A stretch of 54,409 nt of DNA from a bacterium (GTDB lineage Bacteria; Electryoneota; JAOADG01). Positions 1 through 54,409 of this stretch are shown one piece after another (positions within the stretch are counted from its first letter, which is position 1; the number at the start of each line of letters is the position of its first letter). The DNA lies in NCBI GenBank assembly GCA_026417415.1, contig JAOADG010000028.1, positions 1 to 54,409 on the forward strand, in the 5' to 3' direction. Made by a program: the position numbers and the translations under genes. The notes beneath the pieces were generated by a model that made no database searches, had not been told where the DNA came from, and saw only the letters and a program-made list of their open reading frames with translations.

Positions 1-68
1 TACATTTTAACAAGTACTTCCCTTCGGTTTAGCATCACTAAACGTTAGCTTAGCACTTGTTGAAGGAT
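1..68. other. Left-edge intergenic stretch with nested inverted repeat
   Basis: No gene is seen. A perfect 6-bp stem with a 5-base loop lies at 27-43 (GTTTAG/CTAAAC). An outer 10-base pair of arms lies at 9-18 and 52-61 (AACAAGTACT with AGCACTTGTT, one mismatch). The structure follows the last gene of the leftmost minus-strand operon and may end or stabilise its transcript. There is no run of T on either side, so it is not a clear rho-independent terminator. Confidence 0.4.
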
Positions 69-1310
69 TTATTCCCAGTAGTAGAGTTGTTGAAGTACCG
101 TAGTTAATGGATAAGAAGGTGGTGAAAACTCTCTTAAACGATTGTCATAAATGTAATTTTTTAAGTACCCAGTACCCGGCGAACCCATTTGCGCAACAGC
201 ACCTCTTCTTGCTTGAGTAATGCCTCCGAATACTGTTAAAGTACCTGAAAGAATAGTATTGTAGGTATCTACGTAAAAGTTTGAAGTGACTGAAGTAGCA
301 CTCGTGTTCATGGTCATGATATGAGCATGAATGGTTCGGTTGCCACCTGCAACATTGTTGGTGACAATGCAATTCATTCGTGCGACCAATCCTAACATAT
401 CGGTGGAACTTGGGTTCGTTTGAGGGTTGTTGTTGTATACGATGTTATCGGTAATATAGATATTTCCTTGAACTGCCAAGGTCCATTGTCCACTCACCAC
501 ACCACTTACATACACATTGTAAGAGGTACTGGTCCCGGAAGTTGGTCCTACAAAGATTACACCATTGTTTGGACGTGTACGTAGGGTCCACGCTCCGCTT
601 GTGGAAGTACGAGTTTGGTAAGTACCATTTGCATTGAATTGGATATATAAGGTAGAGTTGGTAAATACAATCCCATTGCTTTGTGCTGCGGCACGTTGGG
701 GATCTAAATTGGATGGCATAGGAATATTGGGTGCACCAAAATTGGTGGGTCCACCGAAATAGGGATTGGTTGCTGCATCATACTTGCGATACGGTTCAGT
801 GGTCGTGTACCATAATGCACTGGATACTTCGTCCATAAAGGCAGGACGACCCGACATTCTAAAATAGTCATTGCTATGAATTGGTCCACGTATCGTATCA
901 CCCGTTGCAAACCAGATGTTTCCCTCTGTATTGCTCATATAGGAAAAGCGGCTAAACGATGGAAATTGAAGCAATACCATAGTTGTATCTCGCCGATTTC
1001 TCAATTGTACACTGCAGATAAGTCGTACTTGCGTAGGTCCCAACGTCGCATCCGTAGTAGGATCGAAAATTCTCACCCGAAAAGAACCCCCGAAGATATT
1101 CCCTGTAACATCGCTTCTATGGGTTGAATTTAATGTTAAAATTCCTAAGGCACGATTGACTGCAGATGCTGCAAGCAATTTTATTGCAGTACGTTCAACG
1201 GTTTGTGCAGCACGATCGGTAGCAAGTTCTTGAGTAGAACGTACACGGTAACCCACGTATCCATATCCGACTAAGAATGCCAATACCATCAGTAACGATA
1301 AGTTTCCCAT
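69..1310 (-). CDS. Membrane-anchored, pilin-operon-like surface protein (413 aa)
   Basis: Function unknown. Residues 1-21 form one hydrophobic segment (MGNLSLLMVLAFLVGYGYVG) followed by a charged, helix-prone stretch to about residue 45, as in type IV pilin-like proteins. The remainder is rich in Asn, Thr, Ser and Tyr and looks like an extracellular beta domain. A segment with 'GPIHSND' near residue 140 recalls uncharacterised DUF4900-type proteins; this is from memory and unverified. There is no canonical prepilin cleavage motif (G before FxxxE). It is third in a minus-strand operon; a strong GGAGGGGG ribosome site precedes the ATG and overlaps the stop codon of the gene before it, implying translational coupling. 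By analogy with minor pseudopilins it may be part of a surface fibre or secretion apparatus. Confidence 0.7.
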   Translation of the reverse strand: MGNLSLLMVLAFLVGYGYVGYRVRSTQELATDRAAQTVERTAIKLLAASAVNRALGILTLNSTHRSDVTGNIFGGSFRVRIFDPTTDATLGPTQVRLICSVQLRNRRDTTMVLLQFPSFSRFSYMSNTEGNIWFATGDTIRGPIHSNDYFRMSGRPAFMDEVSSALWYTTTEPYRKYDAATNPYFGGPTNFGAPNIPMPSNLDPQRAAAQSNGIVFTNSTLYIQFNANGTYQTRTSTSGAWTLRTRPNNGVIFVGPTSGTSTSYNVYVSGVVSGQWTLAVQGNIYITDNIVYNNNPQTNPSSTDMLGLVARMNCIVTNNVAGGNRTIHAHIMTMNTSATSVTSNFYVDTYNTILSGTLTVFGGITQARRGAVAQMGSPGTGYLKNYIYDNRLREFSPPSYPLTTVLQQLYYWE

Positions 1311-1319
1311 AACCCCCTC

Positions 1320-1940
1320 CTACCGCAGGTTTCTCGGTCTATAGATTTTAGTTATCTGTTGGTATGGATAGATTTCAGTGTACAATCCCCCGGCTGTAAC
1401 TCTTCTATCGGTTCGCCAAGGGCTTTCTGTCGTATAGGTAACACGCACCATTTTAATTCTTGCTAACTGGGCTTGAGGAACTGGTGCAGGAATTTCTGCA
1501 CCATTTACATCAAAGTATTCAAATCGAAAGGCAGTAATATTATTCCCAAGTGCTTGATCCAAGATGCTGGTTGGACGATAGATTCTTCTTCTTACCTGAA
1601 GTAAGGTTCTTGTTGTACTGGTATCCCCAAATATCGGTGGGAGTGCATGATATTCTACCACAATGGAATCGAAATTTCCATATCTACTTGAATCGTACGC
1701 AAAACGAAGACGAGTTTCTTCTGCAATTTGAATGGCTCTTTGAGGCCAAATGAGACCATAGCCAATTTTTGGAATTTCGTAATCCAAAATTTCTTTAATT
1801 GCAAATGCCTCCACCTCTGGATAGGTTTCAATATAGGAGCGTTGCGCTTCTTGAGTTACTCTGCTGTTTAAATTCAATAAAATGAGGAGAAGCAATCCAC
1901 CAATTAAGGTAGCAATTGCCATATCTAATGCTGTGTTCAT
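1320..1940 (-). CDS. Membrane-anchored, minor-pseudopilin-like protein (206 aa)
   Basis: Function unknown. Residues 6-24 are a single strongly hydrophobic segment (ATLIGGLLLLILLNL) and are followed by a polar helix, then a soluble beta-rich domain. Size and layout resemble GspJ/PilW-type minor pseudopilins, but the prepilin peptidase motif is missing, so any such role is inference from shape. It is the middle gene of a three-gene minus-strand operon, 18 bases after the previous gene, and its stop codon lies inside the ribosome site of the next. A GGAG lies about 10 bases before the ATG. Confidence 0.65.
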   Translation of the reverse strand: MNTALDMAIATLIGGLLLLILLNLNSRVTQEAQRSYIETYPEVEAFAIKEILDYEIPKIGYGLIWPQRAIQIAEETRLRFAYDSSRYGNFDSIVVEYHALPPIFGDTSTTRTLLQVRRRIYRPTSILDQALGNNITAFRFEYFDVNGAEIPAPVPQAQLARIKMVRVTYTTESPWRTDRRVTAGGLYTEIYPYQQITKIYRPRNLR

Positions 1941-1958
1941 TTGTATTTTCTCCTACAT

Positions 1959-2453
1959 TTACTGAAACAGTCGCACATACGATGCAATGTACGATAGTGT
2001 TAAAGTATTATTCGCCAACGAACGTAAGTAAATACTTTGTACTCGAACTGTAACCAATTTATTGTAAGTTTGTGAAGTTTGAATTGTAGAAAGATCGGTA
2101 TCACTTACGTAATTCACATTGACTGTGATGGAAAAATTCACACCATTAATGATAGTGGAACGCGTGAGATTGCGATAATCATCTACATCATCGTAATCTG
2201 GATAAGATTCACCTGCATCAGGTCCTAATGAAGCGTTGGCAACAAATTGAGAGGTGGATGTTGCATTTGGGTTTTCGTCATATCTCCGTAGCATCACTTC
2301 ACTTATCATCCCTTCTGCTAAACTAAGAGCAGTCAGCGTAACATTGGCTTCGGTAACTTTTGACGTGGTTTCCAGTAACGTATTGTTCACCATCAATGTG
2401 ATGGTTCCAATAAGTGCCAATGCACCGAGCACCAACATCGTTTGAGTATTCAT
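1959..2453 (-). CDS. Membrane-anchored, minor-pseudopilin-like protein (164 aa)
   Basis: Function unknown. Residues 5-23 form one hydrophobic segment (TMLVLGALALIGTITLMV), followed by a Thr-rich amphipathic helix containing 'ALSLAEGMISEVM', as at the N-terminus of GspI/PilV-like pseudopilins where a trimming helix follows the membrane anchor. The C-terminal part is polar and beta-prone. There is no GFxxxE prepilin signal. It is the first gene of the operon. The upstream stretch (2493-2556) holds several CRP-like palindromes, so expression is probably controlled here. The ribosome site is weak. A non-pilin membrane protein remains possible. Confidence 0.65.
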   Translation of the reverse strand: MNTQTMLVLGALALIGTITLMVNNTLLETTSKVTEANVTLTALSLAEGMISEVMLRRYDENPNATSTSQFVANASLGPDAGESYPDYDDVDDYRNLTRSTIINGVNFSITVNVNYVSDTDLSTIQTSQTYNKLVTVRVQSIYLRSLANNTLTLSYIASYVRLFQ

Positions 2454-2492
2454 ATTTTGGTGAACCTAACGACTTTAGTAGAATTTAATGTG

Positions 2493-2556
2493 ATGTGATA
2501 TCACATCCCAATAGATGTGAAATGATCATTTAAACATATCTGTGATACATATCACA
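2493..2556 (-). promoter_or_regulatory. Cluster of CRP/FNR-like palindromic operators
   Basis: Three palindromes lie in 64 bases upstream of the pilin-like operon: ATGTGATATCACAT (2493-2506), AAATGATCATTT (2520-2531, preceded by TGTG) and TGTGATACATATCACA (2541-2556). The last fits TGTGA-N6-TCACA, the consensus site of the CRP family, exactly. They lie 40-103 bases before the first ATG, a normal place for activators or repressors. No CRP-family regulator is encoded in this window, so the partner is unknown. Confidence 0.6.
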
Positions 2557-2602
2557 TTTATTATAAAAAAGTATTCTCTTCACTTGATTTTCAGAATATC
2601 GG

Positions 2603-2640
2603 TCAAAGAAAACGCCGATCCAAGATGATCGGCGTTTTTA
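2603..2640 (-). terminator. Rho-independent terminator after the C25 protease gene
   Basis: A perfect 10-bp stem (AACGCCGATC at 2611-2620 with GATCGGCGTT at 2627-2636) has a 6-base loop. On the minus strand it is followed by TTTTCTTT. It separates the protease gene from the pilin-like operon, which therefore needs its own promoter. Confidence 0.85.
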
Positions 2641-2657
2641 ACAAAAAAAAGCAGGAT

Positions 2658-5600
2658 TTACTTCATTAGAATCATTTTCTTGGATTCCACAAACGAACCT
2701 GCCTGCAAACGATAGATGTACACCCCTGTCGGTAAACTGCTCGCATTAAACGAAAGGGTATATTTTCCTGCATTCAATTTCGTTTGATTGACCAATGTTG
2801 CCACTTCTTGACCCATAGTATTGAAAATCTTTAGCGTAACCCTTTCCTCTCTTGGTAATACAAACCGAATGGATGTGTTTGGATTAAACGGGTTCGGATA
2901 GTTCTGTTCCAAAACAAAACCGTGGGGTAACGCATTCTCTGTACTCGTTGGATTGACGGTAGAAACCGTATCCACCACCATCGTGACAGGAATGGAAACC
3001 ACCGGTGGATTGGCATTGGTAATAAAATCAATAGCCACACGATACACACCAATCGGCATAAAGTTGCTTGCTAAATTGACATTTACCACTGTGGAATCGC
3101 CGGGATTGATTGAACCTGCACGTGGCGAATATTGTATCCAAACGCTATTAAACGCTACCTCAAAGAGTGCAACTCGATCCGGTTGGCTAGAAGGACGGGT
3201 TAAAACTGTTGCAAGTACCCAAATTAATGGATTCCAACGTGTAGTAAGGGTCAAACCAGCACCGCTTTCACCGGTTTGACCAAGGGATACTACAAACTGG
3301 TGAGCGCCTGTTACAGGATCCACTTTGATGATATTGGCGCCAGAAGCATTGGATGGATCTCTGGACATTAAATAGAGATACTTTTGATCGGGATCTTCTG
3401 GATACCATGCCATTCCGTAAATGTCCCACGTGTTGTTCCCCGGATTGGTCAATGTTCTTAACAACACACCATCACTCCAACGAATAACATAAATGGGACT
3501 CACACGATTAGCAACATACAGGATACCATTGGCAGAATCAATTGCCAACGCTTTAACTGGATTGGTCGGAACAATACGACGCTCTACAATGTTGCAAAGG
3601 GTATCCAATTTATCTACATAGTTGCTTGATGAAGCGTATAAATAGGTTCCATCCCACGCTAAATCCCAATATCCATTGACAGATGATGTATCTGTTTGAT
3701 CAAAACTAGTAATGAAGTTACCATTGCGATCAAACTTGTAAATTTTATTCGGATTGGACCAATTGTTTGCTCCGGTTACCCAGAAATAATTGCCGTCAAA
3801 CTCAATCCCTTGCAACTGTGCATCCGTATTAGGTGTCCTTTGAGTAGCAGGGAATGTAAACACTTGCTGCCACGGATCATTGGGTTCATCGCCCGGAATG
3901 CCATATTGCAACTGGCTTGACCAAGTTAACACACCGTTGCCGGTATTTTGAATCACGATCTGATAGGTAGTGTCTTCACCAGACGGATGAAGTTGAGTGG
4001 TAATAGAATCTGGTCGTATAACCACACCCGGCGCTGTAAGCAAGAAATTAAGCACCGAAGTACTATCTTCATAAACTGTTACGGTATCAATGGATGGGTT
4101 GTAACCAGCAGCAGAACATCTTACGTTGTAATGTCCAATCAACACTTCTGGGATAGTATAGTGTCCAAATGAATCGGTAACTCCACTGTAACCACCACTT
4201 AAAACGAAAACCGTCGCATTTGGAATCGGTTGATTGTTGTCCGCACGACGCACTTGCCCAGTGATGGTGCCGGTAATAAAGTTTTGTGCGGTAGTGAACA
4301 AAATCGCTCGGTTAACATTGTTGCCATTGGGAATCGGTGCGCTACCCGCTGTGTAAGCATTGTTGAATGAATACTCAATCGCATTAATGTAGTCATAATC
4401 ACAAATTCCAATGGTTGCGTAGTCCGTATCGTTGTAATCGCCCACAACATTGTTGAACCGCTTGTATTGGAATTTAATCATCGCATCGTTAGTATAAGTG
4501 GGCCAATACTGTTCATCATAAATTATAATTTGGAATTCATTGTTTACATTTCCACCGAAGGTAGTTCGCACATTCCAAGTAATGACCAAATAATGGTTGG
4601 TTGCATCATAATAGCGATAAACCCCTTCGGGTGCACTTCCGAACATCAAGTCATCCCAAAAGGCGGCAATGATATTTCGTGGCCCTTCACAAGCAGGCAA
4701 ACGCCAGTTACGGAAATTACGATAATGCGGCTGCCAACCAAGTGCTACCCAACCGTTGCTACAAACAGTTAAAGTATCCCCTGCATTATAGGTCCTGCCA
4801 TAATATTGAACTGCGAAGGGCAAAACATAGGCAATGTTGGCATCTTGATTTTCACCACCATCCGTCATATTCAATCTTGTTCCTAAACCGTTTGAAATGA
4901 TTTCAATCCATTGGTAAGTGGGTGCCATTTCATAACTGGTGTCTGTGTTGTCGTATGCCAAATACCCATAATTGTCAGGTCCTGTAGGATGTGTAGGCGT
5001 TCTAGTACCAATATTGATATTAAAAAACACCGTATCTCTTAAACTACCTGACTGCATCGCCAAACCTAATGTCGCTACTGTTCCCGGTATAGTTAAAACA
5101 TTCGCTGACACCTGAAAACGTTGGTTATTAGGATTGGTAATATCCACATTTAGCGGGAACGACGGATAGGTAGCATCTGCAATGTTAACCGACACATATG
5201 GAGACCTAGAAAACAATGTGCCTATGGTTTGTTGAGCAGCTATTCCACCAATGTTTCGTATGGATAAACCTAAATAAGCACTTCCACCGGGCTGAAGTGT
5301 AGTGGTGCCCCCAGATGCATTGTAAAAAGTATAGGAATTAAAACGAACATCAATCGAACGAATGGTCACAGGTATGGTCAACACACGATTGTTATTGGTA
5401 TCTGTTGCGCTTACCGTTAAACGTAAATGGATCAACTCATTGTGGTTAAGAGTAGGAGCCAGTTGAATACGGAAGGTTCCATCTCCATAAGCACTATCAT
5501 TCGGTGCTAAATTGGGATAGGCGCGAGTACTATTTATCACCGTAACTCGTGGATCCGTGGAAGCCAATGTTGCTGTAATTCCATCTACCGATGCGGAGGT

Positions 5601-7766
5601 ACCACGGTTCCATAAACGAACGTTCAAATCAATGGTTTCTCCTGGCGAAGCCATTCCATCCCCGTTTCCAACGGTACCATTTGCGTTATCATCATCTACC
5701 GTATAGGATAAAAATGCAATGTTTCCTGCAGTATTCACCACAACAACAGTGTCAATAATAGGATGATAGTTTTCTAGCGCAGCGCCAATGACCGTAACAA
5801 ATAGATTTCCAGGAGTTTGATTGGTTAGCAACAATACCGCCCGACCTTCGCTATTGGTCAAGGTACGATAATAGGTTTCATCATTATTCGTACCGGGTTT
5901 CCAAGCAGTTACTACTAAATTGGGTACTGGAGTATTGCCTCTACGCACAACAAATTCAAGGCGATTTTGTCCCAGTGGAATTGAGTTGGGAATATCCGCA
6001 TTCAGCATTCTCGGCACACCTGACCACATATATGCACAGGGATCGCCCATTAAATTGTTCCAATTGGAAAAGTTGGTCACACTACTTGATTGACTAACGT
6101 TGTAATTTCGCCACAATTGATATTTCCCAGCCCAAGTCATCGGCCCGGGTTGGTGTAACCCTTGCGGTCCATATCCCCAATAAATCCCACCTGCAACCAC
6201 ATTATTGAAATTCACATGTGTACCCGAAGTAGCAGTAGCGACCGCACCGATGGCACCTCTCGGTGCAGTAGGTGTGCCGATGCGAATTAAACGTTCATTT
6301 ATCCCTTCACTATTGTCCGTCCAGTTTCCTGTACTGCAGGTGATATTAAATGCAGCAAAAGGTTTATTGACATTTTGAATTCCATCTACATCACTTACAC
6401 TGATTTGTCCTACCCAACCTGCACGGTGTGCCCAATTTACAGCACCGGGACCAAGACGTTGATTGATCAAAGAAGCACTCACTGCACTGCTGTGTTCATC
6501 ATAAAAGGTATTGTTTACTCCATGCTGATTCATCATTGCAATGCAGTAACGAATGACATCGCGATTTGAAGTGATGCCGTTGGATGTGCCAGCGTAACCC
6601 CAACCTCTGGTAAACCATGTTGTATCACCGCTGATCATTGGGGTTCGTTCATAATTCAAGGTCCGATTAACCATAGTGGCCAACATAGATGAATTCCCGG
6701 GCGCGAAACTCAATCGCCCTAAGGTGACATCACCTAAAATATCATTGCCAGCAAGTTGTGTATAGGGGTGGTCCGTTCCCCCATAACCAGAAGTATGTGG
6801 CGGCATATCTTCTGAATCACCCACAATGACCACATGTTCAAGCGGAGGTTGTAACGTGTTGTAAGCGTTTTGTATCGCAGACATCACTGCAGAACTGGTG
6901 GGCATGGTACTAAAAGTAACCAGTGTGGTAGGACGGCCACTGGCTTTTTTCCAGTTCACAAATTGTTGAACCAAATTAAGGTTTTGTGTATTATCGCTTC
7001 TTGCTAATACTAAAATTGAGCCGGGAAGCGTTGGAGTGGTGCTATCTAAAGTGTTTACCTCATCAGCACCCAGTACTTCGCGGTAAATCCATTCAAAACT
7101 TGGCACACGACCCGGCGCATAGGTCAATTCGTTGATACCAACGCCGCCCGTGGGAACGATTTCTAAATCCACATAATTGTAAATTCGAACCGATCGTGTG
7201 ACTGGATTGACTTGAACCGGATGCAAACCCAATACTGCTATACGCAAATCTCGTAAAATTGCAGGTTCGCCCAACACCGCAAGATCGTTTGGATACCATG
7301 CATTTGTGTTGTAGGTGTTTTCATCAAGAATGAAATCACGTTTTACATACCCACCTTTTTCAGAAAAATGTGGTAGATCTTGTTGTGGAAGGACATCTAT
7401 ATCGGTGTATTCCGAATAGGATGCATTGTGGACAATAATTTCAACATTGCCCAAATCGGGTAATCTTACCGAACGTGCGATTTGTGGTACCATCGGTTTT
7501 CCTACTTCCCACGTTCGCGTTTCACCTTCCATAGTGTAAGCAGTCCACGTGCGTTTATTGAGTTCCACCAATTCTGCACGAACGTCTGGATTAGAAAACG
7601 TTAATCGGAGATGTCCGGTGGATATGGTTTGAACTGTGATTTGGACATTGTTCGGATCAGGAATCCCTGTAATAATATCATCTTCTTCTGTCCATTCTCT
7701 AGAAAAACCTAACACCGCAAAAGAACAAAACATTACCACCATCAACAAGCGCATGAAGTTACTCAT
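2658..7766 (-). CDS. Secreted C25 (gingipain-like) cysteine peptidase with type IX sorting tail
   Basis: A 1702-residue secreted multidomain protein. Residues 1-22 are a signal peptide. A gingipain propeptide-like region (about 23-245) precedes the peptidase domain (about 250-600). Within it, 'NWAHRAG' supplies the likely catalytic His447 and 'FNITCSTG' the likely Cys477, in the order and spacing of family C25. Then come beta-sandwich repeats, a carboxypeptidase-regulatory-like domain (about 1163-1250, 'ITGQVRRADNNQPIPNATV'), a beta-propeller-like segment (about 1300-1500) and an 80-residue C-terminal tail beginning 'NYPNPFNPNTSIRF', the mark of type IX secretion cargo. I chose the ATG at 7766 because the signal peptide starts there behind GAGAGGGAAG; 37 more upstream codons are open but look non-coding. 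Secretion and protease activity are inferred from family. Confidence 0.88.
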   Translation of the reverse strand: MSNFMRLLMVVMFCSFAVLGFSREWTEEDDIITGIPDPNNVQITVQTISTGHLRLTFSNPDVRAELVELNKRTWTAYTMEGETRTWEVGKPMVPQIARSVRLPDLGNVEIIVHNASYSEYTDIDVLPQQDLPHFSEKGGYVKRDFILDENTYNTNAWYPNDLAVLGEPAILRDLRIAVLGLHPVQVNPVTRSVRIYNYVDLEIVPTGGVGINELTYAPGRVPSFEWIYREVLGADEVNTLDSTTPTLPGSILVLARSDNTQNLNLVQQFVNWKKASGRPTTLVTFSTMPTSSAVMSAIQNAYNTLQPPLEHVVIVGDSEDMPPHTSGYGGTDHPYTQLAGNDILGDVTLGRLSFAPGNSSMLATMVNRTLNYERTPMISGDTTWFTRGWGYAGTSNGITSNRDVIRYCIAMMNQHGVNNTFYDEHSSAVSASLINQRLGPGAVNWAHRAGWVGQISVSDVDGIQNVNKPFAAFNITCSTGNWTDNSEGINERLIRIGTPTAPRGAIGAVATATSGTHVNFNNVVAGGIYWGYGPQGLHQPGPMTWAGKYQLWRNYNVSQSSSVTNFSNWNNLMGDPCAYMWSGVPRMLNADIPNSIPLGQNRLEFVVRRGNTPVPNLVVTAWKPGTNNDETYYRTLTNSEGRAVLLLTNQTPGNLFVTVIGAALENYHPIIDTVVVVNTAGNIAFLSYTVDDDNANGTVGNGDGMASPGETIDLNVRLWNRGTSASVDGITATLASTDPRVTVINSTRAYPNLAPNDSAYGDGTFRIQLAPTLNHNELIHLRLTVSATDTNNNRVLTIPVTIRSIDVRFNSYTFYNASGGTTTLQPGGSAYLGLSIRNIGGIAAQQTIGTLFSRSPYVSVNIADATYPSFPLNVDITNPNNQRFQVSANVLTIPGTVATLGLAMQSGSLRDTVFFNINIGTRTPTHPTGPDNYGYLAYDNTDTSYEMAPTYQWIEIISNGLGTRLNMTDGGENQDANIAYVLPFAVQYYGRTYNAGDTLTVCSNGWVALGWQPHYRNFRNWRLPACEGPRNIIAAFWDDLMFGSAPEGVYRYYDATNHYLVITWNVRTTFGGNVNNEFQIIIYDEQYWPTYTNDAMIKFQYKRFNNVVGDYNDTDYATIGICDYDYINAIEYSFNNAYTAGSAPIPNGNNVNRAILFTTAQNFITGTITGQVRRADNNQPIPNATVFVLSGGYSGVTDSFGHYTIPEVLIGHYNVRCSAAGYNPSIDTVTVYEDSTSVLNFLLTAPGVVIRPDSITTQLHPSGEDTTYQIVIQNTGNGVLTWSSQLQYGIPGDEPNDPWQQVFTFPATQRTPNTDAQLQGIEFDGNYFWVTGANNWSNPNKIYKFDRNGNFITSFDQTDTSSVNGYWDLAWDGTYLYASSSNYVDKLDTLCNIVERRIVPTNPVKALAIDSANGILYVANRVSPIYVIRWSDGVLLRTLTNPGNNTWDIYGMAWYPEDPDQKYLYLMSRDPSNASGANIIKVDPVTGAHQFVVSLGQTGESGAGLTLTTRWNPLIWVLATVLTRPSSQPDRVALFEVAFNSVWIQYSPRAGSINPGDSTVVNVNLASNFMPIGVYRVAIDFITNANPPVVSIPVTMVVDTVSTVNPTSTENALPHGFVLEQNYPNPFNPNTSIRFVLPREERVTLKIFNTMGQEVATLVNQTKLNAGKYTLSFNASSLPTGVYIYRLQAGSFVESKKMILMK

Positions 7767-7940
7767 AGCTTCCCTCTCAGTAGAATTAAAAAGAAACTGC
7801 ATCCTTTCCAATGGAGTGTATTGGAAATTCTTTTTTATCCAAAACTTAAAGATAAATTCAAAGAAACTGTTCAACAACCCTCCCCCCTTCTATAAAAATG
7901 TGTAATTCCCTTCAAAGTGTGTTGATAAAACTACTATTTT

Positions 7941-9515
7941 TTACGATTTAACAAAATAACATACACCCTCTAGCCAAGTTTGCACTACCGGTTGAAGGCT
8001 CCAATCGGTTGTGGGTGTATTTTGTAAGTCGCAATTGATAAGGATAAAATCTGCAGTGGTTCCAATGGAATGCTTTCCCAACGATAGTTTACAATGGTTT
8101 TTCCATCCTGCTCGTTGGTGTGGTGTAAAGGTAAACGCTTCTAATGCTGCATCAAAAGGCAATTGATGAGGTTGATACCAAATTTTTTCAGGATGCTCCT
8201 CTGAATCATTTTCAACCGCCATCTTTAGTCCAAGGATAGGGTTAAGGTCTTCTACAGGCCAATCTGAACCAAACCGCAAAAGAACTTTGGACTCCGAGAG
8301 TGGTTTGAATTGAAAACTCCTTTGACATCGCTTAAAGCCAATTTTCTCTCGCATCCAATGTCTATCATTGGCTAAATGAACTGGTTGCATTGACACGGTA
8401 AGACCCAATCGGGCAATTTTTTGTGCAGCGTTCTCTGGGAGTACTTGACAATGCTCTAAAGCGATTTTGGTGGTATTGAAATGCAATTTATCCAGCACTT
8501 CCGCCATTTCAATTGCCATTTCAACAGCAGCATCTCCAATACAATGAATTGCCAATTCCCAACCTTGACGGAGCGCTTCTTTGGATAGATCCAACACTTC
8601 TTCAAAGGTCATTAATGGCATTCCGCAATCGGATTGGTTTTCATAGGGTTCTTTCATATAAGCAGTTCTACTGCCTAAAGAGCCATCAAGAAACAGTTTT
8701 TGAGTACGAACTTGTAAGCGATGAGATTGATACTTAGAAAATTGAAGGGTACGCTCATTAGGTCTTCCTTCATTTAACCATAGGTCCACTCGCAAGTTCA
8801 ATTTACCTTGTTGATCCCATTGTATATAATCTTTTGTTAAAAAAGTATTTGCATTTTCCCCAACTCCAACAATTCCGTAAGAGTGTGCCAGTGTTTCTGC
8901 TGCTTGATACCACTGAAAATGGTCTTCTGTTGTTGCTGGTGGGATGGCTTGTTTCACAAATTGCACCGCAAATTCTCTTAACCAACCGTTCGGTATCCCT
9001 GTTTCATCACGTTCAATGATGCCTCCTGGAGGATTTTGACACTCTTCCCACACCTTTGCACGCTCCAAAGCGATACGATTGGCAAAAGCAGAGTGAAGAT
9101 CGTGAGTATCAATGATGCAAGGAAATGGACCACATGCTTGATCCAATTCTTCTCTGGAAATCTGAACTTTGTGCGGATCTAGCCCTAATCCGATTAACCA
9201 ACCCCGACCGTATTGATGCTCCATTTGAGATCGCATATGTAAGATGCGTTGGATAATCTCTTGTTTGGAATGAATTTGATGAAAATTGAGTGGAGTGAGT
9301 GCTGAACCGCCCCAAACAAAATGGGTATGACTATCAAAAAAAGGTGGATACACAAACAAAGAGTTTAAGGAAATTGTTTCATCGCATTCTACGCTTGGCT
9401 CTTTTTCAATAAAAAAATCCACAAATGATCCATCTTCTACAAGAAAAGAATGGTATTGCGGTTCATTGCTATACTTGGGGCGATAGATATTGCCATTATA
9501 AAACAGGATTCTCAT
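7941..9515 (-). CDS. YtcJ-type metal-dependent amidohydrolase
   Basis: A 524-residue member of the amidohydrolase superfamily (amidohydro_3, YtcJ-like), metal-dependent hydrolases acting on C-N bonds; the substrate is not predictable. Visible metal-site motifs are 'DSHTHF' (His63, His65), 'IHCIGDAA' and 'ALEHCQVLP' in the middle, and 'FGSDWPVEDLNP' near the C-terminus, which carries the conserved Asp. The characteristic 'FLDGSLGSRTA' is present. No signal peptide, so probably cytoplasmic. Its start overlaps the stop of the YmdB-like gene by four bases (ATGA), so the two are likely translated together. Length fits the family. Confidence 0.85.
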   Translation of the reverse strand: MRILFYNGNIYRPKYSNEPQYHSFLVEDGSFVDFFIEKEPSVECDETISLNSLFVYPPFFDSHTHFVWGGSALTPLNFHQIHSKQEIIQRILHMRSQMEHQYGRGWLIGLGLDPHKVQISREELDQACGPFPCIIDTHDLHSAFANRIALERAKVWEECQNPPGGIIERDETGIPNGWLREFAVQFVKQAIPPATTEDHFQWYQAAETLAHSYGIVGVGENANTFLTKDYIQWDQQGKLNLRVDLWLNEGRPNERTLQFSKYQSHRLQVRTQKLFLDGSLGSRTAYMKEPYENQSDCGMPLMTFEEVLDLSKEALRQGWELAIHCIGDAAVEMAIEMAEVLDKLHFNTTKIALEHCQVLPENAAQKIARLGLTVSMQPVHLANDRHWMREKIGFKRCQRSFQFKPLSESKVLLRFGSDWPVEDLNPILGLKMAVENDSEEHPEKIWYQPHQLPFDAALEAFTFTPHQRAGWKNHCKLSLGKHSIGTTADFILINCDLQNTPTTDWSLQPVVQTWLEGVCYFVKS

Positions 9516-10303
9516 TTCACTTTTCTTTCTATTCTCTGAATGTGCAGCGCTTTTCCGCTTTGATTCTCAATTTCTATCCAAACACCATTAAGTCGTAAAT
9601 CTCCTTGTGCACTGTTCATCTGCATCCGTGTTGGAATCCGAAACGCTTGGATCACTGATTCCAATTCCATTCCAATAACACCATCATGCGCGCCTGTCAT
9701 TCCCACATCACATTGGAATGCAGTGCCGTTCGGCAATATACAAGTATCGGCTGTGGGTACATGCGTATGTGTACCCATCACCGCACTCACCTTTCCATCG
9801 TAAGCATGGGCATACGCTATTTTTTCTGCAGTGGCTTCTGCATGAAAATCAATCACAATCAAAGGTGTAATGGGTTGGATTTCTTTAAGCAAACGATCAG
9901 TTACTTGAAAGGGACAATCAATGGCTTGCATAAACAACCTACCCTGTGTGTTGATAACGGCAATGGTTTCACCATTTTTTGCTGGTACTAAAGTATATCC
10001 TTTTCCTGATGCTCCTTCTGGATAGTTAGCAGGTCGTAAAACGGTATTCGGATACTTTTCAAATACCAATCCGATTTTTTCTTTATCCCACGTGTGATTT
10101 CCACCTGTTAATACATTGACACCGATCTCAAACAAGCGATCTGCTTCTTTTAGTGTAATTCCACGGCCATTGTTCACATTTTCAGCATTTGCTATAACCA
10201 AATCCATTTCCAACTCTTGGTGTAATTTAGGCAGCAATTTTTCCACCACCGTTATACCCAGATGATTTACAATATCACCGATAAATAGAATTTTCGTGGT
10301 CAT
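9512..10303 (-). CDS. YmdB-like metallophosphoesterase (TIGR00282 family)
   Basis: A 263-residue calcineurin-like phosphoesterase. Motifs for the two-metal site are all visible: 'FIGDIVNHLG' at the N-terminus, 'NAENVNNGRG', 'GGNHTWDK', 'DFHAEATAEK' and 'GTHTHVPTAD'. Bacillus YmdB hydrolyses 2',3'-cyclic nucleotides and affects RNA turnover; the same activity is likely here but inferred. I chose the ATG at 10303; a TTG five codons upstream is also possible, but related proteins begin about two residues before the 'ILFIGD' strand. It lies directly after the probable 6S RNA and overlaps the amidohydrolase gene. Confidence 0.88.
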   Translation of the reverse strand: MTTKILFIGDIVNHLGITVVEKLLPKLHQELEMDLVIANAENVNNGRGITLKEADRLFEIGVNVLTGGNHTWDKEKIGLVFEKYPNTVLRPANYPEGASGKGYTLVPAKNGETIAVINTQGRLFMQAIDCPFQVTDRLLKEIQPITPLIVIDFHAEATAEKIAYAHAYDGKVSAVMGTHTHVPTADTCILPNGTAFQCDVGMTGAHDGVIGMELESVIQAFRIPTRMQMNSAQGDLRLNGVWIEIENQSGKALHIQRIERKVK

Positions 10304-10318
10304 ACTCAATTCTTTCAA

Positions 10319-10352
10319 TAAAGAAATACGGCGTTACGATTGGTAACGCCGT
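10319..10352 (-). terminator. Rho-independent terminator after the probable 6S RNA
   Basis: ACGGCGTTAC (10328-10337) pairs perfectly with GTAACGCCGT (10343-10352) around a 5-base loop, followed on the minus strand by ATTTCTTTA. It ends the RNA encoded just before it and separates it from the YmdB-like gene. Confidence 0.85.
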
Positions 10353-10359
10353 CTATACT

Positions 10360-10548
10360 TAGACCCGAACAACTGCTTGTAGGTGCGAGAACCACTCCGT
10401 CACAATACGGTGGGTACCTCCTCCAATGTTTCTGGCGTCCCCTGGCATAATTCTTTCGAATTAAGGGGGCATGTCATAGACACTGCGACGTCAGGTTCCC
10501 GGTTCTCTTTTGATGGTTCCGCCCGTAAAAGGCAGTTGTTCGAGCACA
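10360..10548 (-). ncRNA. ssrS: Probable 6S RNA
   Basis: About 190 non-coding bases between zapA and a strong terminator fold as one long interrupted hairpin. The closing stem is a perfect 11 bp (CGAACAACTGC with GCAGTTGTTCG, 10532-10542 with 10366-10376). Next comes GGAACCA with TGGTTC, then a central bubble containing a small hairpin on the 3' side (CCGT/ACGG), then GGGAACC with GGTACCC (one mismatch) and a terminal hairpin capped by GAAA. This is the architecture of 6S RNA, which mimics open promoter DNA and traps housekeeping RNA polymerase. The position next to zapA is the classical neighbourhood of 6S RNA in proteobacteria. SRP RNA, tmRNA and RNase P signatures are absent. Confidence 0.72.
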
Positions 10549-10556
10549 CTCGTTAA

Positions 10557-10856
10557 TCAAAACTCACCTAATTCACGCGCCATTTTTTCAGAAAGCTGCT
10601 TGGCACGGTCTTCTAATTCTTGCCGCATTCGATCACGTTCTTCCCACGCCATAAACAGTTCATCCGTCAAATTCAAAGCAGCTAAAACAGCGATCTTCAT
10701 TGGAGTACTTCCCGCAGGTAAGGTTTCTTCTACATCCCTCATCTTTGCGTCAAGATATTCGGCGACTTTACGAATATAGTCAGCATCTGCTTCTGCTTTG
10801 ATGCCGTATTCTTGGCCGAAAATCTTGACTCGAACGACGATGGGTTCTGTTGACAT
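10557..10856 (-). CDS. zapA: Cell division protein ZapA
   Basis: A 99-residue ZapA-family protein that binds FtsZ and bundles its filaments at the division ring. The N-terminal part ('VVRVKIFGQEYGIKAEAD') and the following 'DYIRKVAEYLDAKM' are typical, and the C-terminal half is a coiled-coil helix. I chose the ATG at 10856 because AAAGGAA lies 4 bases ahead and homologues start close to this point; an upstream in-frame start adds nine residues. It follows a small coiled-coil gene and precedes the probable 6S RNA. Confidence 0.9.
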   Translation of the reverse strand: MSTEPIVVRVKIFGQEYGIKAEADADYIRKVAEYLDAKMRDVEETLPAGSTPMKIAVLAALNLTDELFMAWEERDRMRQELEDRAKQLSEKMARELGEF

Positions 10857-10939
10857 CTGATTCCTTTCGGTACGTACTTCCATAATGATATACGTAAAGT
10901 AATTTAGTTTAAGCTATGAACGGGGTCAATACAAAACAA

Positions 10940-11287
10940 TTACTCTATTGAATCTAATTTTTCTAAAATCGATTCCAAACGTTGTTTCAATGTATCATGA
11001 ATCGCTTGATATTGTTGAACGTTTTGGTTTGCTTCACTAAGTTCCTTTTCTAACTGTTCAACTTTCTTCTGGAGTTCAGCAACTTCTGCAAGCGATACAT
11101 TTAGTTCACTTCTCAACCGTTCTCGTTCTGCCGCCAATCCATTGTTTTCACGCATTAAGCGTTCTATTTCGGAATTCAGTTCATTTTTTTCTTTGAACAA
11201 TTGTTCGTTTTCTTGACGAACGAGAATCAGTTTTTCTCTTACCTGTTCAAATCGTTTTTCTAAAGTTAATAAAAAATCTTGATCCAT
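10940..11287 (-). CDS. Coiled-coil protein upstream of zapA
   Basis: A 115-residue protein that is almost entirely heptad-patterned and rich in Glu, Lys, Gln and Leu (for example 'EVAELQKKVEQLEKELSE'), so it should form a long coiled coil without membrane segments. It sits between pheT and zapA, 21 bases after pheT, and may serve division together with ZapA as ZapB does. That role is inferred from position and coiled-coil character only; low-complexity coiled coils cannot be assigned by sequence inspection. Confidence 0.75.
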   Translation of the reverse strand: MDQDFLLTLEKRFEQVREKLILVRQENEQLFKEKNELNSEIERLMRENNGLAAERERLRSELNVSLAEVAELQKKVEQLEKELSEANQNVQQYQAIHDTLKQRLESILEKLDSIE

Positions 11288-11308
11288 AAACTCCTCAAGG
11301 GTAAAAAT

Positions 11309-13747
11309 TTACATTGCAGATCGCCATTGAACACCTTCTAAGGTACTTACTTTTTCTAATACTTTGTGAACTACATCATTGATTTCGTTTTCATTGAGTG
11401 TTTTTTCAAAACTTTGCATCTTGATGCGTAAACCAATGGATATTCTTTGATTTTTTTCATCGTGATGACGATCAAAAATAGATATAGAAATGGAAAAATT
11501 AGAATCTTCAATGGCACTTTTGGCTGTCTTTACAATTTTTTCTGCCGTTAAATGCTCCGGAATTGAAAACGATAAATCCCGCTCTACTTCTGGATATCTA
11601 GAAAATGGTTGGTATTGCGGAATTTTGAATTGAACGGGCAATGGTTCTGTATTGAACTCAATGATCCAAATGGGTTGATCAATATCAAAATGTTTTGCTA
11701 TTGCTCTTACTTTTTCGGTTAATTTTTCTTTTTTAACCGCACCATCCAATTTTCCAGCGTAGCCGATTAAAGCATCTTGGTGGAAAATTTCAAATGCCTC
11801 TTCGAGTACTCCGAAAGTATCTTTCGGTCGGATCTCACAATGGATGTGTAACTGAAACAAACGTTCCAAAATTCCAACCACATCACTCGCAGAGTACGGT
11901 TTGGGCTTTGACACACTCCACCATTCCGCTTCGGAATTCCCACTTAAAGCAATTCCAATATGCCAACGTTCAAATGAAGAAGAGGGAATGAGCCCTTTTC
12001 CGAATACTTTTCCAATTTCAAAAACAGCAACGCTTTTTCTACCGTGACGAAGATTGTGGTTTACCGTGTGGATTAAACTGACCAACAAATTGGTGCGCAT
12101 TGCTGATAGTTCTGAGGCAATAGGATTTGCAATTTGGATTGCCCCTTCCAAAATTTCAAGAATTGCTAAATCGTTCGGATCCACCATCGTGTTGGAAATG
12201 CATTCGGTTAATCCAAATTGACGTGCCCATTCATTCCAACGCATTCTGGCTAACCAATGTTCATTTTGTGGATTGGTTAAAGGGATCGTTGCTTTATCTT
12301 GTGTCGGTATCAACGAGTAGCCCTTCAACCGTGCCACTTCTTCAATCAGATCAATCTCTTGTTGTAAGTCATGACGATAGGAAGGAACCACTACCTTTAG
12401 AGTATCGCCATCAATTGGAGTGGTTTGACAATTCAGTTGATTGAAAAGATCACTGGCCTCCGTAAGGGTTGTGCTTTCGTATCCTAAAATCAAATGCAGT
12501 CGCTTCATTCGTAAGTTGATGGATCTTGGTGGAAGAGGTGAAGGATAGGATTCTGCAGCAGAAAAATATACTTCACCACCACACAACATCTGAATAAGCG
12601 AGGTGGCACGATCAAGTGCATAGACAACACCGTTTACATCAGCACCTCTTTCAAAGCGCTTTGAGGATTCAGAAGATATGCCTAATCTTCGAGAAGTATT
12701 GCGAATGGTGATGGGATCAAAATAAGCCGCTTCTAACAACAAATCTTTGGTGGTTTCCCGTATCTGACTGTTTAAACCACCCATAATTCCGCCCAGTGCT
12801 ACTGCTTTCTCTGCGTCACGAATCAAAACATCTTGTTCGGAAAGAACACGTTCAACTTCGTCTAAAGTGTAAAACACTTCTTTAGGTTTGGCTTTTCTTG
12901 TTCCAATCACATTTCCGTATAAAAACTCTCTATCAAAAGCATGCAATGGATGCCCAGTTTCAAACATCACATAATTGGTCACATCCACTACAGCATTGAT
13001 TGCACGGGTACCCATCCATTTCAATCGTTCTCTCATCCAAAATGGTGAAGGAAGATTGGCTGCGACATCTTTCATAACACGTGCACGATATCGTGGACAA
13101 CCGATTGGATCATCCAATATCACTGAAATGATTTGGGAGGTAGGAATATTCAACTCTTGGATGGGTGTAGGCAATAAATGCAACGGTCGTTTGAATTTGG
13201 CTGAAAGTTCTCTGGCGATCCCTAAATGCGATAAACAATCTGCACGATTGAGTGTTACTTCAATTGAATAAATGGTGTCACTTACAATTCTTTTTTCTAA
13301 TGGTTCACCCGCGGTCCATTCTCCATTATCTAATGTGCCCAATACCCATATTCCACTATGATCATCAGACCGTCCCAATTCACGTTCGGAACAAATGACC
13401 GCATCGCTTTCAATCCCACGGATAGTGCGTGGTGTAACCACAAAATCACGCAATTTTGCACCTTCTAATGCAACCGCGACCCATTGATTGAGTGCTACAT
13501 TGGGTGCACCACACACAATCTTTTTCACTTCACCATCTAACCCAACTGTCACCCACTTTAATTTATCGGCATTGGGATGCGGCTCTATATTGAGGATATA
13601 CCCTGCCACCACACGCTCTGGAACTGCTGGAATATGCTGCATTTCTTCTACTTCAAATCCTAAATGAGTAAGTACCTCACAAATGGTTTCCGGTGACTCA
13701 GGTAAATCAATTAAATCTTTTAACCATTGATAAGAGATGCGAACCAT
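11309..13747 (-). CDS. pheT: Phenylalanine-tRNA ligase, beta subunit
   Basis: An 812-residue beta subunit of the alpha2-beta2 enzyme that charges tRNA-Phe. The N-terminus 'VRISYQWLKDLIDLP' is typical, followed by the tRNA-binding OB-fold ('NIEPHPNADKLKWVTVG', about 53-70), the B3/B4 and B5 domains in the middle, the catalytic-like core ('NPIASELSAMRTNLL') and the C-terminal ferredoxin-fold anticodon-binding domain ('PQYQPFSRYPEVERDLSF'). Length is normal for the long bacterial form. pheS precedes it by 29 bases. Confidence 0.97.
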   Translation of the reverse strand: MVRISYQWLKDLIDLPESPETICEVLTHLGFEVEEMQHIPAVPERVVAGYILNIEPHPNADKLKWVTVGLDGEVKKIVCGAPNVALNQWVAVALEGAKLRDFVVTPRTIRGIESDAVICSERELGRSDDHSGIWVLGTLDNGEWTAGEPLEKRIVSDTIYSIEVTLNRADCLSHLGIARELSAKFKRPLHLLPTPIQELNIPTSQIISVILDDPIGCPRYRARVMKDVAANLPSPFWMRERLKWMGTRAINAVVDVTNYVMFETGHPLHAFDREFLYGNVIGTRKAKPKEVFYTLDEVERVLSEQDVLIRDAEKAVALGGIMGGLNSQIRETTKDLLLEAAYFDPITIRNTSRRLGISSESSKRFERGADVNGVVYALDRATSLIQMLCGGEVYFSAAESYPSPLPPRSINLRMKRLHLILGYESTTLTEASDLFNQLNCQTTPIDGDTLKVVVPSYRHDLQQEIDLIEEVARLKGYSLIPTQDKATIPLTNPQNEHWLARMRWNEWARQFGLTECISNTMVDPNDLAILEILEGAIQIANPIASELSAMRTNLLVSLIHTVNHNLRHGRKSVAVFEIGKVFGKGLIPSSSFERWHIGIALSGNSEAEWWSVSKPKPYSASDVVGILERLFQLHIHCEIRPKDTFGVLEEAFEIFHQDALIGYAGKLDGAVKKEKLTEKVRAIAKHFDIDQPIWIIEFNTEPLPVQFKIPQYQPFSRYPEVERDLSFSIPEHLTAEKIVKTAKSAIEDSNFSISISIFDRHHDEKNQRISIGLRIKMQSFEKTLNENEINDVVHKVLEKVSTLEGVQWRSAM

Positions 13748-13776
13748 ACACGTCTCGTCGTTTGTTGTTGAAAAAA

Positions 13777-14802
13777 TTATGCAAATTGCTCTAAAAAGCG
13801 TAAATCGTTTTCATAAAACAATCTGATGTCATCTACACCATGCAATAACATCGCCAACCGTTCAACACCTAATCCAAAAGCAAATCCGCTATATTTTTCC
13901 ATATCTACCCCCACGCCTTTGAGGACATTGGGATGGACCATTCCACTTCCACCCATTTCTATGTAACCGCTCTGTTTACAAATTCTGCAACCGTTTCCAT
14001 AACAGAACGGACAGGTAACATCAACCTCTGCAGAAGGTTCGGTAAAGGGAAAGAAATGGGGTCTAAAACGTATCTCAATTCTGGAACCTAACATTGCACG
14101 ATAAAATCCTAATAAGGTCCCTTTCAAATCAGCCATAGAGATTTTTTCATCCACACACAAACCTTCTACCTGATGAAATACTGGACTGTGCGTGGCATCG
14201 GGTTTATCATTGCGATACACACGACCGGGTGAAATGATTCGAATAGGAACGCCACGTTTTTCCAAAGCATGAATTTGTACGGGCGACGTTTCTGTTCGCA
14301 AAAGTTCATATTCGGAAGTACTATTAAGAATATACAATGTATCTGATTTCTCTCGTGCAGGGTGCCAAATAGGTGTATTCAAAGCATCAAAATTGTAATA
14401 AGCAGTTTCTAATTCTGGTCCCTCTTCTACTACAAAACCCATTCTGGCAAACGTGTCCACAATTCGATTCAAGGTTTGTGTGAGTGGATGAACTCTGGGA
14501 TAGGGATACGGTTTTCCCGGAAGTGTCGGATCAAGTCGTTTCGGTCTAAGTTGAAATTCTACTTTTGACTTCAATCGTTCAATTTGCTCGGTAATCTCAT
14601 TTTTCAACTCATTCAATGTTTTTCCATAGTGACGCTTTTCTTCAGGGGTACATTCTGCAAGCATGGCAAACAGTTCAGCAATAATCCCTTTTCTTGCCAG
14701 AAAAGTATTTTTTAATGTTTCCCACGCTTCGGGGGCTGTATCTTGAAGGGCTTGATGAAACTTTTGTTTTGCGATTCGGATATGCTCTTCTAAGTTTGAC
14801 AT
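13777..14802 (-). CDS. pheS: Phenylalanine-tRNA ligase, alpha subunit
   Basis: A 341-residue catalytic alpha subunit. An N-terminal coiled coil that grips tRNA (about 1-85) is followed by the class II core: motif 2 region 'GRVYRNDKPDATHSPVFHQ' and motif 3 'GFAFGLGVERLAMLLHG'. 'CPFCYGNGCRICKQ' carries four cysteines, a zinc-ribbon-like insertion often seen in PheS. Length is normal. A terminator stands between it and rplT, so it may have its own promoter or depend on read-through. Confidence 0.97.
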   Translation of the reverse strand: MSNLEEHIRIAKQKFHQALQDTAPEAWETLKNTFLARKGIIAELFAMLAECTPEEKRHYGKTLNELKNEITEQIERLKSKVEFQLRPKRLDPTLPGKPYPYPRVHPLTQTLNRIVDTFARMGFVVEEGPELETAYYNFDALNTPIWHPAREKSDTLYILNSTSEYELLRTETSPVQIHALEKRGVPIRIISPGRVYRNDKPDATHSPVFHQVEGLCVDEKISMADLKGTLLGFYRAMLGSRIEIRFRPHFFPFTEPSAEVDVTCPFCYGNGCRICKQSGYIEMGGSGMVHPNVLKGVGVDMEKYSGFAFGLGVERLAMLLHGVDDIRLFYENDLRFLEQFA

Positions 14803-14832
14803 TTTTGCTCCAATCTTAAAAATGCCACCTGA

Positions 14833-14868
14833 AACTGAAAAGGGGAACCTACCATTTAGGTTCCCCTT
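14833..14868 (-). terminator. Terminator between rplT and pheS
   Basis: A perfect 12-bp stem (AAGGGGAACCTA at 14840-14851 with TAGGTTCCCCTT at 14857-14868) has a 5-base loop and is followed on the minus strand by a short T-rich tract (TTTTC). It ends the infC-rpmI-rplT transcript; partial read-through into pheS is possible because the T tract is short. Confidence 0.8.
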
Positions 14869-14891
14869 GCATCTTGCAAAAGTTTGTAGGA

Positions 14892-15239
14892 TTATGCTTG
14901 GGCAACCTTAACCAGCTGCTCAAATGCAACCGGATCATTAAAGGCAAGATCCGCAAGTACTTTCCGATTCATTAGTATATTTTTTTCATTCAGCAAATGA
15001 ATGAACTTGCTATAATTTAATCCAAATGGTCGAACCGCAGCGTTTATCCGTACAATCCACAAACTCCGAAAATCTCTTTTCTTTAACCTGCGATGTTCAT
15101 AAGCATACAATCGTGCACGATCCACCGCATCCATTGCCATGCGGATACGAGTTTTTCTTGAACCCCAGTACCCTTTGGCTGCTTTTAATATTTTTTTTCT
15201 TCGTTGTTTTGATGCAACATTGTTTATACTACGTGGCAT
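14892..15239 (-). CDS. rplT: Large ribosomal subunit protein L20
   Basis: A 115-residue very basic protein that binds 23S rRNA early in 50S assembly. The conserved N-terminus ('[19 protein letters not shown]'), '[13 protein letters not shown]' and '[17 protein letters not shown]' are present. Length is normal. It is the last gene of the infC-rpmI-rplT operon, where in many bacteria L20 represses translation of its own operon; no specific operator was identified here. Confidence 0.97.
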
Positions 15240-15269
15240 GCTCTCGTCCTATTCTATCCTACTATTCGT

Positions 15270-15464
15270 TTACGCCAAAATGAGCCGTTTGATTTTATTT
15301 TTCACAGCAGGCGAAACTTCCACTTCCATACTTAAATTTCGTTTTACTCTTGATGATTTGTGTGTCAATTTGTGACGCATACGACTTTTGCGACGTATAA
15401 TTTTACCTGAACCCGTCACCTCAAATCGCTTGACAGCACCTCGTTTGGATTTCATTTTGGGCAT
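15270..15464 (-). CDS. rpmI: Large ribosomal subunit protein L35
   Basis: A 64-residue basic protein with the expected '[14 protein letters not shown]' start and the central '[18 protein letters not shown]'. Size is exact for the family. It sits between infC (9 bases before) and rplT (30 bases after) in the usual operon. Confidence 0.96.
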
Positions 15465-15473
15465 GGTTTGTTC

Positions 15474-16013
15474 CTACTTTTTCATCAGTTGTACGCTCAT
15501 ACTGCGTACACCATCCATTTGAATTCCGACCTCTACTTTTGCCACAGAGGACATTGCTTCAATAAACCGTTGTAAAATATCATCACCCATTTCTCTTCTG
15601 GTCATCAAGCGTCCACGCAACATCACGATGGCTTTGACTTTATGTCCGTCCTTAATAAACTCTTTGGCTTGACGAACCTTCACTTCAAAATCGTTATCAC
15701 CGGTAACCGGTGTAAAACGAATTTTTTTGACTTCCGAATGGGCTTGTTTTTTCCTTGATTCACGATCTTTTTTGGCTAATTGGAATTTATACTTTCCAAA
15801 ATCAAGGATCTTACAAACTGGAGGATTAGCATTTGGAGCAACTTCAACCAAATCCAATTCTCTTTCTTTTGCTAATTTCAATGCAGAAGGTACATCCATG
15901 ATTCCCAACTGCTCACCGTCTGTCCCAATCACACGTACTTTATCCGCTTTGATTTGATGGTTCACACGGATTTCTTTTTCATCGGACGATTTCTGATTAA
16001 CAACTGTCTTGAT
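15474..16013 (-). CDS. infC: Translation initiation factor IF-3, ATC start
   Basis: A 179-residue factor that binds the 30S subunit and checks start codons. The IF-3 signature 'VRVIGTDGEQLGIM' and 'KILDFGKYKFQLAKKDRESR' are present, and the C-terminal domain contains 'VMLRGRLMTRREMG'. The first ATG/GTG-type start (15965) would cut into the N-terminal domain and has no ribosome site. Sixteen codons further upstream an ATC lies 7 bases after GGAGG, and the reading frame is open. Rare AUU/AUC/AUA starts in infC are a known autoregulatory device, so ATC at 16013 is the preferred start. It begins only 25 bases after the end of tRNA-Val. Confidence 0.93.
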   Translation of the reverse strand: MKTVVNQKSSDEKEIRVNHQIKADKVRVIGTDGEQLGIMDVPSALKLAKERELDLVEVAPNANPPVCKILDFGKYKFQLAKKDRESRKKQAHSEVKKIRFTPVTGDNDFEVKVRQAKEFIKDGHKVKAIVMLRGRLMTRREMGDDILQRFIEAMSSVAKVEVGIQMDGVRSMSVQLMKK

Positions 16014-16038
16014 GCCAATTCCTCCGTTTGATTTTTTG

Positions 16039-16112
16039 TGGGCGGTATAGGACTTGAACCTACGACCTCTTGCATGTCAAGCAAGCGCTCTAGCCATCTG
16101 AGCTAACCGCCC
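16039..16112 (-). tRNA. tRNA-Val (GAC)
   Basis: A full cloverleaf: acceptor GGGCGGT/ACCGCCC with discriminator A, anticodon stem CTTGC/GCAAG around loop TTGACAT (anticodon GAC), T-arm GTTCAAG. It is the last tRNA of the cluster, with infC starting 25 bases downstream, so it is probably processed out of a transcript that continues into infC. Confidence 0.95.
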
Positions 16113-16152
16113 TCACTTGCTTGTCCCTTTTCAATCGGTTGAGACCATCGAG

Positions 16153-16236
16153 TGCCGAGGACCGGACTCGAACCGGTACGGATTTTACTCCGAGGGATTT
16201 TAAGTCCCTTGCGTCTGCCTATTTCGCCACCTCGGC
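16153..16236 (-). tRNA. tRNA-Leu (TAA)
   Basis: An 84-base class II tRNA with a long variable arm. Acceptor GCCGAGG/CCTCGGC with discriminator A; anticodon stem AGGGA/TCCCT around CTTAAAA, giving anticodon TAA; T-arm GGTTCGAGTCC. Confidence 0.95.
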
Positions 16237-16246
16237 AAGGTAAGAC

Positions 16247-16322
<76 letters not shown>

Positions 16323-16390
16323 GGAAACCAATTCAAGTCAATTCAGGAAAGGAACCCCTTTGCTGTACTTTGAGGTATCGGCAGAAAGCC

Positions 16391-16431
16391 ACTCACTTGG
16401 CTCCGTGAGTTGCAAGGGTCGCACCGACCCT
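16391..16431. other. Two hairpins in the tRNA spacer
   Basis: The spacer between tRNA-Cys and tRNA-Gly (16323-16436) has no gene. It holds two perfect stems in a row: ACTCAC/GTGAGT (16391-16410) and AGGGTCG/CGACCCT with a 3-base loop (16415-16431). No T tract follows. They may guide processing of the tRNA precursor or slow transcription. They do not form a recognisable tRNA. Confidence 0.4.
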
Positions 16432-16436
16432 ACTGG

Positions 16437-16509
16437 AGCGGGAGACCGGACTCGAACCGGCGACAATCACGTTGGCAACGTGACACTCTACCAACTGAGT
16501 TACTCCCGC
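16437..16509 (-). tRNA. tRNA-Gly (GCC)
   Basis: Acceptor GCGGGAG/CTCCCGC with discriminator T, as usual for glycine; anticodon stem TCACG/CGTGA around TTGCCAA, giving GCC; T-arm GGTTCGAGTCC. Confidence 0.95.
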
Positions 16510-16519
16510 AGATTTGCAG

Positions 16520-16593
<74 letters not shown>

Positions 16594-16604
16594 ATCGCAT
16601 TCAA

Positions 16605-16631
16605 TTTATAGTACGAATGAAACCAAGTCAA
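16605..16631 (-). promoter_or_regulatory. Possible internal promoter before tRNA-Ala
   Basis: On the minus strand, TTGACT (16626-16631) and TATAAA (16605-16610) are 15 bases apart, 11 bases before the tRNA-Ala gene. The spacing is short for a sigma-70 promoter. The 106-base gap between tRNA-Glu and tRNA-Ala is otherwise empty. Confidence 0.35.
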
Positions 16632-16699
16632 GCAAGATATTGCTCGGTTTGGGATAGATTCTCTGGAAAAGAACATACCGACCATTCGTAAAGTACAAG

Positions 16700-16771
16700 C
16701 GACCCCACGGGGATTCGAACCCCGGTTGCGAGGTCGAAAACCTCGAGTCCTAACCACTAGACGATGGGGTC
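16700..16771 (-). tRNA. tRNA-Glu (TTC)
   Basis: Acceptor GACCCCA with its 3' partner TGGGGTC and discriminator G; anticodon stem CGAGG/CCTCG around TTTTCGA gives TTC; T-arm GGTTCGAATCC. It is the first tRNA of the six-gene minus-strand cluster. Confidence 0.95.
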
Positions 16772-16793
16772 TTGTTTTGAAAAATAGTTTGCT

Positions 16794-16822
16794 AAGATAA
16801 TGTGAAGAATGATTGAATGCAA
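16794..16822 (-). promoter_or_regulatory. Candidate promoter of the tRNA cluster
   Basis: On the minus strand, TTGCAT (16817-16822) and TATCTT (16794-16799) are separated by exactly 17 bases, ending 22 bases before tRNA-Glu. Spacing is ideal for sigma-70; the hexamers match only partly. Confidence 0.45.
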
Positions 16823-16898
16823 ATCCTACCCAAAATTACTTGAAAACTACGCTTTTATCCAATATCTTCAGCCCTTTTAAGGGAGAAACGCTTGACTT

Positions 16899-17963
16899 AT
16901 GGCAATTGAACACTATACCACGCCTCAATACTATGGTATTCCAGAAGAAATACCGGATTTGAACTACGGAAAAATATCCCTCAAAGAGTACCGCTTGCTC
17001 TATCGTTTGATGCAGTTGGGTAGAAGAGTAGAAGAAACTGCAATTTCATTGTATCGGCAAGGAAAAATCGTAGGAGGTGTCTATCCGGGTATAGGTCATG
17101 AAGCCATCACCGTAGGAAGTGCATTTGATCTCCGTCCCGAAGATTGGTTAGCACCAATGCATCGCGATTTAACCGCTCAAATGGTCAAAGGTCAACCCTC
17201 CAAATTTGTTTTGGCACAATACCTTGGACGCTACACCAGTCCAACCCGCGGAAAAGATGGGTCGGTCCACTTATCCAATTATGATTACAACATTAACGGA
17301 TGCATCAGCCATATCGGCGCAATGTTGCCTTTTATTGTTGGGGTTACTTATGCCGGTCAACTACGCAATAAACCTTGTGTTGCAGTGACCTACTTTGGAG
17401 ATGGAGGTGTATCCATTGGTGATTTTCACGAAGGGTTAAACTTTGCTTCCGTACTCAAATCGCCCATTTTGGTATTTATTGAAAACAATCAATTTGCTTA
17501 TTCTACACCTTTATCAAAACAATACAACCTCTTTTCCCAAGCAGATCGTGCGATTGCCTACGGTATTCCGGGGGTAATGATTGATGGCAACAACATTCTC
17601 GCCGTGTTGGCAACCACACGGTATTTTCTTAAACGCGCACGTAGCGGATTAGGACCCTCTCTTATTGAATGCATCACCATGCGCGTATTGGGTCATAGCG
17701 CCCATGATGCGGCAGATTATGTACCTAAAGAGATGCTGAAAGAATGGAAAAAAATGGATCCGATTCAACGATACAAACGTTATTTGCTTCGTAAAAACAT
17801 ACTCTCGGAGCAAGATATTGCTGAGATTGAGCAAAGCGTAGAAGATGAAATTGCAGAAAGTGTAGCATGGGCAGAAGCGCAACCCTTTCCTCCCGGAGAA
17901 TGGGCAGGCCTCGGTGTTTACGCTACCAGTTTTGAAAAGCGTAGCAATAAAGCATTTGAATAG
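16899..17963 (+). CDS. Thiamine-diphosphate 2-oxo acid dehydrogenase E1, alpha subunit
   Basis: A 354-residue E1-alpha subunit of a pyruvate or branched-chain 2-oxo acid dehydrogenase complex, which decarboxylates the oxo acid and passes the acyl group to lipoyl-E2. The thiamine-diphosphate motif runs from 'FGDGGVSIGDFHEGLNFA' to 'IENNQFAYSTP' (about residues 166-207), and the phosphorylation-loop region reads 'GHSAHDAADYVP'. 'YPGIGHEA' and 'APMHRD' in the N-terminal half are typical. No beta subunit, E2 or E3 is adjacent, so the partner must be elsewhere and substrate choice cannot be decided. The ATG is fixed by a stop codon two codons upstream; AGGGAG lies 13 bases before it. Confidence 0.88.
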   Translation: MAIEHYTTPQYYGIPEEIPDLNYGKISLKEYRLLYRLMQLGRRVEETAISLYRQGKIVGGVYPGIGHEAITVGSAFDLRPEDWLAPMHRDLTAQMVKGQPSKFVLAQYLGRYTSPTRGKDGSVHLSNYDYNINGCISHIGAMLPFIVGVTYAGQLRNKPCVAVTYFGDGGVSIGDFHEGLNFASVLKSPILVFIENNQFAYSTPLSKQYNLFSQADRAIAYGIPGVMIDGNNILAVLATTRYFLKRARSGLGPSLIECITMRVLGHSAHDAADYVPKEMLKEWKKMDPIQRYKRYLLRKNILSEQDIAEIEQSVEDEIAESVAWAEAQPFPPGEWAGLGVYATSFEKRSNKAFE

Positions 17964-17986
17964 CAGTCAAACAATCTCTTCCGAAC

Positions 17987-18931
17987 TTAACCCAACTTTA
18001 GACGTAGATTTTTAATCATGTCTATTGTCATTTTTTCCAAATCAAATTTTGGATTCCACCCCCAATCGTTTCTAGCAAGAGAATCATCCAACGATCTAGG
18101 CCAAGAATCTGCGATTTGTTGACGGTAATCGGGTTGATAATCCACCTTGAAATTTAGAATTTTTTTCACGATTGCATTTTCAAAATCTTTGGCACTGGCA
18201 CTAAACGCTGTGACATTGTAAATCCTGGTTGAAAGACGATTCGAATCAGCAATTGCCAATTCCCAAAGTACATCAATTGCATCCGGCATATACATAAAGG
18301 GTAAGATGGTATCCTCACGTACAAAACAAGTAGCTGCTTGGTTTTGTACGGCTTTGTAATAGAAATCCACTGCAAAGTCGGTGGTTCCGCCACCCGGTTC
18401 TGTTTCGCTACTAATAATTCCGGGAAACCTCATTCCACGACAGTCCAACCCAAACTTCAAATAGTAGTATTCCATCAACAATTCACCCGTGACTTTCGTT
18501 ATGCCGTACATCGTAGTGGGCCGCATTATGGTAAGATTGGGGGTATTGTCTCTTGGAGTGGTTGGACCAAAAGCACCGATGGAACTAGGCATAATAACCA
18601 TTTTTACATTGTGATTACGACTAATCTCAAGCAAATCAAAAAATGCTGTTAGATTGACCCTCCACGCTAAAGCAGGGTGTCGCTCGCCTGTCGCAGACAG
18701 CAAAGCAGCTAAGTGGTACACTGTATCAATTTGGTTTTTTTGAATGATGGATTGTACTGCTTGGGTATCACATACGTCCAACAGTTCAAAATCGGCAAAC
18801 GAAAGTACACTGGAAGGTGGAGTTTTGATGTCGGTAGCTAAAATCAATGCATTGGGTAGCTCTTTACGTAACTTTCTAACCAATTCGGTCCCTATTTGAC
18901 CACAGACGCCGGTAATAAGAATGTGCTTCAT
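17987..18931 (-). CDS. tdh: L-threonine 3-dehydrogenase, short-chain (epimerase-like) type
   Basis: A 314-residue extended short-chain dehydrogenase. It begins with the NAD-binding 'ILITGVCGQIGTELVRKL' and carries the catalytic Tyr-Lys pair in 'YGITKVTGE'. The stretch 'FPGIISSETEPGGGTTDFAV' is characteristic of the epimerase-like threonine dehydrogenases of Bacteroidetes-type bacteria, which oxidise L-threonine to 2-amino-3-oxobutyrate. Length fits. It is convergent with the E1-alpha gene (23 bases apart) and 101 bases after ubiE. Confidence 0.85.
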   Translation of the reverse strand: MKHILITGVCGQIGTELVRKLRKELPNALILATDIKTPPSSVLSFADFELLDVCDTQAVQSIIQKNQIDTVYHLAALLSATGERHPALAWRVNLTAFFDLLEISRNHNVKMVIMPSSIGAFGPTTPRDNTPNLTIMRPTTMYGITKVTGELLMEYYYLKFGLDCRGMRFPGIISSETEPGGGTTDFAVDFYYKAVQNQAATCFVREDTILPFMYMPDAIDVLWELAIADSNRLSTRIYNVTAFSASAKDFENAIVKKILNFKVDYQPDYRQQIADSWPRSLDDSLARNDWGWNPKFDLEKMTIDMIKNLRLKLG

Positions 18932-18980
18932 AGTGTTGTCCTATCATTTGGTTGTGGAGAAAACTTGTGAAGAAATTACG

Positions 18981-19028
18981 ATGAATTTGATTTCTTAGAA
19001 ATATAAGAATAGGAAACTACAAATTCAT
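18981..19028 (-). repeat. Long inverted repeat between ubiE and tdh
   Basis: ATGAATTTG (18981-18989) and CAAATTCAT (19020-19028) are perfect 9-base arms 30 bases apart. Inside them TTCTTA and TAAGAA form a second perfect 6-base stem. The structure begins 5 bases after the ubiE stop codon. It may protect or end the ubiE transcript; no T tract follows, so it is not scored as a terminator. Confidence 0.4.
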
Positions 19029-19032
19029 ATGG

Positions 19033-19734
19033 TCATTTTTTTGCGGTGTAAAGTGTAGCGATTCCACCTGTCAAAGGGTGCTGTTGAACTTCTTGGAAGG
19101 ATGCTTCTTTCATTAGATTTACCAATCTCTCACCATAAGGAAATGCTTCCACCGATTTTGGAAGATAATGATACGCTTTTTTATCTCCACTTACAATTCC
19201 ACCAATCCATGGCAAAAGATTGAACAAGTAAAACCGATAGATTTTTTTCCACAATGGGTTGGTCGGCATACTAAACTCTAAAATTGCAAGCATACCATTA
19301 GGTTTAAGAACGCGATAGAATTCTTGCAGGGCACGTTGGTAATTCGCTACATTGCGAATTCCAAAACTAATGGTAATCACATCCATTGAGTTATCTTGGA
19401 GTGGAAGATCGTCTGCAGAACCTAAAATCCAATGGACTCTATTTTGTGTATCTTTTTGCTTGGCTAACTGCAACATTTGTGGTGCATAATCCAGTCCAAC
19501 AGGTTGAAGTTGTGGATACTTTTTTAATGCAATCCAAATCATATCACCAGTACCCGTTGCAACATCAAGCATGGACTTGTTCTGTAAATTACCTAATTTA
19601 GAAATGGCTTTTCGTCGCCAGCATTGATCTATACCAAAAGATAAAATGCGATTGGCTAAATCGTAGCGTCGGCTTATCCGATTGAACATTTGTCCAACTT
19701 CTGTTTGTTCACTTCCTTCTGCAACTCGATTCAT
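19033..19734 (-). CDS. ubiE: Demethylmenaquinone methyltransferase
   Basis: A 233-residue SAM-dependent C-methyltransferase that performs the last step of menaquinone synthesis (also called menG). The family hallmarks are present: 'MFNRISRRYDLANRILSFG' near the N-terminus, the SAM-binding 'LDVATGTGDM', 'VGLDYAPQML', 'ITISFGIRNV' and 'EFYRVLKPNGMLAILEFS'. It is divergent from menF with only 61 bases between the two starts, so a shared control region is likely, which ties it to the men operon. Confidence 0.95.
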   Translation of the reverse strand: MNRVAEGSEQTEVGQMFNRISRRYDLANRILSFGIDQCWRRKAISKLGNLQNKSMLDVATGTGDMIWIALKKYPQLQPVGLDYAPQMLQLAKQKDTQNRVHWILGSADDLPLQDNSMDVITISFGIRNVANYQRALQEFYRVLKPNGMLAILEFSMPTNPLWKKIYRFYLFNLLPWIGGIVSGDKKAYHYLPKSVEAFPYGERLVNLMKEASFQEVQQHPLTGGIATLYTAKK

Positions 19735-19795
19735 TTCCTTCTTATCGCCCTCTTCATTGTATATTATTGCAGATTAATGGAATGATATTGAAAAA

Positions 19796-21007
19796 ATGCA
19801 ATTTACACAATTTCGTTGTGATATTATCCATCCTACTCAAGTCAATCAATGGGTTCAACAATATCCTCCTACCTTTCGTTGGATAAGTCGCAACAGCACT
19901 TCTGAACTCATTGGTTACGGAATTGAGATTGAAATTGATTCTATTTTTAAACTACGAAAAGTTCTTCAAGAGCTTTCCAACCAGTATAAGTTTGATTGTC
20001 CCATCTTTGCTTATACTGTTATACCTTTCAATTTAAGTACCAATGGCTTGCCCATTCGTTGGTGTATCCCAAAAGTTCAAATTTGGTTGGATGATCACTC
20101 TCGGGTGATTGTGCTAAATGATCCGCGCTCTTTGGAAATGATTTTAGCAGATTATTCTTGGGAAAGTTTTCCGAATGTTAACACTTATTTTCCTGTACAA
20201 AATTATCCCACGTTTGACACTTGGAAACAACAAATGGATCAAATCCAACACGCCATACATCAAGAAGTGGTAAAAAAAGTTGTGCTTTCAAGACAACAAG
20301 TTTATCCTACTACCCACTATCATCCGAATACCGTTTTTCAACGAATGAAGCGATTGTCCAGCCACAACTACAAGATTCAATTTCAAACATCATCAGGTTT
20401 TTTTCAAAGCGTCACACCTGAATGTGTATTAAAAGTGAATGGAAAAAAATGTTTCACCGATAGCTTAGCAGGATCAAAACCGATCGGAAACAATCCGATG
20501 CAACAACAACAACATACTAATCGTTTAATTCATTCAAGCAAAGAGCAATGGGAGCATTCTTTAGTGAGCGACGGAATTCTCCAATCCCTTCAACCTTATC
20601 TACCTCCGAATGCACAATTCTTCACAGAGAAGTATATTCTTACACTAGATTATATTCAACATCTTTATACGATAATTGAATTTGAAATTTTGGATGAAAC
20701 CGTTTTGGATGCGGTGATTCATTCAATCCACCCAACAGCAGCCATCGCAGGATCTCCTCGTGATACAGCACTCCAAATGTTACAACAACTTCATGAACCA
20801 GATCGTGGTTACTATTGTGGATTGGCTGGTTGGTGTACCTTGGATCAGTTGGAACTTGCAGTCCTAATTCGCTCTGCAATGATTCAAGCAGAAAACACGA
20901 TATTTTATGCAGGGGCTGGCATTGTGGAATCATCGGATGCTACTGCTGAGTGGGAAGAAACAGAATTAAAAATGAGTATCATGAAAAAAATAGTATTGGG
21001 TAATTGA
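19796..21007 (+). CDS. menF: Isochorismate synthase
   Basis: A 403-residue chorismate-utilising enzyme that converts chorismate to isochorismate and commits it to menaquinone. The C-terminal chorismate-binding domain contains 'KKVVLSRQQVYP', 'DSLAGSKPIG', 'SIHPTAAIAGSPRDTAL' and 'AGAGIVESSDATAEWEETE', including the Mg-binding Glu residues of the family. The N-terminal third is diverged. It is the first gene of a long plus-strand array; menD begins 4 bases after its stop. The ribosome site is weak. Confidence 0.93.
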   Translation: MQFTQFRCDIIHPTQVNQWVQQYPPTFRWISRNSTSELIGYGIEIEIDSIFKLRKVLQELSNQYKFDCPIFAYTVIPFNLSTNGLPIRWCIPKVQIWLDDHSRVIVLNDPRSLEMILADYSWESFPNVNTYFPVQNYPTFDTWKQQMDQIQHAIHQEVVKKVVLSRQQVYPTTHYHPNTVFQRMKRLSSHNYKIQFQTSSGFFQSVTPECVLKVNGKKCFTDSLAGSKPIGNNPMQQQQHTNRLIHSSKEQWEHSLVSDGILQSLQPYLPPNAQFFTEKYILTLDYIQHLYTIIEFEILDETVLDAVIHSIHPTAAIAGSPRDTALQMLQQLHEPDRGYYCGLAGWCTLDQLELAVLIRSAMIQAENTIFYAGAGIVESSDATAEWEETELKMSIMKKIVLGN

Positions 21008-21011
21008 TCCA

Positions 21012-22757
21012 ATGCAGTGCATCAATGACAATTGGTTTCGTTCAAATGTTCTTCTTGAACTACTCCATTTGCTTGGTATGAACCATGTGGTCATTTCACC
21101 GGGATCAAGAAATGCACCGCTTTCACATTGCGCACTCCATCATCCCAAACTCACCACCACAGTTCATATTGATGAACGTGGTGCTGGGTTTTTTGCTTTA
21201 GGCATTGCGAAAGGAAGTCAACAGCCGTGTGGTCTTATTTGTACTTCCGGTACTGCTGCTGCAAATTATTTTCCTTCCCTGGTAGAAGCCTATGCTTCTG
21301 ACATTCCATTATTTGTTCTTACTGCCGATCGTCCTGCTAAGTTACAAAATGTAGGTGCTCCACAAACCATTCACCAAGCCCATTTGTATGGACGATATAC
21401 ACCGTTGTTTATCCAAGTTCCAGAACACATGAATGATGAATTGGAGTCGGATCAATGGATAGAACATTTTCTATTCCAGTATCAGCGTTTTTATCCCTAT
21501 TATCCTATCCATTGGAATGTTCCTTTGGACGAACCGTTGTCACCTGTGGTAACGTATTCTGCAGAAGAAGTTCAAAAGAAAAATCACTATGTTCAAAATC
21601 TTTGCGACCGTTTTCAAACTCGCATCGCCAGCATACATCATAACGATCTCTCTGTACGTGGACATTTGGAGTTACCACGTGTTTCTAATGCTTTGATTGT
21701 AACTGGACCGTATTCCGTTCAAACAAAAACTGAACAAGATATTTTTCAAAAAATTGTTGACACCTTGAACTTTCCGGTAGTGTCAGACATTCTTTCAAAT
21801 GCTTTCGGAAATAGTTACGGGTTTCATTACGGTGATCTGTTGTTTAGAACCAATTTTGGAAAAAAGTTAGAAGTGGATTGTATCCTTTGGTTTGGAAACT
21901 ATCCCACTTCTAAGGTGTTCCAAGCGTTGTTGAAACGAAGCAAATGGGTAATTCGTATTTCAAGATCTGAAAAAACTGTTGATCCGGATCATTGTGTCCG
22001 AATACATTTTCATTGCACCTATCATCAGTTTTATGAATTCATTCATCCGCAATCGTTAAATATGAAAACTCATGCTTTATTACACAAATTGCGTCAGTTA
22101 GACAATAAAGTGGAGCATGGGTTGCAACATGATTTTGATCAACTTCCAGTAGAAGCCCAAGTCATTCATCTTTTATCTTCGCAAATTCCCAAAGAGATCA
22201 ATATCTTTGTTGGTAATTCACTCATTATGCGGTGGATGGATTGGTTTTTTAAAAGAAATGCATCTTGTCAATTCTATGGGAACAAAGGAGTCAATGGAAT
22301 TGATGGCAACATTGCCACTTTGGCAGGTCTTGCAAAAGCCACACAAAAACAGACCATTGGGATAATAGGAGATTTGGCTTTTTGTCATGATGTCAATAGT
22401 TTATTGCTTCTTTCAAATTTACCGATTATTCTTTTCATTCTAAACAATTCTGGTGGTGGTATTTTTCATTTATTACCGAGTTGTCGTGATATGAACGAAT
22501 ACGATACTCTTTATTCATCTGCAAAGCAAAGTTTTGAAACCTTGCAAGGAACTCCTCAAATTGTTTCTATTGAAGATCTTTGCAAGGGATTTCATATTGA
22601 ATATCAAACGCTGGATTTATCTTCTCATGCTTTTTCTTCTATCCTGAATAGAAGTGTATCGCAACCACTGGTTGTAGAATTGAAAACCAATCGTTACGAT
22701 TCATATTCACAATTGAAACGTATTTTTCAAAAATTGAAAACAGTGGATTGTTTATGA
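21012..22757 (+). CDS. menD: SEPHCHC synthase (MenD)
   Basis: A 581-residue thiamine-diphosphate enzyme that joins isochorismate and 2-oxoglutarate into 2-succinyl-5-enolpyruvyl-6-hydroxy-3-cyclohexene-1-carboxylate. Signature sequences are 'VISPGSRNAPL', 'HIDERGAGFFALGIAKGS', 'TSGTAAANYFPSLVEA', 'LTADRPAKLQNVGAPQT' and the cofactor segment 'GDLAFCHDVNSLLLL' to 'NNSGGGIFHLLP'. Length is normal. menH overlaps its stop by four bases. Confidence 0.96.
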   Translation: MQCINDNWFRSNVLLELLHLLGMNHVVISPGSRNAPLSHCALHHPKLTTTVHIDERGAGFFALGIAKGSQQPCGLICTSGTAAANYFPSLVEAYASDIPLFVLTADRPAKLQNVGAPQTIHQAHLYGRYTPLFIQVPEHMNDELESDQWIEHFLFQYQRFYPYYPIHWNVPLDEPLSPVVTYSAEEVQKKNHYVQNLCDRFQTRIASIHHNDLSVRGHLELPRVSNALIVTGPYSVQTKTEQDIFQKIVDTLNFPVVSDILSNAFGNSYGFHYGDLLFRTNFGKKLEVDCILWFGNYPTSKVFQALLKRSKWVIRISRSEKTVDPDHCVRIHFHCTYHQFYEFIHPQSLNMKTHALLHKLRQLDNKVEHGLQHDFDQLPVEAQVIHLLSSQIPKEINIFVGNSLIMRWMDWFFKRNASCQFYGNKGVNGIDGNIATLAGLAKATQKQTIGIIGDLAFCHDVNSLLLLSNLPIILFILNNSGGGIFHLLPSCRDMNEYDTLYSSAKQSFETLQGTPQIVSIEDLCKGFHIEYQTLDLSSHAFSSILNRSVSQPLVVELKTNRYDSYSQLKRIFQKLKTVDCL

Positions 22758-23542
22758 GCATTTACATTCATACCCAACGCTATGGTCCAAAAGACAAACC
22801 GCCACTCGTTATGTTGCACGGGTTTGCGGGTACAGGTCATTATTGGTCACCGCATTTTGAAAAACTGGTCCCTTACTTTCATTTGATTGTACCCGACTTA
22901 CCGGGACATGGAAAAAGCGAAATTAGCGATGGCAATTATTCTTTTGAAGAGGCAGCAAACCTTTTATTGGATGAAATTCTATCCATTGAAAGTCGTCCTT
23001 TAGGACTTATTGGATATTCTATGGGTAGCCGTATTGGAATGTACTTTTTAACTCGCACAGCAGAACGATTTTCACGAGCACTTTTCATCAGTGGAGCCAT
23101 TGGAATTCAAGATCAAACTCAACGAGAACAACGTTTGAAAGATGATATACTACTAGCGCAACAGATACAAGAAAAAGGAATAGAATGGTTTAGAGAATAT
23201 TGGTGCAATTTACCCATTTTTGCATCCAGAAAACGGGATGATATTCTAAAACATTTGGAAACTTTGTGGAGTGAACAGAATAAAGATCAATTGGCTTTAG
23301 CACTTAAAATATTTTCTGTAGGCAATCAAAATTACCTTTTGCCTCAATTGCAAACCAATACCATTCCGATTATTTATGCTGCTGGTGAGTTGGATGAAAA
23401 ATATGTAGAACTTGGAAAAGAATTATCTTCACAAATTCCAAAATTCTATTTGGAAGTGGTCAATGATTGTGGACACGACATTCCGAGCGAAAATCCACAA
23501 TGGTTTCAATCTAGTGTCATTCGTTTTTTTATTAAGAAATAA
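22754..23542 (+). CDS. menH: SHCHC synthase (MenH), alpha/beta hydrolase
   Basis: A 262-residue alpha/beta hydrolase that removes pyruvate from the MenD product. The oxyanion-hole 'MLHGFAGTGHYW', 'PDLPGHGKSE', the nucleophile elbow 'GYSMGSR' and the C-terminal 'CGHDIPSENP' with the catalytic His are visible. I chose the ATG that overlaps the menD stop (ATGA); a TTG two codons upstream is less likely. Similar hydrolases act on other substrates, but the position between menD and menB settles the role. Confidence 0.92.
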   Translation: MSIYIHTQRYGPKDKPPLVMLHGFAGTGHYWSPHFEKLVPYFHLIVPDLPGHGKSEISDGNYSFEEAANLLLDEILSIESRPLGLIGYSMGSRIGMYFLTRTAERFSRALFISGAIGIQDQTQREQRLKDDILLAQQIQEKGIEWFREYWCNLPIFASRKRDDILKHLETLWSEQNKDQLALALKIFSVGNQNYLLPQLQTNTIPIIYAAGELDEKYVELGKELSSQIPKFYLEVVNDCGHDIPSENPQWFQSSVIRFFIKK

Positions 23543-23557
23543 ATAAAGGAAAGGAAT

Positions 23558-24376
23558 ATGAACATCCCTTGGCAAGAAGTGAAAACTTATCAAGATATTC
23601 TCTATCATAAATGGGAAGGTATTGCGAAAATTACCATCAATCGTCCGGAAGTTCGCAACGCTTTTCGTCCTCAAACCATTTTTGAAATGCAAGATGCGTT
23701 TTTAGATGCACGTGAAGATCCAGAGGTTGGTGTCGTTATCCTCACCGGTGCTGGCGATAAAGCATTTTGTAGTGGTGGAGATCAGCGCATACGTAGCAAT
23801 GCTGGATATAAAGACAATAGCGGTGTTCCTAGATTGAATGTTTTGGATTTACAAAAACAGATTCGTTCTTTACCAAAACCGGTAATTGCGATGGTTGCTG
23901 GATATGCTATTGGTGGAGGCCATGTTTTGCATGTCGTTTGCGATTTAACCATCGCAGCAGACAATGCCATTTTTGGTCAAACTGGTCCACGGGTAGGGAG
24001 TTTTGATGGAGGGTTTGGAGTAGGTGTGCTTTCCCGAATTGTCGGTATGAAAAAAGCAAAAGAGATGTGGTTTCTTTGTCGTCAATACAACGCACAACAG
24101 GCCTTAGAAATGGGTTTGGTGAATGCAGTGGTCCCCTTAGCAGAATTAGAAAAAACTACAGTGGAGTGGTGTAAAGAAATTTTAGCACTATCTCCTATCG
24201 CCCTTCGTTGCTTAAAATCTGCTTTCAATGCAGAAACGGATGGACAAGCCGGAATTCAAGAATTGGCAGGGAATGCAACGCTATTATACTATATGAGTGA
24301 AGAGGGACAAGAAGGAAAGAATGCATTTTTGGAAAAACGAAAACCAAATTTCAAAAAATTTCCTCGACTCCCTTAA
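23558..24376 (+). CDS. menB: 1,4-Dihydroxy-2-naphthoyl-CoA synthase
   Basis: A 272-residue crotonase-fold enzyme that closes the naphthoquinone ring from o-succinylbenzoyl-CoA. Highly conserved: '[16 protein letters not shown]', 'AFCSGGDQ', '[18 protein letters not shown]', '[15 protein letters not shown]' and '[18 protein letters not shown]'. Length is normal. A ribosome site AAAGGAAAGG lies 5 bases before the ATG. Confidence 0.97.
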
Positions 24377-24403
24377 TTTGATTTTTTGTAAAGGACTTAA
24401 ACA

Positions 24404-25294
24404 ACGTTTACTCAATATACACCTTGGATACTCGCCAGCCGCCCGAAAACATTGGTGGCGGCTGTTATCCCGGTGTGGATAGGTTTTGCCTTAGCCACAC
24501 ATGAAACTTCGTTTCAATGGATTTGGGTTATTCCAATTCTGATTGCGACTTTACTTATCCAAATTGGTACCAATATCTCAAACGATTACTTTGATTGGAA
24601 AAAAGGTGCTGATACTGCTGAACGAATTGGACCCACTCGTGTAACCCAAAGCGGTTTATTATCACCGAATCAAGTGAAATTAGGTTTCATCATTGCATTT
24701 GCACTTGCTATTGTAGTTGGGATCCCTTTAGCATTACGTGGTGGATGGATCATTGTATTCATCGGTTTATCTTCAGTGTTATTGGGAATTTTTTATACTG
24801 CCGGTCCATTTGCAATTGCATATCGCGGATTAAGTGAAATCTTTGTCATTTTGTATTTTGGAATTGTTGCGGTTACAGGAACTGAATATCTGTTGACTCT
24901 TAGTTGGGATACACTATCTATCTGGTGTGGTATTCCAACAGGTCTATTATCTACTTCGCTGCTTATTATGAACAACATTCGTGATATTCCAACCGATCAA
25001 AAAAGTGGTAAGTGGACACTTCCAGCACGCTTCGGACTTCGCTTTGGTTTAATGGAGTTTGCTTTCTCTTTGATCCTCGCCATTGGAATTGCTGTTGGAA
25101 TTGTGTGGATTCATTTTCAACTGCTGTATCTATTTACTTTATTCCCACTTTACATATACACCTATTTAATCATTCGTCGTGCTTACTTAGCACGAAGTCG
25201 TGAAGAGTATTTGGATTTACTTTCCATTACCGCAAAGTACCAATGGTTGTTTGGTATTTTGTTTGGATCGGCAATTTTACTTGGTACTCAATGA
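24404..25294 (+). CDS. menA: 1,4-Dihydroxy-2-naphthoate polyprenyltransferase, probable ACG start
   Basis: An integral-membrane prenyltransferase of the UbiA superfamily that attaches the polyprenyl tail to DHNA. The first Asp motif lies in 'QIGTNISNDYFDWKKGAD' and the second in 'NNIRDIPTDQKSGKWTL'; about eight membrane segments are apparent. The first conventional start, TTG at 24452, would remove the conserved 'WILASRPKTL' that opens MenA proteins. That sequence is encoded in frame just upstream. The frame has no ATG, GTG or TTG there, but an ACG at 24404 lies 8 bases after AAGGA and gives an N-terminus of normal length (296 aa). Either a rare ACG start or a base error is likely. Identity is firm; only the start is uncertain. 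Confidence 0.9.
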   Translation, partial: TFTQYTPWILASRPKTLVAAVIPVWIGFALATHETSFQWIWVIPILIATLLIQIGTNISNDYFDWKKGADTAERIGPTRVTQSGLLSPNQVKLGFIIAFALAIVVGIPLALRGGWIIVFIGLSSVLLGIFYTAGPFAIAYRGLSEIFVILYFGIVAVTGTEYLLTLSWDTLSIWCGIPTGLLSTSLLIMNNIRDIPTDQKSGKWTLPARFGLRFGLMEFAFSLILAIGIAVGIVWIHFQLLYLFTLFPLYIYTYLIIRRAYLARSREEYLDLLSITAKYQWLFGILFGSAILLGTQ

Positions 25295-26343
25295 AATTCA
25301 GGTGGAAACGAGTTCCTCTTTATTTCTGGCAATTCCCGAATAGAACCACAGTCCCTGCTTTTGTCCGTGAAGTTCTTTTTCTTCAATTAGAAGATGAAAG
25401 TGGAATGGTTAGTATCGGAGAAATTGCACCGTTGCCCAATTGGGGAACAGAAAGCATAGAAGAAGCGGAGCAACTATTAGAGCGGGTTTCTACTCTTCTA
25501 CCAAAAACCAATGTTCCAGCGTTTGGTTTTGAAACGCTTGTTTCTGAACTCTCTTTATCAACTTATCCAGCGACTGCATTCGGATTAAGTATTCTGTTTG
25601 AATTGTATTCCATTCGCAAACTTCAAACAGATGTTGAATCGTATTCCACTTCTGCACCAATTGCTGCTACCATTTTTGAGTTTGACCTGAAAACCATTCA
25701 TAATACTATCGCATTTTGGAACACGTTGGGTTGTCATACCATTAAACTTAAAGTCCATTCAAAGCCCTCCACACAATTGTTTGAACAATTGTTTAACTTG
25801 GTAGAAAGTTATCCAAATAACCTATTTCGATTGGATTTCAATGAACGTTGGGATTTTCATTCTACCCAAGCGTTTCTTGTTCATTATTCTCATCCCAATA
25901 TCCAATATCTTGAACAACCCTTAAAGCGTTCGCAGATTCACGAACTTTTGAAACTTTCCAATTTTGGCTCTATTCCAATTGCAGTAGATGAATCGGCTAC
26001 AAACTTCAAAGAAATTGAGTTTTGGCTAAAAGAGAGCAATGGTATTATCGTAATGAAACCTTGTACCATGGGATCTATTCAACTGATTCGTAAATGGTTA
26101 GAAACGAATTCTGGTTATCATTCTCGGATTGTTTTGAGTTCTGGAATGGACTCGATTCTCTCTGCGTTTTGGTATGTTTGGATCCAACACTCATTTCAAA
26201 CGCTTCATCAACCTTCTGGTATCGGAACTTTTTTCTATACTTCATCACCAATCCAAATTCCTTACCGAATAGAAAAGGGAATTTTACACTTTTCGGGAAA
26301 TTGGTTTCGGGATTTTCATTTTCCTTCTGAAGTATTTCTGTGA
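25291..26343 (+). CDS. menC: o-Succinylbenzoate synthase
   Basis: A 350-residue enolase-superfamily enzyme that dehydrates SHCHC to o-succinylbenzoate. Catalytic and metal-binding residues are visible: the Lys pair in 'IKLKVHSK', Asp in 'FRLDFNERW', Glu in 'QYLEQPLKRSQ', Asp in 'IAVDESATN' and Lys in 'IIVMKPCTMGS'. I chose the ATG overlapping the menA stop (ATGA); the longer open frame upstream lies inside menA. Confidence 0.93.
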   Translation: MKFRWKRVPLYFWQFPNRTTVPAFVREVLFLQLEDESGMVSIGEIAPLPNWGTESIEEAEQLLERVSTLLPKTNVPAFGFETLVSELSLSTYPATAFGLSILFELYSIRKLQTDVESYSTSAPIAATIFEFDLKTIHNTIAFWNTLGCHTIKLKVHSKPSTQLFEQLFNLVESYPNNLFRLDFNERWDFHSTQAFLVHYSHPNIQYLEQPLKRSQIHELLKLSNFGSIPIAVDESATNFKEIEFWLKESNGIIVMKPCTMGSIQLIRKWLETNSGYHSRIVLSSGMDSILSAFWYVWIQHSFQTLHQPSGIGTFFYTSSPIQIPYRIEKGILHFSGNWFRDFHFPSEVFL

Positions 26344-27815
26344 GTAAGAATATGCCTTTTCCTCTGGAACAATGGGTTAGTAAAAAACCAGATGAAATTT
26401 TTCTTTATACCGAAGAACGTTCTTATCGTTTTGCAGAATTTCTTAAAAAAATTTTTTCTTATGCCTACTTCTTTGATTCTTTGAAACATCCTTACCTTCG
26501 TGTAATGTTTGTGGCAGAACCCACCATTGAATTGCTTGCTGCTGTAATTGCCGTATGGCGTGTAAATGGATGTGTTTTGATATTGCCGAGTTCTCTAACT
26601 CATTGGGAATTGGAAATCATTCTCTCTCGTTACTCTGCGAATTGTATCATAACTGATGAACACGCATTCCATCATTACACTGTTCTTCAACAAAAGAATA
26701 CTTATCTATTCAGTGAAATGTTAAATAGGAAGTGTGAAGGTATTCTCTCCTCATTTCAATTGGATCAAATGCCATATTCACCTTGTTTAATGATCTTGAC
26801 CAGTGGAACCACAGGTACACCCAAATTGGTCAAACACAGTTGGACTGCGTTAATGAATCATGCGGAAATGTCTGCTTGTCATTTGCAGTTGAGTGCTAAT
26901 GATTGTTGGTTATTATCTCTTCCGTTGCATCACATTGGCGGAATTGCAAGTGTATTCAAGAGTTTCTACCGTGGTTTATCGCTTGCTTGGGGTTTACCTT
27001 TTTCTACTCACCTTACCATCAATCGGTTAGAAACAGCGCCCATCACAAGGTTATCAATGGTTCCAACAATGCTTCAAGATTTGACCAATGAGTATCCATC
27101 ATTTTGGGAAAAGCGGTTTACTTCCATTCTATTAGGTGGTGGCTATATTCCCAAACAACTGGTAGAACAAGATCAACGTGTGCTCGCAACTTATGGTTTA
27201 TCAGAAGCAGGTTCACAGGTAACCACTGTTCCACCCAATTCAGCATTATCTTTGCGTCGTACCTGTGGTTTGCCTTTGCCGAAGGTAACGATTCAAATTC
27301 GTGATGAAAAACAAGAAGTGTTGAATCCAAATCAAGAAGGAGAAATTTGGATTCAAACACCTGCAATGGCATTAGGTTATGAATCCAATGAAATTGAGAC
27401 ACAATTGACTTTTCAAGGAGAATGGTTACGTACCAATGATATTGGTTATGTGGATGAACAAGGTGCGTTGACTATTGTCTCACGCATTTCTGATAGAATT
27501 GTTACTGGTGGTAAAAAAGTGGATGCACGTGAAGTTGAAATGGTACTTTTGAATTTTCCAGATGTTCAAGAAGTCGCAATTGTCCCTGTACCTTCTAAGC
27601 GTTGGGGCTTTGAAGTGGGTGCTGCTGTTGTTCTGAAGGGTGTAATAGAAAACCCACAACAACAAATTGAAAATTATTTACGCAAACAATTATCTTCGTA
27701 CAAAATACCTAAACAGTGGCTTTTTCTTTCAAACTTACCAAAACTTACGAATGGTAAATTGGATAAAAGTACCATCGTTTCAATGTTTGAAGGGAAAAGA
27801 GGATCATCGGTTTGA
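26340..27815 (+). CDS. menE: o-Succinylbenzoate-CoA ligase
   Basis: A 491-residue adenylate-forming enzyme that activates o-succinylbenzoate with ATP and CoA. The P-loop-like 'MILTSGTTGTPKLVKHSW', 'ATYGLSEAGSQVTTVPP', the hinge region 'WLRTNDIGYVDEQGALTIVS' and the C-terminal catalytic Lys in 'LPKLTNGKLDKSTI' are clear. A GTG start overlaps the menC stop (GTGA); an ATG four codons later is an alternative. Confidence 0.94.
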   Translation: MSKNMPFPLEQWVSKKPDEIFLYTEERSYRFAEFLKKIFSYAYFFDSLKHPYLRVMFVAEPTIELLAAVIAVWRVNGCVLILPSSLTHWELEIILSRYSANCIITDEHAFHHYTVLQQKNTYLFSEMLNRKCEGILSSFQLDQMPYSPCLMILTSGTTGTPKLVKHSWTALMNHAEMSACHLQLSANDCWLLSLPLHHIGGIASVFKSFYRGLSLAWGLPFSTHLTINRLETAPITRLSMVPTMLQDLTNEYPSFWEKRFTSILLGGGYIPKQLVEQDQRVLATYGLSEAGSQVTTVPPNSALSLRRTCGLPLPKVTIQIRDEKQEVLNPNQEGEIWIQTPAMALGYESNEIETQLTFQGEWLRTNDIGYVDEQGALTIVSRISDRIVTGGKKVDAREVEMVLLNFPDVQEVAIVPVPSKRWGFEVGAAVVLKGVIENPQQQIENYLRKQLSSYKIPKQWLFLSNLPKLTNGKLDKSTIVSMFEGKRGSSV

Positions 27816-27926
27816 TTATGGAAAAAATATCCATAGGATTTATTTTCTATTTCGGTATGATTTTGTATTTTTGAATTCGTATTATTATACCTTAACATAC
27901 TTTTTTGTTTGATTGAATTTGTTTCT
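27816..27926. other. Short gap between the men and aro blocks
   Basis: The 111-base, very AT-rich spacer between menE and aroF is the longest in the men-aro array. No terminator hairpin is visible, so read-through is possible. TATTTTTG at about 27869 resembles a Bacteroidetes-type -7 element, but no matching upstream element is seen. Confidence 0.3.
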
Positions 27927-28784
27927 ATGTCTTTACCTGAAATCAATTCTCGTGAACGGTTTAAGCCCATTTTATTTACCAACGATGCCTCCAATGAGTC
28001 GTACTACCGTATTTCTTTAGGCAATCTTCAATTCGGTGGTGATGAAATTGTTCTCATTGCAGGACCTTGTGCAGTTGAAAGCGAAGAACAGATTCTTCTA
28101 AGTGCAACTCTTGCAAAAGAAGTGGGTGTTAAAATGTTGCGTGGTGGAATTTTTAAGCCACGAACTTCACCCTATTCGTTTCAAGGGCTCGGTATGCCTG
28201 CACTTGAGTGGTTTAGAAAAGCAGCTGATAAGGTGTCTTTGCCGATTGTCAGTGAAGTGATGGATGTGGAACAAGTGGATCAATTTGAACCTTACGTAGA
28301 TGTATTGCAAATTGGTTCACGAAACATGCAAAATTTTAGTTTGTTGAAACGAGTAGGCCAATCGCACCGACCCATCTTACTAAAGCGGGGAATGTCGGCA
28401 ACCTATTGGGAACTAATCAATGCAGCGATGTATATCGCAGAAGAAGGAAACACTCAAATTATCCTATGTGAACGTGGGATACGTACCTTTTCAGATTTTA
28501 CCCGAAATACCTTTGATGTTGCCATTATACCAAAACTGAAACAAGAATGTAAACTTCCTGTAATTGCTGATCCGAGCCACGCTAGCGGTGATAGCAAACT
28601 GGTGATCCCGCTTGCATTATCTGCCATTGCTGCGGGTGCTGACGGGATTATGGTTGAATTTCACCCAAATCCTCAACAAGCCAAATCCGATGCAAAACAA
28701 GCATTATCTCCTGAACAATTAAAGACGTTAGCGTTACAATTGAGATCGTTAGCGGTTGCCATGGGACGTCGGTTCGGTGAATGA
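27927..28784 (+). CDS. aroF: DAHP synthase, KDO8P-synthase-like type
   Basis: A 285-residue class I-beta 3-deoxy-D-arabino-heptulosonate 7-phosphate synthase, first step of the shikimate pathway (PEP plus erythrose 4-phosphate). Conserved: 'IAGPCAVESEEQI', 'LRGGIFKPRTSPYSFQG', 'LQIGSRNMQNF', 'LLKRGMSAT', 'ILCERGIRTF' and 'PVIADPSHASGD'. It has no chorismate mutase or ACT regulatory domain, so feedback control is not visible. I chose the ATG at 27927; a TTG six codons upstream is possible. It opens the aro block after menE. Confidence 0.94.
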   Translation: MSLPEINSRERFKPILFTNDASNESYYRISLGNLQFGGDEIVLIAGPCAVESEEQILLSATLAKEVGVKMLRGGIFKPRTSPYSFQGLGMPALEWFRKAADKVSLPIVSEVMDVEQVDQFEPYVDVLQIGSRNMQNFSLLKRVGQSHRPILLKRGMSATYWELINAAMYIAEEGNTQIILCERGIRTFSDFTRNTFDVAIIPKLKQECKLPVIADPSHASGDSKLVIPLALSAIAAGADGIMVEFHPNPQQAKSDAKQALSPEQLKTLALQLRSLAVAMGRRFGE

Positions 28785-30076
28785 ATGATGCGAATGGAAT
28801 CCGACTATATCCAGCAAAACGACCAATCTTAGGGACAACTGTTGTACCTTCAGATAAATCGGTAACCCACCGCCGCTTGCTGATTGCTGCGATAAACCAC
28901 GTTGAAAACCAAATTCTTCTTCAATCGCCCGCAAACGATGTCTTTAGCACCATTACAGCACTACAAGCATTAGGGATCCACCTTCATTTAACGACGCAAC
29001 AATACAAAACAAAGGTTATAGTACCCGCAAAGAAACGCTTTGTCTCGCCTGCTCATCCAATTGATTGTCAAAACTCGGGAACCACCGCTCGTTTACTCTG
29101 CGGATTGTTATGTAGCCAGAACGTTACTGTTCAATTGATTGGGGATGACTCGCTAACCAAACGACCTATGGAACGAGTTGCCATACCTTTACAAAAAATG
29201 GGTGCAAAAATAACTACAAGCAATGGCACTTTACCCATTCATATTCAACCTGCATCCTTACACGGAATCTCTTATCCACTTCCAGTTGCCAGTGCTCAAG
29301 TCAAATCGGCAATTTTATTAGCAGGACTGTTTGCAGATGGGATTACCACAGTGATTGAACGTTTTCAAACCCGAGATCATACTGAACGGCTACTTCAAAT
29401 CGCTCCACAAACCGTGGGAGATGGTACAGCCCTACAAATTGACCATAACATCCATTTACCTGATTGTTCGGGTGAAGTTCCGTTAGATATTTCCAATCTC
29501 GCTTTTTGGATTGCAGCAGCAATTTTGGTAAACGGTTCTTGTTTGGAGTGGAAAAATGTATTGCTCAATCCGACACGTATTGCGTATCTCAAATTGTTGA
29601 AAGCGCAAGGTGCTCACTTGGATTGGGAAGTAACCCATACACAGTTAGGCGAACCGATAGGTTGGCTGGAAGTACGTTCAGGAGGCAATTTTCATTTTCG
29701 AATCGATTCTGAACTCCTTCCTTTGGTGATAGATGAAATTCCCATTTTAGCCGTCCTTGCTGCAGCAACACAAGGCAGTTTTGAATTGCACTCTGCAAAG
29801 GAATTACGTACCAAAGAAAGTGACCGAATCAAAAGCATTGTTGACAATTTACGACGAATGAATATTGAAGTAGAAGAGTATTTAGATGGTTTTCAATTTG
29901 AAGCAAAAGATCCTTTGCGAGGTGCGAAACTTTCATCCTTCCAAGATCATCGGATTGCAATGGCGTTTGCGGTTGCAGCATTGGTTGCCAAAGGTGAAAC
30001 ATGGATACAAGATGCTCAGGTTGCTTCGGTTTCGGATCGTATATTCTTTGAACAGCTCTTTTTGTATTTAAGGTAA
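28781..30076 (+). CDS. aroA: 3-Phosphoshikimate 1-carboxyvinyltransferase (EPSP synthase)
   Basis: A 431-residue EPSP synthase that adds enolpyruvate from PEP to shikimate 3-phosphate. Visible are 'VPSDKSVTHRRLLIAA', 'DCQNSGTTARLLCGLL', 'GDDSLTKRPMERV', 'SAQVKSAILLAGL', 'AKELRTKESDRIKSI' and 'FQDHRIAMAFAVAAL'. 'NSGTTAR' replaces the usual NAGTAxR, a small change close to the PEP/glyphosate site. The start overlaps the aroF stop (ATGA). Confidence 0.95.
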   Translation: MNDANGIRLYPAKRPILGTTVVPSDKSVTHRRLLIAAINHVENQILLQSPANDVFSTITALQALGIHLHLTTQQYKTKVIVPAKKRFVSPAHPIDCQNSGTTARLLCGLLCSQNVTVQLIGDDSLTKRPMERVAIPLQKMGAKITTSNGTLPIHIQPASLHGISYPLPVASAQVKSAILLAGLFADGITTVIERFQTRDHTERLLQIAPQTVGDGTALQIDHNIHLPDCSGEVPLDISNLAFWIAAAILVNGSCLEWKNVLLNPTRIAYLKLLKAQGAHLDWEVTHTQLGEPIGWLEVRSGGNFHFRIDSELLPLVIDEIPILAVLAAATQGSFELHSAKELRTKESDRIKSIVDNLRRMNIEVEEYLDGFQFEAKDPLRGAKLSSFQDHRIAMAFAVAALVAKGETWIQDAQVASVSDRIFFEQLFLYLR

Positions 30077-30082
30077 AAGGAC

Positions 30083-31144
30083 ATGATCAAACTTGCACTC
30101 ATTGGTTTCTCTATAACGCACTCTTTATCGCCTCGTATCCATTCCATTGCTATGGAGCATTTGAACATTGAGGGAACGTATGAATTGATTGATCTGAATA
30201 CAAATGAAGAAAATGATCTTTCCATTCACTTGGAACAAAAACCTTCTAACGAAGAAACACAAATCGCCGATATTCTTGTTTTAGAAGCCATCAAACGTCC
30301 TAAACGCACTAGTTCTACACACAATGATAAGCAGTTTTTGTATTCAGGAAAGTTACATTACTTTTTCAACCTTATAAAACCTTATTTATCGCAAGATTAT
30401 TGGGGTTTCAATATCACCTCACCTTTGAAAGAATACATACCCTTAGCCATTAAGCATATCAAAAATGAACACGCTTCCCTTAACCATATTGCTTCAAACA
30501 CGCTGTTTCGATCAAATGGTCTTTGGACTTGTGTAAATACGGATATTTATGGAGCCCAACGAACCATCCAACAGTTACAAATCTCGGAAAATGACACCAT
30601 CTGCATATTAGGGGGTGGTGGAACCGCAAAGACACTTCTTTACTCTCTCGTTCGCAGCAATAAGTATCAACGAATCTACGTTTGTTTGCGTGACGAAACC
30701 CAACTGTCCCCTTTCATTCAAATTATCCCTGTGCTTATTACTATTCCTATTTATTTTTGTTCAAGAGCACCTCGAGATTTGGTCCTTAATACTTACAAAA
30801 ATTTTGCACGTATTTTTACTTTCCCTTGGAAAAAACGTGTGGAAGTAGCCCAACAATCCAGCGTCATCATCAATACGACAACCTTAGGTTTGCATGGTGA
30901 ATCACCATTACCACTTGATGAAGATTATCCTTCTGTTCGGGCATATTTTGATATTTTGTATTATCCTTATGAAACGGCGCTCCTAAAGAAGTTCAAAAAT
31001 GATGGAAAAATGGTGTTGAATGGAATAGATTGGTTTATTGAACAAGCCAATGAATCTTTTCACTATTGGACAGGAAAGCATTTTAATAAAACCATTATCA
31101 AGAAATTTTCAAAAGAATATGCTCAGTTGGCTAACCGCAGGTGA
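30083..31144 (+). CDS. aroE: Shikimate dehydrogenase, enlarged form
   Basis: A 353-residue NADP-dependent dehydrogenase for 3-dehydroshikimate, about 70 residues longer than usual. The substrate site 'GFSITHSLSPRIHS', the catalytic Lys116 in 'NITSPLKE', Asp154 in 'VNTDIYG', the nucleotide-binding 'ICILGGGGTAKTLLYSLV' and 'VIINTTTLGLHGESPLP' are present. An insertion of about 45 residues (roughly 45-90, rich in charged residues) interrupts the N-terminal domain before the catalytic Lys, and the middle of the NADP domain is diverged. It lies 6 bases after aroA, and aroC starts 26 bases before its end. The context makes the function secure despite the divergence. Confidence 0.87.
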   Translation: MIKLALIGFSITHSLSPRIHSIAMEHLNIEGTYELIDLNTNEENDLSIHLEQKPSNEETQIADILVLEAIKRPKRTSSTHNDKQFLYSGKLHYFFNLIKPYLSQDYWGFNITSPLKEYIPLAIKHIKNEHASLNHIASNTLFRSNGLWTCVNTDIYGAQRTIQQLQISENDTICILGGGGTAKTLLYSLVRSNKYQRIYVCLRDETQLSPFIQIIPVLITIPIYFCSRAPRDLVLNTYKNFARIFTFPWKKRVEVAQQSSVIINTTTLGLHGESPLPLDEDYPSVRAYFDILYYPYETALLKKFKNDGKMVLNGIDWFIEQANESFHYWTGKHFNKTIIKKFSKEYAQLANRR

Positions 31145-32285
31145 ATCGCACGGCGAACAATTAACGGGGATTGTGGACGGAATTCCTGCCCATTTGCCGC
31201 TTGATGAAGAAGACATCAACTATGAATTGCGACGTCGTCAATTCGGTTATGGACGTGGCGATCGAATGTCTATTGAAAAAGACGAAATTCGAATCACTGG
31301 TGGTGTTCGTTATGGACTTACTACCGGCGCTCCAATTTCATTGGTGTTGTACAATAGAGATTATGAGCAGTGGAAAGATAAAGTGAGCATCACTCCCACA
31401 GAACATCCTTCTGCGCCACTTACTGCACCACGGCCGGGTCATAGCGATTTTGCTGGTGCAGTGAAATACAACCAAAACGATTTAAGGAATGTTATTGAGC
31501 GTGCCAGTGCGCGTGAAACTGCAATGCGCACTGCTTTAGGTGCTATTGCTAAAAAACTCTTGTCTGTGTTTGGAATTCAAATCGGTAGCCATGTATTGCA
31601 AATAGGATCTATCCAGACGTCTCATTCGTTTTCTCCATTAGAAGTTATTCAAGCATGTAAGATAGATCCGACTCCTTTACGCTGTTTGGATCGAGAAGCG
31701 GAACAAAAGATGATGCAAGCCATTGACGAAGCTAAATCTCAAGGTGACACTTTAGGTGGAATCATTGAGGTGGTAGCAATCAATGTTCCTATAGGATTGG
31801 GTTCTTTTGTACAATGGTATAGACGATTGGATGGTCGGATTGCACAAGCCATACTTTCCATTCACGCTATCAAAGCCGTTGGGTTTGGATCTCAAGTGTT
31901 TAGTTCTTCTCCCTTAATGGGCTCACAATTTCATGATGAAATCCATGGGAAAGATGATCGCCATATCTACCGTGCTACTAATTCTGCTGGTGGCATTGAA
32001 GGTGGAATGAGCAATGGTGAGCCCATTGTAGTACGTTTAATGATGAAACCATTGGCTAGTTTAGGACAACCCCTTGCAACCATTGATTTAGAAACTGGTG
32101 AAAAACGTCAAGCCCTCCGCGAACGCTCTGATGTTTGTGCTGTACCTGCTGCTGGTGTGGTCGCAGAAGCCATGGTAGCACTTGTACTTGCGGATGCATT
32201 GGTAGAAAAAGTAGGTGGTGATAGCATTGAAGAAATGAAAGCCCATTTTGAAAGTTGGAGAAGCAAATGGGACACCTCTATTTAA
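31119..32285 (+). CDS. aroC: Chorismate synthase
   Basis: A 388-residue FMN-dependent enzyme that makes chorismate. Conserved: 'LTAGESHGEQLTGIVDG', 'FGYGRGDRMSIEKDE', 'PRPGHSDFAGAVKY', 'RASARETAMRTALGAIAK' and 'SNGEPIVVRLMMKP'. I chose the ATG at 31119, one codon before the conserved 'LSWLTAGESHG'; the open frame further upstream lies inside aroE. It overlaps aroE by 26 bases and the next gene by 19, which implies coupled translation. Confidence 0.96.
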   Translation: MLSWLTAGESHGEQLTGIVDGIPAHLPLDEEDINYELRRRQFGYGRGDRMSIEKDEIRITGGVRYGLTTGAPISLVLYNRDYEQWKDKVSITPTEHPSAPLTAPRPGHSDFAGAVKYNQNDLRNVIERASARETAMRTALGAIAKKLLSVFGIQIGSHVLQIGSIQTSHSFSPLEVIQACKIDPTPLRCLDREAEQKMMQAIDEAKSQGDTLGGIIEVVAINVPIGLGSFVQWYRRLDGRIAQAILSIHAIKAVGFGSQVFSSSPLMGSQFHDEIHGKDDRHIYRATNSAGGIEGGMSNGEPIVVRLMMKPLASLGQPLATIDLETGEKRQALRERSDVCAVPAAGVVAEAMVALVLADALVEKVGGDSIEEMKAHFESWRSKWDTSI

Positions 32286-33910
32286 CTGGAATCAGTGGCT
32301 CAGGCAAGACCACGATCGGAAGAATCCTCGCAGAAAGGTGGAAGGTGCCTTTTTATGATGTAGATGAAACCATTGAACAAACATATCAAAGTTCTATCCA
32401 AAAAATTGTTCAAAATTACGGATGGATTCAATTTAGACTTCGCGAACGACAAGTACTTTTGCATCTATCACGACAGTTGAGTGGTGTCGTTGCATTGGGT
32501 GGAAGTACCATTCTGTATCCAAACAATTATGCCCTTGTGCGCAACAGTGGCAAATTGTTGTATCTGCAAGTATCTCCCTCTGTTATTGCACAACGTGTTT
32601 TTCAATCCAATAAACTCCGTTTTCTTGAATGCGATACCTTTCAAGAAACATTCCATACTGCACAAATGCTGCATCGTGAACGGAACGCACTTTTTTCTCA
32701 ATCCGATTTTATTATCACCATCCAAGACGAAAAAGAAAGTGCAGAACAAACGGTTCAACGCATCCTCAATCTTGTTGGTAATGAATTGGATGGCCTGTTT
32801 TCTTCAAACTTTGATCTTCTCAAGCGAACAAGTTCTGAACATACTTTGCATCATCATACTGAGTATTATTGGTGTGATGGTGGTTTGAAAGATGTAGTTT
32901 TTCAATTGCTTGAACGTTTACAACCCTCTACCGTTTTTATCATTACAGATGAAACCGTAGATGCATTGTATTCCTCGGTACTTTTGCAATCTATCCCTAA
33001 ATCAGTGTTCTCAAAAAAAATTGTGGTCCCTTCTGGTGAATCTTCAAAATCATGGGAGATAGTAGATCGCTCCATTACTGATATACTGCAACGTCCGATG
33101 GATCGCAACAGTTTGTTCATTGGATTGGGAGGTGGTGTAGTTACTGACCTCTGTGGTTTTATTGCTTCAATCTTACTCCGAGGAATTCCATGGGTCGCTA
33201 TTCCAACAACCATTATCGGAATGGTTGATGCTGCCATAGGTGGAAAAACTGCCATTAATGTTCCATTAGGAAAAAATTTAGTGGGTACCTTTCACCCACC
33301 GATAGCAGTCGTATTTGATCGTTCACTTGCAACAACACTTTCCTTAAAAGAAATTCAATGTGGTTGGGGTGAAGTGATCAAATATGGTTTGTTAAGTGGT
33401 GGATCGTTGTGGAATTCTATCAAGGATTCAGATTTTACAACTTTGCCCAATGCAGAGATACTTGCTCAATGTTTTGAATACAAACGTACCATCGTAGAGT
33501 TGGATCTATTAGAAAAAGGTGAACGGAAATACTTAAACCTTGGTCATACCAGTGGACATGCATTGGAATCAGCATTAGGATTTCAGCAGCTAAGCCATGG
33601 TGAGGCCGTATTGTGGGGTTTGGGTGTTGTTGCAAAATTATCCAAATTGTTGCGCTCTTTTCCAGAACATGAATATGATGAAGTTAGATCCATTCTTTCA
33701 AAGTTTGCTTTGCCAGCCGTGGATTGTGAAGTAGAAGATCTATTCAAATTTCTCCAATATGATAAAAAAAATTTAGGGGGTGTATCACGATGGATCCTTT
33801 TGGATACCATTGGCAAACCAATTTTTGATTGTCCAATTCCTGTGGAAACGGTGACCCCTATATTGATTGAACATTCACATTTTCTCCGCTTAGGAAAGGT
33901 TATCCAATGA
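32267..33910 (+). CDS. aroKB: Fused shikimate kinase and 3-dehydroquinate synthase
   Basis: A 547-residue bifunctional protein. Residues 1 to about 172 are shikimate kinase: P-loop 'GISGSGKTTIGRILAERW', 'FYDVDETIE' and 'VALGGSTILY'. Residues about 200-547 are NAD- and zinc-dependent dehydroquinate synthase: 'PSGESSKSWE', 'GLGGGVVTDLCGFIAS', 'VAIPTTIIGMVDAAIGGKT', 'GWGEVIKYGLLSGG', 'LGHTSGHALE' and 'LSHGEAVLWG', which supply the metal ligands. It therefore provides steps 2 and 5 of the shikimate pathway in one chain. The start overlaps aroC by 19 bases, and aroQ overlaps its stop by four. Confidence 0.95.
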   Translation: MGHLYLTGISGSGKTTIGRILAERWKVPFYDVDETIEQTYQSSIQKIVQNYGWIQFRLRERQVLLHLSRQLSGVVALGGSTILYPNNYALVRNSGKLLYLQVSPSVIAQRVFQSNKLRFLECDTFQETFHTAQMLHRERNALFSQSDFIITIQDEKESAEQTVQRILNLVGNELDGLFSSNFDLLKRTSSEHTLHHHTEYYWCDGGLKDVVFQLLERLQPSTVFIITDETVDALYSSVLLQSIPKSVFSKKIVVPSGESSKSWEIVDRSITDILQRPMDRNSLFIGLGGGVVTDLCGFIASILLRGIPWVAIPTTIIGMVDAAIGGKTAINVPLGKNLVGTFHPPIAVVFDRSLATTLSLKEIQCGWGEVIKYGLLSGGSLWNSIKDSDFTTLPNAEILAQCFEYKRTIVELDLLEKGERKYLNLGHTSGHALESALGFQQLSHGEAVLWGLGVVAKLSKLLRSFPEHEYDEVRSILSKFALPAVDCEVEDLFKFLQYDKKNLGGVSRWILLDTIGKPIFDCPIPVETVTPILIEHSHFLRLGKVIQ

Positions 33911-34782
33911 AACCAACCATCTGGGTAATTCAAGGACCAAACTTAAACTTATTGGGTGAACGTGAACCTCAATTGTATGGAACGAAAACTCTAAATGAAT
34001 TGGAAACTGAACTCAATCTTCATGCTGAACAGTTGGGCTACTCCTTACAACATTTTCAGAGCAACCACGAAGGTTCACTCATTGATAAGTTGCAAGAAAT
34101 TCGGAAAAGTGCTGTTGGTGCGCTTCTCAATGGAGGCGGTTATACCCACAGCAGCATTGCACTCGCGGATACTGTAAAAGCCATCCAAATCCCTGTGGTA
34201 GAAGTACACCTAACAGATACTGGAAAACGTGAGTTTTTTCGTAAACAATCGTATTTATCCAATGTGGCAATTGCTACCTTTCAAGGAGAAGGATTTCAAA
34301 GTTATCATAAAGCTTTGGATTTTCTTGTCAAGTATATCCAAGGTGAAGTAGAGCGAGTGCTTCCTTTTCATCAATCATTCACAGTAGAAGAGTTGATCTG
34401 GTTGGATGATACCGATGCTGCAGGAATTCTATTTAATGCACATCTGTTTCGCATTTGTCATCGTGTTTATGAAAAATGGATGAACCATATTGGCTTTCCA
34501 ATTGGTAAACTTTTAGAACAACGGAATTGGGGAATACCCATCGCACGATTAGAAGGAGATTTTATTAGACCTTTACGTACAGGAATGAAAATTTTCGTTT
34601 CCCTTCAATTGATTCGTTTGGGTGAACGATCATTTACCTTAGGATATCGTCTATATGATGAACTACAAGTACTTTATGCCACTGCAAGTTCAACACACGT
34701 TGCCACAGATGCATTGGGAGGAAAAGCCGATTTTCCAAAAGAATTCATTGATGCACTAAAACATTTTTTTTCATCATGCTGA
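33907..34782 (+). CDS. aroQ: Fused type II 3-dehydroquinase and hotdog thioesterase (probable DHNA-CoA hydrolase)
   Basis: A 291-residue fusion. Residues 1-145 are type II dehydroquinase: 'IQGPNLNLLGEREPQLYG' with catalytic Tyr24, 'SNHEGSLIDKLQE', 'LNGGGYTHSSIALADTV', His101 in 'VEVHLTD' and Arg112. Residues about 155-291 are a 4-hydroxybenzoyl-CoA-thioesterase-type hotdog domain: the catalytic Asp170 lies in 'LDDTDAAGILFNAHLFRICH', followed by 'ARLEGDFIRPLRTGMKI', 'SFTLGYRLYDE' and 'THVATDALGGKADFP'. This is the pattern of DHNA-CoA thioesterases (MenI). It would supply both dehydroquinase and the one menaquinone step otherwise missing from the men-aro array. The hotdog substrate is inferred from motif and context. 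Confidence 0.9.
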   Translation: MKPTIWVIQGPNLNLLGEREPQLYGTKTLNELETELNLHAEQLGYSLQHFQSNHEGSLIDKLQEIRKSAVGALLNGGGYTHSSIALADTVKAIQIPVVEVHLTDTGKREFFRKQSYLSNVAIATFQGEGFQSYHKALDFLVKYIQGEVERVLPFHQSFTVEELIWLDDTDAAGILFNAHLFRICHRVYEKWMNHIGFPIGKLLEQRNWGIPIARLEGDFIRPLRTGMKIFVSLQLIRLGERSFTLGYRLYDELQVLYATASSTHVATDALGGKADFPKEFIDALKHFFSSC

Positions 34783-34853
34783 GAATTTGTTTTTTTCGTT
34801 TATCTTCCTTGGTTTTCTTTGTTTATATTATATCAAACGATTAGGAGAGATGA

Positions 34854-36209
34854 ATGTCCGTTCCTGCTCATATCTTTCGTGAATATGATATCCGTGGTAT
34901 CGTAAACCAAGAGTTAACTGAAGAGGTTGCGTATCTTATCGGACGAGCTTATGGCACTTTTGCAAAACGTCGTGGTGCAACAAAAGTGGCTGTGGGTAGA
35001 GATGGTCGAGTAAGTGGTCCACTATTGGAATCACATTTGGTACAAGGTATTCAATCCACAGGAATAAATATCGTGCGATTAGGGATGCTGCCAACACCAG
35101 CGTTGTACCATTACACCAAAACAGGTGGTGTAGATGGAGGAATTCAAGTGACAGGTTCACATAATCCTCCCCATTACAATGGTTTTAAGGGGATGGTGGG
35201 TGAAGAGACCTTGCATGGACCATTTATCCAAGAGCTTTATCAACTGATTCAAAAGCAAGATTTTGAACAAGGAGATGGTACAATTGAAACGGTTGATTCG
35301 CTACCACGCTATTTAGATGATCTTTCATCCAAATTAAAACTTTCGCGTAGTGTCAGAGTGGTAGTGGATGCTGGTAATGGTGTTGGGGGAATGACTTTGG
35401 TTCCCTTGTTACGACGTTTGGGTTGTGAGGTGATTGAGTTGTACACGGATGTTGATGGAACTTTTCCAAATCATCCTGCTGATCCAACCGTTCCTGAAAA
35501 TATGAAGGATTTGGTCAAAAAAGTGGTGGAAACCTCTGCAGAATGTGGAATCGGACTGGATGGTGATGGTGACCGAATCGGAGTAGTGGATGAATTGGGA
35601 AATATCCTTTTCGGCGATCGTTTGCTCATTCTATTTGCAAGACAAGTATTGAAAGAAAATCCAGGTGCTCCAATTTTAGGTGAAGTCAAATGTAGCCATC
35701 TGTTATACAAAGACATTGAAAAGCATGGTGGTGTACCCATTATGTGGAAAACTGGACATTCACTCATCAAGAAAAAAATGAAAGAAGCCAAGGTAAAACT
35801 TGCTGGTGAAATGAGTGGTCATATGTTTTTCGCAGATCGTTATTACGGTTTTGATGATGCGACCTATGCTGCTGGTCGTTTTTTAGAAATTGTAACTTCC
35901 AGCAAGATACCCGTTTCCCAACTTTTAGCAGATTTACCTCGTACGGTTTCTACACCCGAGATACGATTGGATTGTCCGGATGATAAAAAATTTAAGGTTA
36001 TTGAAAAGGCCCAAGAGTATTTTCGGGATAAATATGATATGATTGATATTGATGGTGTGCGTTTAACTTTTTCCGATGGATGGGGATTGGTGCGAGCATC
36101 CAACACTCAACCGGTATTGGTGATGCGATTTGAGGCAGAAACTGAAGCACGATTGAATGAAATTCGTAATCTTATTGAAGTCCCGCTAAGTCAATGGGTT
36201 AAGGAGTAG
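34854..36209 (+). CDS. manB: Phosphomannomutase/phosphoglucomutase
   Basis: A 451-residue alpha-D-phosphohexomutase that interconverts hexose 1- and 6-phosphates for surface sugar synthesis. It opens with 'IFREYDIRGI' and has the phosphoserine loop 'VTGSHNPPHYNGFK', the metal loop 'GLDGDGDRIGVVD', the sugar loop 'GEMSGHMFF' and the phosphate-binding 'RASNTQPVLVMRFEAE'. The first lines resemble AlgC-type PMM/PGM, so dual specificity is likely. AGGAGAG lies 5 bases before the ATG. It is five bases upstream of the lysine-rich gene. Confidence 0.93.
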   Translation: MSVPAHIFREYDIRGIVNQELTEEVAYLIGRAYGTFAKRRGATKVAVGRDGRVSGPLLESHLVQGIQSTGINIVRLGMLPTPALYHYTKTGGVDGGIQVTGSHNPPHYNGFKGMVGEETLHGPFIQELYQLIQKQDFEQGDGTIETVDSLPRYLDDLSSKLKLSRSVRVVVDAGNGVGGMTLVPLLRRLGCEVIELYTDVDGTFPNHPADPTVPENMKDLVKKVVETSAECGIGLDGDGDRIGVVDELGNILFGDRLLILFARQVLKENPGAPILGEVKCSHLLYKDIEKHGGVPIMWKTGHSLIKKKMKEAKVKLAGEMSGHMFFADRYYGFDDATYAAGRFLEIVTSSKIPVSQLLADLPRTVSTPEIRLDCPDDKKFKVIEKAQEYFRDKYDMIDIDGVRLTFSDGWGLVRASNTQPVLVMRFEAETEARLNEIRNLIEVPLSQWVKE

Positions 36210-36214
36210 AAAAC

Positions 36215-37966
36215 ATGGCGACCAAGAAAACGGCTATAAAGAAAAAAGAAGCGAAAACAAAACAAACGAAAACCGCCAAAAGAACAAATGCTGTAGGGAA
36301 AAAAACGACTGCGAAAAAAGCAGCGAAACCTTCACTAAAAACTGTCAAGACAACCGAAAAAAAGTCACCGAAAAAAGTTTCTCAAAAAACAACTGCAAAA
36401 ACTTTAGTGAAAAAAACTGCTGCTAAGAAAAGTACAACGGTCAAACGCGTTACCAAGTCGCCTGCTAAAACCACTCAAACAGCAACGAAAAAAAGAAAAG
36501 CGACTTCCACCAAAGCCGTTTCTTCTAAACCGAAAGCAAAAGCATTAACCAAAAAAGTAACCAAACGCACCACGCTGAAATCTAAGCCGACTCCTAAACC
36601 CAAAAAAGTAGTACAGAAAAAGAAAACTGCAAAAATTTCTGAAAAAATAAAACCTATTAAAAAAGTTACCAAAGGTGCACAGGTTAAGAAAACCACAAAA
36701 GCAAAAGCAGTTGTTAAACCTGTAAAAAAAGTAGCAAAACTGAAAAAAACTACAGTACCCAAAAAAGCAGTTCAAAAAATTACGAAACCGAAAAAAGTCA
36801 CATTCAAGGTGTTGAAGGTTGCAAAGAAAAAACCTCAACCCACGAAATCAAAACGAGTAACCAAAAAAGCGGTATCACCTAAACCGAAAAAAATTCAAGC
36901 AAAGAAAAAAGTTGCAGTTAAACCACCAAAGAAAAAAGTAGTTGCCCCAACGAAACGTCCGAAAGCAAAAACTGTCAAGAAACCTAAAATTCAGAAACGA
37001 GCCAAAGTTGTAGCAAAACCTATAGCAAAAAAGAAAGTTGTTCAAGCAAAAAAAGCAAAGGTTGTCGCGAAACCTAAGAAAAAACTGGTTCAGAAGGTTA
37101 AGAAACGCTTAGCCAAAGTTGCACCGAAGAAAAAAGTTGCGAAACTGAAAAAAGCTGCACCTAAACGAGCCGCAAAAGCACCAACGAAAAAAGTAACACG
37201 CAAACCCAAAAAAGTGGTTCAACCACAAGTCAAAAAACGAGCAAAAAAGGAAGCGGTTCCAAAGAAAAAACTGATCGCTAAAAAGCCAGAAAAATCTAAA
37301 CCGAAAAAAGCGATTGGAAAAAAGAAAGCGGTTCTTGAGCCACCAAAGAAAAAGAAGACCGCAATTTTAGAAAAGAAATCTGTACGCATAGAGCCACGTA
37401 AAAAAGAAATAGCCAGAGCAAAACTCAAAAAAGAGATCATTTCATCTCTTGAGCCGCTTACAAAAAAAGCATTAACTCTTGAAAAGCAAGTTATTGAAAA
37501 AGAATTAAAAGAGGGACTTGCCACAAAATTTATCCATGAACATAAAACGTTTAGCAATGTCGTTCCTCAAACAGAGAAGAAGCCACGGAGCAAGAAGCGC
37601 AAAGAGCTTCCGTTTGATGAGGAATTGGATATAGACATTCTTCAATCAGCAGGAATTCCAGTACTTCATGACATTGAAGAAACCCCAAAAGTTCATCATC
37701 GTCGTCACCGTCAGCCCAAGGTTGCCGAAGCAGCACCGGGGTCGGGCATTTTCTGCAAGCATTGTGGTGTAGAATTAACGATATTGGAAAAGCCATACCT
37801 AAGTAAACAACCCGATTTAGAAGGAATGTACCACTGGTCTTGTTTTCGAGAATTGGTTAAAGAACACCAACGTGCAGCACAAATTATGATTGACGAATCA
37901 AGCATCTCTGCGGGCATCATTATCCCCGGTGGAGGTGAACACGACGGTTCAGATGTCGGTGATTAA
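36215..37966 (+). CDS. Lysine-rich histone H1-like protein with C-terminal zinc-finger-like motif
   Basis: A 583-residue protein. Residues 1 to about 400 are low-complexity and more than one third Lys, with Ala, Thr, Val and Pro in short repeats such as 'KKVAKLKK' and 'KPKKVV', the composition of eukaryotic histone H1 tails and bacterial H1-like proteins. About 400-500 becomes acidic and basic mixed. The C-terminal part carries Cys514-x2-Cys517 and His540-x2-Cys543 ('CKHCGVEL' and 'YHWSCFRELV'), a probable zinc site, then an acidic tail. DNA or RNA binding or chromosome compaction is likely but inferred. It starts behind GGAGTAG, follows manB closely and overlaps hpnC by 14 bases. Confidence 0.85.
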   Translation: MATKKTAIKKKEAKTKQTKTAKRTNAVGKKTTAKKAAKPSLKTVKTTEKKSPKKVSQKTTAKTLVKKTAAKKSTTVKRVTKSPAKTTQTATKKRKATSTKAVSSKPKAKALTKKVTKRTTLKSKPTPKPKKVVQKKKTAKISEKIKPIKKVTKGAQVKKTTKAKAVVKPVKKVAKLKKTTVPKKAVQKITKPKKVTFKVLKVAKKKPQPTKSKRVTKKAVSPKPKKIQAKKKVAVKPPKKKVVAPTKRPKAKTVKKPKIQKRAKVVAKPIAKKKVVQAKKAKVVAKPKKKLVQKVKKRLAKVAPKKKVAKLKKAAPKRAAKAPTKKVTRKPKKVVQPQVKKRAKKEAVPKKKLIAKKPEKSKPKKAIGKKKAVLEPPKKKKTAILEKKSVRIEPRKKEIARAKLKKEIISSLEPLTKKALTLEKQVIEKELKEGLATKFIHEHKTFSNVVPQTEKKPRSKKRKELPFDEELDIDILQSAGIPVLHDIEETPKVHHRRHRQPKVAEAAPGSGIFCKHCGVELTILEKPYLSKQPDLEGMYHWSCFRELVKEHQRAAQIMIDESSISAGIIIPGGGEHDGSDVGD

Positions 37967-38825
37967 TCCAAACGAACCACTTTATCAACAAGCACTAACA
38001 GAAGTCCATCAGATTGCTCATCAGCATCAAGAAAATTTTGCACGATGGTTGTGGATCTTTTCAAAAGAGGTGCGGCAAGATTTGATGATCTTGTATGCAT
38101 TTTGCAGATATGCAGACAATCTTGCTGATGCCAATGAACCTGCAGAAGAACGTCTTCAACATTTAGAAAACTTTGAAAAAAATTTTGCACGTGCCGCAGA
38201 AAAGATTCCGAAACCCATTTTTTTAATTGCAGTAGAAGAGTTGATTCAACGACGCAAACTTCCAAAAAAAGAATTTCACGATTTGTTGTATGCTTTCAAG
38301 TTAGATCAACTGAGGTCACAATGGGAAAGTTTGGACCAGTTGTTGGAATATAGTCAGTACTCGGCAAATCCTGTGGGTCGTTTGGTGTTGGGCATTCTTG
38401 CACCACAGTTATTAAAAAGTCCTTATCTTGAAGGTTCTGATGATATTTGCACTGGACTTCAACTTGTGAATTTTTGGCAAGATGTGGTGCGCGATTTTCA
38501 AAACCATCGCATCTATTTACCACAAGATTATCTTCATAGATACCATGTGACAAACGAGCAAATTCAATTCCGTTCTGTTACCGATTCTTTTCGTCAAATG
38601 ATGCAAGCGTTATGCAATTTTACTGAACAAAAATTTCATGCGGGTCGTATAGCATTCCGTACTGTTCGTGGAACGGTTGGATTTCTAATTGATTGGTTTG
38701 CTACCAGTGGTTTACAACTACTCAAAGAAATCAAACGTAAAAATTACGACACTCTTACGGAACGTCCAGTACTAAAGACACATCATCGCATTCAATCTGC
38801 ATTCTACAGTTTGTTACGCATATGA
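37953..38825 (+). CDS. hpnC: Hydroxysqualene synthase
   Basis: A 290-residue member of the squalene/phytoene synthase family. The first Asp motif is 'YAFCRYADNLADA' (Asp55, Asp59) and the second 'FWQDVVRDFQNHRIYLP'. In the HpnCDE route HpnC turns presqualene diphosphate into hydroxysqualene. I chose the ATG at 37953, inside the end of the lysine-rich gene, because the family begins near here; a GTG six codons earlier is also possible. The next gene, hpnD, overlaps by four bases. Confidence 0.9.
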   Translation: MSVINPNEPLYQQALTEVHQIAHQHQENFARWLWIFSKEVRQDLMILYAFCRYADNLADANEPAEERLQHLENFEKNFARAAEKIPKPIFLIAVEELIQRRKLPKKEFHDLLYAFKLDQLRSQWESLDQLLEYSQYSANPVGRLVLGILAPQLLKSPYLEGSDDICTGLQLVNFWQDVVRDFQNHRIYLPQDYLHRYHVTNEQIQFRSVTDSFRQMMQALCNFTEQKFHAGRIAFRTVRGTVGFLIDWFATSGLQLLKEIKRKNYDTLTERPVLKTHHRIQSAFYSLLRI

Positions 38826-39667
38826 ACGCATCTCTAAAATCCGACTATCAAATTTGTAAACAAATTTCACTTTCTAGCAAAGCCACATTTCCCAAAGCCT
38901 TTTGGCTTCTGCCCCAATCCCAACGAAGGGCACTTTATTCCATTTATGCCTATTTTCGTTTGTTGGACGACATTGTAGATGGACCTTCCGATAAAAAACA
39001 AAAAGAACTTCAACTCAATGAATTGGTTTTTCAGTTTCAACGTAGCAAACAACATCCTTCTCAACATGCGGTTTTACGTGCATTACAGAATACCATTCAA
39101 CAATTTTCTCTGTTAGAAACACCTTTCCTAAAAATGGTGGAAGGTTTGAAAATAGATCTTTATTCTGTACCCATTTTAGATGAACAGGATTTATGGCATT
39201 ATTGTGATTGCGTTGCAGGTACTGTTGGACTATTGCTTGTGCAGATTGCTGGTGTTCCATTTGAGGATGGTGCAGAATATGCTTTATACACGGGTCGAGC
39301 ATTGCAGTTGACCAATATATTACGGGATGTACGTAATGATGCTCATCAAAATCGGATTTACATTCCGAGGAGTATGTTACAAAAACATGGTTTGGAGCCC
39401 GTAATGCTTCAATCAGAACCATATCCAACCGCAGTAAAAGACGTTTTGTATGAAATTGCAGAGATGATTCAAACATTGTTTGAACAGTCAAAACACGCTA
39501 AACCTGCACGATATACTTACGAACTCCGTTTTACAGAGACCTTGAGATGGATGTATCAAGAACTATTTCAAGAGTTGGTGAACGTTGAGTTTGAAGTCCA
39601 CAAACTGAAAAAAAGAAACAAATTGGTTTTGTATTTTCAATTGCTTAAACATTATTCAATTCAATGA
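38822..39667 (+). CDS. hpnD: Presqualene diphosphate synthase
   Basis: A 281-residue squalene/phytoene synthase-family enzyme that condenses two farnesyl diphosphates to presqualene diphosphate. The Asp motifs are 'AYFRLLDDIVDGP' (Asp49-Asp53) and 'LTNILRDVRNDAHQNRIYIP'. 'SFYW'-type start of the family is modified to 'KAFWLLPQSQRRALYSIYAY'. Start and stop both overlap neighbours by four bases (ATGA), so hpnC-hpnD-hpnE form one translational unit. Confidence 0.92.
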   Translation: MNASLKSDYQICKQISLSSKATFPKAFWLLPQSQRRALYSIYAYFRLLDDIVDGPSDKKQKELQLNELVFQFQRSKQHPSQHAVLRALQNTIQQFSLLETPFLKMVEGLKIDLYSVPILDEQDLWHYCDCVAGTVGLLLVQIAGVPFEDGAEYALYTGRALQLTNILRDVRNDAHQNRIYIPRSMLQKHGLEPVMLQSEPYPTAVKDVLYEIAEMIQTLFEQSKHAKPARYTYELRFTETLRWMYQELFQELVNVEFEVHKLKKRNKLVLYFQLLKHYSIQ

Positions 39668-40902
39668 GTATTGAGGCGGAATATCCTGTAATCATTATAG
39701 GGGGAGGTATTGCAGGATTATCTTGTGCATATCAATTAGGTAAACATGGTATTCCACCACTCATTTTAGAAAAACGTCCATATCTTGGCGGACGTGCCAC
39801 TACTCAACCGACTGTTCCACCTATGGACAATTCACCTCACCTTTTGAGTTCTGCTTACCGCCATCTATTATCCCTACTATCGGAGGTAAATACTTCTACA
39901 TCTTTTCCTAAAGAAACTTCTGTTGAATGGTATGATCGGAATGAACAAAAGAAAAGAATCGTATTTTCCAATTCACGTATTCGCTTAGTGATTTCATTGC
40001 TGAAGAATTTTTCGCTTTCTACAGTGCTTTCTTTTCGTTATTTGTTTCAACTGGTTCATACCCTTTGTCCACCAATCAGTGTAGAAGAATGGTTTTCTGA
40101 CAAATCAATCTCTGATGAGTTTCGTGATTTTATCCGATTCTTTACTCTTTCTGTGATGAATACCGAACCACGAGATGCTGATTTATCGTTGTTTCAGGTC
40201 GTGATCAAAGAAGCCCTTCTTCATCATAAAAGTCAGTTTTACCGAATTCAACCGCTTCAAGATTGCATCATTGAACCACTTGCCAAGGCAATTACCGCAA
40301 TGGGTGGAAACATCCGATTACGTTCAAAGGTGGTAGAAATTCAACCTGCTCAAAGCCACGGTTGGGAAGTCCATACGTCTGAACATACCTACCGTTCCGA
40401 GCATGTGGTTTTGGCATTACCCTCAAGTGGTCGAGCCCAATTTCTTGAGGAACCAGAAGTACGTTATTCTCCAATAGTAACAGTACGTTTGTTGTATCAA
40501 AATCTACCAACCATGTGGTGGGGTGAGACAAGCGGTTTACTGGATTGGTTTTTTGTAAGCGATTCGAGCCCTCAATTGGTTGAGTGTGTGAAAAGCAGTG
40601 CCTTTGATGTTGTTCCACGCAGCAACGAAGAACTATTTGAAAATGCAATTCAAACCATCAAAAAACGGTATCCCAAAGGTATTTGGTTAAAATCGTTGGG
40701 TGTGGTTCGTGAACTTTATGCTACTCCATACCAAAGTTATCAGTGGCATCAACAACGACGTAATTACCAAACTGATCGGCAAGGGTTGTGGGTTGCTGCC
40801 GATGATGTTCAAACCAACCTTCCTGCTACGATGGAATCGGCTGCAAAAGCCGGAAAAACGGTAGGCGAACTTCTCTGTCAATCAATTCATAACAAGCTTT
40901 GA
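39664..40902 (+). CDS. hpnE: Hydroxysqualene dehydroxylase
   Basis: A 412-residue FAD-dependent amine-oxidase-fold enzyme. It begins with the dinucleotide-binding 'VIIIGGGIAGLSCAYQLG' and 'LILEKRPYLGGRATT', and ends with the second FAD segment 'GLWVAADDVQTNLPATMESA'. HpnE reduces hydroxysqualene to squalene. The order C-D-E is that of hopanoid clusters. No squalene-hopene cyclase lies in the window, so the final product (hopanoid or other triterpene) is open. Confidence 0.92.
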   Translation: MSIEAEYPVIIIGGGIAGLSCAYQLGKHGIPPLILEKRPYLGGRATTQPTVPPMDNSPHLLSSAYRHLLSLLSEVNTSTSFPKETSVEWYDRNEQKKRIVFSNSRIRLVISLLKNFSLSTVLSFRYLFQLVHTLCPPISVEEWFSDKSISDEFRDFIRFFTLSVMNTEPRDADLSLFQVVIKEALLHHKSQFYRIQPLQDCIIEPLAKAITAMGGNIRLRSKVVEIQPAQSHGWEVHTSEHTYRSEHVVLALPSSGRAQFLEEPEVRYSPIVTVRLLYQNLPTMWWGETSGLLDWFFVSDSSPQLVECVKSSAFDVVPRSNEELFENAIQTIKKRYPKGIWLKSLGVVRELYATPYQSYQWHQQRRNYQTDRQGLWVAADDVQTNLPATMESAAKAGKTVGELLCQSIHNKL

Positions 40903-40908
40903 TTTTTA

Positions 40909-40940
40909 CTTGCAAATGAATAATATTCTTGTTAGTTTTG
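40909..40940 (+). promoter_or_regulatory. Candidate Bacteroidetes-type promoter
   Basis: CTTG (40909-40912) and TAGTTTTG (40933-40940) are 20 bases apart, 56 bases before the next gene. This fits the Bacteroidetes pattern TTTG-N19/20-TAnnTTTG. AT-rich sequence can produce such matches by chance. Confidence 0.4.
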
Positions 40941-40996
40941 AACAGAGAGAATGCTTTTCTCACAGTAAATTATGATTACTTAGTCGGAGGTGCGCT

Positions 40997-42802
40997 ATGA
41001 ATACACGCATGAATAAAGTGATTCAATCTTTTTTAGGTTGGGTTAGTATCGTTTTTCTTCTTTTCTTCGCTTTGCCTAGTAATGCATCTTGGAACTTGCT
41101 GATGTACGAAGATTTTGAACGGGATGCAGACACTTGGCGTTGGGTAAATGCAGGCCGACAATGGGGTGTTGTTCCGTGGGGACCTCCACAGACGGCACCG
41201 CACTGGGGGATTCAAGATTTTATTTTCCGTCCACATCCGGTTTATCCTGAACGATATCGTCAAGGTGCGTGGTGTGATGCATCTACCTATCCTGGTGCAG
41301 GAGGACGAGACCCAGAATTTGACCGATACCGAACCAATATGCATACGGTAATGTATTGGGGCCCTTTTTCTACCATTGGTTATCGAGATGCCCGTGCCAC
41401 ATTCTATTGGGTTAACCACACTGCACCTGGAGATACTTTCTTTTGGGAAGCAGCGTGGAGTACTTCCACCACCCCTCCAGATCCAATCAATCAACGTAGT
41501 CGTTGGTTCAGAGCAGTTTGGCGTGAAACGAGGACCGATTCACTTGGGAATGTCTATGATACTTTAAAACGTGGTTGGCATACTGGACAAGCCAATCAAT
41601 ACTGGCGCTTTAGCACTACCAGTTTAGATAGCGTCGATTCTGCTGGAACCATCATTAGTTTAATGAACAAGCAGAATGTTTTTATTGGTTTTCGTTTTAA
41701 GTCCAATGCGATTATGGACAGTTTGATTGGTACTGTAGTAGAAGATGTTAGAGTTGCACTGGATGATGGGCTATTTGATTTAGAAATTGTTCGCATTGCG
41801 GTTTATGATCTACCTGATACCGTAGGGATCACCTATCCACAAGCACAAGATACTGTTCTCTTTTTCTGTGAATATAAAATCCGTGGAAATGGGATCTTGT
41901 ACGATTCGTTAGGGAATCCAGTGCGTGCTGTGATTCAATGTCAGGTAAACAACGTTAATCCACCCTTTTATTCCGACACGGTAGTTGTGAATGCCGGTGA
42001 AGAGGAAACACGATATCGTGTATATACTCAACCGTATATTCTTCCGATTGAAGGACCCTACACGGTCACTTGGACTTTAGATGCCACCAATGTGGTCAAC
42101 GAAGGAACCAATGAAGGCAATAATATCCGCTCGTTTGAGTTTCAGGTCGTAGCGCCAAATTATCCACCCACTCTTCAATTTGTTTCACCTTTGACCGATA
42201 CGATTGTAACCCGAAATAGGATTAATCAATCAACTATTATTCCTTTATTGGTTCGTGCTTACGATCCTGATGATACTGCATCTTATTATTTATTTAACCA
42301 TGCGGATACCATACCGGGAAGTGGCTCATTAATCCAGTCGAATCGAGTCCAACCGATTATGGAACGAGATACTGTGGACACCATCTATTGGAACTTACAA
42401 AATTATCCGGATGGAATTGTTTACTTATCAGCAGTCATTCAAGATCTTTACAACGAGCCGGTTTTTGTATTAGCACCCTTTTCGGTTTCTTTGGTAACCC
42501 TTTCTGCAGAAGAACCTAATTCTACCTATCTACCATCCAGTACCTCCATTCATTCTGCTTATCCAAATCCTTTCAATGCAGAAGTCAATCTTTCTGTTGG
42601 GTTAGCGAAAAATGGTGTTGCAGAAATCGTATTTCATGATATTTCGGGTAGGGAAGTGGATCGTCTAAAACTTCCGAACAAAGAAGCGGGTTGGCAAAAT
42701 GTAACTTGGCGACCCAATTCACTTGCTTCGGGTGTGTACATCGCTCAACTGTTCTTGAATGGCCAAGCGATGCATTCTACGAAGTTAATGTATATGAAGT
42801 AA
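40997..42802 (+). CDS. Secreted protein with type IX sorting tail (601 aa)
   Basis: Function unknown. A signal peptide covers residues 1-31 (ending 'ALPSNAS'). The N-terminal part, from 'YEDFERDADTWRWVNAG', looks like a concanavalin-like or immunoglobulin-like beta domain often found at the front of such surface proteins. Two beta-sandwich regions follow. The last 80 residues, from 'AYPNPFNAEVNLSV' through 'ISGREVDRLKLP' to 'SGVYIAQLF', are a type IX C-terminal sorting domain. GGAGGTGC lies close before the ATG. It stands alone between hpnE and a strong terminator. Confidence 0.8.
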   Translation: MNTRMNKVIQSFLGWVSIVFLLFFALPSNASWNLLMYEDFERDADTWRWVNAGRQWGVVPWGPPQTAPHWGIQDFIFRPHPVYPERYRQGAWCDASTYPGAGGRDPEFDRYRTNMHTVMYWGPFSTIGYRDARATFYWVNHTAPGDTFFWEAAWSTSTTPPDPINQRSRWFRAVWRETRTDSLGNVYDTLKRGWHTGQANQYWRFSTTSLDSVDSAGTIISLMNKQNVFIGFRFKSNAIMDSLIGTVVEDVRVALDDGLFDLEIVRIAVYDLPDTVGITYPQAQDTVLFFCEYKIRGNGILYDSLGNPVRAVIQCQVNNVNPPFYSDTVVVNAGEEETRYRVYTQPYILPIEGPYTVTWTLDATNVVNEGTNEGNNIRSFEFQVVAPNYPPTLQFVSPLTDTIVTRNRINQSTIIPLLVRAYDPDDTASYYLFNHADTIPGSGSLIQSNRVQPIMERDTVDTIYWNLQNYPDGIVYLSAVIQDLYNEPVFVLAPFSVSLVTLSAEEPNSTYLPSSTSIHSAYPNPFNAEVNLSVGLAKNGVAEIVFHDISGREVDRLKLPNKEAGWQNVTWRPNSLASGVYIAQLFLNGQAMHSTKLMYMK

Positions 42803-42821
42803 TTTCTCTTTTGGATAAATG

Positions 42822-42863
42822 AAAATGTCGGGATTGAAGCATCTTTCCCGACATTTTCTTTTT
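42822..42863. terminator. Bidirectional terminator
   Basis: AAAATGTCGGGA (42822-42833) pairs perfectly with TCCCGACATTTT (42846-42857); CTTTTT follows on the plus strand and TTTTCATTTAT on the minus strand. It lies between two convergent genes and can serve both. Confidence 0.87.
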
Positions 42864-42883
42864 GATCACTTTTCTATGTATAC

Positions 42884-43582
42884 TTACTTGTTGGCTGTAG
42901 ATTGAACTAATTTTGCTTTAGAAAGCCAGCTCTTGAGGATATTCCGATAGTATTTGATGGTTTTATCTGGACCGACTGCTTTGAAGAAATACGGTCCTGC
43001 TGGTGTTTCAATGATTGCACCGTATAATCTCCAATTGGGCTTATCTTGCGATAGTCCTCCCATTGTCGCAGCGGCTTGAATATCTCCCTTGGCTTCTGCA
43101 ACCGTTACTTTCAGTTTTGTATCGGTAGTAAATGAAGAGGTATTCTCTTCTTTTCTATTGATGAATTGATTAAACCATCGGTCAATGTTGGCTTGGATGC
43201 TTCCGGCATTGGAACCAAAATAGAACACAGCCAATTCACCATCTTCATTGTCACCGCTTTGTCTTTTTAAGGTATACTGTCCGATTCTCATTGAAGAGGT
43301 TGCTTGAGTTTTTGTAATTCCAGCAGGTACGTTTTTTTCTAATGCAGCTAAATCTAATCCACCTTCTGTTGGAGTTTGAGGTGGCGGTGGAATCATGGAA
43401 CTTGGATCTGATGGTGCATTTTTCCTCAACTCTTCCGGTGACGGAATACCTAATCCTTCGTGAGGATCTTTGGTTGGATTGGTTTGTGATGTTTCTTCTT
43501 TAACTGGCTTAAATTCTGATTTTCCTTTGCAGCCAACGAATGTAAACAATCCAATCAGTAGAATAAAAATGAGTTTATTCAT
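42884..43582 (-). CDS. Predicted lipoprotein of unknown function (232 aa)
   Basis: Signal peptide with a lipobox ending at Cys18 ('LFTFVGCKGK'), so it should be anchored in a membrane facing the periplasm. A Pro-rich linker (about 20-90, containing 'MIPPPPQTPT') leads to a soluble domain with 'DGELAVFYFGSNAGSIQANI' and 'DRWFNQF'. Proteins of this shape occur in several phyla without known function. I chose the ATG at 43582 because GAAGGAGC precedes it and the signal peptide starts there; 63 further upstream codons are open but do not look coding and run into the suf control region. Confidence 0.8.
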   Translation of the reverse strand: MNKLIFILLIGLFTFVGCKGKSEFKPVKEETSQTNPTKDPHEGLGIPSPEELRKNAPSDPSSMIPPPPQTPTEGGLDLAALEKNVPAGITKTQATSSMRIGQYTLKRQSGDNEDGELAVFYFGSNAGSIQANIDRWFNQFINRKEENTSSFTTDTKLKVTVAEAKGDIQAAATMGGLSQDKPNWRLYGAIIETPAGPYFFKAVGPDKTIKYYRNILKSWLSKAKLVQSTANK

Positions 43583-43687
43583 ATTGCTCCTTCTCTTTTT
43601 CAAAAGTGCTAATATACGTTTTTTTTTTGGTTTTTCATTATCCAAACCCTCCCAACGGAAAGTTGTCTGGATGCGTATTGTATATTT

Positions 43688-43712
43688 AATTCCTACCAAT
43701 TTAGTAGGAATT
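43688..43712 (+). promoter_or_regulatory. Probable Rrf2 operator of the SUF operon
   Basis: Perfect 9-bp arms AATTCCTAC and GTAGGAATT are separated by CAATTTA, 88 bases before the Rrf2 gene. Rrf2-family regulators bind this kind of dyad and usually repress their own operon, so this is the likely binding site. It sits in the divergent region shared with the lipoprotein gene. Confidence 0.62.
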
Positions 43713-43717
43713 GAAGA

Positions 43718-43749
43718 TTTGAAATCAATCGTGAAGTTTACTATGTTTG
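43718..43749 (+). promoter_or_regulatory. Candidate promoter of the SUF operon, Bacteroidetes type
   Basis: TTTG (43718-43721) and TATGTTTG (43742-43749) are 20 bases apart, matching TTTG-N19/20-TAnnTTTG. The dyad at 43688-43712 ends 5 bases upstream of it, a position from which a bound regulator could block or assist polymerase. Confidence 0.48.
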
Positions 43750-43799
43750 TGGTTTTAATCAATAGGTTCATTTCATAAAATCAAATAAGAGGAGGAAAT

Positions 43800-44279
43800 A
43801 TGCTTGAAATCGGTAGCAAAGGCGAATACGCAACCCGTGCAATGGTTTATTTGGCACGACGTTATGGACGTCATACCACATCTTTGACCGCAATTGCAGA
43901 TGAGCAACGAATTCCACGACGCTATTTAGAGCAACTGATTGCAGAATTACGAAAAGCCGGTCTTATTGCTGCAACACGTGGCGCATCAGGCGGATATACC
44001 CTCGCAAAAGATCCCGCAGAAATATCTCTTTATGATATCGTTTCTGTATTAGAGGGACCACTTATGGTTCAGGATTGCGTAGAGAATGGTCGGAATGCCT
44101 GCGTGTTTGCAGATGAATGTGCTGTACGAGAAGTTTGGACCGATTTACATCAGGTCATCTATGACAAATTAAAGAGTGTAACCTTAAAACAATTGGCGGA
44201 TCGGGCTAACCAAATCCGCAAAGAACAAAACGCAAAGTACGCCATTTATTCAAGATATCCATCAGAAATGGTCAACTAA
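43800..44279 (+). CDS. Rrf2-family iron-sulfur regulator
   Basis: A 159-residue winged-helix regulator. The N-terminal helix-turn-helix contains 'SLTAIADEQRIPRRYLEQLI' and the wing 'TRGASGGYTLAK'. Cys93, Cys101 and Cys107 ('DCVENGRNACVFADEC') match the three cluster ligands of IscR/SufR-type sensors, so it probably binds an iron-sulfur cluster and adjusts suf expression to cluster supply. It is the first gene of the SUF operon and has AGAGGAGG before its ATG. A perfect dyad upstream is its probable target. Confidence 0.92.
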   Translation: MLEIGSKGEYATRAMVYLARRYGRHTTSLTAIADEQRIPRRYLEQLIAELRKAGLIAATRGASGGYTLAKDPAEISLYDIVSVLEGPLMVQDCVENGRNACVFADECAVREVWTDLHQVIYDKLKSVTLKQLADRANQIRKEQNAKYAIYSRYPSEMVN

Positions 44280-44280
44280 A

Positions 44281-44553
44281 TTGTACAATATTTCGGATAT
44301 TCAAGTATCCTATTTTGACAGTTACGAGACCGCAGAACTTGGTACCATTTACCGTTTCGTAGTACGTGCAGAGATATGGGGGGTATTATACCAAGTGATG
44401 GTGGATTATCAACTGAATTCAAATGGATCCGTACGTCGTATTGCACCCACCAGAGTTTGGTTAAATCATATTGATATAACCAACTTTGTGGATAGCAACG
44501 TACATTCCATTGCGACAAAAGAAATTATTCCTATGACTTTACAGAAAGGTTGA
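44281..44553 (+). CDS. Small protein of unknown function in the SUF operon (90 aa)
   Basis: Not recognised. The frame between the Rrf2 gene and sufC is open for 90 codons from a TTG immediately after the Rrf2 stop, and ends 8 bases before the sufC ATG. The product has no signal peptide, membrane segment or cysteine, and a beta-rich pattern ('TIYRFVVRAEIWGVLYQVMV'). There is no good ribosome site, so translation may be coupled to the preceding gene or start at another codon. Its fit between two coding regions, with little slack on either side, supports a real gene. Confidence 0.6.
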   Translation: MYNISDIQVSYFDSYETAELGTIYRFVVRAEIWGVLYQVMVDYQLNSNGSVRRIAPTRVWLNHIDITNFVDSNVHSIATKEIIPMTLQKG

Positions 44554-44561
44554 CCAACGTT

Positions 44562-45347
44562 ATGCCAAAAGAGTTGAGGATTGAAAATCTTCATGTTCGA
44601 ATTGCGGGAACGGATACGGAAATCCTTAAGGGTTTGACTTTACGGATTAGACAAGGTGAAATTCACGCATTAATGGGACCAAATGGTGCTGGAAAATCTA
44701 CGCTTGGTGCTGCCATAATGGGCCATCCGAATTATGAAGTTACGGAAGGGATTCTTGAATGGGATGGGAAAAATCTATTAGAGATGAAGACCGATGAACG
44801 TGCCCGTGCCGGACTGTTTTTAGCGTTCCAATATCCGATTGAACTACCGGGAGTAACGTTGTTCAACTTTCTTCGTAGTAGTTACAATGCGATTCACCCC
44901 CCCGCAGAGGGTCAAAAACCGATCGGTGCGGTGATGTTCCATAAAATGGTGTTGGATGCACTTCAATTGTTGGATATGGACCCTTCTTTTTCCCAACGAT
45001 ACTTAAATGATGGATTTTCTGGGGGTGAAAAAAAGCGTTGTGAAGTCATGCAAATGCAGATCCTTAAACCCCAAATGGCGATCTTGGATGAAACCGATTC
45101 GGGGTTGGATATAGACGCTTTGAAAATTGTAGCCAATGGTGTAAACCGTTTGCGGGGTGATAATTTTGGTGCTTTGGTAATCACACATTACCAGCGTCTT
45201 TTGGACTATTTGACTCCTGATTTTGTTCATGTGCTAATGAATGGTCGGATCGTACTTTCAGGAGATCGAGAATTGGCATTGGAATTGGAAAAACGTGGCT
45301 ATGATTGGGTTCGTGAAGTAGTAGAGGCAAAGGGGGTACCGGCATGA
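44562..45347 (+). CDS. sufC: Fe-S assembly ATPase SufC
   Basis: A 261-residue ABC ATPase that powers the SufBCD scaffold. Walker A '[17 protein letters not shown]', Q-loop '[10 protein letters not shown]', signature '[15 protein letters not shown]', Walker B '[12 protein letters not shown]' and the H-loop 'VITHYQRLL' are all intact. I chose the ATG at 44562; a TTG four codons earlier is possible. sufB overlaps its stop by four bases. Confidence 0.97.
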
Positions 45348-46759
45348 GTGAGACCCACGATCGGGAACTTTTAGAGGGGTTGGATACTTACAAATACGGT
45401 TTTTATGATACAGCAGAACCGGTATTTAAAACCGAAAAGGGGTTGAATGAGGATGTCGTTCGGATGATCTCTGCCAAAAAGAATGAACCTCAATGGATGT
45501 TAGAGTTTCGTTTGAATGCTTATCGTGAATTCATTTCCAAACCGATGCCCAATTGGGGTAGTCCCCTGTTACAAGAAGTGAATTTTGACGACATTTACTA
45601 CTATATTAAACCCACCGATCGTCAAGGGGATACTTGGGAAGATGTCCCTTCCTATATCAAAGAGACCTTTGACAAATTAGGGATTCCCGAAGCAGAAAAA
45701 ACCATGTTGGCAGGAATCGGTGCCCAATATGACTCAGAAGTGGTCTATCACAACCTAAAAGAACAATGGGAAAAATTAGGTGTTACTTTTTTAGATATGG
45801 ATAGTGGTTTGCGGGAATATCCGCAAATTGTCAGAGAGTACTTCGGGACTGTAGTACCGCCTTCGGATAATAAATTTGCTGCATTGAATTCTGCTGTATG
45901 GAGCGGTGGGAGTTTTGTGTATGTTCCCAAAGGGGTAAAGGTCGAAATCCCCTTGCAAGCGTATTTTCGCATCAATGCAAAAAATGCTGGTCAGTTTGAA
46001 CGAACGTTGATTATTGCTGAAGAAGGGAGTTTTGTCCACTACGTAGAAGGTTGTACTGCACCGATGTATTCTAGTGACTCGTTACACAGTGCGGTGGTAG
46101 AGATCATTGTGAAAGCAAATGCTCGCGTCCGATACACTACGATACAAAATTGGTCATACAACGTATTCAATTTGGTCACCAAACGCTCAGTGGTGTATCG
46201 TAATGGAACGATGGAATGGGTAGATGGAAATTTAGGGAGCAAACTCACCATGAAATACCCGGCGGTGTATCTATTGGAACCGGGTGCACATGGTGAGATT
46301 TTATCGTTAGCATTTGCTGGACCGAACCAACACCAAGATGCAGGGGCAAAAGTGTTGCATTTTGCACCGCATACTACCTCAAACATTGTGTCTAAATCCA
46401 TTGCCAAGGGGGGTGGTCGAGCAAGTTACCGTGGGCTTGTAAAAGCAGGACCCAATTCTAAACATAGCAAAAGTTTTACACGTTGTGATGCTCTTTTAAT
46501 TGATGATCGTTCCCAATCCGATACCTATCCGGTGATGGATATTGAAGAGAACCAAATTGAAATTGGACACGAAGCGACGGTTTCCAAAGTATCTTCTGAA
46601 CAGATTTTTTATCTCCAATCAAGAGGATTAAGCGAAAGTGAAGCCGAAGCGATGATTATTGCCGGTTTTATTGAACCGATTGCAAAGGAACTTCCTATGG
46701 AATATGCTTTAGAGCTGAATCGCTTGATACAACTTCAAATGAGTGGATCGGTCGGATGA
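45344..46759 (+). CDS. sufB: Fe-S assembly scaffold SufB
   Basis: A 471-residue scaffold subunit on which clusters are built. It starts with '[20 protein letters not shown]', typical of SufB, and contains '[20 protein letters not shown]', '[20 protein letters not shown]' and 'EHEATVSK'-type region '[20 protein letters not shown]' with the C-terminal '[20 protein letters not shown]'. It overlaps sufC and sufD by four bases each (ATGA). Confidence 0.97.
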
Positions 46760-48108
46760 GCGAACGAACCGCAACCATCACGCCTGTTCAAGAATGGAAA
46801 TACAATGAAATTGCGGTGGGTTTACGACAAAGCGAGCCATCTTGGGCTTTAGAACTCCGCAAACAACATGTAGAAAGCTTCCTTAAACTTCCATTTCCAA
46901 AACCTACCGATGAACCCTGGCGTAGAACCCCAATTATGGGAGTCAAATGGAATGCTTACACTCCATTCTGGGATGCAATGGCAAACGGAGAAACGGTTGA
47001 AGCCCTAATCCCTCATGAAGGGTTCCAGCGAATTCATATTGGTCAAGGGACACAACAACCCAATGCAAGTTTGTTTTTATCCAGTTTACAGCGTACTTCC
47101 ACTGTGGAAGGGTTTATTGTACTCCCCATTGGCGAAGCGTTGCATCGGGTGCCGAATCTAATTCAACCTTACTTAGTTTATGAACCTCCCATTTCCTTGG
47201 AAAATAGCATTGAAAAAATTGCAGCATCGGTCTTTGCCTATAGAAATGCAGGGGCTTTTGTTTATATCCGAGCGGGGACACAACAAACATTGCCTATTGG
47301 TATCGTAACTACCCTGTTTACTGAACCGAGTGCGCTTTTTACCCAAAATGTAATTGTTTTAGAAGCGGGCTCTGAATTAACTTTAGCGGAAGAGTTTGTT
47401 TCCCCTCCAGATCATCGGTCTTTATTGTCTTGTTCCTATACAAAAATTATCGTTTCCGAAAATGCAAAGCTACATTTTACGGGTTTACAGAACTGGGGCT
47501 TAGGGGTTACCCACTTTGGCATTCACCATATCGTCTTAAAAGATTCTGCACAGGCGGAGATTATTTGGGGTGGCGTTGGGAGTAAACTAAGCAAATCTCG
47601 TATTATCATTGAGTTGGCTGGATCAGGTGCACAAGCGCGTATAGATGGTTTTATTGCTGCAGGTGAGCGTCAACATCTTGATCACCACACCACCCAGCAC
47701 CATCAAGCCGTTAAAACTCAGTCGAATTTGTATTTCAAAGGGGTGGTCAGTGATCGTGCACGGTCGGTCTATCAAGGAATGATACGAATAGACCGTATCG
47801 CACAAGAAAGCGATGCGTACCAAAGTATCAAACATCTGACTTTATCTCCCAAGGCACGTGTAGATGCTCTACCGGGTTTGGAAATTTTAGCAGATAACGT
47901 ACGATGTACGCATGGTGCAACCACTCGGCCTGTAGATGAAGATGAAATTTATTATATGGCTTGCCGTGGGCTACCGCGCCGAGCAGCAGAAGAGTTGTTG
48001 ATTGAAGCCCATATTGAACCTATTTTAGCTAAAATCCATCATCCCGATCTGCAACAACGGTGTAGAGAAGCGGTTACATTGAAATTAGTAGGTCATTCTT
48101 TAGAATAA
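46756..48108 (+). CDS. sufD: Fe-S assembly protein SufD
   Basis: A 450-residue paralogue of SufB. '[16 protein letters not shown]' and the conserved C-terminal block '[20 protein letters not shown]' and '[20 protein letters not shown]' identify it. It forms the SufBC2D complex with its neighbours. The gene follows sufB with a four-base overlap. Confidence 0.95.
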
Positions 48109-48123
48109 AAGGTTTTTTCGATC

Positions 48124-48438
48124 ATGTGGATCAACGTTGCTCAACTTGATGAACTTAATGAAGTGCGTCCGTTACGCATTCAAGTTAAGGATGAGTTTAT
48201 GGTCTTGTTTCGGAGTGGCGATCACGTGTATTGTATGCGCGATGTTTGTAGTCACATGGAATATCCCTTATCGGATGGTGTGTACCATAGCAAACAACGC
48301 ACCATTACTTGTGCTTATCATGGTGCAAAATTTGATGTGGAGAGTGGACGCGCACTTTCTATGCCGGCTGTTAGTTCAGTACCAACGTATCCCGTACGAA
48401 TTATAGATAACGAAGTCCAGATTGATTATGAGGAGTAG
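48124..48438 (+). CDS. Rieske-type [2Fe-2S] ferredoxin
   Basis: A 104-residue soluble Rieske protein like those of dioxygenase electron chains. Ligands are Cys42-x-His44 and Cys63-x2-His66 ('DVCSHMEYPLSDG' and 'ITCAYHGAKFD'). It sits between sufD and sufS, a place where such a ferredoxin occurs in several SUF operons, possibly as electron donor for sulfur reduction or cluster assembly. No signal or membrane anchor. It runs directly into sufS with no spacing. Confidence 0.93.
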   Translation: MWINVAQLDELNEVRPLRIQVKDEFMVLFRSGDHVYCMRDVCSHMEYPLSDGVYHSKQRTITCAYHGAKFDVESGRALSMPAVSSVPTYPVRIIDNEVQIDYEE

Positions 48439-49710
48439 ATGTTTACCACTCCTGAATTAGAAGCAATTCGCAAGGATTTTCCCATCCTGTTTAGAACTTT
48501 AGCGGATGATCGGCACTTAATCTATTTAGACAATGCAGCATCTACCCAAAAACCAAAGCCGGTGCTACAGACCTTTCAAAAGTTTTCAGAATCTTCTTAT
48601 GCAAACATTCATCGTGGTGTGTATCGCTTGTCTTTAGAAGCAACGGAAGCATACGATCAAGCCCGCAAAACCATTGCCAATTTCATCAAAGCAAAATCTG
48701 AAGTAGAAATTGTATTTACCAGAAATGCAACCGAAGCCATTAATCTGGTGGCTTATGGGTTTGCACGCAAGTACTTTCATCCGGGCGATGAAATCGTTCT
48801 TACTGAATTAGAGCATCACGCCAATTTGGTTCCATGGCAACAAGTTTGTCAAGCAACCGGTGCGAAAATCGTTGCCATTCCTTTTGAACCCGATGGTTCC
48901 ATTGATGTTGAAAAAGTGATTGCTGCTTTTTCTGCACGCACAAAAATGCTTGCCATAACTGGGTGCTCCAATGTATTTGGTACGATTATTCCTTTGAAAT
49001 CAATCATTTCTGCTGCAAAACAGCAACGGATCGTAGTTTTGGTGGATGGTGCTCAACTTGTGCCGCATTATCCCATCAACGTACAAGAGTTGGAATGTGA
49101 TTTTTTAGTCGCTAGTGGTCACAAGATGCTTGCGCCTTCAGGAATTGGATTTTTATACGGACGACGGGAATGGTTAGCATTGATGGACCCAATGCTTTAC
49201 GGCGGAGATATGATCAATGAGGTATGGATTGATCGAGCGACTTGGGCCGAGATACCCAACAAATTTGAAGCCGGAACACCCAACATTGAAGGGGCGGTAG
49301 CGTTAGGGAAAGCCGCAGAATACCTACAACATATCGGTTTAATGCGTATTCACCAACACTCAGAAGCATTGGCAAACTATGCTGCATCAGCACTTCAGCA
49401 ATTGCCAAATACAAGAGTATTGGGAAGCAGCAATAGAAGTGGAATAGTTACGTTTTTATGTACCGATGTACATCCACACGACTTAGCCAGTTTTTTAGAT
49501 GCTGAAGGAATTGCTATCCGTGCAGGACATCACTGCACTCAACCGTTGCATCGGAAGTTAGGAGTACCAGCAACCGCACGTGCCTCCTTTTATTTGTACA
49601 ATACCCAAGATGAAGCCGAGCGATTGATTGAAGCCGTAGAAAAAGCCATACACTTTTTTAGTGGGAAAAAGGTTTTTTTTGGTCAACCTCCCGTTTTGAA
49701 AGAAACCTGA
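48439..49710 (+). CDS. sufS: Cysteine desulfurase SufS
   Basis: A 423-residue PLP enzyme that takes sulfur from cysteine. 'YLDNAASTQKPKPV', 'TRNATEAINLVAYGFA', 'DGAQLVPHYPINVQ', the PLP-binding Lys229 in 'VASGHKMLAPSGIGFLYG' and the persulfide-carrying Cys366 in 'RAGHHCTQPLH' place it in the type II (SufS) group. The ATG follows the Rieske stop codon directly. Confidence 0.96.
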   Translation: MFTTPELEAIRKDFPILFRTLADDRHLIYLDNAASTQKPKPVLQTFQKFSESSYANIHRGVYRLSLEATEAYDQARKTIANFIKAKSEVEIVFTRNATEAINLVAYGFARKYFHPGDEIVLTELEHHANLVPWQQVCQATGAKIVAIPFEPDGSIDVEKVIAAFSARTKMLAITGCSNVFGTIIPLKSIISAAKQQRIVVLVDGAQLVPHYPINVQELECDFLVASGHKMLAPSGIGFLYGRREWLALMDPMLYGGDMINEVWIDRATWAEIPNKFEAGTPNIEGAVALGKAAEYLQHIGLMRIHQHSEALANYAASALQQLPNTRVLGSSNRSGIVTFLCTDVHPHDLASFLDAEGIAIRAGHHCTQPLHRKLGVPATARASFYLYNTQDEAERLIEAVEKAIHFFSGKKVFFGQPPVLKET

Positions 49711-49714
49711 TTGT

Positions 49715-50140
49715 ATGTCGTTGGAGCATATTTATCAAACCATTTTGATGGACCATTACCAAAATCCGCGGAATGCCGGAACAATCAGCAATGCCACTTG
49801 TTCGCTACACGAGCATAACCCATTGTGTGGTGATGAAATTACGATTTCAATGAAACTTGAAGGGGATCGGATTTCAAAAGTTGCCTTTGATGGAAAAGGT
49901 TGTGCAATCAGCATTGCATCTGCTTCAATGATGACAGAACAATTACAAGGCAAATCGGTTAATGATGCAAAACAACTGATTGATACATTTTTATCCATTA
50001 TGCGTGGTGAAAAAGAATTTGCGGATCACCCTGAGTTTGAAGATGCAATGGCGTTAGAAGGCGTGAAAAAATTGCATGCACGGATTAAATGCGCAACGCT
50101 TTCGTGGAATACAGCCAAAAAATTGTTATCTGAAAGTTAA
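49715..50140 (+). CDS. sufU: Zinc-dependent sulfurtransferase SufU
   Basis: A 141-residue IscU-like protein of the SufU group. Cys38 and Asp40 ('NPLCGDEITI'), Cys63 ('FDGKGCAISIASASMM') and Cys126 ('RIKCATLSW') are the usual ligands. The long 'SIMRGEKEFADHPEFEDA' stretch between the second and third Cys is diagnostic of SufU rather than IscU. SufU accepts sulfur from SufS, so this operon does not need SufE. Confidence 0.94.
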   Translation: MSLEHIYQTILMDHYQNPRNAGTISNATCSLHEHNPLCGDEITISMKLEGDRISKVAFDGKGCAISIASASMMTEQLQGKSVNDAKQLIDTFLSIMRGEKEFADHPEFEDAMALEGVKKLHARIKCATLSWNTAKKLLSES

Positions 50141-50195
50141 TCCATTTTTCGTATCATGTATTCAGAGATTTTGGATTAAAGGAGAACACATCTTT

Positions 50196-50381
50196 ATGCC
50201 GATGTATGAGTATCAATGTCAACATTGCGGTCACCAATTTTCGGTTTTCGTGAGCTTGTCTAAACGCGATGAACCACAGGTCTGTCCGAAATGCCAAAGC
50301 AAAGAAAGCAAACGCTTGGTTAGTTTGATTAGTTCGTTAGGAAGCAGTAGCAGTTGCGGCGGTAGTGGACGTTTTACGTGA
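50196..50381 (+). CDS. FmdB-family zinc-ribbon protein
   Basis: A 61-residue putative regulatory protein of the FmdB type. 'MYEYQCQHCGHQFSVF' and 'PQVCPKCQSKESKRL' give two CxxC pairs for one zinc; the tail is Gly/Ser-rich ('GSSSSCGGSGRF'). I chose the ATG at 50196 behind AAAGGAG; the open frame upstream overlaps sufU and is not expected to be translated. Function of the family is unclear. It closes the SUF operon. Confidence 0.88.
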   Translation: MPMYEYQCQHCGHQFSVFVSLSKRDEPQVCPKCQSKESKRLVSLISSLGSSSSCGGSGRFT

Positions 50382-50392
50382 GGATAACCCTT

Positions 50393-50409
50393 GCAGTGCG
50401 TGTCACTGC
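50393..50409 (+). repeat. Small hairpin after the FmdB gene
   Basis: GCAGTG and CACTGC, 6 bp each, with a 5-base loop, lie 12 bases after the FmdB stop. No T tract follows; the real terminator is further on. Confidence 0.4.
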
Positions 50410-50432
50410 ATTTGCAATCTAATGAAATAACA

Positions 50433-50470
50433 CACACGGGCACTTAAAAGCGCCCGTGTGGTATTTTAGA
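50433..50470. terminator. Terminator at the end of the SUF operon, bidirectional
   Basis: CACACGGGC (50433-50441) pairs with GCCCGTGTG (50452-50460) over a 10-base loop. GTATTTT follows on the plus strand and TGTTATTT on the minus strand. It lies between convergent genes. Confidence 0.8.
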
Positions 50471-50475
50471 ACGGT

Positions 50476-51363
50476 TTAATACTCAATCACTGCTGCAACA
50501 CCAGCATCCCAATTTACATCGGTCATGGTGTTGTCATCGTTCAAAATCCATGCATTGATTGGGTTAGAAGACGGATCTGCATTTTCTACAGAAAATGCTA
50601 TCTGTTGTGTACTGGTTGTCGTGGTATCGGTAAATTGCGGCATTACAGAAATAAAAAACTTATTCCCAGAGGTAATGTTTCTATTTTGATCGGATACATT
50701 TACAGTGGTCCAATTGTATTGACCCGTTGTATTTTCTATCACTTGCCCTGCAGGAATGGTCTTGGTAAATGCCGGTTGTGGTGTTGGCGTACCTGAAGAG
50801 GTTGCTGTATGGAAACCAACAATCACATTTGTCTTGGTCTTTCCTGTTTCCCAACTACCGAACATAATGTCCACTTTGATTAACTTACCGGATCGATCGG
50901 GATTAAACTCCACTACCAGTGCTGCATCTGTATCTGTAGGTTGAGGATTAATCCGATACGTCATATCATATTCATTATCCGGATCCGATTGCCATCGTGC
51001 TTGTTGCAAAGTTGTTGCGTTTGCGGAGTTACCCGTAAAAGTATTAGATCCAGCTTTAACTACCAATTGATAACGATATGTTGTACCGGGTACAACGTTC
51101 ATATCATGGTAGGAAGTTGCTGAACCTGCCAATGCTGCTATACGTGAAAAGGTTCCACCACTGGCACCTTGAGCACGTTCAACAAAAATCGAATCTGCAC
51201 CGCTAATGGCTGACCATGCTAAGTGTATTGAAGTACTCGTTGCGGTTAGAGTCGGTGTTGGTACGGTGATGTTTGGACCTGTAGGATTGGTAGTATCATC
51301 TTCACCACAACCAATCCAAACGAAACCAATAACAAACAAGAAAAACAGTAGAAATCGTTTCAT
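50476..51363 (-). CDS. Lipoprotein with fibronectin type III domain (295 aa)
   Basis: Signal peptide and lipobox ending at Cys19 ('VIGFVWIGCGEDD'), so membrane-anchored on the outside of the inner membrane or on the outer membrane. Residues about 33-120 form a fibronectin type III-like domain ('HLAWSAISGADSIFVERA', 'TSYHDMNVVPGTTYRYQLV'). The C-terminal part ('FGSWETGKTKTNVIVGFHT', 'GNKFFISVMPQF') is a beta-rich domain of unknown role. No catalytic motif is visible. AAAGGAG lies 10 bases before the ATG. Convergent with the SUF operon and divergent from the FKBP gene. Confidence 0.83.
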   Translation of the reverse strand: MKRFLLFFLFVIGFVWIGCGEDDTTNPTGPNITVPTPTLTATSTSIHLAWSAISGADSIFVERAQGASGGTFSRIAALAGSATSYHDMNVVPGTTYRYQLVVKAGSNTFTGNSANATTLQQARWQSDPDNEYDMTYRINPQPTDTDAALVVEFNPDRSGKLIKVDIMFGSWETGKTKTNVIVGFHTATSSGTPTPQPAFTKTIPAGQVIENTTGQYNWTTVNVSDQNRNITSGNKFFISVMPQFTDTTTTSTQQIAFSVENADPSSNPINAWILNDDNTMTDVNWDAGVAAVIEY

Positions 51364-51422
51364 ATTTCGCTTTCTCCTTTTATCAATAGGTTAATGATTT
51401 TACAAATAGTATTTTTCAATGT

Positions 51423-51440
51423 AGATTCGATTTCGAATCT
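51423..51440. promoter_or_regulatory. Operator-like dyad between divergent genes
   Basis: AGATTCGA and TCGAATCT are perfect 8-bp arms around TT, in the 233-base gap between the lipoprotein gene and the FKBP gene. It could bind a dimeric regulator. No function is known. Confidence 0.42.
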
Positions 51441-51507
51441 TTGGTAGTTGCAATTTAATGCTTGTATTATGGAGTTCCAAAACGAATCAAGAACTCAAAA
51501 AAATTTT

Positions 51508-51538
51508 TTGAAACTTCTTTCCATCTAGGTCGTATAAT
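51508..51538 (+). promoter_or_regulatory. Possible promoter of the FKBP gene
   Basis: TTGAAA (51508-51513) and TATAAT (51533-51538) lie upstream of the FKBP gene. The 19-base spacer is longer than ideal, so this is only a candidate. Confidence 0.35.
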
Positions 51539-51596
51539 CAATACAAATCGTTTTTTGTTCACATACGTATTCTGAATTTAAGTTAAAGGAGAAATT

Positions 51597-52082
51597 ATGA
51601 ACATTCGCATTATAGTGTTGTGTTTTATCGTTGTCGGGTGGTTCACGGTAAGCCCTGCAGCTGAAAATCAACCACAAGTGCAACCCAACGCGACGCAACT
51701 TGGGGACAATCCTGCGCAGCCGATTAAAGGGGTGAAGATGCAAAAATCAAAAACTGGATTAGAATGGCAAGATTTGAAAGTCGGAAAAGGAACTTCTCCT
51801 AAAAAAGGTCAAAAGGTTTCTGTGCATTATACCGGTTGGCTAAGTGATGGGAAAAAATTTGATAGTTCCTACGATCGCAATGAACCGTTTACTTTCACCA
51901 TTGGTATTGGTCAGGTGATTAAAGGTTGGGATGAAGGTGTGATGAGCATGAAAAAAGGGGGTAAACGAAGATTGTATATTCCACCAGAGTTGGGTTATGG
52001 TGATAAAGATGTTGCAGGTGGGTTAATTCCTGCCAACTCAAAATTGGTGTTTGAAGTGGAATTGATTGATGTAAAAGATTAA
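51597..52082 (+). CDS. Secreted FKBP-type peptidyl-prolyl isomerase
   Basis: A 161-residue protein with a signal peptide (about 1-21, '[15 protein letters not shown]'), a short Gln/Asn-rich linker and an FKBP domain (about 56-161). The domain is well conserved: '[18 protein letters not shown]', '[18 protein letters not shown]', '[13 protein letters not shown]' and '[14 protein letters not shown]'. It should catalyse proline isomerisation and help folding of exported proteins in the periplasm. AAAGGAG precedes the ATG. Confidence 0.93.
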
Positions 52083-52138
52083 ATGGATTTTTTTCTTAAA
52101 CGTTTGTTCCATTTTTTATTTCGTTCGCTTGGTAAGAG

Positions 52139-52167
52139 TTGACAAATCTCTGAAATTTTAGTATAAT
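52139..52167 (+). promoter_or_regulatory. Perfect sigma-70 consensus promoter of tRNA-Pro
   Basis: TTGACA (52139-52144) and TATAAT (52162-52167) are separated by exactly 17 bases and end 17 bases before the tRNA. It is an ideal promoter for a highly transcribed RNA gene. Confidence 0.9.
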
Positions 52168-52184
52168 GAGATTTGCACCATTTT

Positions 52185-52258
52185 CGGGGAGTGGCGCAGC
52201 CCGGTAGCGCAATTGCTTTGGGAGCAATGGGTCGCTGGTTCAAATCCAGTCTCCCCGA
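52185..52258 (+). tRNA. tRNA-Pro (TGG)
   Basis: Acceptor CGGGGAG/CTCCCCG with discriminator A; anticodon stem ATTGC/GCAAT around TTTGGGA, giving TGG; T-arm GGTTCAAATCC. Single gene with its own promoter and terminator. Confidence 0.96.
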
Positions 52259-52280
52259 CAATCATCCAAATCGTTCAATC

Positions 52281-52315
52281 AAAGTTGTAGCCAAACGGTT
52301 ACAACTTTTCTTATT
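52281..52315 (+). terminator. Terminator after tRNA-Pro
   Basis: AAAGTTGTAGCC (52281-52292) pairs with GGTTACAACTTT (52297-52308), with one G-T pair and an AAAC loop, followed by TCTTATTT. Confidence 0.85.
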
Positions 52316-52608
52316 TAAACTTGTGGCAAACGCTCAAAATACACCCTCTTAGAGTATCTTGCTTACCATAACGATTGATTTACCAACAAAATAGAAATCG
52401 TGTAACTCACCATTATTATAAATAAAAGTAGAATTTTGTAGAAAATCAGCAACAATTTTTTCAAAAAAGGATCAAAATACTTGACATCGCGATTTTTTTC
52501 ACAATCTTAGTTGCGTGCACGTTTTGTTGCTTTGTTTTTTCAGTCCGTTGAGTTTTTGCTTGCACAATGTCAACTTTCAAATTAGTTTAACTTTGAAGGA
52601 GTGAAACA
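52316..52608. other. AT-rich intergenic stretch
   Basis: No gene is seen in about 290 bases. A TTGACA at 52481-52486 is a good -35 element for the next genes, but the -10 position (around 52504) reads ATCTTA and is poor. A GAAGGAG ribosome site at 52595-52601 marks the start of the next gene. Confidence 0.4.
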
Positions 52609-52633
52609 TTGAAAAGTACTTTTCATTTTATTC

Positions 52634-52978
52634 ATGATAGTGGGCTTGATGGTGAGTAGTGGTTGGGGGTATGTTATAGAATTGTATGTAAATCAAAGTG
52701 ATCCCCAAGATATACAGCGAATCTATCAAACATCACTACAAACACGATGGAGTTTTGAGGGGTTTGAAGAAGGGACTGAGGGAGCATACACAAGGTGTTA
52801 CTATGATCTTAGTCCTGGAATTCGTCCCTTTTTTGAAAGATTATTTTATGGCTATTATGCCGAAGATTTTTATATGTTACTTCCAAGTGTACCCAAAATA
52901 GTGATTTTTGAATTAGAAATTAATCCCCATGGAGGACCACAGTTCGCTAAAGGAAAATACACTCAACATCAACCATGA
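52634..52978 (+). CDS. Small secreted protein, start region probably frame-broken
   Basis: Not recognised. As annotated from the first ATG the product is 114 residues with the hydrophobic run 'IVGLMVSSGWG', a signal peptide lacking its charged start. In the same frame upstream the codons read 'KVLFILF', which would complete a normal signal peptide, but no start codon is available. A TTG at 52609, well placed behind GAAGGAG, is out of frame by one base across a run of four A (52612-52615). One A too many, from mutation or a sequencing error, explains this. The mature part is polar with several Tyr and Phe and no known motif. The downstream beta-helix gene follows after 33 bases and is likely co-transcribed. 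Confidence 0.6.
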   Translation: MIVGLMVSSGWGYVIELYVNQSDPQDIQRIYQTSLQTRWSFEGFEEGTEGAYTRCYYDLSPGIRPFFERLFYGYYAEDFYMLLPSVPKIVIFELEINPHGGPQFAKGKYTQHQP

Positions 52979-53011
52979 TTCCCAAATGAAAATAGTTTAA
53001 GGAGATTGAGT

Positions 53012-54409
53012 ATGAAGCGTTTCAGCAAAATCGGAATTGGTTTTCTTCTACTCATGGTTACTCACCTGTCTTCAGGCACTATCCTACAAGTACCTCAGAT
53101 GTTTCCTACCATTGTTAACGCAGTTCAAAACTCATTACCCTACGATACAATTCTAATCTCACCCGGAATGTATTATGAACAAATTGTAATCCGTAATCAT
53201 CCGCTTACCTTCGCTGGAGCGTTTCTTTTTTCTAACGACACCAATGATATTCAATCTACAATTCTATTACCCCCTGATTCTACATTAGTAACAACCACAC
53301 GGTCAGTTTTTGTATTTAATAATACACCATTTATTCAATTGATTGGATTGACCATTCGTAATGGGCAAGGAACTCGAGTAATCTTAAATCCGTCAAACCC
53401 GACGATGGGTACTTATTTTGGAGGCAATATAAAAGCAGATACAACAAATTTATGGTTGAATCATTGTCGTATCCTTCGTGGAATTGCTCATAAAGGCGGT
53501 GGTATTGGTTTACGGAATTCAAATTTGTACATCTACAACACTTTAATTGATTCCTGTTCGGGAACAAGTTTGTACAGAAATGGTGGCGGGATCTCAGGTG
53601 ATCCATGCGACACTGTGATTATTGCTAATAGTACCATTCAAAACAATAATCATGCAAAAAACGGAGGAGGAGTGTATCTTGATGCTCAATATTGTATCAT
53701 AACACATTGTCTTTTTTATAATAATGTTGCCGATACAATAGGAGGTGCAGGTTTTTTAACAAAAGTAAGAACGATAGAAAACAATGTATTTTTAGATAAT
53801 AAAGCATCGCGTGCTGCTGTTTTTTGGATAAACAACTACGCCATTCCTACAAGTGAAACTTTTATATTTAAGAACAATATTGTATCTAACAGTTTTCAAA
53901 CTCCGTCTTTAAGGCCTTCACAGCAAACGTTGGGAATATACTTCGATAACAGTAGTAATCATATCTGGCAAGTTGAAGATAATCTTTTTATAAATAACCA
54001 TTCAAATTACTATTCAGGAAACCTCATTACAATGCAATTTGGTACAATTCATTTTAGACGAAATCAGTTTATCCACAACAGTGCTTTAACTGATGTGTTA
54101 TTTTCTGCAAGACAAAATGTTACCGCTACTTTTGATAGCAATTACTTTTTCAACAATGCCTCCAATCCTCTTATGTATTATCAAATCAGTTCAATGAATG
54201 CAGAAAACAATGATTTTATACAAAATCAAGGTGTTCTACTTGAGGGAATCTCTATAACAGCTTCCGCCATCAACAACTACTGGGGACACCCTTCAGGACC
54301 AAGGACAGCGAGTAATCCGGGTGGGCAAGGGGATTCGCTACCACCGGGGATACCGTACATTCCGTTTCGGACCACGCCAGTATTTCCTGAACTGGATGTA
54401 AGGGATTTT
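53012..54409 (+). CDS. Secreted right-handed beta-helix surface protein, partial
   Basis: Open from an ATG behind TAAGGAG to the right edge of the window: 466 residues, no stop yet. Residues 1-22 are a signal peptide (start 'MKRFSKIGIGFLLLM'). The rest has the pattern of parallel beta-helix proteins: an N-terminal 'TIVNAVQNSLPYDTILISPG', then repeats of short hydrophobic strands with Asn ladders ('LIGLTIRNGQG', 'ENNVFLDNKA', 'FKNNIVSN', 'DSNYFFNNAS') and 'INNYWGHPSGPRT', the typical closing motif of such domains. Relatives are surface adhesins or polysaccharide-degrading enzymes; no active site is evident. A type IX tail may lie beyond the edge. Confidence 0.82.
   Translation, partial: MKRFSKIGIGFLLLMVTHLSSGTILQVPQMFPTIVNAVQNSLPYDTILISPGMYYEQIVIRNHPLTFAGAFLFSNDTNDIQSTILLPPDSTLVTTTRSVFVFNNTPFIQLIGLTIRNGQGTRVILNPSNPTMGTYFGGNIKADTTNLWLNHCRILRGIAHKGGGIGLRNSNLYIYNTLIDSCSGTSLYRNGGGISGDPCDTVIIANSTIQNNNHAKNGGGVYLDAQYCIITHCLFYNNVADTIGGAGFLTKVRTIENNVFLDNKASRAAVFWINNYAIPTSETFIFKNNIVSNSFQTPSLRPSQQTLGIYFDNSSNHIWQVEDNLFINNHSNYYSGNLITMQFGTIHFRRNQFIHNSALTDVLFSARQNVTATFDSNYFFNNASNPLMYYQISSMNAENNDFIQNQGVLLEGISITASAINNYWGHPSGPRTASNPGGQGDSLPPGIPYIPFRTTPVFPELDVRDF

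Follow-up and report, generated by a model that had tools for sequence, protein, structure and literature searches.

Why should a 3-dehydroquinase, an early enzyme of the shikimate pathway, carry a thioesterase at its C-terminus, and could this thioesterase be the missing MenI of a neighboring menaquinone operon? The question is raised by an intact open reading frame at positions 33907–34782 (+) of contig JAOADG010000028.1 from a bacterium of the phylum Electryoneota (the whole 54,409-nucleotide stretch is hereafter called the window). The reading frame starts with ATG and encodes 291 aa, whereas AroQ, the class II 3-dehydroquinase, is normally a single domain of about 145–150 aa. Pfam recognizes DHquinase_II (PF01220) at residues 5–140 (33919–34326, +; E 3e-49; profile positions 2–137 of 138), followed by 4HBT_2 (PF13279) at residues 165–284 (E 7e-17) and 4HBT (PF03061) at residues 173–252 (E 1.8e-6), all above the curated cut-offs. 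The first-pass annotation of the C-terminal half as a 4-hydroxybenzoyl-CoA-thioesterase-type domain is thus borne out, as is its assignment of the catalytic aspartate: 'DDTDAAGILF' begins at residue 167, which makes Asp170 (the second D of DTD; codon at 34414–34416, +) the presumed catalytic residue. The same annotation had placed the thioesterase at residues 150–291. The domain stands, but its boundary does not; the proper start is near residue 159 (34381–34779, +), and residues from about 145 or 146 to 158 (34342–34380, +) form a poorly conserved linker.

Are both halves likely to be working enzymes? The two domains were aligned separately, with 23 sequences for AroQ and 12 for the hotdog domain. 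The AroQ half retains all of the invariant columns of its alignment, among them the active-site residues of the family (Asn12, Arg19, Tyr24, Asn75, Glu99, His101, Arg108, and Arg112). With a full-length domain and these residues, it is predicted to be a genuine class II 3-dehydroquinase. Asp170 is invariant in all 12 of the hotdog domains. The full-length AlphaFold model consists of two folded domains (pLDDT 85) joined by a linker with low confidence at residues 154–157, and the placement of the domains relative to each other is not confidently predicted (pTM 0.58).

The window comes from a draft genome of 40 contigs, and the loss of a stop codon between two genes through an assembly or sequencing error could, in principle, create such a protein. 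This explanation is hardly credible, and in practice refuted, because a second genus of the same family (genome G001) encodes a protein of the same architecture and the same length of 291 aa, with 66% identity, at the matching position of its operon. The identity between the two proteins is 68% in AroQ and 66% in the thioesterase but only 41% in the linker. Since synonymous sites are saturated between the two genomes, differences per codon position were counted instead of dN/dS; they amount to 0.27/0.23/0.68 at positions 1/2/3 in AroQ and 0.33/0.15/0.63 in the thioesterase. This dominance of the third position is as expected for two functional domains. The recurrence of the two-domain protein in a second genus, with both halves about equally conserved, indicates at the sequence level that the fusion is real and not a chance read-through.

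How widespread is the fusion? The search of other genomes proposed in the first-pass annotation covered 386 genomes, and, among the matches listed (down to E ~2e-28), a two-domain match was found in two of them, the window genome and the second genus; a strong match to both domains would be expected among the first entries of such a list. A contig search with the whole fusion as the query returned AroQ relatives, none of which carried a hotdog domain on the AroQ reading frame. The long AroQ reading frames from other phyla that were inspected have partners other than a hotdog domain. One ORF type of ~350–380 aa consists of AroQ followed by an alpha/beta hydrolase (BD-FAE/Abhydrolase_3; L086:7983-9128, L097:7989-9116, L110:7866-8912, and, by length only, L107), the hosts being an Acidimicrobiia MAG and unclassified bacteria. 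An AroK::AroQ fusion is found in an Oscillospiraceae MAG (L032:7512-8441).

The gene neighborhood shows which step is missing. The men genes occupy positions 19796–27815 upstream of the fusion, on the same strand, and start with menF (isochorismate synthase; 19796–21007, +; TIGR00543 at 216.7 bits, just below the cut-off of 224.75). There follow, with matches above the cut-offs, menD (21012–22757, +; TIGR00173), menH (22748–23542, +; TIGR03695), menB (23558–24376, +; TIGR01929 and NF005637), which makes the proposed substrate, 1,4-dihydroxy-2-naphthoyl-CoA (DHNA-CoA), and menA (24404–25294, +; TIGR00751; start uncertain), which uses the proposed product, DHNA. The set continues with menC (25243–26343, +) and menE (26340–27815, +), whose best matches are o-succinylbenzoate synthase (NCBIfam and Pfam) and o-succinylbenzoate-CoA ligase (NCBIfam), respectively. 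Divergently from this operon lies a ubiE/menG methyltransferase gene (19033–19734, −), assigned by reading of the sequence and by a homologue (55% identity) at the matching place in the second genus. As the first-pass annotation had claimed, there is no separate thioesterase among these upstream men genes, and the DHNA-CoA thioesterase is the sole missing step of the set.

The aro genes follow on the same strand: an aroF-type DAHP synthase gene (27909–28784, +; TIGR01361 above the cut-off); aroA (28781–30076, +), assigned by reading of the sequence and by its location next to aroF and aroE, which is kept in relatives; a divergent aroE (30083–31144, +; PF08501); aroC (31119–32285, +), assigned by reading of the sequence and by conserved order; and a gene for an AroK::AroB fusion of 551 aa (32255–33910, +; PF01202, PF01761, and PF24621), the stop codon of which is overlapped by 4 nt by the start codon of aroQ::menI. 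In this single-strand run (menF, D, H, B, A, C, E, aroF, A, E, C, K::B, Q::menI), neighboring genes overlap or are less than 30 nt apart, except for 93 nt between menE and aroF. Scans for promoters and terminators gave results no better than those from shuffled sequences. In the second genus, the order is menF, a menD::menH fusion, menB, A, C, E, aroF, and aroA on one contig and aroE, C, K, B, and aroQ::menI on another.

Several other features of this region were observed. The conserved N-terminus of MenA (WILASRPKTL) is encoded upstream of the first ATG, GTG, or TTG codon (TTG at 24452), and a stop codon interrupts the reading frame at 24398; between 24377 and 24460, the sole well-placed start is an ACG codon at 24404, behind an AAAGGA motif. 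Either this rare start codon is used, or the sequence contains an error. AroE (353 aa) is longer than usual, and Pfam recognizes only the start of its N-terminal domain. AroK and AroB, one protein in the window, are encoded by separate genes in the second genus; conversely, MenD and MenH, which have overlapping but separate genes in the window, are fused there into one protein of 880 aa (L149:6796-9435, −). Downstream of the cluster, positions 36215–37966 encode a protein of 583 aa without a Pfam match, in which Lys-rich KK/AK repeats make up most of the sequence and the C-terminus contains Cys.

The remainder of the genome contains no obvious substitute for either half. No dehydroquinase other than the fused AroQ was found in the genome, nor was a type I dehydroquinase (AroD) or an MqnA/D enzyme of the futalosine route. 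Because the men set has no other thioesterase and no MqnA/D or AroD was found, both halves of the fusion would fill needed roles. The first-pass annotation had named a separate MenI gene at another place in the genome as a finding that would refute a menaquinone role. None appeared: a search with the 4HBT models found two other hotdog proteins, one YciA-like and one YbgC-like, neither of them in the men cluster, and TIGR00369, the model of the E. coli YdiI type of MenI, had no match above its cut-off. These two proteins could act on DHNA-CoA.

Does the hotdog domain itself resemble a DHNA-CoA thioesterase? When the domain is searched alone, the top PDB match is the DHNA-CoA thioesterase Slr0204 (4k00; E 6.5e-13), and a profile of the 12 hotdog sequences, the kind of comparison suggested in the first-pass annotation, gives 91 bits for 4k00, 72 for the cyanobacterial 2hx5, 58 for the next structure, and 51 for YbgC. 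The structure prediction suggested alongside it agrees: the AlphaFold model of the domain (pLDDT 89) has 4k00 as its best Foldseek match, with an rmsd of 1.5 and TM scores of 0.84/0.88. In a tree that contains several long branches and has moderate support, the 12 men-type domains join 4k00 (89/85), while the YbgC proteins form a separate clade that includes the genome's own YbgC-like paralogue and S. aureus 6fdg (99/90). The motif [LIV]P[ILV]x[HR]xxxDF is present in 12/12 members, in 4k00, and in 2hx5 and is absent from five other hotdog proteins; it was picked after the alignments had been viewed and is, thus, descriptive. Its conserved His (LPIVH) is replaced by Arg in both fusion proteins, and the identity between the hotdog domain and Slr0204 is only about 25%. 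Hotdog thioesterases are known to switch substrate readily.

The domain might, alternatively, be a general or other aryl- or acyl-CoA thioesterase, of the YbgC/FadM or 4-hydroxybenzoyl-CoA kind, with a housekeeping role and only incidental proximity to the men genes. The curated models lean this way, as the Pfam and NCBIfam matches of the window domain are to generic 4HBT and YbgC/FadM families only. The match to YbgC/FadM TIGR00051 (35 bits) is below its curated cut-off of 68.7 bits. No NCBIfam MenI model matches the window domain: neither TIGR00369 nor MenI_Staph NF047424 (cut-off 225 bits) matches it, though the latter has weak matches, all below the cut-off, in 9 of the 12 aligned hotdog sequences (best E 8.7e-10). 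Against a general role, no YbgC or 4HBT structure is as close to the domain as 4k00 and 2hx5 are, and the distribution of the domain in the phylum follows MenB.

In a sister family (f3), AroQ is joined to AroB instead of to the hotdog domain, and unfused orthologues of the latter (36–43% identity) lie beside or near menE, within ~2.1 kb, in 10/10 loci, with no other likely gene in between in eight of them. A sample of 39 genomes of the phylum contains 13 with a strong MenB match and 26 without. The men-type hotdog domain is present in 12 of the former and none of the latter (Fisher p 3e-9, with kinship ignored), an association that reflects few independent events, as the MenB-positive genomes fall in two families. 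In the single exception, a MenB-positive genome of 80% completeness, the domain is missing from the assembly, and the contig with the men genes stops directly behind menB. Among 20 genomes of other phyla, there were two weak hotdog matches, neither near recognizable men genes. A weak relative in G058 (L152) sits among unrelated genes. Given the position near menE in the sister family and the absence of the domain from all 26 MenB-negative genomes, a general thioesterase appears distinctly unlikely.

Could the YbgC-like paralogue (G000:C38:769797-770309) be the real MenI instead, leaving the fused domain with another function? Its best PDB match is S. aureus 6fdg (E 1.8e-16), which is called a DHNA thioesterase, and its best NCBIfam match is MenI_Staph, albeit at 75 bits, where the cut-off is 225. 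The gene, however, adjoins accA rather than men genes, and the paralogue, which served as the control, occurs in 37 of the 39 phylum genomes irrespective of MenB. Furthermore, the activity of the 6fdg protein given in the consulted passages of its paper is the hydrolysis of stearoyl- and crotonyl-CoA, not DHNA-CoA (PMC8918352). The paralogue is, accordingly, unlikely to be a dedicated DHNA-CoA enzyme, and the combination of that role with a different function for the fused domain is highly improbable.

We therefore favor the reading, with a probability of about 0.87, that the gene encodes a two-domain AroQ-MenI, that its hotdog half hydrolyzes DHNA-CoA and so fills the missing men step, and that the fusion was born within an operon. 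The MenI role suggested in the first-pass annotation is supported by the best profile and predicted fold match to 4k00, the proximity to menE, and the tracking of MenB. In fold, catalytic Asp, tree grouping, and men linkage, the predicted domain agrees with the Slr0204/4HBT type of MenI. From these features we infer the substrate and the activity as follows. The AroQ half would make 3-dehydroshikimate for chorismate. MenB would make DHNA-CoA, which the hotdog half would hydrolyze to DHNA with Asp170 as the catalytic carboxylate, and MenA would prenylate the DHNA released.

How might the fusion have arisen, and of what use might it be? In the ancestor of the family, the men and aro operons may have become adjacent, and menI, once beside menE as in the sister family, may have joined in frame behind aroQ; this direction of events is a guess from analogy with the sister family. 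The first-pass annotation considered the joining of an early shikimate enzyme to a late menaquinone enzyme to make sense in this cluster. Direct channelling between the halves would make little sense chemically, as AroQ acts at a much earlier point of the pathway. A device that channels or scaffolds, coupling chorismate supply to menaquinone, would be compatible with the MenI assignment, and it would fit the retention of the two-domain form across two genera at 66% identity and the closely packed same-strand run of aro and men genes. We nevertheless consider it unlikely: the AroQ and MenI reactions are not consecutive, the sister family manages without the fusion, and the linker is short and poorly conserved, with no confident placement of the domains. 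The dodecamer is the usual form of class II dehydroquinases, and the tetramer is that of 4HBT-type thioesterases; AroQ-MenI might, consequently, form a large particle that gathers aro and men enzymes or ties menaquinone output to shikimate flux, a speculative and rather improbable role. An operon-born gene fusion is more likely than a channelling device, and it is more simply explained by co-expression from the joined aro-men operon; we infer that joint expression is the benefit.

What is new here? Both enzymes are of known kinds, and the novelty lies in their joining. The first-pass annotation was not aware of a described AroQ-MenI fusion, and none was found in the open-access literature searched; a cross-pathway fusion of a shikimate and a menaquinone enzyme appears to be undescribed. 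The fusion would supply the missing menaquinone step in this lineage, and it offers a strong handle for naming a hotdog subfamily to which the curated models give a YbgC-like label. No other step of the men pathway is as variable as the one at DHNA-CoA, for which several types of hotdog protein, only distantly related to one another, are used. A group of orthologues that lies next to menE, tracks MenB, and is close to Slr0204 should, therefore, be useful for annotation.

Among the closest known systems is Slr0204 of Synechocystis (PDB 4k00), which acts in phylloquinone synthesis. It shares with the fusion the 4HBT-type hotdog fold, the DTD catalytic motif, the CHxx[YW]E and LPxxH/RxxxDF motifs, and the men pathway context; apart from the low identity and the His-to-Arg difference mentioned above, it differs in being a single-domain protein. 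Compared with the usual class II AroQ (PF01220), AroQ-MenI has the same full domain and invariant residues but an extra hotdog domain. Another is MenY-MenI, a HAD hydrolase (PF08282) fused to MenI that was predicted in gut bacteria (PMC4746308). Both proteins have two domains, end in a MenI thioesterase, and belong to a men context. The partner in MenY-MenI, however, is predicted to replace MenH and thus stays within the menaquinone pathway (PMC4746308), whereas that in AroQ-MenI comes from the shikimate pathway, and MenH is present separately. PHYLLO, the MenF-MenD-MenC-MenH fusion of plants and algae (PMC6189191), likewise joins enzymes of naphthoquinone synthesis, but it contains men enzymes only, with neither a shikimate enzyme nor a thioesterase. 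AroB::AroQ fusions of ~520 aa occur in sister families f3 and f8 (L123:6612-8165, checked with Pfam; L124:6422-7996, L125:4877-6457, and L126:7339-8931, recognized by length and the position of AroQ). These and the AroK::AroB and AroK::AroQ fusions of related and other bacteria stay within one pathway and include no thioesterase, whereas AroQ-MenI would join two.
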